Positions 1 through 32,661 of a stretch of DNA of 32,661 nucleotides are shown piece by piece. Source of the DNA: an uncultured Bacteroidales bacterium (GTDB lineage Bacteria > Bacteroidota > Bacteroidia > Bacteroidales > UBA932); assembly GCA_900318015.1 (NCBI GenBank), contig ONJB01000038.1:1-32661 (forward strand), read 5' to 3'. A program made the position numbers and the translations under genes. Position 1 is the stretch's first letter, and each line of letters starts with the position of its first letter. The notes under the pieces are model-generated. The model did not search any database. It saw only the letters and a list, made by a program, of their open reading frames with translations, and was not told where the DNA came from.

Positions 1-1029
1 AGCGTAGCCGCTGCCGGTGAACAGCAGGTGCTGCTCGTACAGCAGGCCGACGAGCTCCGGATCGCTGGTGAGATCCACCGTCAGGGTCCAGGTGCCGTCT
101 CCGTTGTCGGCGAGCAGGTCGTTGCCAGGCTGGATGTCGGCGCCGGTCCAGGTCTTGCTCCACCAGCCGGTGGTCACACGGATCTGCGGATTCGCGCCGG
201 ACACCGTCACATAGAAGGTCTCGGTCTGGAGACGCTCCCAGATGTCGGCCGGGAACTCGTAGATGCATTCCTTGCCGGCCGGGTTCAGGTCGCGGCCTTC
301 CAGGCAGAAGCGGTAGATGCCGTTCCAGTTGGCTTCGCCGACGGAACCGTCGTTCTGCCAGACGACATTCTTGACCGTCTCCCAGTGACCGCCGCCACCG
401 CGCTTGTAATTCAACTCAGGCAGATTGATCTCCTTCCCGTCATAGGTGAAGAGCTTGCCGATCCAGGTCCCGTCGAGGATCTTCTCCGGGATGTTCAGGA
501 TCACGGTGCTCGTGCCCTTGCGGTAGAAGACCTCGTCCTCGAGGATGAGCGGATTGCCGTCCGTGTCGAACAGCTCGGCGCGGCAGATGAACTCGAGGTC
601 CGTACCGAAGACGGTCAGCTGCTCACCGCCGGTGAGCTCTTCGCCGTCCATCTTGGAGAAACCGGAGACAACCGTGTTGCCGACGGTCAAGTCCTCCTTG
701 GACTCCGCTTCGTCATCCGAGGTGCGGACGACAAGCTTGCCGCCGGTGGAGGCGATGCCCGCGGGCGCGGTCAGGCGGATCATGCCGTTGCCGACATGCT
801 CGATGTTGGAAACGGAGACCCCGCCGGGGAAGACGACCTCGCGGACGTCCGCCATGCCGGTACCGTTGACGGTCATCGGCTGGCCGGCGACGACTTTCGT
901 CGGGAAGAACACCTTGACACTCAGGCCGGCGGCGTCCAGCTCGTTGATTTCCTTGGGAGTACATGCTGCGGCGAGGCCCAGGAGGGCGACGGACAGCACC
1001 ATTCCGATATGATTGAATATCTTCTTCAT
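1..1029 (-). CDS. IPT/TIG-domain surface glycan-binding lipoprotein (partial, C-terminus beyond window)
   Basis: The reading frame starts at the ATG at 1029-1027 and stays open for 343 codons to the first base of the window, so only the C-terminal part is missing. A signal peptide ends in a lipobox (LAAAC, Cys23), so the mature protein should be a lipid-anchored surface lipoprotein. Residues ~36-115 and ~118-205 look like two IPT/TIG immunoglobulin-like repeats (V..G..M.V.G.G pattern, then G..L.V.G). The following Trp-rich part (WNGIYRF, GWWSKTWTG) could form a glycan-binding face. It lies 24 bp after the second susD in the same operon, where surface glycan-binding proteins of polysaccharide utilisation loci sit. 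Family knowledge places such proteins beside SusCD to capture the polysaccharide; the ligand is not visible. A xusE-like role in xylan binding is an inference from gene order. Confidence 0.8.
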   Translation of the reverse strand, partial: MKKIFNHIGMVLSVALLGLAAACTPKEINELDAAGLSVKVFFPTKVVAGQPMTVNGTGMADVREVVFPGGVSVSNIEHVGNGMIRLTAPAGIASTGGKLVVRTSDDEAESKEDLTVGNTVVSGFSKMDGEELTGGEQLTVFGTDLEFICRAELFDTDGNPLILEDEVFYRKGTSTVILNIPEKILDGTWIGKLFTYDGKEINLPELNYKRGGGGHWETVKNVVWQNDGSVGEANWNGIYRFCLEGRDLNPAGKECIYEFPADIWERLQTETFYVTVSGANPQIRVTTGWWSKTWTGADIQPGNDLLADNGDGTWTLTVDLTSDPELVGLLYEQHLLFTGSGYA

Positions 1030-1053
1030 AATTGAACTCCTTTTAGCGATTGA

Positions 1054-2730
1054 CTACCACCCTGCATTTTGCGTGAGGTTGGGGTTCTTCTTCAGTTCAG
1101 ACTGCGGGATGGGATAGAAGTAGTACTTATCGTCCCACTGGCGGCTGACGGTGGCGCGGTTGAGCTGGAGGCCGGCGCTGATGTTCGCGACCTGGATGGT
1201 CCGGAAATACTGCGCGCCCTTCTTCCAGCGGCGGACGTCCCAGAAGCGGTGGTTCTCGAAGGCCAGCTCCACCATGCGTTCGCGCTCGTAGCGCGCGACC
1301 CAGGCTTCGCCGTCCTCGGTGAACTCCGGCATCTGGATGTCCGGCCGGTTGCGGAGCTTGTTGATGGCCTCGTTCGCGGTCATGCCGAAGGTGGCGTCCT
1401 TGGCGCTGCCGGTGGCGTTGAACACGGCCTCGGCATAGTCCAGGTAGATCTCACCCAGGCGGAAGAGGATCCAGGTGTGGCGGCGCGTGGTCTGGTTGTC
1501 GGCCGTCGTCACGCAGGCGCCGTCCACATACTTCTTGAGGTAGTAGCCCGTCGGGGTGGCGCCGTACTTCGGGGAGGCGTTGAAGCCGCCGTTGAAGGTC
1601 TCGATCGCCTTCTTCTGGGAACCGTTGGTCGGCCACTCGTCGCCGTTCTTGACGACCGTGAGCGCGAAGCGCGGATCCAGGCCCTCATACGGATCGCCCG
1701 CATTGAGGTCGATGGAGCCGGGATAGCGCTCGCCGAAGGTCTGGCCGCCCTCCTGGAACTCGTACTGGTCCACGAGGGTCTGCGTCGGGCAGTTGCCGGA
1801 AGAGCCGTTCTCGACGCCCACCGGGTAGTTGGCCATCTCGAAGGAGTTGAACTCGCCGCGGCCCAGGCCGAAGATGAGCTCCGGATTGTAGAACGCGTCG
1901 TGGCCCCACAGGGAACCGTAGGCGCTGAGCTTCAGGCCCCAGGTGGCGGCATTGTCCAGGATGACCTTGCAGGCCTCGGCGGCCGCCGCCCACCGGCTCC
2001 GGTCGTTCGTCGGGTTGAAGAGCGGGGACGCCGCATAGAGCAGCGTGCGGGCTTTCAGGGCGAGGGCGGCGCCGCGGGTCGCGCGGCCGACTTCGCTGTT
2101 CACTTCCGTGACATAGGAAACCGGCAGGTACGGGGCGATCTCGTCGATCTCCTCCACGATGAACTTCACGATCTCGTCGGCCGGGGTCCGGGTGATGGTG
2201 TTGGCCTCGGCGTTGGTGAGGGTGGTGGTCACGAGCGGAACGTCGCCGTAGGAGCGGAACAGCTCGAAGTAGAAGTAGGCTCTCAGGAAGCGGACCTCAT
2301 ACGGGAAGAGTTCCAGCTGCTGGACCCAGTTGCGGTAATCCGGGTTGTACTGCCAGGAGGTGATGTCCGCCTGGGCGAGTTTCTCCAGGAACATGTTGGC
2401 GTCGGCGATGGCGGTGTAGCACTTGGACCAGGTTCGGGAGTACGGATTGGCCGCGCTCCAGCCGCCGTTCACGTAGTTGTTCACGGCGCCGGTCTCCAGG
2501 GCGTACTGGGCCTCGTCGGTCGCGCCGGCGAGGAAGTAGGCGCTGTTGGACTCGAACTCGTTGTTGTACACCTGCGCATAAACGTCGAATACCATGTTCT
2601 TGATACCATTCTCGAAATACTCGTAGGTCCATTCCTCGTCGCGGGTGTTCTCCTCACTGTAGTTGAGGTCCACGCACGCGGCCGGGAGCAGGCTGGCGAG
2701 AATGAATAAGCAGATTCTATCAAGTTTCAT
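1054..2730 (-). CDS. SusD/RagB-family nutrient-binding outer-membrane lipoprotein (second pair)
   Basis: This 558-aa protein has a short signal peptide with lipobox LPAAC (Cys19) and ends in the SusD signature (YPIPQSEL, then LTQNAGW). TPR-like helices occupy the N-terminal half, including the SusD-typical stretch around VRFLRAYFYFEL. It should be the lid of a SusC-SusD transport complex on the outer-membrane surface, binding oligosaccharide and closing over the channel. It lies 12 bp downstream of the second susC and 24 bp upstream of the IPT lipoprotein gene on the same strand, consistent with one transcript. It is shorter than the other SusD in this operon (668 aa), which suggests the two pairs handle different ligands or chain lengths. 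The family call is secure; the substrate is not determined by the sequence. Confidence 0.95.
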   Translation of the reverse strand: MKLDRICLFILASLLPAACVDLNYSEENTRDEEWTYEYFENGIKNMVFDVYAQVYNNEFESNSAYFLAGATDEAQYALETGAVNNYVNGGWSAANPYSRTWSKCYTAIADANMFLEKLAQADITSWQYNPDYRNWVQQLELFPYEVRFLRAYFYFELFRSYGDVPLVTTTLTNAEANTITRTPADEIVKFIVEEIDEIAPYLPVSYVTEVNSEVGRATRGAALALKARTLLYAASPLFNPTNDRSRWAAAAEACKVILDNAATWGLKLSAYGSLWGHDAFYNPELIFGLGRGEFNSFEMANYPVGVENGSSGNCPTQTLVDQYEFQEGGQTFGERYPGSIDLNAGDPYEGLDPRFALTVVKNGDEWPTNGSQKKAIETFNGGFNASPKYGATPTGYYLKKYVDGACVTTADNQTTRRHTWILFRLGEIYLDYAEAVFNATGSAKDATFGMTANEAINKLRNRPDIQMPEFTEDGEAWVARYERERMVELAFENHRFWDVRRWKKGAQYFRTIQVANISAGLQLNRATVSRQWDDKYYFYPIPQSELKKNPNLTQNAGW

Positions 2731-2742
2731 AATGCGTTCCGT

Positions 2743-5538
2743 TTAGAAGATCACAGAAAGGCCCATGGTCACCGCCTTCATCACGGGATAGCCCGTGTTG
2801 AGGTTCTCGGCATCCATGGCAGGGACATTGTCGAAGGACAGCAGGTTCTGGCCCTGGACGAACAGCTTGGCGTCCGAGATCTTCACGCGGCCCAGCAGCG
2901 AGGCGGGAAGCCGGTAGTAGACCTCGCAGTCGCGCAGCTTGAGCCACTGGACGGTCCGGAACCAGGTGGTGGAAGCCTGGGCGTTGTTGGCGACGTTCGT
3001 CGTGGACAGGCGCGGATACCGGGCGGCGGTGCCTGCGATATCGAAGCAGTTCGCGTAATACTCCCGGGAAAGGTTCCGGTTGTCGGAAAGGGCGCCCCAG
3101 ACACCATCCACATACATGAGGTTCTTGGTCTGGAGGGCGGCGCCCTGGAAGTACGCGTTCATGCCGAAGCCCTTGAACTCGAAGCCCAGGTTGAAGCCGA
3201 AGTTGAGGGCCGGGAAGGACTGGCCCCAATCCATCGCGACCACGTCGTTCTCGTTGATGACGCCGTCGTTGTTGACATCCTGGTACTTGATGTCGCCGAC
3301 CTTGACCTGGCCGAACTCCTGCAGCGGGCTGGACTCGATCTCCGCCTGGTTCTGGAAGAAGCCGAGGGAGACGAGGCCGCGCGCGGCGTCGGCGGGGGTG
3401 CCGATGACGGAGAGGTTCGGATAGGCCGGGGTCTCGATCCACTCGAGGACCTGGCTCTTGACGAAGGACGCATTCGCGCCGCCGAACAGGCTGAAGCCGC
3501 CGGCGAAGGTCTTCGCGTAGCGCAGGCCGGCTTCCACGCCGTAGCTGGCCACGCGGCCCTTGTCGTCATAGGAGGACTGGATACCCACGACGTCGGAGTT
3601 CAGGGAGCCTGCGCTCACGAGGATGTTCCGGCGCTGCTGGTAGAACGCGTCGACGGTGAAGTCGAGGCTGTTCGCGATCCGGAGGTCCGTACCGACATTG
3701 GCCTTGTAGGCCGCTTCCTGCCGGAAGTCGGAGGTCGGGAACTGGGTCAGGAAAGCGCCCCAGGAGCTGGCGAAATTGGTGCCGTACCAGAACTGGCCGT
3801 GGGAGTTGCTCCAGCGGTCGAGCCACAGGCCGTTCGCGGGAACATAGTCCGTATGCTGGATACCGGCGGAGACGCGGAGCTTACCGTAGTTCAGGACGCC
3901 GTCCGGGTTGTTGGCATAGATGACACCGATGGCCGTGGTCGGGGAGAAGGCCCACTTCGCCGGGTAGGAACGGTTGGAACCGTTCGCGGCGAGGACGAGA
4001 TCCCACATGAACCAGTCGGCGTGGTCATAGTGCGTGGCGAGGGTCCAGTTGGCGCGGTACCAGGTGTTGCTCTGGCCGTCGCGGACCTCGCTCTTCATGT
4101 TGTAACCCGCATTAGCGGAGAAGTGGTCGCCGTTCTGGAACTCGGCCGCATACTTGAGGCCGGTGTTCAGCGTACCCACGCGCCACTGCGAATCCACATA
4201 GTAGTTGAACACGAGCTTGTCCTCCACCGTACCCATCACGGTCTCCTGCATGACGTTGTTCGCGTCATACCAGTTCCAGCCGTACTGGTAGCCCTTCCTG
4301 CGGTTCTCGATGGTGTTGGAGGCGTTGTCGTAGGCGCCGCCGGCATAGAACTGCAGGCCCGGGAGGATAAAGTCGAGGTCCTGGATGAGGGTCAGGTCGG
4401 CCCAGATCTGGCGCTGGTGGGTCTTGGTGAAGCCGGTGCCGGTGGCCTTGGCGACGAGGTTGAAGTCGCCGTAGGTCTGGCTGCCGCCCCAGACGCCGCC
4501 CAGGGTCTTGATCGGGAACGCGAGGGCCGGCACCTTGTACAGATGCCACCAGGCGTCGTTGGAGTTCACGCTCGGAACGCCGTTGGTCTCCATGAACAGG
4601 GCGAAGATGTTCGTGCGGACCTTGGTCGTGCTCGTCACCTGGAAGTCCACGTTGGTGCGGATGTTCGCCTTGGAGTAGCGGAGCTGGGAGTTCCAGTCAC
4701 CCTGGTCCGGGTTCTTGTACAGGCCGCTGGCGTCGGTGTAGTCGAGCTGGGTGTAGTATTCCACCTTCTCGGAACCGCCGTACATGGACACGAACGCGTT
4801 CGTCTCGCTGGCCGTGTTCTTGAACACTTCGTTCTTCCAGTTGACATTCGGATAGACGTAGGGATCGCTGCCGTCCTGGAACTTCTGCAGCTCGGAGGCC
4901 GAATAGGCCGCGCCGATGCCGTCGTTCATGCGGGCGGTGTTCAGGGCGTTGGCATAGTCGTACGCGTCGACCATGTCCGCCATCTGGGGATCGAACTGGA
5001 TCTTGTGGGAGGCGCCGGCCTTGATGTGGAAACCGCTGTCGGCGACGCCGCGCTTGGTCTTCACGAGGAGGACGCCGTTGATGCCCTCATGGCCGTACAG
5101 GGCCACGGCGGCGGCATCGCGGAGGACCGTCACGCTCTCCACTTCTTCCACGGAGAGGCGGTCGATCGGCCGCTCCTGGCCGTCCACCAGGATGAGGATG
5201 GCGGTCTCGCCGGTGGTCTGGGCGCCGCGGATGTTGAAGCTCGCGCCGCGGCCTTCCTCACCCTTGAAACCGGTGTTCTGCAGGGCGGTCAGGCCGAGGA
5301 GCTTGCCATAGAGCGCGTCGGCGAGGCTGATGGCCGAGGTGCGGCGCAGCTCTTCGGCGGTGATGGTGTAGGTCGCCGCCGTCGTGAGGAATTCCGACTG
5401 CTCGACGCCGTAGCCCAAATCCACCGTCTGCGCCTTCTTGTCGGGCAGCGCGATCTGGGCTTGGGCGGCAAACGGAGCCGCGCAGAATCCCAACAGGCTG
5501 ATTATAAGTATATTGCGTAATTTCATAATCGTATGCAT
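2743..5538 (-). CDS. SusC/RagA-family TonB-dependent transporter lacking the N-terminal carboxypeptidase-like domain (second pair)
   Basis: This 931-aa outer-membrane TonB-dependent receptor has a signal peptide (cleavage after AAQA) and then passes almost directly into the plug domain. The plug markers are FNIRGAQ, ILVDGQERPIDRL, VESVTVLRDAAAVALYG and INGVLLVKTKRG. A 22-strand barrel should follow, ending in a terminal Phe (LSVIF). The usual SusC N-terminal carboxypeptidase-regulatory-like domain, present in its upstream partner, is absent. This looks like family variation and not damage, because the frame is intact and the signal peptide is in place. Two starts are possible, 5538 and the in-frame ATG at 5526; the second gives a more normal signal peptide (MKLRNILI). 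It is 9 bp from the first susD and 12 bp from the second. It should import oligosaccharide with its SusD partner, powered by TonB-ExbBD. Confidence 0.95.
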   Translation of the reverse strand: MHTIMKLRNILIISLLGFCAAPFAAQAQIALPDKKAQTVDLGYGVEQSEFLTTAATYTITAEELRRTSAISLADALYGKLLGLTALQNTGFKGEEGRGASFNIRGAQTTGETAILILVDGQERPIDRLSVEEVESVTVLRDAAAVALYGHEGINGVLLVKTKRGVADSGFHIKAGASHKIQFDPQMADMVDAYDYANALNTARMNDGIGAAYSASELQKFQDGSDPYVYPNVNWKNEVFKNTASETNAFVSMYGGSEKVEYYTQLDYTDASGLYKNPDQGDWNSQLRYSKANIRTNVDFQVTSTTKVRTNIFALFMETNGVPSVNSNDAWWHLYKVPALAFPIKTLGGVWGGSQTYGDFNLVAKATGTGFTKTHQRQIWADLTLIQDLDFILPGLQFYAGGAYDNASNTIENRRKGYQYGWNWYDANNVMQETVMGTVEDKLVFNYYVDSQWRVGTLNTGLKYAAEFQNGDHFSANAGYNMKSEVRDGQSNTWYRANWTLATHYDHADWFMWDLVLAANGSNRSYPAKWAFSPTTAIGVIYANNPDGVLNYGKLRVSAGIQHTDYVPANGLWLDRWSNSHGQFWYGTNFASSWGAFLTQFPTSDFRQEAAYKANVGTDLRIANSLDFTVDAFYQQRRNILVSAGSLNSDVVGIQSSYDDKGRVASYGVEAGLRYAKTFAGGFSLFGGANASFVKSQVLEWIETPAYPNLSVIGTPADAARGLVSLGFFQNQAEIESSPLQEFGQVKVGDIKYQDVNNDGVINENDVVAMDWGQSFPALNFGFNLGFEFKGFGMNAYFQGAALQTKNLMYVDGVWGALSDNRNLSREYYANCFDIAGTAARYPRLSTTNVANNAQASTTWFRTVQWLKLRDCEVYYRLPASLLGRVKISDAKLFVQGQNLLSFDNVPAMDAENLNTGYPVMKAVTMGLSVIF

Positions 5539-5547
5539 TTGAATGGA

Positions 5548-7554
5548 TTACCAACCAGGGTTCTGCGTGAGGCCATACCCCTTCTGCACTTCGATACGGG
5601 ACACCGGGTCCAGATACCACTTGTTCGTCCAGTAGCCGGGCTCCCACCAGCGGCGGGCGCCGTTGACGATCTGGGGCTTCTCATACTCGAACTTGGGCCA
5701 CGGGGTGCCTTCCTTGTAGGTCTGGTCGCCGTCGGTCAGGCGGTTGCCATTCTCGTCGAGGCGGTAGATGCGAATCTCGTGGAGCGGCTTGGTGAAGAGG
5801 TCCTGACGCTTGCGGCGGACCATGTCGTAGAGGCGGTCGCCGCACTCGGCGCCGATCTCGCAGTTGCGCTCGCGGAGGATCTCATTGATGAGGTTCTCCT
5901 TGTTGGTGGTCAGGTTCAGGCTCGGGTTCATCTGCTCCAGGCGGCCCAGGCCGACGCGGCTGCGGACGACATGGAGGTCGTCCAGCGCGCCCCGGAGGTC
6001 GCCGGTCTCGGCCTTCGCCTCGGCGCGGATGAGGTACATCTCGGCCAGGCGGGTGTAGGCGACGCCGATGTACTCGTCGTCATACCGGGAACCGCCGAAA
6101 TAGTCGAGCAGCCACTTGAACTTGCAGTAGCCGGAGGCCACGTCGTCGGCGTTGTTGAAGTTGCTGTTGTAGCTGAAGGCGCCGCCCACCCAGTTGTCCA
6201 TGTAGGAGAAACCGGCGTAGTCGAAGCCGGCGGGCAGGTTCTGGCGGGGCACCACGATGGTCTCGTACAGGCGCGGGTCGCGATCGGCGAACATGTCGAT
6301 GCCGTCCGGGTTGTTGCCGGGGCCGTAGATGTTCTCATACGGGAAGTTGCGGCCGTCGGCCATGCCGAAGCACTCCATCAGCTCGTTGGTCGGCACGGCG
6401 CCGCCCTGGCGGAGGCAGTCGAGGGCGAAACCTCTCCAGCCCCAGCCCCAGCCACCGTCGGACAGGGTGAGGGTCGGGTGGGCGTCGAACAGCTTCTCGT
6501 GGTTGGTCGCGTCGTTGCGGTAGCGGTAGGCGCGGCGGTAGGCCGTGCGGTAGCCGGCTTCGTTCTGCGTCGCGGGCTGGATCAGCTGGTAGTAGTTGCC
6601 GTTCGCGGCGTTGTCATTGAAGAAGTCGTTGCAGTACTGGAGGCAGCGGTTCCACAGGGTGGGATCCTCCTTGCCGAACCACACGTGCTCGATGTTGGTG
6701 AACTCGGTCACCTTGTCGGGGGTGTACTCCATGTACGGCTGGGGGCTGTTGAACAGCGGGGAGGCGGCGAACATCCACACCTTGGCGCGCAGGGCGCGGG
6801 CGGAGGCGCGGGTGAGGCGGCCGGACCACTGGCCCTGGTCGGCATCGGGGATGTTCCAGATGAAGCCGGGCTCGTTGATCGCGCATACGATCAGGGAGTC
6901 GATGAACTCGACGGTCTCCATGGCCGTCGCGCGGCCGGAGGTGTGGTTCTCACCCACGCCGTAGGCCTTGCGGGCGAGGCAGAGGCCGCCGAAGTTGCGG
7001 AACGCGTCATAGTAGCGGCTGGCCATGATGGTGTAGGCCTCGCCGCGGAGACGGCTCTTCTCGTTGTCGGACATGTCGGGCACGCGCTCGATGTTCTCGA
7101 TGAGCTGCCAGCATTTGCGCACGGTCTCGTAGATGGAGACGCGGCCGCCGGCGTCGGAATCCAGGCCACCCTTGGTGGAGTAGGAGAACTTGCCCTGGAA
7201 GTTGCCGTCTTCGGTATCCTGGGCATTCTCGGTCAGCAGGCCGGGATAGTAGCTCTGCTTGGGGCCGCCCCAGGAGACATAGCAGTGGTAGGAGTCGGAA
7301 AGCACGTCGATCGGCGCACCGTTCATCATGTTTCCGGACGTATAGGTGCAGTAGAGCTGGCCGTAGGCGCTCCACAGGAAATTGCGGGTATATTCTGCGC
7401 TGGTGAACACGGTGTCGATGTTGACGTCCACGCCCGGGGCCTTCTCGAGGAAGGCGTCACCGATGGCGAACTTGTCGACACAGGCGGAGAAGCAGAATGC
7501 GGACGCGATGCCCAGCACCAGGATGACATTCGATATCTTTTGTTTCATAATCAT
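5548..7554 (-). CDS. SusD/RagB-family nutrient-binding outer-membrane lipoprotein (first pair)
   Basis: This 668-aa SusD homologue has a signal peptide and lipobox FSAC (Cys25 from the first Met). A TPR-type core carries the characteristic RGEAYTIMASRYYDAFRNFG segment, and the end is the canonical YGLTQNPGW. It is clearly longer than the second SusD here. Starts at 7554 and 7548 are both possible; the gap from the upstream susC stop is 6 or 12 bp, so translational coupling is likely. The predicted role is the surface lid and ligand-binding partner of the 1052-aa SusC encoded directly upstream. Aromatic residues are abundant in the central region, as expected for a glycan-binding SusD, but no substrate can be named from sequence alone. 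Confidence 0.95.
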   Translation of the reverse strand: MIMKQKISNVILVLGIASAFCFSACVDKFAIGDAFLEKAPGVDVNIDTVFTSAEYTRNFLWSAYGQLYCTYTSGNMMNGAPIDVLSDSYHCYVSWGGPKQSYYPGLLTENAQDTEDGNFQGKFSYSTKGGLDSDAGGRVSIYETVRKCWQLIENIERVPDMSDNEKSRLRGEAYTIMASRYYDAFRNFGGLCLARKAYGVGENHTSGRATAMETVEFIDSLIVCAINEPGFIWNIPDADQGQWSGRLTRASARALRAKVWMFAASPLFNSPQPYMEYTPDKVTEFTNIEHVWFGKEDPTLWNRCLQYCNDFFNDNAANGNYYQLIQPATQNEAGYRTAYRRAYRYRNDATNHEKLFDAHPTLTLSDGGWGWGWRGFALDCLRQGGAVPTNELMECFGMADGRNFPYENIYGPGNNPDGIDMFADRDPRLYETIVVPRQNLPAGFDYAGFSYMDNWVGGAFSYNSNFNNADDVASGYCKFKWLLDYFGGSRYDDEYIGVAYTRLAEMYLIRAEAKAETGDLRGALDDLHVVRSRVGLGRLEQMNPSLNLTTNKENLINEILRERNCEIGAECGDRLYDMVRRKRQDLFTKPLHEIRIYRLDENGNRLTDGDQTYKEGTPWPKFEYEKPQIVNGARRWWEPGYWTNKWYLDPVSRIEVQKGYGLTQNPGW

Positions 7555-7560
7555 GCCGCA

Positions 7561-10500
7561 TTAGAAGTTAACTTGCACGCCCATGTTGACGACGCGGGTC
7601 ATCGGGTAGCGCACGCCGAAGTCGAGGCCGGAGCCCGGGGCTTCCGGGTCGTTGCCGTCGAACGTGGAGAAGGTCAGGAGGTTCTGGCCGGAGGCGAAGA
7701 TCCGGATGTAGTTGAAGAACGGCATGAACTTGGGCTTGTTGAAGGTGTAGCCGAGTTCGACGTTCTTCAGGCGGACGTACCGGGAATTGATCATCCAGGC
7801 GCGGGAATCGTGGTTGTTGTGCACGCGGTTGGTGAACGAGATACGCGGCAGGATGGCGTTCGGGTTGTCTTCCGTCCAGGAGTTGTCGGCGACCCACTGG
7901 GTGAGGGCCGAGGTGTTGGTGGAACCGAACTGGTCGCGGAAGTAGCCGTTCAGGGTGCGGCTCACGTGGTCGGCGCCGGTCCACAGCATGGAGAAGTCGA
8001 GTCCCTTGTAGTGGAGGCCGGTGTTCAGGGAGAACGTGAGTTCCGGGTTGTCGGTGTAGCCGATCGGCTGCTGGTCGTTCTGGTCGATGATGCCGTCGTC
8101 GTTCAGGTCCACATACACGCAGTCGCCGTACTTGAGGGCGATGTTCTGGTCGGGCATGGGCTTGCCGTAGGCGGCCTGGTAGCGCTCTTCGGTACCGGGC
8201 TGGTAGAACTCGAAGAGGTCATAGCCGAAGCGCTGGCCCACCGGGAGGCCGGTGCGGCTCAGGTAGTCGTACATGGGCTTGACCTCGAGCATCTCGATGA
8301 CCTTGTTGCGGGCGAAGGAGACGTTCGGGGAGATGTTGTAGTGGACATTGCCGATGCGGTCTTCCCAGTTCAGGGTGACCTCGAAACCGTGGTTCTTCAC
8401 GCGGCCCTGGTTCACGTAGCTGGAGGGCAGCGAGGTGACGGCGGACAGGGTGTTGGCGTTGGACACGAGGATGTCCTTGCGGTCCTCCCAGAAGAAGTCC
8501 ACATACGCGTGGAGCTTGCTGAAGAAGGTGACGTCCATACCGACGTTGATCTTCTGGGCGGTCTCCCAGGTCACGTTCGGGTTGCCGGCGGTGAGCTCCT
8601 TCACGGCCTGCAGCCAGCCGCCGGAGGTACCGAAGTTGGCACCGCGCTTCTGCGGGTTCACCGTGGTGGCGCCGGTGTAGAACTGCCAGGCGCCGGGCAG
8701 ATACAGGAAGCGGGCGCCGTTGGTGTTGTCGTTACCGACGATACCGTAGGAGCCGCGGAGCTTGAGGTAGCTGATCACGTGGCTGACGGGCTGCCACCAG
8801 GGCTCCATGGACGGAATCCAGCCGATGGACACGGACGGGAAGGTGCCATAGCGCTTGCCGGGGGCGAAGTTCTCGGAACCGTTGCGGCCGATGTTGAAGT
8901 CCAGGAGGTACTTCGTGGCGTAGTCGTAGGTGACACGGCCGACGAGGCCGACGTAGCCCTTCGGGATGGACTGGTACAGGCTGCCGTCGGAATCCCAAGG
9001 ATAGTAGGTCTTGCTCTGGTTGTAGAGCAGGAGGGCGCCGAAGTTGTGCTGGCCGAACTTGCGGTTGTAGTTGAAGCTCGCTTCGGTGTACCAGTTGCGG
9101 CTGCCCCACTTGGACTCGTTGTACGGGAGCGGCCAGGTGATGTTCTCCTTGCGGAGGACTTCCTGTCCGTCCACGATCGTGGCGACATAGGTCAGGCCCG
9201 TACCGAAACCGTTCTGACGGTTCTTGCGGGCGGTGTACTCGGAGTTGTAGGAGGCCTTCACCTTGAAGTCGAGGCCCTTGGTGATGAAGCCCAGGTCCAG
9301 CTTGTACTGGATATCGAAGTTCAGCACGTTCGTGCTTTCGTTCTGGTAACCGAGGTTATAGTAGTTGGAGAGGGCGTCGCGGTCGAACTGGCCGACGATG
9401 GTCTCGTCGGAGATGATGTGGCGGCCCTGCTCGTCGATACCGCTGCCGGCGTAGGGCGTCGCGCCCTGCAGGTAGCGGAACAGGAAGCCTTCACCGCCGC
9501 CCATCGTGTTGCGGTTCTGCATGCGGCCGCCGAGGGTGATGGACACCTGGCTGCGCTTGGAGACGTCGATATCCAGGTTCGCGCGGTAGTTCAGGCGCTG
9601 GAAGCTGAAGGTCTCGTTCTTGTTGCCGGTGAAGGTCTTGAACAGGGAATCCTGGTTCAGGAAACCGGCGGACACGAAGTAGCGGACGCGCTCGGTACCG
9701 CCGTTCACGTTCACATTGGCCTGCTCCTGCCACGCGGCGTCGTTCATGATGTACTTGATCCAGTCCATGCTCGGGAACGTGCGGGGCATGTCGCCGGTGC
9801 GGAAGTGCTCCATGACGTCCTGGGAGAACCGGATGCCGGTGTCGGCATACGGGGTATAGTCGTTGATCGTCCGGGAGCCGGGCCACTGGTTCATGGGCAG
9901 GGCGTCGGTGATCGCGGTGTAGTTCCACATCTGGCCGTAGGTGTAGGAATCGGCGAAGTCGATGAACTTCGAGATCGTCTGCACGGCGGCATTGGCGGAA
10001 GCGGTCACGGAGGCCTTTCCGGTGGTACCGCGCTTGGTGGTCACGAGGATGACACCGTTCGCGCCGCGGACACCGAACACGGCGGTCGCGGACGCGTCCT
10101 TCAGGACGGAGATACTCTCGATTTCATTGGCGTCGAGTTGCGAGAAGGAACGCTCGACGCCGTCCACGAGGACGAGCGGTTCGGCGCTGTTCAGGGATCC
10201 GACACCACGGATGCGGATGACCGGTTCGTCGGCGCCCGGCATACCGGAAGGCTGCACGGCGGACACGCCCGGGAGGTTACCCTGCAGGGCATTCGCGACG
10301 TTCGGCACCGGGGACTTCATCAGTCCCTCGCCACTCACCGCGGAAACCGCACCGGTGATGGTGACCTTCTTCTGCTGGCCGTACGCGATGACCACGGACT
10401 CGTCCAGGGCATCGGTGTCGGGTTCCATGTTGACGGTCATCCTTGCCGTCGCCTGCAGGGCCAGGGTCTTGTAACCGACGCACGAGAACTCGAGCGTGGC

Positions 10501-10719
10501 CCCCTGGGGGACAGACAGCGAGAAGTTACCGTCCATGTCGGTGATCGTGCCGGTATTGGTCCCTTGTATGACCACACCCGCGCCGATCAAACCTTCTCCC
10601 AGCTCATCCAGCACCCGGCCTTGTACGCGCAGGTTCTGGGCGAAAGACTGTCCGGGATGCAGGAGCAGAAGCGCCGCCAGCAATCCGAACAGCTGAGACA
10701 GTTTTCTCATTTTCATCAT
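7561..10719 (-). CDS. SusC/RagA-family TonB-dependent oligosaccharide transporter (first pair)
   Basis: This is a full-length 1052-aa SusC. A signal peptide (cut after SFAQ) is followed by a carboxypeptidase-regulatory-like domain at residues ~28-108 (RVLDELGEGLIGAGVVI, then TDMDGNFSLSVP). The plug follows (IRIRGVGSLN, PLVLVDGVERS, ISVLKDASATAVFGVRGANG, ILVTTKRG), then a large barrel ending in Phe. It imports glycan fragments across the outer membrane in a complex with the adjacent SusD. The first codons are ATGATG, with a third Met at 10710, so the exact start is uncertain by a few residues. No TAnnTTTG promoter is visible in the 50 bp upstream, so transcription probably comes from the promoter before the small outer-membrane protein gene. 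The 1052/668/931/558-aa order of C, D, C, D resembles xusA-xusB-xusC-xusD, which is the basis for the xylan hypothesis. Confidence 0.96.
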   Translation of the reverse strand: MMKMRKLSQLFGLLAALLLLHPGQSFAQNLRVQGRVLDELGEGLIGAGVVIQGTNTGTITDMDGNFSLSVPQGATLEFSCVGYKTLALQATARMTVNMEPDTDALDESVVIAYGQQKKVTITGAVSAVSGEGLMKSPVPNVANALQGNLPGVSAVQPSGMPGADEPVIRIRGVGSLNSAEPLVLVDGVERSFSQLDANEIESISVLKDASATAVFGVRGANGVILVTTKRGTTGKASVTASANAAVQTISKFIDFADSYTYGQMWNYTAITDALPMNQWPGSRTINDYTPYADTGIRFSQDVMEHFRTGDMPRTFPSMDWIKYIMNDAAWQEQANVNVNGGTERVRYFVSAGFLNQDSLFKTFTGNKNETFSFQRLNYRANLDIDVSKRSQVSITLGGRMQNRNTMGGGEGFLFRYLQGATPYAGSGIDEQGRHIISDETIVGQFDRDALSNYYNLGYQNESTNVLNFDIQYKLDLGFITKGLDFKVKASYNSEYTARKNRQNGFGTGLTYVATIVDGQEVLRKENITWPLPYNESKWGSRNWYTEASFNYNRKFGQHNFGALLLYNQSKTYYPWDSDGSLYQSIPKGYVGLVGRVTYDYATKYLLDFNIGRNGSENFAPGKRYGTFPSVSIGWIPSMEPWWQPVSHVISYLKLRGSYGIVGNDNTNGARFLYLPGAWQFYTGATTVNPQKRGANFGTSGGWLQAVKELTAGNPNVTWETAQKINVGMDVTFFSKLHAYVDFFWEDRKDILVSNANTLSAVTSLPSSYVNQGRVKNHGFEVTLNWEDRIGNVHYNISPNVSFARNKVIEMLEVKPMYDYLSRTGLPVGQRFGYDLFEFYQPGTEERYQAAYGKPMPDQNIALKYGDCVYVDLNDDGIIDQNDQQPIGYTDNPELTFSLNTGLHYKGLDFSMLWTGADHVSRTLNGYFRDQFGSTNTSALTQWVADNSWTEDNPNAILPRISFTNRVHNNHDSRAWMINSRYVRLKNVELGYTFNKPKFMPFFNYIRIFASGQNLLTFSTFDGNDPEAPGSGLDFGVRYPMTRVVNMGVQVNF

Positions 10720-10769
10720 GATTGGTAATTGATTGGTTGGTTGTATTTGGTTGGTTTGGTTTTAAGCAG
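10720..10769 (-). promoter_or_regulatory. ACCAA-rich unstructured leader before the first susC
   Basis: The 50 bp between the small outer-membrane protein gene and susC read, on the coding strand, as A/C-rich DNA with about six copies of ACCAA, some in tandem (ACCAACCAA). There is no G-rich Shine-Dalgarno sequence and no -7 promoter element. An unpaired A-rich leader suits Bacteroidetes translation initiation, which depends little on Shine-Dalgarno pairing. The short repeats could also slip and change leader length. Confidence 0.4.
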
Positions 10770-11360
10770 CTAGAAAAGCCAGCGGATCCCCACGTTCACA
10801 AGGCCTTGCATGCCGAGCCCCAGCTCCGCGAACCCGCGGAACGACTCGCCGCCGAAGTCCATGCCGATGGGCGTCGCCTGGAAGGCAAACGCGAAATTGT
10901 CCTTGGTATCCTCGCTCTGGTTGGTGAAGGTGAACCCCGCGCCCGCGGCCAGCTTGGAATACAGGCCCACGTGCTCCCGGTTCAGCCACGCGAACTTCAC
11001 CTCCGGCATCGCGCTGACGATCCCGAGAGTGAACTTCCCGTTGGGCGTCTTCTTGCCCTCGCTGTCCACGTTCATCGCCGTCGCCGTCATGTAATCGCAC
11101 AGGACCGCCCCGCCGAAGCCCAGCCAGTCGTTGACATAGTGGACATACTCCACGCCCGCTCCGCCGATGAAATGCGCATTCTCGAACGAGAAGTGCCCGA
11201 GGGAGAACATCGACCCGAACACGCCGCCCAGCACATAGGCGGCCTGCGGCACCGTAATCTGGCCGTAGGTGATGGAAAACTCGTTCTTGTCCGTGTCATT
11301 CTTGGCGAAGACAGGACAGACGACAATCAGACACAGGAGAAGTGCTACTAATTTTTTCAT
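10770..11360 (-). CDS. Small outer-membrane beta-barrel protein, function unknown
   Basis: This 196-aa protein has a clear signal peptide (MKKLVALLLCLIVV, cut after VFAK or nearby). The mature part alternates aromatic, Gly-rich and hydrophobic strands (FIGGAGVEYVHYV, FGGAVLCDYMTA, VGLYSKLAAGAGF, GFAELGLGMQGLVNVGIRWLF) and ends in Phe. This is the pattern of a small 8- to 10-stranded outer-membrane barrel. It is the first gene after the 11383-11390 promoter and lies 50 bp before susC on the same strand, so it may be the first cistron of the uptake operon or a separate upstream gene. No catalytic motif is visible. It could be a structural or porin-like protein; the barrel call is firm but the role is unknown. 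Confidence 0.75.
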   Translation of the reverse strand: MKKLVALLLCLIVVCPVFAKNDTDKNEFSITYGQITVPQAAYVLGGVFGSMFSLGHFSFENAHFIGGAGVEYVHYVNDWLGFGGAVLCDYMTATAMNVDSEGKKTPNGKFTLGIVSAMPEVKFAWLNREHVGLYSKLAAGAGFTFTNQSEDTKDNFAFAFQATPIGMDFGGESFRGFAELGLGMQGLVNVGIRWLF

Positions 11361-11382
11361 GGTCGTTTCAAGTCAGTGGAGA

Positions 11383-11390
11383 CAAAGATA
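11383..11390 (-). promoter_or_regulatory. Bacteroidetes-type -7 promoter element for the small OMP gene and SusCD operon
   Basis: On the minus strand TATCTTTG matches TAnnTTTG exactly. It lies 22 bp before the start codon at 11360, leaving a leader of about 15 nt. No good -33 TTTG was found at the usual 19-21 bp distance. Confidence 0.6.
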
Positions 11391-11485
11391 GTCAAATATT
11401 TGTAAATCCTACTTCTTCCACTACGTGGAAGCAAAAGAGTACAAGAAAATGTCAAATTAGTATTAGAGCCACATAATGATACACA

Positions 11486-11557
11486 CGTCATGCCCGACCG
11501 ACACCGAACCGTCATGCTTGGCTTTCCCCCTCCGTCATGCCCGACCTGATCGGGCAT
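11486..11557. repeat. GTCATGC-type extragenic palindrome with partial copies
   Basis: The sequence CGTCATGCCCGACC occurs at 11486-11499 and again at 11533-11546, with a shorter CCGTCATGC between them. The right copy is a hairpin: ATGCCCGA (11537-11544), loop CCTGA, TCGGGCAT (11550-11557). This looks like a dispersed intergenic REP-type element. Translating it gives the meaningless MPDQVGHDG peptide, so no gene is called here. Confidence 0.6.
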
Positions 11558-11581
11558 CTCTCGCTCGACCAAAAAGGATAC

Positions 11582-11615
11582 AAAAAAGGCATCTCGCTTG
11601 GGTTGAGATGCCTTT
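11582..11615 (-). terminator. Intrinsic terminator of the putative sRNA
   Basis: Plus-strand AAAGGCATCTC (11585-11595) and GAGATGCCTTT (11605-11615) form a perfect 11-bp stem around a 9-nt loop. On the minus strand the stem runs into six T (11582-11587), which makes termination leftward. Confidence 0.7.
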
Positions 11616-11647
11616 GAGGCGTATTAGTAATGTCATTTCACATGACA
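11582..11647 (-). ncRNA. Putative ~65-nt small RNA with its own promoter and terminator
   Basis: A consensus promoter at 11651-11680 would start transcription near 11645-11648, leftwards. The transcript begins with a hairpin (TGTCAT/ATGACA arms at 11642-11647 and 11631-11636) and continues with a ~15-nt single-stranded stretch. It ends in an 11-bp perfect hairpin followed by six U (11582-11615). No open reading frame of coding character lies within it and no gene starts downstream before the terminator. It could be a regulatory sRNA, the leader of a decayed gene, or part of a mobile element end. The family is not recognised. Confidence 0.5.
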
Positions 11648-11650
11648 CGA

Positions 11651-11680
11651 CAAAGTTACGAATTAAAATGATTCCCACAA
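11651..11680 (-). promoter_or_regulatory. Consensus promoter for the putative sRNA
   Basis: The minus strand carries TTG at 11680-11678 and TAACTTTG at 11658-11651, 19 bp apart. Both the -33 and -7 Bacteroidetes elements are present at normal spacing, and there is no protein gene to account for them. Confidence 0.6.
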
Positions 11681-11712
11681 GAATAAACCGAGAAAGAGGA
11701 AAAGAAGTCGCC

Positions 11713-11949
11713 GTAAGTCCCAGCGGGGGCCAGTGCACTCCTGCGTCATAACGGATTTCAGCCGATCGCGTAGGGGGGAAGGCGCTTGACGGCTGACTCC
11801 TCCCTTTTACGGGCCCGGCTGCACCGGTCCCGTAACGGTCGTCAAACACACGCCGTCATCCCGTTCCGGGACCGCTGCCTTCCCCCCTGCTCCCCTGTCG
11901 CTGAAATCCGAATTCCGCAGGAGCACACCGCCCCCCGACGAAGACTTAC
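11713..11949. repeat. Palindromic element copy A (~237 bp), inverted relative to copy B
   Basis: This is a long imperfect palindrome. Paired arms are GTAAGTC (11713-11719) with GACTTAC (11943-11949), GGATTTCAGC (11753-11762) with GCTGAAATCC (11900-11909), and GGGGGGAAGGC (11773-11783) with GCCTTCCCCCC (11877-11887). A central hairpin pairs TTACGGG (11807-11813) with CCCGTAA (11829-11835). It aligns end to end with the reverse complement of the element at 17054-17283, including the shared strings GCGCTTGACGGCT and CAAACACACGCCGTCATCCC. Its right end is 6 bp from the stop of the DUF2075 gene. There is no coding potential; it is MITE-like or a structured RNA/DNA element. Confidence 0.8.
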
Positions 11950-11955
11950 AGCCAA

Positions 11956-14013
11956 CTAAATTTCCGTCAGCCCCAGCTCTCTAAATAACTCATACGTCCC
12001 ATCATAAAACTCCGGCAATCTAGTAGCATCCTCGGGATTACCTTCAGGGACGCAGATGACCATGCCTTGGCGGGCGCGGGTGAGGAGGACACGGTAGGCG
12101 TTGAGCTGGTAGGCACGGCCTTCGGCGATGTTGATGTTTTGCCAACGGTCGGAGCGGAAGTTGAAGTGCTGCCAGCAGTGGCGGTAGGGATCGTAGCGGA
12201 AGTCGCCGTCCCAGACGAGGCAGGTCCAATCGAGTTCCAGGCCTTGGATGTCGAATTCCGTGGCGACGTCTTCCAGGAAGAGGGAGGAACGAATGTCTGT
12301 GATGGGGTTCAGGAACCAGGGGACAATATCGGCCTGAGAGCGAATATCAATTGCTAGTGGCTTCAGGCGGAAGGCCTTGGAGGAGACGAGCATTCCGTAA
12401 CGCTCTGAGCCACGAGCGTGCTCTCGGAGCCAAGCCTTGGCTTTGGCCAGATCACGAGTGAGAACAATGGGATAGCGGTCTTTGATATCGTCGTAAGTCT
12501 TTCGGGCGGCGGCGATATCCAGATCCAAGAATTGATGGACAAATAAGGAAAGCGTCTCAGCTCGGTAAGAGCGCTGAGAGACTGCGAGATGCAGGTCGGG
12601 GCGAAGGTGAACGTTGGAGTTTTCCGCGAGCAAGTCGCTGACATTTCCTTCGGCGTATTCCTTTTCCGTCAATTGATTCGAGATGTAAATCTGCCAGTCG
12701 GGGAATTGCTGGTTGAGTGCATCGATCCATAAACCGATGCCGCCTTCACCGGAGTTAATCTCCTGTCCCCCACCCACTAAGCAAACGATGGTTGCCCAGT
12801 CTTTATGCTGGTCCAAAGACCAAATGAGAAACTCTCCTTCCGACATGGGAAAATCGTTCACGCCTTTCTTTCGCGCGAGCCAGGCGCTCAGGTGACGCAT
12901 ATCCCACATGCGCTGCGCTTCGTCGAAGATCGCTACGTTTTCGACTTCGGCGGCGCTCTTTTCAGCAGCTTTGGAAATCATCGCCGGATCCAGTTCAATC
13001 TGTCCATCACGAATGGGCATCTTCAACTTTCCGAGCATGTTATCCCGGTAGCGATGAATGATCTGGATGAATCGGCTTACTTGGCGTTCTGCTTCGGTCT
13101 TTGTGCATCGGCGACCGCGATCTTTCTCCTTCTGTACCTTATCGCGAGCCAATGCTTCGGTAAGTACTTTCACAAGCGGTCCGTTGCCGGAAAGGTAAAC
13201 GGCCAAGTCTCCTTCTTCCTGCTGGATTGCAACGTTCAAGCCCACAAGCGTTTTTCCCGCTCCGGGCACCCCAGTCACGAAGCAAATGCTCTTCTGATGA
13301 TTCTCTTTCGATTGTTTGATGATGTCCAGAATGAACGCCGTGCAACTATCGATTCCGGCCTTATCGGCTTCATGCTTAGTGATATCTGCGACGCTATGAT
13401 TCATGTATAACGCAGAGGCCGCTTGGATGATGGTTGGAGTCGGGCTATACCGGCTAAAGGTCCATTCATGCGCATCCAGGGCCGGTTGCGATTCTATTTC
13501 GCTCAAGACTCTCTGGAGGATGGGCAATAACGTATCCGCATTACTAAATAACGGATAATAAACATGATCATCGTAATAACTAAAGATGGCTTTCCCCAAA
13601 GAGCAATCTCTCTTCGGCGCCTCTGTCGCTACGAGAATCGGAACAATGATGCGATCCCGGCTTTCTTCGTGGAAGTTCTTCAAGTCTAGCGCATAATCCC
13701 AAACTTGCTCCTTGTCATTGACTAAGAACGCCTCGGCACCGATCTTGAACTCAATGGCGAAAACCACTCCTCTCATAAGGAGGACGACATCAACCCTCTT
13801 CCCAAGTCGCGGAATGGTGTATTCGAATAGGATTTGACCATCCTCCCCTAACGTTCCCAGCACGCTCTTCATGATATCAAACTCCTCCAACCAAGCATTG
13901 CGCTGATCCATGGTCAAGTCAAACTCATTCACCTGATCCATGGTCCCCAGTATAGCATCCACCGGCCGAGCAAGAAATTCGGCTACCGACTCGCTATAAT
14001 AGTAACGTTGCAT
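11956..14013 (-). CDS. DUF2075 (schlafen/SF1-like) ATPase with N-terminal PD-(D/E)xK-like nuclease region
   Basis: This 685-aa protein appears to have two parts. Residues ~55-135 have the arrangement of a PD-(D/E)xK nuclease fold: E64, D75 (RVDVVLL), then E88-F-K90 (AIEFKIG). The DUF2075 ATPase follows, with Walker A GVPGAGKT (248-255), Walker B AIFDEAQ (361-367), the motif EFDIQGLELDW near 586-596, and an arginine-finger-like VLLTRARQGM near 642-651. Known DUF2075 proteins are SF1-like NTPases acting on nucleic acid; the nuclease assignment is my reading of the motifs. The gene diverges from an Upf1-like helicase-nuclease gene 200 bp away, and the pair is bracketed by inverted palindromic elements. 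Its base composition is visibly more A+T-rich than the SusCD genes, suggesting transfer. A defence role is inference. A 23-bp inverted repeat surrounds its start codon. Confidence 0.85.
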   Translation of the reverse strand: MQRYYYSESVAEFLARPVDAILGTMDQVNEFDLTMDQRNAWLEEFDIMKSVLGTLGEDGQILFEYTIPRLGKRVDVVLLMRGVVFAIEFKIGAEAFLVNDKEQVWDYALDLKNFHEESRDRIIVPILVATEAPKRDCSLGKAIFSYYDDHVYYPLFSNADTLLPILQRVLSEIESQPALDAHEWTFSRYSPTPTIIQAASALYMNHSVADITKHEADKAGIDSCTAFILDIIKQSKENHQKSICFVTGVPGAGKTLVGLNVAIQQEEGDLAVYLSGNGPLVKVLTEALARDKVQKEKDRGRRCTKTEAERQVSRFIQIIHRYRDNMLGKLKMPIRDGQIELDPAMISKAAEKSAAEVENVAIFDEAQRMWDMRHLSAWLARKKGVNDFPMSEGEFLIWSLDQHKDWATIVCLVGGGQEINSGEGGIGLWIDALNQQFPDWQIYISNQLTEKEYAEGNVSDLLAENSNVHLRPDLHLAVSQRSYRAETLSLFVHQFLDLDIAAARKTYDDIKDRYPIVLTRDLAKAKAWLREHARGSERYGMLVSSKAFRLKPLAIDIRSQADIVPWFLNPITDIRSSLFLEDVATEFDIQGLELDWTCLVWDGDFRYDPYRHCWQHFNFRSDRWQNINIAEGRAYQLNAYRVLLTRARQGMVICVPEGNPEDATRLPEFYDGTYELFRELGLTEI

Positions 14014-14024
14014 AGGAACGTTAC
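14002..14024. promoter_or_regulatory. Perfect inverted repeat enclosing the DUF2075 start codon (candidate operator)
   Basis: GTAACGTT (14002-14009) and AACGTTAC (14017-14024) form a perfect 8-bp inverted repeat. The 7-bp centre (14010-14016) contains the start codon at 14013-14011. It abuts the -7 element at 14024-14031, so it would overlap the transcription start. That position fits an autorepressor operator or an RNA hairpin over the initiation codon. Confidence 0.5.
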
Positions 14025-14031
14025 AAAAATA
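14024..14031 (-). promoter_or_regulatory. -7 promoter element for the DUF2075 gene
   Basis: Minus-strand TATTTTTG matches TAnnTTTG and lies 10 bp before the start codon, so the transcript would have almost no leader. No clear -33 element was found. Confidence 0.45.
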
Positions 14032-14144
14032 GCAAAAAATGACTAATTGTAAGAAGGTTATATCGTGGCTATAAAGGATTTGTCCTCTGTATCACTTATT
14101 AGCTACTTAGTGGTCCTCTTTGCATACACCTTTATTGGTCCCGT

Positions 14145-14176
14145 TTTGATAATCTCGAGAGAATCCCCTACCTTTG
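14145..14176 (+). promoter_or_regulatory. Consensus promoter for the SF1 helicase-nuclease gene
   Basis: TTTG (14145-14148) and TACCTTTG (14169-14176) are separated by 20 bp, a full Bacteroidetes -33/-7 pair. The leader to the ATG at 14214 would be about 30 nt and contains a small hairpin (TTAGCT/AGCTAA). Confidence 0.7.
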
Positions 14177-14213
14177 CTTAGCTAGCGAAGAAAGCTAACC
14201 CTGCGTTAGAATC

Positions 14214-16904
14214 ATGCCCTCAACCAAGCCCATCATATTCCTCAAAGGCGAGTTACGTGATGACATCAAGTTTTCAAGACTTGATGAAGAAACAGGGATG
14301 TACCTTGTGCAGTTCAAAAAGGGAGAGAATTATCTATATTACAAACCCGAAAATGTCGACGAGGCGAAGTTCGTGCGGCAGATGGATCCGCCGCTGAGGG
14401 TCATAAGGAAGAAGGATGGTTTCGTGTTCTCCAAGACGATGGGGGTGAGGGTGTTTGAGGGGAAGGAGCACCGGGGTTATCGGGTTGTATTTGAGAGTGG
14501 GGCGACGAAGGACTATGATGCCGATTATCTGGAGATCGAGGAGCATATCGACGATGAGCGGTCGGTCAATGTTTGGGAGTATCTGAACGAGATTGCGAAG
14601 TACAACCAGATCCCTGTCGATGATGACAAGACAATCAGCCTTGCCGATAAGTATGCGAGGTTGGAATTTGTGACGAAGGGGTCTTTGCTGGAGGCGTATC
14701 TCAATGTCGATTCCTATCGAAACAAGGCCGGTAAACCGAGTACGCCCATATTCCCTTTCGGGTGCAATCGGAGCCAATACAAGGCGGTGCGGAATGCGCT
14801 GGAGAATAAGATAAGCGTCATCCAGGGGCCTCCGGGCACAGGAAAGACGCAGACGATTCTTAACATCCTAGCGAATCTGCTGTTGGAGGAGAAGACGATG
14901 GAAATCGTGTCCAACAACAATTCCGCCGTTGAGAATGTCAAGGAAAAGCTGGAAGCGAGCGGGCTCGGATTCATTTGCGCCCAGCTAGGACGAGCCAGCA
15001 ATAAAGAGGATTTCGTCAATGGGCAGACGGGCTTGGGTCCAGACATTGGTTCCTGGAAGGTGGCGGATACGAGCCAATTGAAAAGCCAGGTAAAAGCATT
15101 ATCTCGGGAACTGCAGGAACTGTATGAGTGTCAGGAGGATTTTTCGTTATTCACTGATGAATTGAAGGAGTTGAAGCTGCAGGCAGAACGTTTTCCCCGG
15201 AAAGTAACGACGCAAGGGCAATATCCTGCTGCCAAGCTTCAGAAGTATGCTCTCCGTTGCAACCGAGATATGGAGCAAAAACATCGCCTCTCGTGGTGGA
15301 CACGACTCGGGTTGCGTTTTCACCGCCTTCCGACTACCGAAGACGCGCTGGATCAACTCCAGTACCTCTATGTCGACACCAAAATCAGCGAACTGGAAAA
15401 GACTTGCAAGGAACTTCGGGCACGGCTCAAAGGCGTTGACGAGAAAAATAAACGGCTTAGGGACCTCTCCATGCTCATCCTGAAGGATCACTTGGCGAGA
15501 CAGTATGGGCAGCAGAAAGAAAGAACGGTATTCTCGTCTGACGACCTATACTACAACTCTTTGGCGTTCTTGAAGGAGTATCCCGTGGTATTGAGCACGA
15601 CCTTTTCGGCAACGTCCAATATCAACCCGATCCGCAAGTTCGATTATCTAATCATGGATGAAGCCTCTCAGGTCGATATCGCGGCAGGAGCTTTGGCGCT
15701 GAGCTGCGCGAAGAATGCGGTGATTGTGGGAGACTTGAAGCAGCTTCCCAATGTTGTGGACAGCCATACGGAGGAGGTTGTGAGCGCGGTTTTTGCGAAA
15801 TACGGAATCAATGAAGCCTATCGCTACTCCACGAATAGTTTCCTTTCTTCTCTCTGCCTGTTATATCCAAAGATCCCACAAACGCTTTTGCGAGAACATT
15901 ACCGGTGCGATCCGCTCATTATCGGCTTCTGTAGCAAGCAGTTCTATAATGGGGAATTAATTCCTATGAAGAAAGGAGAGACGGAATTCGCTCCCATTCG
16001 TGTTGTCCGGACAGTCAAGGGAAATCATGCGAGGGGCACCGTCAATTATCGCCAAGTAGATACCGTCACCCAAGAGATCTTGCCTGTGTTGGAGGAGCGG
16101 TTTACGGATATCGGAATCATTACTCCTTATAACAATCAGGTCAAGGCTTTCCGGGATGCTTTGAAGACGACTGGTCGAGAATACGTTGCTGCCACCGTTC
16201 ACAAGTTCCAGGGCCGTGAGGATGACGCCATCGTCCTTTCCACCGTGGATAATCAAATCCGGGAGTTCACGGATGACCCCCACCTGTTGAATGTCGCAGT
16301 ATCCAGGGCCAAGAAGCAGTTCACACTGGTGGTTTCCGCGGACGAGCAACCGGATTCCAACATACGGGACCTGATAGATTACATCGAGTATTATCAGGGC
16401 GAGAGTGTTCAGAGTGAGATCTCTTCCATCTACGACCTCCTTTATAGAGACTATACCCAGGAGCTTCTCAACTTCTATAAAACTCATCCTCGGCGGGTCT
16501 CCGAGTACGATTCTGAGAATTTGACATACTGGGCCATTCGTGATGTCCTCCAGGAAAAAAGCTTTGCTCATTTTGATGTTTTGATGCACTATCCCCTACG
16601 GCATCTGGTCACATCTGCTTCCAACCTGACGCAGGAACAGCGTACCTATGCTTCTCGATCTTGGACACACCTTGATTTCCTCGTTTACGACACTGTTACC
16701 CACAAGGCGAAATTGGCTATCGAAGTAGATGGGACCCAATACCATAGGCGCGGTTCTCACCAAGGACAGCGGGACCAGATCAAGGATTCCATCCTGGAAG
16801 CTATCGGCCTGCCACTCCTCCGCCTGAGCACAAACGGCTCGCAAGAAAAGGAGAAGATTGCTCAAGCTCTCGCAAGAACGAACAACGTCGACACTTCCGC
16901 CTGA
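14214..16904 (+). CDS. Upf1-like SF1 helicase (AAA_11/AAA_12) with C-terminal PD-(D/E)xK-type nuclease domain
   Basis: This 896-aa protein has complete SF1 helicase motifs: GPPGTGKT (205-212), DYLIMDEASQVD (477-488), GDLKQLP (506-512), EHYRCDPLI (561-569), IGIITPYNNQ (633-642), TVHKFQGRED (661-670) and LNVAVSRAKK (692-701). A long insert at ~285-450, partly coiled-coil-like, separates motif Ia from motif II. The C-terminal ~100 residues hold a Vsr/DUF559/DUF2726-type nuclease signature: HLDFLVYD (D821), then LAIEVDGTQYH (E837, D839, H843). The first 180 residues match no domain I recognise and may bind nucleic acid or a partner. Helicase-nuclease fusions of this type unwind and cut DNA or RNA, and many belong to bacterial defence systems. 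It has its own strong promoter facing away from the DUF2075 gene. The family call is firm; joint function with that gene is inferred from proximity and shared flanking repeats. Confidence 0.9.
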   Translation: MPSTKPIIFLKGELRDDIKFSRLDEETGMYLVQFKKGENYLYYKPENVDEAKFVRQMDPPLRVIRKKDGFVFSKTMGVRVFEGKEHRGYRVVFESGATKDYDADYLEIEEHIDDERSVNVWEYLNEIAKYNQIPVDDDKTISLADKYARLEFVTKGSLLEAYLNVDSYRNKAGKPSTPIFPFGCNRSQYKAVRNALENKISVIQGPPGTGKTQTILNILANLLLEEKTMEIVSNNNSAVENVKEKLEASGLGFICAQLGRASNKEDFVNGQTGLGPDIGSWKVADTSQLKSQVKALSRELQELYECQEDFSLFTDELKELKLQAERFPRKVTTQGQYPAAKLQKYALRCNRDMEQKHRLSWWTRLGLRFHRLPTTEDALDQLQYLYVDTKISELEKTCKELRARLKGVDEKNKRLRDLSMLILKDHLARQYGQQKERTVFSSDDLYYNSLAFLKEYPVVLSTTFSATSNINPIRKFDYLIMDEASQVDIAAGALALSCAKNAVIVGDLKQLPNVVDSHTEEVVSAVFAKYGINEAYRYSTNSFLSSLCLLYPKIPQTLLREHYRCDPLIIGFCSKQFYNGELIPMKKGETEFAPIRVVRTVKGNHARGTVNYRQVDTVTQEILPVLEERFTDIGIITPYNNQVKAFRDALKTTGREYVAATVHKFQGREDDAIVLSTVDNQIREFTDDPHLLNVAVSRAKKQFTLVVSADEQPDSNIRDLIDYIEYYQGESVQSEISSIYDLLYRDYTQELLNFYKTHPRRVSEYDSENLTYWAIRDVLQEKSFAHFDVLMHYPLRHLVTSASNLTQEQRTYASRSWTHLDFLVYDTVTHKAKLAIEVDGTQYHRRGSHQGQRDQIKDSILEAIGLPLLRLSTNGSQEKEKIAQALARTNNVDTSA

Positions 16905-16909
16905 AAACC

Positions 16910-17041
16910 GAGCGCGGGCAAATCCTCATTCTACACCTTGAGTAAGGAATTCGTCTGCTTTAGGGGCCTTTTAAAATGGGCCTAAAGCGGAGCGAATGCC
17001 ATTGTAGTGCGCGAGGACATGGTTGGCCCGCGCTCGCTTTT
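16910..17041. other. Hairpin-rich segment after the helicase gene, terminator-like on the plus strand
   Basis: This gap has no gene. GAGCGCGGGC (16910-16919) pairs perfectly at long range with GCCCGCGCTC (17026-17035), followed by GCTTTT. Inside it, GCTTTAGG (16957-16964) pairs with CCTAAAGC (16981-16988). The end (GGTTGG..CTCGCTTTTCAT) resembles the terminator at 17546-17575, which suggests a duplicated or remnant segment. Confidence 0.45.
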
Positions 17042-17053
17042 CATGGGCCTGCA

Positions 17054-17283
17054 GGAAGGTTCGCTCGTGGCGGCGGGGCGGTCCTGCGGGATTCGGATTT
17101 CTGCGGCTAATGAGCAGGCGGGAAGGCAGCGGTCCCGCCAGGGATGACGGCGTGTGTTTGAGCGCTAGTTAGGCCCGCGCGGCGGGCCTAACTGAGCGAG
17201 TTAGCCGTCAAGCGCCTTCCCGCCTACGCGAATCGCAGAAATCCGTCATTCCGCAGGACCGCCCCGCCGCCCGGCAACCTTCC
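17054..17283. repeat. Palindromic element copy B (~230 bp), inverted relative to copy A
   Basis: Outer arms GGAAGGTT (17054-17061) and AACCTTCC (17276-17283) are perfect. The next arms, 17069-17089 and 17251-17271, are perfect over 21 bp. Further paired arms are GGATTTCTGC (17095-17104) with GCAGAAATCC (17235-17244), and GGCGGGAAGGC (17117-17127) with GCCTTCCCGCC (17214-17224). The centre is an 11-bp hairpin with a 3-nt loop (17168-17192). Its reverse complement aligns along its full length with copy A. It ends 5 bp before the Rpn remnant reading frame, so it probably inserted into or replaced the 5' part of that gene. Confidence 0.85.
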
Positions 17284-17288
17284 CGCTC

Positions 17289-17519
17289 TTGTTTGAATCC
17301 GCGGAAATTGCTACTTTTACACCGCAGGAAAAGATTAAACTTGAATTCGATATGAGAACCGAGCGTGACATAAAGAACCAGATTGCCTACGCAAAGAAAG
17401 AGGGTCGTGAGGAAGGACGTGAGGAGGGACGTGAGGAAGAACGAATCCGTATCGTTGAGAATCTTCGGAAATTAGGGATTTCTGAAGAGAAGATTGCCAG
17501 TGCCATTGAGGCCAAATGA
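17289..17519 (+). pseudogene. C-terminal remnant of an Rpn / PD-(D/E)xK-family transposase-like nuclease
   Basis: The 76 codons from TTG at 17289 read like the tail of Rpn/PDDEXK_2 proteins: FESAEIATFTPQEK, a helical stretch (RDIKNQIAYAKKEG), the charged EGREEG repeat, and a final IVENLRKLGISEEKIASAIEAK-type helix. Complete members of the family are around 300 aa with the nuclease domain N-terminal; that whole part is missing here. The remnant begins directly after palindromic element B, which implies truncation by insertion or recombination. The EGREEG stretch comes from three tandem 12-bp units (17407-17442), a known slippage-prone feature of this family. A short functional protein cannot be excluded but is unlikely. 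A terminator follows 27 bp downstream. Confidence 0.7.
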
Positions 17520-17545
17520 TGACGCAAGCAAGTTCGCAATAATGA

Positions 17546-17575
17546 GCGAGAGCAGGTTGGTCTGCCCTCGCTTTT
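17546..17575 (+). terminator. Intrinsic terminator after the Rpn remnant
   Basis: The stem GCGAG-a-GCAG (17546-17555), loop GTTGGT, and CTGC-c-CTCGC (17562-17571) are followed by TTTT (17572-17575). Confidence 0.65.
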
Positions 17576-17599
17576 CATTTCTCTTCCGTTCTTTTTCAC

Positions 17600-17607
17600 T
17601 ATCTTTG
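17600..17607 (+). promoter_or_regulatory. -7 promoter element for the DUF2200 gene
   Basis: TATCTTTG matches TAnnTTTG and lies 8 bp before the ATG at 17615, so the transcript would be nearly leaderless, unless translation starts at the in-frame ATG at 17630. Confidence 0.5.
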
Positions 17608-17614
17608 ATGCACG

Positions 17615-17962
17615 ATGGACGTATTCGAAATGAAATTCTCCAAGGTGTTTCCTTTGCTCATCGCCAAGGCGGTGAGGAAGGGACGTACGGAAATGGAGGT
17701 GTTTGCCGTGACGGAATGGCTTACGGGCTATTCTGAAGAGGAGTTGCGGGCGCTGTTGAGCAGTGATTCGACCACGTACGGGGAGTTTCTGGATAAGGCG
17801 CCGTGCATGAATCCGGCGCGGTTCTTGGTGAAGGGAAAGGTTTGCGGCATCCGGGTCGAGGAGATCGAAGATCCGCGCATGCGCGACCTTCGGATCCTGG
17901 ACAAACTCGTCGACGACCTCGCCAAAGGAAAACCCCTCGACAAAATCCTGCCGAAGGGGTGA
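17615..17962 (+). CDS. DUF2200 family protein
   Basis: This 115-aa protein matches my memory of the DUF2200 pattern closely: an N-terminal FEMKFSKVFPLLIAKAVRKGRT segment, EWLTGYSEEELRALL, then APCMNPARFLVKGKVCGIRVEEIEDP, and ending in KLVDDLAKGKPLDKIL. The family is widespread in bacteria as a short single-domain cytoplasmic protein of unknown function. The start at 17615 keeps the residues before KFSKV that are usual in the family; 17630 is the alternative and would give a more normal leader. It stands alone with its own promoter, between the Rpn remnant and hipBA. There is no signal peptide or membrane segment. The family assignment is good; no function is proposed. Confidence 0.85.
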   Translation: MDVFEMKFSKVFPLLIAKAVRKGRTEMEVFAVTEWLTGYSEEELRALLSSDSTTYGEFLDKAPCMNPARFLVKGKVCGIRVEEIEDPRMRDLRILDKLVDDLAKGKPLDKILPKG

Positions 17963-18009
17963 ACCTTGAAGTTGACAAGGGTGGAGAGCACCTTCCCGTC
18001 CCAGTTCTC

Positions 18010-18040
18010 TTGCTTATGTGATTATTATTTCTTATATTTG
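18010..18040 (+). promoter_or_regulatory. hipBA promoter
   Basis: TTG (18010-18012) and TATATTTG (18033-18040) are 20 bp apart, a good -33/-7 pair. Transcription should start near 18047, inside the left arm of the candidate operator. Confidence 0.65.
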
Positions 18041-18095
18041 CATAACATAATATGCCATATCGCTATTTTATTGGCTTTTTTAATACTATGTTATG
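18041..18095. promoter_or_regulatory. Candidate HipB operator: separated 9-bp inverted repeat
   Basis: CATAACATA (18041-18049) and TATGTTATG (18087-18095) are exact reverse complements separated by 37 bp. The left arm follows the -7 element directly and the right arm ends in the hipB start codon. Autorepression by HipB dimers at two sites is the usual control in this family. Confidence 0.5.
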
Positions 18096-18404
18096 GAATA
18101 TCGGCTTGATAATTATACTCGCAACCCGCAGGTTCTTTTGGACCGGATGGCCCAGAATTGCCGGGCGAGACGGTTGGAGAAGGGGTATAGCAGGAAGACG
18201 CTTTCAGAGCTTACCGGCATTCCAGCCCCGACCATAGAACGGTTTGAAAGGACAGGGAAGATTTCCTTAGAAGCCTTCTGCCGGCTTGTCATTGAGTTTG
18301 ATTACTTCGACGAGATGGCCGCACTGCTCAACCACACCAAGTACTCGACCTCCCGGGAACTCGAGGCGATCAACAAGAACTTGAATAGAAAGAACGGCCG
18401 ATGA
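18093..18404 (+). CDS. hipB: HipB-like XRE-family antitoxin / autorepressor
   Basis: This 103-aa protein has a central XRE-type helix-turn-helix at about residues 20-68 (RRLEKGYSRKTLSELTGIPAPTIERFERTGKISLEAFCRLVIEFD). A short charged C-terminal helix follows. Its last four bases overlap the start of the HipA-like kinase gene (ATGA, 18401-18404), the standard arrangement of hipBA operons, so co-translation is likely. The predicted role is to bind and neutralise HipA and to repress the operon. The promoter at 18010-18040 and the 9-bp inverted repeat ending at its ATG support that model. The symbol reflects operon position and family; sequence identity to E. coli HipB cannot be judged here. Confidence 0.85.
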   Translation: MEYRLDNYTRNPQVLLDRMAQNCRARRLEKGYSRKTLSELTGIPAPTIERFERTGKISLEAFCRLVIEFDYFDEMAALLNHTKYSTSRELEAINKNLNRKNGR

Positions 18405-19531
18405 TTGACGTCAAGAAAATCAATGTCCTGCTCCGGGACGAACCCGTAGGCACGCTGCAGAGGGACCCGGCCAATGGCGTCTGCGTATTCGAATACGACA
18501 AGGGTTGGCTTGCCAACGGTTTTTCCCTGTCTCCGACTGAACTTCCCCTTCAAAGCGGTCTTTTCTATGCCGACAAAGACAAGTTCGGAGGAGGATTTGC
18601 CGTCTTTGAGGACAGCCTCCCGGACGGTTACGGCTTGTATCTGCTTGACCGGATGCTCCGAAAACAAAACACCTCGCTCATGGAGTTGAATCCCCTGCAG
18701 CGCCTCTCAATCATTGGAACGGCAGGAATGGGCGCATTGACATACCTTCCCATGATGACGGGGTTCCATGCCCAAAAGGAACTGGAAGACATCGCGCAAT
18801 TGGATCATCTGCAAGAAGAGGCCTTGAAGGTACTCTCGGAAAAAGGGGTTGGAGACGAGTCGTATCTGTATTATAACAGCGCCAATTCCGGTGGTGCCAG
18901 ACCCAAAACCGCCCTGAGGAGCCGCGATGGCTCGCACTGGCTCGTCAAGTTCCGCCATGTTTATGACCCGGAGGACATCGGCAAGAGCGAGTTCCTGTAT
19001 ATGAAGACGGCCCGTGCGTGTGGAATCACGATTCCCCGGATCGGCTTGGTGAAAGACCGGTACTTCGCCATCGAAAGGTTCGACTTTGCGCCCGATGGGA
19101 AGAAACGGCATGTCGTGACGGCCGCCGCGCTTCTGAAAACAGATTTCCGCAAGCAGGATGTCGACTACATCAATCTGCTGGCCCTGACCGGATACCTGAC
19201 CCAGGATCCGGGCCAGGTGGAAGAGATGTTCCGCAGGATGGTGATGAACCTCGTAGCCGTCAACAAAGATGACCATTCAAAGAACTTCTCTTTCCTCTGC
19301 GATGACGGGAAATGGTCCCTCGCTCCAGCCTATGATATCACCTATTCTCCCTTGGGTTCGAATGGCGAGCATGCCACCTCCCTCTTTTATAACGGAAATC
19401 CGGGCTTCGATTTGGTGCTGAAAGCCGGCACAGAGATCCGCATCCCCGAATCGACCTGCCGGACCATCATCAAAGAAGTGGAAGAGACCTGTGAAAAGCA
19501 CCTTCCTGTCGTATCCAGACTTACTCACTAA
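18401..19531 (+). CDS. hipA: HipA-family serine/threonine kinase toxin
   Basis: This 376-aa protein is a full-length HipA with an intact N-terminal subdomain (FEDSLPDGYG, 69-78), so it is not one of the split HipS/HipT types. Kinase motifs are all present: the Gly-rich loop SGGARPK (163-169), the ATP-binding lysine K183 (WLVKF), ERFDF (225-229), catalytic NKDDHSKN (288-295), and the metal-binding PAYDIT (309-314). HipA toxins phosphorylate a translation target, glutamyl-tRNA synthetase in E. coli, and arrest growth. The target here is unknown. The kinase appears competent. Its stop codon overlaps the 3' end of the convergent deoxyribosyltransferase-like gene by 11 bp. It sits at the end of the accessory stretch with the Rpn remnant and helicase cassette. 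Confidence 0.93.
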   Translation: MIDVKKINVLLRDEPVGTLQRDPANGVCVFEYDKGWLANGFSLSPTELPLQSGLFYADKDKFGGGFAVFEDSLPDGYGLYLLDRMLRKQNTSLMELNPLQRLSIIGTAGMGALTYLPMMTGFHAQKELEDIAQLDHLQEEALKVLSEKGVGDESYLYYNSANSGGARPKTALRSRDGSHWLVKFRHVYDPEDIGKSEFLYMKTARACGITIPRIGLVKDRYFAIERFDFAPDGKKRHVVTAAALLKTDFRKQDVDYINLLALTGYLTQDPGQVEEMFRRMVMNLVAVNKDDHSKNFSFLCDDGKWSLAPAYDITYSPLGSNGEHATSLFYNGNPGFDLVLKAGTEIRIPESTCRTIIKEVEETCEKHLPVVSRLTH

Positions 19532-19952
19532 GGCCAGGCCTTAGAAACTCAACGTCTCTATCTACATACAGTTTTTCCACCAACTCCTCCAAAGTCCCCG
19601 CGACGCCGTCGAAGAGCTTGTACATGAGCTCGGGTTCGACCATTTCGGGGAGGTAGGCGAGGACGCGCTTGCCGGCGCCGGCCATCCAGCCAGCTTCGGT
19701 GTGCGCGCTGCGGCCGCAGGGGAGGACGAGGACGCAGGTGTCGGCCCAGGTGAGGGCGTCGATGTCGGCCTGGAACTGGCGCTCGGCGAGGGGGTGGTGG
19801 AGGTCGGGATCGACATCGGTCCAGTGGAAACCGGCGCCGCCGTGGGGCGGATTGCGGAAGTCGTAGACTTCGTGTCCTGCTTCACGCAGGCGGGTTACCA
19901 CTTCGGGGAAGTATGGGTTCCTCCAGCTGGAGGCGACGTAGATTCTGGCCAT
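19521..19952 (-). CDS. Nucleoside 2-deoxyribosyltransferase-like protein
   Basis: This 143-aa cytoplasmic protein begins with MARIYVASSWRN, the N-terminal strand and loop typical of this superfamily. It continues with a YDFRNPP motif, FQADIDALTWADTCVLVLPCGRSAHTEAGWMAGAGK, and a short C-terminal helix. The Glu in HTEAGW is placed like the catalytic nucleophile of nucleoside 2-deoxyribosyltransferases, and the preceding DTCVLVLP strand fits the fold. Known members cleave or transfer deoxyribose between bases; related proteins act on modified or damaged nucleotides. The substrate is unknown. It has its own promoter (19987-19994), which is divergent from that of the next plus-strand gene, and it converges on hipA. 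Confidence 0.8.
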   Translation of the reverse strand: MARIYVASSWRNPYFPEVVTRLREAGHEVYDFRNPPHGGAGFHWTDVDPDLHHPLAERQFQADIDALTWADTCVLVLPCGRSAHTEAGWMAGAGKRVLAYLPEMVEPELMYKLFDGVAGTLEELVEKLYVDRDVEFLRPGLSE

Positions 19953-19986
19953 AGCGCGATTCGTTTGCTTGTTTCCTTGATTGTTT

Positions 19987-19994
19987 CAAAGATA
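19987..19994 (-). promoter_or_regulatory. -7 promoter element for the deoxyribosyltransferase-like gene
   Basis: Minus-strand TATCTTTG matches TAnnTTTG exactly, 34 bp before the start codon at 19952. Confidence 0.6.
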
Positions 19995-20018
19995 CGCATT
20001 CTTTCCGGTAATTATCAC

Positions 20019-20026
20019 TATATTTG
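20019..20026 (+). promoter_or_regulatory. -7 promoter element for the 20061-23799 operon
   Basis: TATATTTG matches TAnnTTTG exactly, 34 bp before the ATG at 20061. It is divergent from the element at 19987-19994, and the two share a 24-bp spacer. Confidence 0.6.
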
Positions 20027-20060
20027 TTTGTTAATGACACGGAAACTACTACTTAAGCAT

Positions 20061-20591
20061 ATGAAAAGAATCCTTCCCACCATTGTCCTTGCGTGCGTCC
20101 TGACGTCCGCATGGGCCCAGGATTTCCCCGCCGGAATGCGGAATGAAATCGTCGAAATCGAACAGAACGAGGACGAGTATTCCCTCTTCACCTATAAGGA
20201 CGAGAACGGCGCCTTCGGGTACTACCTGAGCCTCGGCCGCGTATTCCCGATCCTGGAAGCCGAGATTTTCGGCGGCCAGACTTCCCTCAGCCATATAGAC
20301 GAGACCTGCCTGTGCCTGGGCGCGACGAAGGAGGAGGCCCTGGCCACGATCGAGTCGATGCTGGCGCTTCTCGAGGAGGCACCCGGCACGACGGCGGCGT
20401 TCCAGTGCCGCCGTTCCTCGGGCGGCGAGCGCCTGTCCGTGCCGGACCAGGCGAACTGCGTCGTCGTCAAGCGTTTCCTGCAAGGCAAACGCCTCTGCTT
20501 CCAGTTCGTCAGCGGCGGGCGTACCGCCGATGTCGACCTGACCCGTTCCACCCTCAAGACCCTCCGATGGAGCCTCAACCTAGGCAGATAG
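20061..20591 (+). CDS. Secreted protein of unknown function
   Basis: The open frame extends further upstream, but the ATG at 20061 is chosen because it follows the promoter at 20019-20026 and begins a good signal peptide (MKRILPTIVLACVL, cut after AWAQ). The 176-aa product has no lipobox and should be periplasmic or secreted. The mature part alternates short strands and helices: an FTYKDENGAFGYYLSLGRV stretch, DETCLCLGATKEEALATIESMLALLEE, and a final VDLTRSTLKTLRWSLNLGR. No recognised motif was found. It is 23 bp upstream of the propeller-isomerase fusion gene and probably shares its transcript. Function is unknown. Confidence 0.7.
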   Translation: MKRILPTIVLACVLTSAWAQDFPAGMRNEIVEIEQNEDEYSLFTYKDENGAFGYYLSLGRVFPILEAEIFGGQTSLSHIDETCLCLGATKEEALATIESMLALLEEAPGTTAAFQCRRSSGGERLSVPDQANCVVVKRFLQGKRLCFQFVSGGRTADVDLTRSTLKTLRWSLNLGR

Positions 20592-20614
20592 CCCGGGCTT
20601 AACGAATAAAACCC

Positions 20615-22360
20615 ATGTACAAGTTTTCCCATTTCTGCCTTGTCCTGGCGCTGCTGGTGGCAAGCTTTCCGGCCCGGGCGCAACACCCGCAGCCCGAGCA
20701 CAGCTACCTCGAGATCTATGACCTGGAGACCCGCACGCACCGCGTGGTGAAGGAATTCCCCTACGTCATCGAAGCCCCCAACTGGACCCCCGACGGGAAA
20801 TGGCTCGTCGTCAACATCGACGGAAAACTCTTCAAGCTCGCGCCCGACGGCTCTTCCGACCTCATCCAGATTCCCACCGGCGACATCACCCAGTGTAACA
20901 ACGACCACGTGGTGACCGCCGACGGCAAATGGATTGGCCTGAGCAGCAACGACCCCGCCAACAAGCGGTATAACTCGTACGTCTATGTGGTCCCGTTCGA
21001 GGGCGGGCAGCCGCGGCGGATCACCCCCGAAGGGCCCAGCTACCTGCACGGCATCAGCCCCGACGGGAAGACAGCCGCGTACTGCGCCTTCCGCGGACCC
21101 GAGCAGGAGCAGGACGTATGGGCCATGCCCGTCAAGGGCGGCCCGGAAGTCCGGCTCACGGACGCGCCCGGCCTGGACGACGGCCCCGAGTACAGCCCCG
21201 ACGGCAAGCACATCTGGTTCAACAGCGTCCGCACCGGCCGGATGCAGGTCTGGCGGATGAAGGCCAACGGCAAGCAGCAGACCCAGATGACCTTCGACGA
21301 GGACATGAACTCCTGGTTCCCGCACATCTCCCCGGACAACCAGAAAGTCGTGTACATCGCCTACCACGACTACGAAGTCGCCCCCGACTCCCACATCGCG
21401 GACCTCAACGTCCAGCTCCGCCTCATCCCCGCCACCGGCGGGAAGCCCGAGACCCTCGTGGAGTTCTTCGGCGGGCAGGGCAGCATCAACGTGAACTCCT
21501 GGAGCCCCGACAGCAAGCAGTTCGCCTACGTGAGCTACCGGCTCACGGACGAACTGACCGCGCCTTCACGGGACATGGCCGTCCAGCTGTACTCCGTGCG
21601 CACCCTGATCGGCACGCCCGAGCAGTTCGCCAAGAACCACGCCTACGTGCTCCGGCGGCTCGCCCAGATGGGCTACACCGCCGCCGAGGCCGTCGGCTAC
21701 GACAACGGGAAGTTCGTCGGGCTCGCCCCCGCCGCGTACCGCGAAGCGGTGGAATCGGCCGGGCTGAAGCTCCTCTCCTCGCACGTCTCCCACACGCTGT
21801 CGGCCCAGGAACTCGCCTCCGGCGACTTCTCCAAGGCCCTCGCCTGGTGGGATGACTGCATCGCCGCGCACAAGGCCGCCGGCATCCCCTACCTCGTGAT
21901 GTCCTGGTCCAACCCCCTGCAGACCAAGGCCCAGATGTCCGTGATGGCCCGGTACCTGGACGCCGTCGGCGCCAAGTGCCGCGCGGCCGGCATCCGCTTC
22001 GGCTACCACTGCCACAGCCACGAGTTCAAGCCCACGGACGGCACCACCATGGCCGACGTCTTCCTCTCCGAGACCAAGCCCGAGAACCTCTTCCTCCAGA
22101 TGGACGTGTACTGGGCCGTCGTGGGCGGCGCCAGCCCCGTGGAGTACTTCAAGAAGTATCCCGGCCGGTTCGAACTCCTCCACATCAAGGACAAGTACGA
22201 GCTCGGCCAGAGCGGCATGGTGGGCTTCGACGCCATCTTCAAGGCCATGCCCACCGCCGGCACCAAGGCCTTCGTCGTGGAACTGGAGCAGGCCTCCACG
22301 CCCAACATCCTCAAGGGCCTCCGCGAGAGCGCCCTCTATCTGAGAAAGGCAAACTTCTGA
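20615..22360 (+). CDS. Secreted fusion: TolB-like beta-propeller plus sugar isomerase/epimerase-like TIM barrel
   Basis: After a signal peptide (cut after ARAQ), residues ~28-310 contain repeated TolB/PD40 propeller units (WTPDGKWLVV, ISPDGKTAAY, YSPDGKHIWF, ISPDNQKVVY, WSPDSKQFAY). At ~319 the sequence changes to an AP-endonuclease-2/xylose-isomerase-like TIM barrel beginning MAVQLYSVRT, the usual first strand of stand-alone family members. Candidate metal ligands are in CHSHEF (H468, E470), QMDVYW (D497), LLHIKD (H523) and VVELEQ (E556). Secreted sugar isomerase-like proteins are common in Bacteroidetes glycan loci; the reaction is unknown. The frame is continuous with uniform codon use across the junction, so this looks like a real fusion. 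The next gene (DUF1593) starts 2 bp after its stop, so the two are translationally coupled. Confidence 0.85.
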   Translation: MYKFSHFCLVLALLVASFPARAQHPQPEHSYLEIYDLETRTHRVVKEFPYVIEAPNWTPDGKWLVVNIDGKLFKLAPDGSSDLIQIPTGDITQCNNDHVVTADGKWIGLSSNDPANKRYNSYVYVVPFEGGQPRRITPEGPSYLHGISPDGKTAAYCAFRGPEQEQDVWAMPVKGGPEVRLTDAPGLDDGPEYSPDGKHIWFNSVRTGRMQVWRMKANGKQQTQMTFDEDMNSWFPHISPDNQKVVYIAYHDYEVAPDSHIADLNVQLRLIPATGGKPETLVEFFGGQGSINVNSWSPDSKQFAYVSYRLTDELTAPSRDMAVQLYSVRTLIGTPEQFAKNHAYVLRRLAQMGYTAAEAVGYDNGKFVGLAPAAYREAVESAGLKLLSSHVSHTLSAQELASGDFSKALAWWDDCIAAHKAAGIPYLVMSWSNPLQTKAQMSVMARYLDAVGAKCRAAGIRFGYHCHSHEFKPTDGTTMADVFLSETKPENLFLQMDVYWAVVGGASPVEYFKKYPGRFELLHIKDKYELGQSGMVGFDAIFKAMPTAGTKAFVVELEQASTPNILKGLRESALYLRKANF

Positions 22361-22362
22361 TT

Positions 22363-23799
22363 ATGAGACATCTGACGTTCTTCCTGGCGACTGCGGCGAG
22401 CCTCGCGGCCGCCTGCCAGGCCCCCGCACCCGAACCCCTCAAACCCCGCATCGTCGTACTCACCGACATCGGCCCGGCCGAGGTGGAGCCCGACGACAAC
22501 GAGTCGGCCGTCCGCCTGCTCTCCTATGCCGACCGCTTCGAGATCGAAGGCCTCATCACCACCATCGGCTGGAACTGCGACCCGTACCCGGAGGAATGGG
22601 CGGAATACCTTTTCCGCGTCATCGACGGGTATGAGGTCGACGTGAACAACCTCATGAAACGGTCCGGGCAGGCCGGGTTCCGGAGCCCCGAGGAAGAGCA
22701 GGGCGCCCAGGCGCTCGGGTACTGGCCCAGCGCCGGCTACCTGCGGAGCCGCGCCGTGATGGGCAGCACCCGCGCCGGCATCGGCGTCATCGGCGAAGGG
22801 AACGACTCCCCCGGCAGCGAACTCCTGATCCGCCTCGCCGACGAGGACGATCCCCGGCCCATCTGGGTCTGCTCCTGGGGCGGGGCCAACACCCTCTCCC
22901 AGGCCATCTGGAAAGTGCAGCAGACCCGCTCGGCGGAAGAGCTGAAGGCTTTCCTCCGGAAGTTCCGCCTGTACACCATCACCGACCAGGACATGGTCTG
23001 GGCGATGCGGATGGACCGCGCCTACAGCTCCCACCAATGGCTCCGCCGGGAGTTTGCCGATGACCTGATGCTCGTCTGGGACGAGAGCGCCTGGCTTAAC
23101 CAGAACGCCCTCGGCGTGCAGAACTGGGACAAGTACGCCGCCCTCATCCAGGGCCACGGCGAGATGGGCAAGGTCTATCCCCACTACCTCTGGGGCGTCG
23201 AAGGCGACACCCCCAGTTTCCTGAACGTGATGCCGAACGGCCTCAACGACCCCGAGAATCCGGAGCAGGTCGGTTGGGGCGGCTGCCACCAGTTCGGCCT
23301 CTCCCCCGACCGCGAGACATCGGCCTGGACCAATTGGCAGGAACCCCTCAAGGGCATCTCCTCCGCCTACGAGCACCACTTCTACCCCGACGAATTCAAC
23401 GACTTCGCCGCCCGCATGCAATGGGCCGCCGAGGGCACCGGCAACCGCAATCCAGTGGTGGTCATCGACGGGAAGACAGGGCACAAGCGCCTCCGCCTGG
23501 AGAACGGCGATGGTCTCGCGCCCATACCCGTGACCGCCCGCCCCGGCACCGCGCTCCGTTTCGACGCCTCCGCCTCCTCCGACCCGGACGGCGACGCCTT
23601 GCGATTCGAATGGTGGTTCCAGGAATTCCCCGGCATGGCTGCCCTCCCCGCCATCGCAGACCCCGCCACCCCCGTAGCGGCCTTCACCATCCCTGCCGAT
23701 GCTGCCCCCGGTCAGCAGTACCACCTCGTCTGCGAAGTCCACGACACCGGCCCCTTCACCCTCCCCGCCTATCGCCGCATCCTCATCACCGTCGAATAA
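22363..23799 (+). CDS. DUF1593 nucleoside-hydrolase-like lipoprotein with C-terminal Ig/PKD-like domain
   Basis: The open frame is longer upstream, but the ATG at 22363 is chosen: it lies 2 bp after the preceding stop and starts a lipoprotein signal peptide (LAAAC, Cys18), giving 478 aa. The N-terminal domain starts with IVVLTDIGPAEVEPDDNESAVRLL, a variant of the Asp-rich calcium-binding motif of nucleoside hydrolases, and continues with IEGLITT and the WVCSWGGANTL strand. This is the DUF1593 (cellulose-binding SDE_0182-like) family. The last ~95 residues (LRFDASASSDPDGDALRFEWWF and onward) form a PKD/Ig-like module. It is probably exported and acts on a glycoside or binds polysaccharide. The tight coupling with the propeller-isomerase gene suggests they act on the same substrate, which is inference. 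Confidence 0.85.
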   Translation: MRHLTFFLATAASLAAACQAPAPEPLKPRIVVLTDIGPAEVEPDDNESAVRLLSYADRFEIEGLITTIGWNCDPYPEEWAEYLFRVIDGYEVDVNNLMKRSGQAGFRSPEEEQGAQALGYWPSAGYLRSRAVMGSTRAGIGVIGEGNDSPGSELLIRLADEDDPRPIWVCSWGGANTLSQAIWKVQQTRSAEELKAFLRKFRLYTITDQDMVWAMRMDRAYSSHQWLRREFADDLMLVWDESAWLNQNALGVQNWDKYAALIQGHGEMGKVYPHYLWGVEGDTPSFLNVMPNGLNDPENPEQVGWGGCHQFGLSPDRETSAWTNWQEPLKGISSAYEHHFYPDEFNDFAARMQWAAEGTGNRNPVVVIDGKTGHKRLRLENGDGLAPIPVTARPGTALRFDASASSDPDGDALRFEWWFQEFPGMAALPAIADPATPVAAFTIPADAAPGQQYHLVCEVHDTGPFTLPAYRRILITVE

Positions 23800-23841
23800 G
23801 CGCTCGGGCATATCGCATCGAGCCCTTAGCACGCGCCGGGT

Positions 23842-23929
23842 CACGTTTTTGGGGTAAAACGTGCCCCCTGCCGTGCTCTGGCACGTGGGAGGGAACAAAA
23901 TCGCGGCAAATCGTTCCCTCAGCCGTGCC
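23842..23929. repeat. Two consecutive intergenic hairpins
   Basis: CACGTTTT (23842-23849) pairs perfectly with AAAACGTG (23856-23863). GGCACG and GAGGGAAC (23880-23885 and 23889-23896) pair with GTTCCCTC and CGTGCC (23913-23920 and 23924-23929) around a 16-nt loop. No gene is present. Confidence 0.55.
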
Positions 23930-23950
23930 AAGAGCCCACACCTGCGCCAG

Positions 23951-24030
23951 AAAGAGCCCACACCGTCCTTGCCTGGCTGGTGTACATGTCTGACTTGTAC
24001 ACGCCGAGCCGCTTGTGATGGGCTCTTTTT
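23951..24030 (+). terminator. Branched terminator-like hairpin after the DUF1593 operon
   Basis: AAAGAGCCCA (23951-23960) pairs with TGGGCTCTTT (24019-24028), followed by two more T. The 58-nt loop holds a second hairpin, GTGTACA (23980-23986) with TGTACAC (23996-24002). A second copy of the left arm (AAGAGCCCACACC, 23930-23942) lies just upstream and could compete for the right arm. Confidence 0.5.
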
Positions 24031-24216
24031 GTTCATACCTCCCGCCGAAAGGCCTTCTAGCGTCATTTCCGAGGAGACTTGTACATAGAAAGAGAGTCCG
24101 AGGGCCATTTCGTTGTACAAGCGAGACTTGTACCCCACGAAAGACCGGTAGTACCCCCGGCGTGACCAGGAACGCTGCACGCATCAGATGCGTACACGAT
24201 TCTCCCTAAAAAATCG
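24031..24216. other. Gene-free stretch with repeated TTGTAC motifs
   Basis: I see no coding frame of normal character. TTGTACA (24079-24085), TTGTACAA (24113-24120) and ACTTGTAC (24126-24133) echo the two TGTACA arms inside the preceding hairpin. They may be protein-binding sites or remnants of a dispersed repeat. Confidence 0.35.
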
Positions 24217-24224
24217 TATCTTTG
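24217..24224 (+). promoter_or_regulatory. -7 promoter element for the 24236-27695 operon
   Basis: TATCTTTG matches TAnnTTTG and lies 12 bp before the ATG at 24236 and 24 bp before the alternative ATG at 24248. The short distance favours the second start. Confidence 0.6.
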
Positions 24225-24235
24225 GGATCGGTAAA

Positions 24236-25126
24236 ATGAAACGAACGATGAAAAAGCTTTTGATTTCACTGGCGGCCGTCGGAATGACGGTGGCCATGGC
24301 GGTTTCCTGCATCATCAATATCGGAGGGAACGGCTCCGTGTGGGTGGGCGAATACACCGAGCATGGGATCGACTATACCGAGGTCCGCGAGGTCGGGCAT
24401 TTCCGGGCGCTCGCGTCCAGCCTTCCCGCCAATGTGTATTATGTCCAGGCCGACAAGCAGGAGGTCCGCGTGGAAAGCACCGAGGAGTTTGCGCCCAAGG
24501 TGCTGACCACGGTCGAGGACGGAATCCTGACCCTCAAGCTTGAGCCCGGCCGGTACCCCAAGCTGATCCTCCGCGTGACCGTGTCCTCCCCCGACATCGA
24601 GAAGCTTTCGGTCAGCGGCAGCGGCAACCTGTTCCACGAGGGCGTCCTGCACGCCTCGGGCTCCCTGGCCTTGAAGGTCTCGGGGAGCGGCGATATCGTC
24701 ACGGGCGAGATCGACAGCCGGGATTTCGACGCCCAGTGCAGCGGCAGCGGGAGCATCCGCGTCGGCACGCTGGCCTGTGACGACTTCGACGGAAAGGTCA
24801 GCGGGTCGGGAAACGTGCGGATGGGCCGTATCTCCTGCGATGACTTCGAAGCCGGCGTCAGCGGGTCCGGCGATTTCTTTGTGGACAAGCTTACCTCGAC
24901 GGGCGGCGCCTCGGTCCGGGTCTCCGGCAGCGGCAACGTCCGCCTGAGTGAGGTGGCTGTCGACGGTAACATGGACCTGAAAACCGGCGGTTCGGGCGAT
25001 ATCCTCGTCAACGGTTCCTGCCACGACGTGACCGCCTCCACTTCCGGCTCCGGCAATATTACCGGCAACCTCAAGTACGACCACATCAGCGTCAAGGCCT
25101 CCGGTTCCGGGAACGTGAATCTGTAG
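24236..25126 (+). CDS. DUF2807 (GIN-domain, putative adhesin head) lipoprotein
   Basis: The protein is 296 aa from the ATG at 24236, or 292 aa from 24248, which has the more usual signal peptide MKKLLISLAAV. A lipobox-like VSC supports a lipid anchor. The mature part opens with EVREVGHFRALASSLPANVYYVQ and then shows at least eight SGSG motifs spaced about 18-22 residues apart, the signature of the DUF2807 right-handed beta-solenoid. The repeats are protein-level; the DNA units have diverged. The family is common on Bacteroidetes cell surfaces, and its proposed adhesin-like role is unproven. It is the first gene after its promoter, 13 bp before the AlkZ-like gene. Confidence 0.88.
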   Translation: MKRTMKKLLISLAAVGMTVAMAVSCIINIGGNGSVWVGEYTEHGIDYTEVREVGHFRALASSLPANVYYVQADKQEVRVESTEEFAPKVLTTVEDGILTLKLEPGRYPKLILRVTVSSPDIEKLSVSGSGNLFHEGVLHASGSLALKVSGSGDIVTGEIDSRDFDAQCSGSGSIRVGTLACDDFDGKVSGSGNVRMGRISCDDFEAGVSGSGDFFVDKLTSTGGASVRVSGSGNVRLSEVAVDGNMDLKTGGSGDILVNGSCHDVTASTSGSGNITGNLKYDHISVKASGSGNVNL

Positions 25127-25139
25127 GCCTTCTATCCGC

Positions 25140-26189
25140 ATGAATCCCGTCTCCCAGCGCCTTCTGAGCCAGCAGCTCGCGGCCCCGCAGTTCAAGGACC
25201 CGGCGGAAGTCGTGTCCTGGTTCGGGGCCATGCAGGCCCAGGACTACAAGTCCATGCGCTGGGCCGTGTCCATGCGGACCCGCAGGCCCTCCGGCAAGGC
25301 CTTCGAGAAGGCCTACAACGACGGGCGGATCGTCCGGACGCACCTGCTGCGCACCACCTGGCAGCTCCTCGCCGGCGAAGACCTGGGCTGGATGCTGAAG
25401 CTCTGCCGCCGCAAGGCCCTCGCCGGCCTCCGCGGCTGGATGCACGCCAACGGCGTGGACATTCCCCTCGACGAGGAGAAGCGCATCAGCGGCATCTTCG
25501 GCGAGGCGCTCGCGGGGCATCACAGCGTGCAGAAGGAGTTCCTCGCGGAAGCCCTCCGCGAGCGGGACATCCTGATGACCGAGCAGCGGTTCTCCTACCA
25601 TCTCCGCCTGGCGGAACTCTCGGGCCTGCTGTGCTCAGGGGACCTCCACCCGACCAAGCGGACGCTGGCCCTCGCCGCGGAAAAGGTGCGTAATCCTTTG
25701 GTCCTGAGTCACGAAGAGGCTCTCGCCCTTCTTACTCGCAAGTACTTCCGCAGCCATAGCCCAGCCACGCTGGAGGACTACGTGTGGTGGTCCGGGCTGA
25801 ATGTCAACGACTGCCGGCGCGGCATCGCCGCCATCGGCGACGAGCTCCGCGCCGAGCGCTGGAAAGGCCGCGACTTCTACGTCCACGCGGAGGCCCGCAC
25901 CCGCGGCTTCCGCCGCGGCGGCGTCCTCCTCCTTCCCGCCTTCGACGAATACCTCATCGGCTACAAGAGCCGTGACATCGTCCTCCATCCTGACCACTCG
26001 CACCACGCCCACAACAACTCGGGCATCTTCTACCCCATCGTCGCGCTGGACGGTTTCATCGTGGGCAACTGGTCACCCTCCGCCCACGACGGCGGTCTCA
26101 CCCTCTTCGACGACGAAACCCTCGTCCCGACCGAGCCTTTCCACGCCCAGCTCGCCACCTACCGCTCTACTCTCAAGCTAAAACGATAA
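25140..26189 (+). CDS. AlkZ-like winged-helix DNA glycosylase (HTH_42 family)
   Basis: This 349-aa cytoplasmic protein of the HTH_42/AlkZ-like family carries the early motif FGAMQAQDYKSMRWAV. Q32 and Q34 give the Q-x-Q catalytic motif described for AlkZ-type interstrand-crosslink glycosylases. It continues with RTHLLRTTWQLL, HPTKRTLALA, the winged-helix segment RKYFRSHSPATLEDYVWWSGL, and the conserved LLPAFDEYLIGYKSRD near the C-terminus. AlkZ removes bulky alkylated bases or unhooks crosslinks in Streptomyces; many relatives guard antibiotic clusters or serve general repair. There is no biosynthetic cluster here, so a general alkylation-repair role is more likely. It is 13 bp after the DUF2807 gene and 18 bp before the carboxylesterase gene, an unrelated set that shares one transcript. 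Confidence 0.88.
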   Translation: MNPVSQRLLSQQLAAPQFKDPAEVVSWFGAMQAQDYKSMRWAVSMRTRRPSGKAFEKAYNDGRIVRTHLLRTTWQLLAGEDLGWMLKLCRRKALAGLRGWMHANGVDIPLDEEKRISGIFGEALAGHHSVQKEFLAEALRERDILMTEQRFSYHLRLAELSGLLCSGDLHPTKRTLALAAEKVRNPLVLSHEEALALLTRKYFRSHSPATLEDYVWWSGLNVNDCRRGIAAIGDELRAERWKGRDFYVHAEARTRGFRRGGVLLLPAFDEYLIGYKSRDIVLHPDHSHHAHNNSGIFYPIVALDGFIVGNWSPSAHDGGLTLFDDETLVPTEPFHAQLATYRSTLKLKR

Positions 26190-26207
26190 TCCTCTAACAA
26201 CACCGAT

Positions 26208-27695
26208 ATGAAACGAATCCTGATCCTTGCGTGCGCCCTGGCGATGGCCGCGTGCGCGCAGAAAGCCCAGAGCCCGGTCCTCACCATCGAGGGCGGGCAG
26301 GTCCAAGGCGTGGCGGCCGACATTCCGGGCGTCACCGTGTTCCGCGGCATTCCGTTCGCCGCGCCGCCCATCGGCGAGAACCGCTGGAAGGCACCGCAAC
26401 CCGTCGTGCCGTGGGAAGGCGTCCGCGTGTGCGACACCTTCGGCCATCCGCCGTTCCAGGCGGCGCACTACCCCGGCGGCTACACCACCGAGTGGGGCTA
26501 CGGCGCAGAGGCGCCTTACAGCGAGGACTGCCTGTATCTGAACGTCTGGACCAAGGCTCCCGGTCAGCCGGAGAAGAAGCTCCCGGTGGCCGTGTGGGTG
26601 TTCGGCGGCGGCATGCGCGAAGGCTGGGGCTCCGAGCCCGAGTTCGACGGCCAGGAGTGGGCGGCGAAGGACGTCGTCCTCGTTTCCTTCAACTACCGCG
26701 TGGGCCCGTTCGGCTTCTTCGCCCATCCCGAGCTCTCCGCGGAGAATCCGGAGCACCCGACCGGTAACTGGGGCACCCTGGACCAGATCCAGGCCCTCAA
26801 GTGGGTCCAGGCCAACATCGCCCAGTTCGGCGGCGATCCGGACAACGTGATGCTGTTCGGCCAGAGCGCCGGCGGCCGCAGCACGAAGTTCCTGTCCGCC
26901 TCCCCGCTCACCAAGGGCCTGTTCGACAAGGCCGTCATCATGAGCGCCAGCGGCTTCACGGATCCCCGGAAGCCCGTCGAACCCCCGTTCCCGGGCATGC
27001 GCGCGATGCCGCAGCAGGGTCCCCTGACCCTGGCCGATGCCGAGGCCTCCACCAAGGAAGTCGCCGACTGGGCCGGCCTCACCGACCTGCAGAAGCTCCG
27101 CCGCGCCTCGACCGAAACCATCTTCGCGATGGGCACCCTCTACAGCAGCGCCACCGGCAAGCGCAGCATCCTCACCGCCTCCCCCATCTCCCCGTACATC
27201 GACGGTTATGTCCTCACGGAAGGCTTCGATGAGGCCTGTGTCGACGGTACCCTGGCCGACGTCCCCTACATGATCGGCTACACCCTCAACGACGCCGGCA
27301 ACATGGAACCGGTCATCACGGACTTCTGCCTGAACCGCGAGGAGAACGGCGGCAAGGCCTGGGCTTACCAGTTTGCCCGCCCGCTGCCCACGGACGGCCG
27401 CCCGAACGTCCTCCAGGGCGCGTTCCACTCCTCCGACCTGTGGTTCGTGTTCAAGTCCCTGAAGAACTGCTGGCGCCCCTGGACGCAGGGCGACTGGGAC
27501 CTCTCCGAGAAGATGCTCACCGCCTGGTCCAACTTCGCCAAGTACAGCGATCCCAACGGCAAGGACGGCGGCGACTGGAAACCCGTCACCGCCGCCCAGA
27601 AGGACTTTATGGTGTTCTGCCTGGATGAGAACGACGCGGAAGCCTCGTTCCTCGGCGAGCCCAAGAAGGCTCCCCGTCCGTCATTTAGACCGTAA
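26208..27695 (+). CDS. Type-B carboxylesterase lipoprotein
   Basis: This 495-aa alpha/beta hydrolase of the carboxylesterase type-B family has a lipoprotein signal peptide (MAAC, Cys16). Hallmarks are FRGIPFAAPPIGENRW, SEDCLYLNVW (105-114), the nucleophile elbow FGQSAGG (S220), probable acid D362 (TLNDAGN), and catalytic His in GAFHSSDLWF (H407). The oxyanion-hole stretch reads VFGGGM (131-136), where most members have HGGG; Phe132 replaces the histidine, which may change substrate preference. Surface or periplasmic members in Bacteroidetes can deacylate glycans, but no substrate is evident. It is the third gene of a plus-strand operon. Its 3' end overlaps the convergent GH97 gene by 15 bp. 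Confidence 0.9.
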   Translation: MKRILILACALAMAACAQKAQSPVLTIEGGQVQGVAADIPGVTVFRGIPFAAPPIGENRWKAPQPVVPWEGVRVCDTFGHPPFQAAHYPGGYTTEWGYGAEAPYSEDCLYLNVWTKAPGQPEKKLPVAVWVFGGGMREGWGSEPEFDGQEWAAKDVVLVSFNYRVGPFGFFAHPELSAENPEHPTGNWGTLDQIQALKWVQANIAQFGGDPDNVMLFGQSAGGRSTKFLSASPLTKGLFDKAVIMSASGFTDPRKPVEPPFPGMRAMPQQGPLTLADAEASTKEVADWAGLTDLQKLRRASTETIFAMGTLYSSATGKRSILTASPISPYIDGYVLTEGFDEACVDGTLADVPYMIGYTLNDAGNMEPVITDFCLNREENGGKAWAYQFARPLPTDGRPNVLQGAFHSSDLWFVFKSLKNCWRPWTQGDWDLSEKMLTAWSNFAKYSDPNGKDGGDWKPVTAAQKDFMVFCLDENDAEASFLGEPKKAPRPSFRP

Positions 27696-29954
27696 CGACA
27701 CGGCAAATCCACCGGCACGCGCCATTCGGAGATCGAGCACCGTCTCGCTGGTCACCGTCTGGCGCGTGATCGTGTACGCCTTCGGGTTCGTCTCGAAGTC
27801 GGCGTCGGGGGCGTCGGCATAGATCGTGGCCTCGTACTGGACGCCCGAAGGGAGGAAGTCCAGCTTCACGTTGAAAGTGCGGGCGTTCTCGTCCGTCACG
27901 CCGCCCAGGAACCACACGTCATGCTCCTGGCCGTCGGGGTTCGCGAACTCCCACGCGCCGGACTTGCCGGCGAGCCGGCCGGAGTTCAGCGAGGACATCT
28001 TCGGATGCCGCGCGGTGATGATGTACGCGCCCGGTTCCGCGTCGATGTACACGCTCTTGTCCCAGTCCACGGCCACGTCCTTGATGAACTGGAACGCGTC
28101 CATGAAGTTCGCGTAGTTCTCCGGCAGGTCCGCCGCCATCTGCAGCGGGGAGTAGAACGTCACGTACAGGCCCAGCTGGTTGCAGATGGTGTGGTGCATG
28201 TGCTGGTCGTCGTTCGGGTTGTTCTTGGACATGTCCGTCTCGAAGATGCCGGGGGTGTAGTCCATCGGGCCGCCCTGCAGGCGGGTGAACGGGAAGATGG
28301 TGGTGTGGCCGGGCTTGATGGTGCCGCGGAACTCGGTGCCCATCGCGCTCTCGTTGCCGATCATGTTCGGCCAGGTGCGGCAGAGGCCCGTCGGGCGCAC
28401 GGCCTCATGGGCATTGACCATGATGTGGTGCTTCGCGGCCTCCACGATGGCGTGGTGGTAGTGGTTGATGAGGGCCTGGCTGTAGTGGTACTCGCCGTAC
28501 GGGATGATCTTGCCCACGTAACCGCTCTTCACGGCGTCGTAGCCGTACTGGTTCATCAGGTCGTAGGCCTGCTCCATCCAGCGCTCGTAATTGACGGTGG
28601 ACGAGGAGCTTTCGTGGTGCATGATGATGCGGATGCCCTTGCTGTGGGCATACTCGTTCAGCGCCGGCAGATCGAAGTCCGGATACGGGGTGATGAAGTC
28701 GAAGACGAAGTCCTTCTGGTGGCCGTACCAGTCCTCCCAGCCTTCGTTCCAGCCTTCCACGAGGATGGCGTCGAAACCGTTCTCCGCCGCGAAGTCGATG
28801 TAGCGGCGGACGTTCTCGTTGTTCGCGCCGTGCCGGCCGTGCGGCGTGGAGGCGGCGTAGTCCGTCACGCCCAGCTGCACGGAAGGATAGTCATACGTGT
28901 AGGACCATTCGCTCTTGCCGGTGATCATCTCCCACCACACGCCCATGTACTTGGTCGGATGGATCCAGGAGACGTCCTCGATGGCGCAGGGCTCGTTGAG
29001 GTTCAGGATGAGGCGGGAGGCCAGCACGTCGGTGGCCTTCTCGCACACCATCACCGTTCTCCACGGGCTCTTGCACGGGGCCTGCAGCCGTCCCTTCACG
29101 CCCTCGGCGTCCGGGGTCAGGTGCGTCGTGAACACGAAGTTCTTGTCGTCCAGGTCCAGGTTCGTGGTGGGATAGTCCAGCACCTCGGCTTCGTGGATGT
29201 TGATGTACAGGCCGTCGGCGGTCTTCATCTGCAGGGCCGTCTGCACGCCGGTCTGGGAGAACTTGGTCTGCGGGGAACCGCCCGCGGGACGCGGGTCGTC
29301 CTGCAGCGCGCGGACCTCCGACAGCTTGGACTCCGTGGGCACGAACTCCTGCGTGGAGTAGTCGCCCGGGATCCACCAGGCCGTGTGGTCGCCCGTCATC
29401 GCGAACTCGGTGAGCTCCTCCTTGACCTTGAAGTAGGTCAATGCGTTCTCCAGCGGGAACTCGTAGCGGAAGCCCAGCCCGTCGTCATACAGGCGGAAAC
29501 GCACCTGCATCACGGCGCCCTTGCCGTACGGGTTGCCCAGGTCGCCGGTGTACTCCGGGTCCGTGACGCTCACGCCCCGCTGCGCTTCACGCGCCGCCTG
29601 GGGCTTCTGTTCCAGCGTCACGAACAGTTCGTTGTAGTGGTTGCGGATGGACGCTTCCTCGCCCCAGACCGGCTCCCAGGTCTCGTCGAACGAGTTGAAG
29701 GCCGAGTCGGTGAGGGTGAACCCGCCGTCCAGGTTGTCCTGGTCCAGCAGGGCGTAGCCCAGGCGGGACGGAAGGACGACCGCTTTCCCGTTGCGGTCCA
29801 GCGTATATTCGGGGACGCCGTTCACGACGGCGAACTTCAGCTCCAGCTGCCCGTCCGGGCTGCGGAGGACGACGGCGTCGGCCGGCATTTTCGGGGCCTT
29901 GGGCCCGCAGGCGGCGAGAACGGAGAGGGCCGCCAGAAGAAGGAGTCTTTTCAT
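27681..29954 (-). CDS. GH97 family alpha-glucoside hydrolase, SusB-like inverting type
   Basis: This 757-aa lipoprotein (LAAC, Cys16) has the three-part GH97 layout: N-terminal beta-sandwich to ~290, catalytic TIM barrel ~325-640, and C-terminal beta domain. The Glu residues that I recall as the Ca2+-site and catalytic residues of SusB (194, 391, 439, 508, 526, 532) appear here at 203, 400, 448 (HHES), 517 (NAHEAV), 535 and 541 (NESAMGTE), a constant offset of +9. That argues for the inverting, calcium-dependent subgroup and not the retaining one that uses an Asp nucleophile. The expected role is cleavage of alpha-glucosides at the periplasmic or outer-membrane face. It lies alone on the minus strand between a convergent esterase and the GH18 operon, whose terminator overlaps its promoter region. 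Confidence 0.93.
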   Translation of the reverse strand: MKRLLLLAALSVLAACGPKAPKMPADAVVLRSPDGQLELKFAVVNGVPEYTLDRNGKAVVLPSRLGYALLDQDNLDGGFTLTDSAFNSFDETWEPVWGEEASIRNHYNELFVTLEQKPQAAREAQRGVSVTDPEYTGDLGNPYGKGAVMQVRFRLYDDGLGFRYEFPLENALTYFKVKEELTEFAMTGDHTAWWIPGDYSTQEFVPTESKLSEVRALQDDPRPAGGSPQTKFSQTGVQTALQMKTADGLYINIHEAEVLDYPTTNLDLDDKNFVFTTHLTPDAEGVKGRLQAPCKSPWRTVMVCEKATDVLASRLILNLNEPCAIEDVSWIHPTKYMGVWWEMITGKSEWSYTYDYPSVQLGVTDYAASTPHGRHGANNENVRRYIDFAAENGFDAILVEGWNEGWEDWYGHQKDFVFDFITPYPDFDLPALNEYAHSKGIRIIMHHESSSSTVNYERWMEQAYDLMNQYGYDAVKSGYVGKIIPYGEYHYSQALINHYHHAIVEAAKHHIMVNAHEAVRPTGLCRTWPNMIGNESAMGTEFRGTIKPGHTTIFPFTRLQGGPMDYTPGIFETDMSKNNPNDDQHMHHTICNQLGLYVTFYSPLQMAADLPENYANFMDAFQFIKDVAVDWDKSVYIDAEPGAYIITARHPKMSSLNSGRLAGKSGAWEFANPDGQEHDVWFLGGVTDENARTFNVKLDFLPSGVQYEATIYADAPDADFETNPKAYTITRQTVTSETVLDLRMARAGGFAVSLRSK

Positions 29955-29975
29955 ATCGAAGGGTTATTAGCCGCG

Positions 29976-29983
29976 TAAAGTTA
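29976..29983 (-). promoter_or_regulatory. Possible -7 element for the GH97 gene
   Basis: Minus-strand TAACTTTA differs from TAnnTTTG at the last base and lies 21 bp before the start codon at 29954. There is no clear -33 element. Confidence 0.35.
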
Positions 29984-30019
29984 CAAAAAGAAATCCTCCC
30001 CGCAAGGGATTGCAGGGAG
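29984..30019 (-). terminator. Intrinsic terminator of the GH18 operon
   Basis: On the minus strand CTCCCTGCAA (30019-30010) pairs with TTGCGGGGAG (30005-29996) around a 4-nt loop, with one G-U pair. A T-rich tail reaching TTTTTG follows. It sits 22 bp after the GH18 stop codon. Confidence 0.65.
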
Positions 30020-30041
30020 AAAGTCTCACGTCAAAGAATCA

Positions 30042-32126
30042 TCAGAGACCCGAGAACTGGATCTTGTGCAGGATGGAGAACATCTCGTCGCCGCAGTCCT
30101 CGCCTACCCAGATGCAGCCGTTCTTCCGGTCCACGCAGATGGCCTCGGGATTCCAGTCGGCGAAATCGCCGATGTAATACTTGGCCAGCAGCTTGGTGGC
30201 GGCCCCGTCGAACAGGTAGATCGTGTACGGGTCGTACTGGGGTTTGTCCTTGTTGGAGTTGGAGTCGATCACCCACAGCCAGTCGTTCTTCTCGTCGTAA
30301 TCCAGGCCGGCGATCTCCGAGATGGTGGAGCAGACGGTGCGCAGGCTCTTCTTCTCCTTCAGCTTGCCGTCCAGCGTGTACCGGTACAGCGTAGCGCCCG
30401 TCTGGGTTCCCAGCAGGAGTTCGCCCTTGTACCAGGCGATACCCTCCACGCCGGAATTGCCCATGCCGGAAGCGCCGTCCACCACCCAGCCGAAGTTGGT
30501 CTTGGCATTGTAGCCGGGAGCCGGGACGATATAGCCGGAGTTGGAAGAGTCTTCCAGGCCGATATAGATCGTGCCCGTGGCGGGATCCATGGCCAGGCCC
30601 TCCATCTCGGCGCTCTTGTCCCAGTGGAGGCTGAAGGTGCCGTCGAAGTTGATCCGGTACAGGCCGCCGTTGTCGTTCACGCCCCAGAGGAAGTCGCCGT
30701 CCTTCGACAGGCACAGGCCGGAGAGCTCCGGAACCCACTTGCCGTCGCTGCTCTGCAGCTTCTTGGAGAACTCGACCTTGCCCATCACCGGAATCTGCGC
30801 CGGGGTCGGCGGGACGTACTCGTCCGGACGTTCGTACTTGCCGGGCTTGTCGGGATTGCCGTCCATCGCGTGCTTGACCGCGTGCCGGAGGGTGCCTTCG
30901 TCATTGTCGTGCCGGTACTCCCAGATCATCGCGCCGAGCATGTTGCGGGACTTCAGGTACTCGACCTTCGCGTTGATGGACTCGATGTCCTCGTAGGACG
31001 CGTACATCTTGCCCAGGGCGTCGGCCAGGTACGGGACCTTGGCCACGTCGTCCCAGATGCGGTAATTCACGCCCTTGACGTCATAGCCGTCGCAGGTGCC
31101 CCTGAAGAAGATGTCGTCCAGCTTGCTGTAATCGACCGACGCGGGATAGCGGTTGCCCGTCTTGAGCTTGTAGCCGTCGCCGTGGCCGTAGAACGCCAGG
31201 CCGAAGTTCATCATCTGGTACGGGATCTTCTGCTGCCCGTGGAAGATGTCGTCGATGGCCTCCGCGCAGCAGCGGGAGCCCGTGATGGAACTCCGGTACA
31301 GGGGCGCGTTGTGGTACGGCGGGTTGCCCTCGTCGTAGGTCATCACGTTGATGTAGTCGATGTACGGGAGCACGCCGTAGTTGTCGGTGTACTTGCCGCT
31401 GTCGGACGCCGCATAGGAGAGGATCTTGTCGGGCATCGCCTCGCGCAGCTCCTTGAAGAGCGTCACGAAGTTCTCCCAGTCCGCGGGGCTGGCCCCGTTC
31501 ACGTGGTCCCCGTCCTTGGCCGCATAGGTGGGATACTCCCAGTCGATGTCGAATCCGTCGATGCCGTACGTGTTGCAGATGTTCACGCACTCGTCCACGA
31601 AGGCCTTGCGCTTGGCGGCGTCGCGGGCCATCTGGGACCAGCCGTCGGCATTCTTGCCCCAGCCGCCCATCTGCAGCTTCACCTTCAGCTCCGGGTACTG
31701 CGCCTTGTAGGCGACGAACTTCTGCACCAGCGGGACGGTCTTGCTGTCGATCTCGATGCCCACGCCGTTGTCCTTGTCCACAAAGCGCACGTGGCCGACG
31801 TTGATGTGGGTGAAGTTGCGCACTTCCTCCAGGGACGGGAACAGGTCGGCCCGGGTGTACTCGGTGTAGTAGATCTCGATGATCGGGGTCTGGCCGAGGC
31901 GGGCGAGGCGCGCGGGGTTGTTCACCCACACGTCGGCCGGGTCCGTGGGATCGACCGGCCCGGGCGGCGGCGCATCCGGATTGAAGGGATCCCCGGAAGG
32001 GATCTCCCCCGCGCTGGGTTTGGTGCTGGGATTCGGAACGGCCATCCCCATACGGTCATCCGTGCACCCCTGGGCCAGGAACAGGCCCAGGAGCGACAGG
32101 ATCAATATGTGAGATGTCATTTTCAT
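30042..32126 (-). CDS. GH18 glycosidase lipoprotein fused to a C-terminal beta-propeller
   Basis: This 694-aa lipoprotein (LAQGC, Cys21) begins with a Pro/Asp-rich linker to ~66. A GH18 domain spans ~80-430 with the exact active-site motif DGFDIDWE (190-197, acid E197) and supporting YINVMTYDE and GAMIWEYRHD strands. After a short linker, residues ~450-690 form a propeller of the SdiA-regulated/esterase-like type (ELSGLCLSKDGDFLWGVNDNGGLYRI, AEMEGLAMDPATGTIYIGLE, GVEGIAWYKGELLLGTQTG, EIAGLDYDEKNDWLWVID, NPEAICVDRKNGCIWVGED). GH18 enzymes cut chitin or the chitobiose core of N-glycans; surface lipoprotein members in Bacteroidetes are often endo-N-acetylglucosaminidases. The propeller may bind glycan or a partner. 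It is 12 bp downstream of the FISUMP gene, in the same operon. Confidence 0.92.
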   Translation of the reverse strand: MKMTSHILILSLLGLFLAQGCTDDRMGMAVPNPSTKPSAGEIPSGDPFNPDAPPPGPVDPTDPADVWVNNPARLARLGQTPIIEIYYTEYTRADLFPSLEEVRNFTHINVGHVRFVDKDNGVGIEIDSKTVPLVQKFVAYKAQYPELKVKLQMGGWGKNADGWSQMARDAAKRKAFVDECVNICNTYGIDGFDIDWEYPTYAAKDGDHVNGASPADWENFVTLFKELREAMPDKILSYAASDSGKYTDNYGVLPYIDYINVMTYDEGNPPYHNAPLYRSSITGSRCCAEAIDDIFHGQQKIPYQMMNFGLAFYGHGDGYKLKTGNRYPASVDYSKLDDIFFRGTCDGYDVKGVNYRIWDDVAKVPYLADALGKMYASYEDIESINAKVEYLKSRNMLGAMIWEYRHDNDEGTLRHAVKHAMDGNPDKPGKYERPDEYVPPTPAQIPVMGKVEFSKKLQSSDGKWVPELSGLCLSKDGDFLWGVNDNGGLYRINFDGTFSLHWDKSAEMEGLAMDPATGTIYIGLEDSSNSGYIVPAPGYNAKTNFGWVVDGASGMGNSGVEGIAWYKGELLLGTQTGATLYRYTLDGKLKEKKSLRTVCSTISEIAGLDYDEKNDWLWVIDSNSNKDKPQYDPYTIYLFDGAATKLLAKYYIGDFADWNPEAICVDRKNGCIWVGEDCGDEMFSILHKIQFSGL

Positions 32127-32138
32127 GGCGGTTTCAGG

Positions 32139-32661
32139 TTATTCGGCGACGCAGCGGACGGAACCGGCACGAGCCTTCGGCGCAGAGCCGAGGGCATGCG
32201 TGCTCGAGCCGCGGACGTTCAGCATCTTGCCCTTCACGTCGTTCTCGTTCTGGGCGGACCAGATCACGGCGCGGTCATAAGCGTGCGTCATCGAGCCCAC
32301 GCCGTAGTCGTCGCGGTAACCCGCGAACGGGAACACGGCGGCGGGGTCGCCCATCTTGAACACGTACTTGTCGGCGGCGACACCCCAGCCGGCCACGGCG
32401 GACAGGTCGCTGCTCCACATCGGCTGCTCGGTGTTGCAGGCAGGAACGCGGTAGCCCGGAGGGCACGGGTCATAGATGGACTTGGCCTCGTTGTTCCAAA
32501 GGGTGTTGTCCGGGGTGGACAGCCAGTCCTCGTTGTCCTTGTGGCCCATCAGGGTCGGGTTCGCGATGGACTCCTCGAGGGTAATCTGCGCCGCGGCCAC
32601 TTCCAGGGCCTTGCCGGCGACGGTGGCGTTGCTGCTGGTGTTCACGGCCTTCGGGCCCGGA
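32139..32661 (-). CDS. FISUMP-domain protein (partial, N-terminus beyond window)
   Basis: The frame is open from the right edge to the stop at 32141-32139, giving about 173 C-terminal residues and no start. It has the typical FISUMP (Fibrobacter succinogenes major paralogous) ending: SIYDPCPPGYRVPA, FPFAGYRDD, an AVIWSA strand, and the final AGSVRCVAE. Such domains end exported, often lipid-anchored, proteins that accompany SusCD and glycosidase genes in Bacteroidetes and are thought to bind surface glycans or serve as adhesins. It is directly upstream of the GH18-propeller gene on the same strand, which suggests a second glycan-utilisation operon extending beyond the right edge. Confidence 0.85.
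   Translation of the reverse strand, partial: PGPKAVNTSSNATVAGKALEVAAAQITLEESIANPTLMGHKDNEDWLSTPDNTLWNNEAKSIYDPCPPGYRVPACNTEQPMWSSDLSAVAGWGVAADKYVFKMGDPAAVFPFAGYRDDYGVGSMTHAYDRAVIWSAQNENDVKGKMLNVRGSSTHALGSAPKARAGSVRCVAE

Follow-up and report, generated by a model that had tools for sequence, protein, structure and literature searches.

A probable defence hotspot with palindromic elements at its joints in an uncultured Bacteroidales bacterium

The DNA analysed here, a stretch of 32,661 nt that we call the window, probably contains a chromosomal defence hotspot, in which a mosaic island of ~7.86 kb lies between conserved OMP-like and deoxyribosyltransferase-like genes and carries two independent single-protein candidates, genes A and B. 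The source is an uncultured Bacteroidales bacterium, a gut bacterium with kin among rumen bacteria. Six states of the slot, single-gene and empty ones included, lead us to read it as a defence hotspot with interchangeable single-gene candidates. As judged from sequence, A and B are only candidates for an antiphage role.

The coordinates of the locus are collected in Table 1. The initial annotation described A and B as divergent from a short gap, in a region of shifted base composition and next to DUF2200 and hipBA genes. The ORF coordinates agree with this arrangement, and the GC content is 0.517 in the island versus 0.619 and 0.642 in the left and right flanks. A Pfam scan recovers the adjoining genes DUF2200 and HipA; the helix-turn-helix match of the small protein that precedes HipA falls just below the Pfam cut-off. 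The OMP-like gene, which has no Pfam match, is the same neighbour in G164, G141 and G079, and the DUF2200 gene takes different relative positions in G164 and RUG193. The C-terminus (last residues) of the deoxyribosyltransferase-like gene is unlike that of its empty-site version. The small palindromic stretch 3′ of B is common to the window and RUG193, where it lies beside a UvrD-like gene in B's place. The A-B gap may contain the decayed tip of one more element, at ~14049-14069, where the right element of G164 sits; the signal is weak, with 1.4% of 1000 shuffles scoring as high.

Table 1. Features of the locus in window coordinates
Feature	Position	Strand	Remarks
OMP-like gene	10770..11360	-	Conserved left flank of the hotspot; named from the look of the sequence alone
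Defence island	11717..19572	.	Missing at the homologous G079 site
Left palindromic element	11721..11950 (core 11752-11910)	+	
Gene A	11956..14013	-	685 aa; SLFN-g3 helicase; PADLOC PDC-S41
A-B gap	14014..14213	.	200 bp between divergent A and B
Gene B	14214..16904	+	896 aa; Upf1/SMUBP-2-like SF1B helicase with C-terminal DUF2726-type nuclease
Small palindrome 3′ of B	16902..17043	.	
Right palindromic element	17054..17284 (core 17094-17245)	-	
Putative Rpn remnant	17289..17519	+	76-aa ORF; identity from the initial annotation
DUF2200 gene	17615..17962	+	Inside the island; Pfam-confirmed
hipB-like and hipA-like genes	18093..19531	+	Inside the island; absent from the G079 site
Nucleoside deoxyribosyltransferase-like gene	19521..19952	-	Conserved right flank; Pfam match below cut-off

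Contents of the slot in sister genomes

We compared the window flanks with those of sister genomes, of which RUG193 was found via A, and G141 and G164 via elements or pair genes; the six states seen at this one site (window, G164, RUG193, G141, G160 and G079) were therefore not drawn at random. The window holds element, A, B and element, followed by the Rpn-like remnant, DUF2200 and hipBA. G164 carries element, A (97%), element, a PDC-S01 ATPase, hipB and DUF2200, and PDC-S01 is described as common in rumen genomes (PMC13356809). In RUG193, an element and A (97%) are followed by a mini-element of 26 bp, a UvrD-like helicase (up to 889 aa), an element and hipBA; the mini-element consists of tips only and overlaps the start of the gene after it when that gene is read at its longest. 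A truncated element, B (90%) and an element occupy the site in G141, with the OMP-like gene outside, and in G160 the outer half of the left element is followed by a 54-bp mini-element and then directly by hipB, with no gene between. The site is empty in G079, where the deoxyribosyltransferase-like gene comes next after the OMP-like gene with its upstream region.

The empty site delimits the island. Window positions 11716 and 19573 correspond to positions 10128 and 10071 of L241, and 56 bases in G079 replace 7,856 in the window, hipBA included. The flanks align in left pieces of 80-92% identity plus a 31-bp exact piece, and in right pieces of 89-94% that extend up to position 31693. G079 has ~330 extra bases on the left side, and window positions 20651-22380 are also missing from it, as they are from RUG193. 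Relative to G079, the left border of the island falls within ~5 bases of the outer edge of the left element, which is present, whole or partial, at the same place in the other four occupied sites; the right border is the end of the deoxyribosyltransferase-like gene.

The suspicion that this is a variable site is thus supported, with defence-like contents exchanged between species and an empty site in the relative G079. An empty site between the palindromes, as first envisaged, exists only in the collapsed form of G160; from the clean empty site of G079 the palindromes are missing as well. Variable defence genes between conserved flanks, together with an empty site, make the slot resemble known defence islands and hotspots, from which it differs in the palindromic elements at its joints. 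A binning or assembly artefact could be suspected in a metagenome-derived genome of 106 contigs with repeats at the joints, but this is highly improbable, since two other assemblies, G164 and RUG193, have the same flanks (~90% identical) around element, A, element and hipB. Under the hotspot reading, recombination in the conserved flanks and the shared palindromes would be the main route by which slot contents are exchanged. The long self-complementary arms of the palindromes may also favour deletion, which would explain the truncated and miniature elements.

Two candidates that occur largely apart

Gene A had been annotated as a DUF2075 ATPase with a PD-(D/E)xK-like N-terminus. Its ATPase assignment holds, as Pfam places it in SLFN-g3_helicase (4e-70), a family that we take to be the former DUF2075. 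Residues 1-684 match positions 1-652 of 657 of the PADLOC model PDC-S41 (870.9 bits, E 1.3e-262), a near full-length match in which we see no difference. By eye, we recognized a PD-(D/E)xK-like N-terminal signature (E64, D75, E88-x-K90), along with the helicase motifs Walker A (248-255) and DEAQ (364-367). Each of these is kept in 95% or more of the 41 aligned rows, near-duplicates included, and we assume that they define the PDC-S41 family. The predicted structure, mostly of low confidence (mean pLDDT 59), does not confirm the fold, and a structure search with it returned no match at E up to 0.001. Weak structure matches to Can2 and an archaeal Holliday-junction resolvase were given no evidential weight.

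Gene B proved to be the Upf1-like helicase with a C-terminal nuclease domain that had been proposed, with Pfam matches to AAA_11/AAA_12 (7e-26, 1.5e-25) and, at the C-terminus, DUF2726 (5e-13); MTES_1575 also matched, below the family's cut-off. The nearest solved structures by sequence are SMUBP-2, DNA2 and Upf1. Its putative nuclease residues are D821, E837, D839 and K857, and the first three are conserved in 28/28, 27/28 and 26/28 rows, respectively, near-duplicates included. The predicted structure (pLDDT 41) yielded no usable model.

We next consider known systems. AbiO and Nhi are each a single protein with a nuclease and an SF1-type helicase, as is A, but their profiles match A only in the Walker region, residues 235-266 (Nhi 15.6 and AbiO 15.3 bits), which argues against membership. 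For a related SLFN-g3 protein, encoded at C67, the scores are 65 and 55 bits to AbiO and Nhi and 69 to PDC-S41. Mokosh (MkoA/MkoC), Hhe and PDC-S37 share with B an Upf1-like SF1B helicase core. Their best match to B, MkoC at 174.9 bits, covers helicase stretches only, no full-length match including the effector domain was found, and B ends instead in a DUF2726-type nuclease. No PADLOC or NCBIfam model spans the whole of B, the NCBIfam models falling far below their cut-offs. The description of the genes as an undescribed system therefore fails for A, already a PADLOC candidate, and is fair for B. A literature search, mostly outside subscription journals, found no paper linking DUF2075 to defense and phage and none naming PDC-S41; the main text of PMC13092281 has no mention of DUF2075, DUF2726, Schlafen, helicase or Upf1.

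For nuclease-helicase systems that consist of one protein, Nhi and AbiO among them, a motor is reported to act together with its own nuclease, which cuts nucleic acid. By analogy, the helicase motor of A and that of B may each detect foreign or abnormal nucleic acid or travel along it, and the protein's own nuclease domain would then cut it.

The distributions of the two genes speak against a joint system. We drew 200 genomes of the same genus, own genome included, and counted A and B at E at most 1e-60. A is present in 24 genomes and B in 17, both occur in six (G000, G001, G108, G110, G141 and G164), and they are neighbours in four; 18 of the 24 A genomes lack B, and 11 of the 17 B genomes lack A. 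The neighbours are divergent in the window and in G001, where a deoxyribosyltransferase-like gene lies between them, and in tandem in G108 and G110. The A-like match of G141, a partial one (48%, contig end), lies ~5 kb from B, and in G164 the genes are on separate contigs. The overlap of six genomes compares with ~2 expected (Fisher p 0.008, uncorrected for kinship). A draw of 295 genomes from the order shows no such excess (p 0.41): A is found in 16, B in 11 and both in two, with neighbours in the window genome alone and different contigs in the other, G254. Among 21 A loci in genome contigs, several with short flanks, B lies within the flank at two, L110 (taken as the G001 locus) and L113, where two genes separate A and B.

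An obligate two-gene system, with genes that are regularly neighbours, is thus at odds with adjacency in 4/35 genus-draw and 1/25 order-draw genomes carrying A or B. The initial expectation of recurrent pairing is borne out only to the extent of those four genus-draw genomes, and in the order draw the window stands by itself. A two-component defence system made up of A and B, as initially proposed, is consistent with their adjacency in four of the six genus-draw genomes with both genes and with the L113 arrangement, yet it is very unlikely, given that most carriers hold one gene only, that the same slot has single-gene occupants, and that the orientation varies between divergent and tandem. 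Defence genes tend to cluster. Judged by their largely separate distributions, A and B are most likely not one system and would be separate genes that sometimes cluster; some mutual preference is possible, as their co-occurrence in the genus exceeds expectation and four of six carriers have them as neighbours.

Carriage of A or B by phages was considered and rejected, as IMG/VR pattern scans, which detect close relatives, confirmed no relative of either gene. Phage records searched with B gave two partial relatives. Plasmid records include seven with a B relative and three with an A relative, all below 60% identity. A Parabacteroides record carries one B relative with a DNA methylase and a TIR gene nearby, and the two other plasmid-record B relatives examined have no such neighbours.

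Structure and spread of the palindromic element

The two ~230-bp palindromes framing A and B were correctly described as inverted relative to each other. Blastn aligns most of their length at 78% identity, and a covariance model finds both cores (2e-32 for the left, 6e-42 for the right), with E-values inflated by the presence of both copies in the model seed. The left element ends about 6-14 bp from the A stop, and the right element starts ~150 bp after the B stop, as had been noted. The own genome contains five copies at three loci. We aligned 22 copies from G000, G016, G079, G084, G141, G164 and RUG193. In the RNAalifold structure, 97.6% of cells pair, with both-side changes in 18/40 pairs and 90 cells; none of 500 shuffles matches the observed pairing and covariation, for a structure derived from the same alignment, and pairing drops below 50% when partners are slid by one to three columns. 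Complementarity of the 40 bases outside the core has a mean score of 38.6 within a copy, compared with 15.3 between copies and 11.9 when shuffled.

In the genus draw, the model has matches (E up to 0.001) in 36/200 genomes, and in eight of them these exceed 75 bits. This spread, and the strong compensatory changes in its sequence, identify the palindrome as a dispersed intergenic element that was not made for A and B. A tie to gene A was rejected, as 3 of 19 usable A loci score at least 45 for a 3′ palindrome (median 20 at A loci versus 17 for 144 other genes, p 0.05). An RNA gene was likewise rejected: the window, L037 and L038 gave no Rfam family at E up to 1, and G-U occurs in 25/871 pair cells, 16 of them in one pair. 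Such scarcity of G-U suits a DNA palindrome better.

The element shares its palindromic, intergenic and covarying character and its inverted pairs with REP/BIME, RAYT units and MITE-like elements; RAYT genes have inverted REPs on both sides (PMC2817692). A REP/RAYT unit was nevertheless rejected. REP/BIME are 20-40 bp long with usually more than 100 copies, whereas this element measures about 230 bp with five copies found in the genome, and no Y1_Tnp lies within 25 kb of the found elements. Y1_Tnp has 29 matches in 10 genomes, one strong (G160 C85, 139.5 bits, with no element found on its contig) and the rest at 21-37 bits. The literature, searched mostly outside subscription journals, yielded no description of this element. 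In IMG/VR, one exact conserved element motif gave no match, and a shorter motif, found in at least 120 stretches, was too unspecific.

The palindromes may also be ordinary intergenic repeats or terminators with no role in exchange, the hotspot arising by flank recombination alone. Weaker relatives in G110, G107 and others often lie just 3′ of gene stops, and those in G110 and several others are often 30-130 bp after the stop, partly between convergent genes. REPs are said to be placed in this manner as well (PMC3733652). The slot break points at or near element edges in several genomes count against this explanation, to which we give a substantial chance, somewhat short of even. It is compatible with the defence hotspot and opposed to the role assigned to the palindromes.

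Possible association of the element with defence genes

We divided the strong copies post hoc by stem motif into two groups, which are not clades in a tree. The window subtype adjoins a defence candidate at 9/12 loci (G000 C24, C67 and C41; G164 C30; G141; G016 C78; G079 C7; G084 C1 and C74), compared with 2/16 for the other strong copies (a B relative in G164 and an AbiEi-like gene in G079). RUG193, found via A, was excluded from this count. The candidate at G079 C7 is an AAA_15 ATPase with NsnB as its PADLOC best match, and the window-subtype loci not counted as defence are G160 C104 (the collapsed slot), G160 C74 (ORF6N/PDC-S05) and G157 C121. Each of the three element loci in the own genome adjoins a candidate: A and B at the window locus, an SLFN-g3 helicase together with a gene that by eye resembles MazG (C67), and a DruE-containing set (C41). 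The Fisher p is 0.001 by locus, for loci that are related, and 0.01 by site (5/7 versus 2/16). With a post hoc split, related loci and scans that covered only part of the neighbours, some of these with Pfam alone, the association is a lead, not a result.

These observations raise the question of whether there are small mobile defence cassettes that have the palindromes as their dedicated ends and A, B and others as passengers, and that a transposase or recombinase moves in trans. Inverted ends around cargo, as in composite transposons and mobile cassettes, are indeed present: pairs run + then - in the window, G000 C67, G164 C30, RUG193, G016 C78 and G016 C45, and likewise in G141, where one end is truncated. 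The candidate is on the inner side at six single elements (G000 C41, G079 C7, C30, G084 C1, C74 and G164 C33), an element plus A also occurs at an unrelated site in G084, the left border of the island lies at an element's outer edge, and the defence bias of the window subtype fits as well.

Other features make such cassettes unlikely. No transposase was found among the scanned genes inside the brackets, A and B being the large ORFs of the window bracket, and the G079 and sister-genome junctions examined by eye show no target duplication. The right element is not the right border of the island, and the two G084 C1 elements, 9 kb apart, have the same orientation. The family also adjoins glycosidase, permease, peptidase and surface-protein genes, the G016 C45 pair encloses a surface-protein gene, and a recognisable element is present at only 4/21 A loci in genome contigs, one of them partial; the post hoc, non-clade nature of the subtypes weighs in the same direction. 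We consider it similarly doubtful that the palindrome subtype is an exchangeable end of single-gene defence cassettes in this genus that works via its hairpin shape. A role of shape is suggested by outer arms that are complementary within each copy although they differ from copy to copy, and genes would then be gained, stacked, replaced and lost between palindromes.

The locus shows at close range how a defence slot is filled, has its contents swapped and is emptied in related gut bacteria, and the tempting view of A and B as two components of one system is corrected. The more interesting question concerns the palindromic element: if the palindromes are working ends, their sequence would help to locate new defence genes in such genomes.

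Variation in and beside the window hotspot

A relative of the deoxyribosyltransferase-like gene that borders the variable defence island on the right directly adjoins A, the SLFN-g3 helicase gene, in genome G001, where it lies 6 bp upstream; a relative also adjoins A in G018. The ORF-carrying interval in the right flank of the hotspot is missing at the corresponding sites of G079 and the sister assembly RUG193, and constitutes a second presence/absence difference. The long open frame antisense to two genes that the initial annotation called SusCD is probably a by-product of high GC.

Coordinates of the features discussed
Feature	Location	Coordinates	Strand	Content
1731-aa open frame	window	5533-10728	+	antisense to two genes
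Deoxyribosyltransferase-like gene	window	19521-19952
Relative of this gene	L031	9634-10059
Relative of this gene	L032	8202-8708
Variable interval	window	20651-22380		ORF 20615-22360
A and B locus	L113	9001-15952	same for A and B	A, two genes, B
Druantia-like set	L038 (G000 C41)	9186-18999		AAA gene, 1007-aa gene, DruE-like gene; one element upstream
Second slot	L037 (G000 C67)	7361-10729		MazG-like gene, SLFN-g3 helicase inside inverted elements
Second slot	L122 (G016 C78)	7589-12125		as in L037

Other loci of A and B

In both G127 (contig C120) and G413 (contig C1), A is split into two pieces in different frames, one of them with a stop, as if the gene were decaying there; the copy in G278 contains one stop. 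In L113, the genes between A and B, the Upf1-like helicase gene, encode 316 and 361 aa, and the arrangement of A, this intervening pair and B could possibly represent one operon.

Further gene groups associated with the palindromic element

Elsewhere in the window's own genome (G000), the group on contig C41 is a Druantia-like set; its DruE-like gene matches the PADLOC model DruE2 with 1025 bits in a profile search. In the second slot, the MazG-like gene occupies opposite ends in G000 and G016, as measured from the left flank common to both, so the contents look inverted or separately acquired.

Apical hairpins of the element

The apical hairpin of the element occurs in two types, TTTTAC or CAGTTAG, both of which are present among the G000 elements. 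In most element copies of G084, G164 and G079, hairpin type tracks the genome and not the stem subtype, as if copies had been homogenised within a genome.
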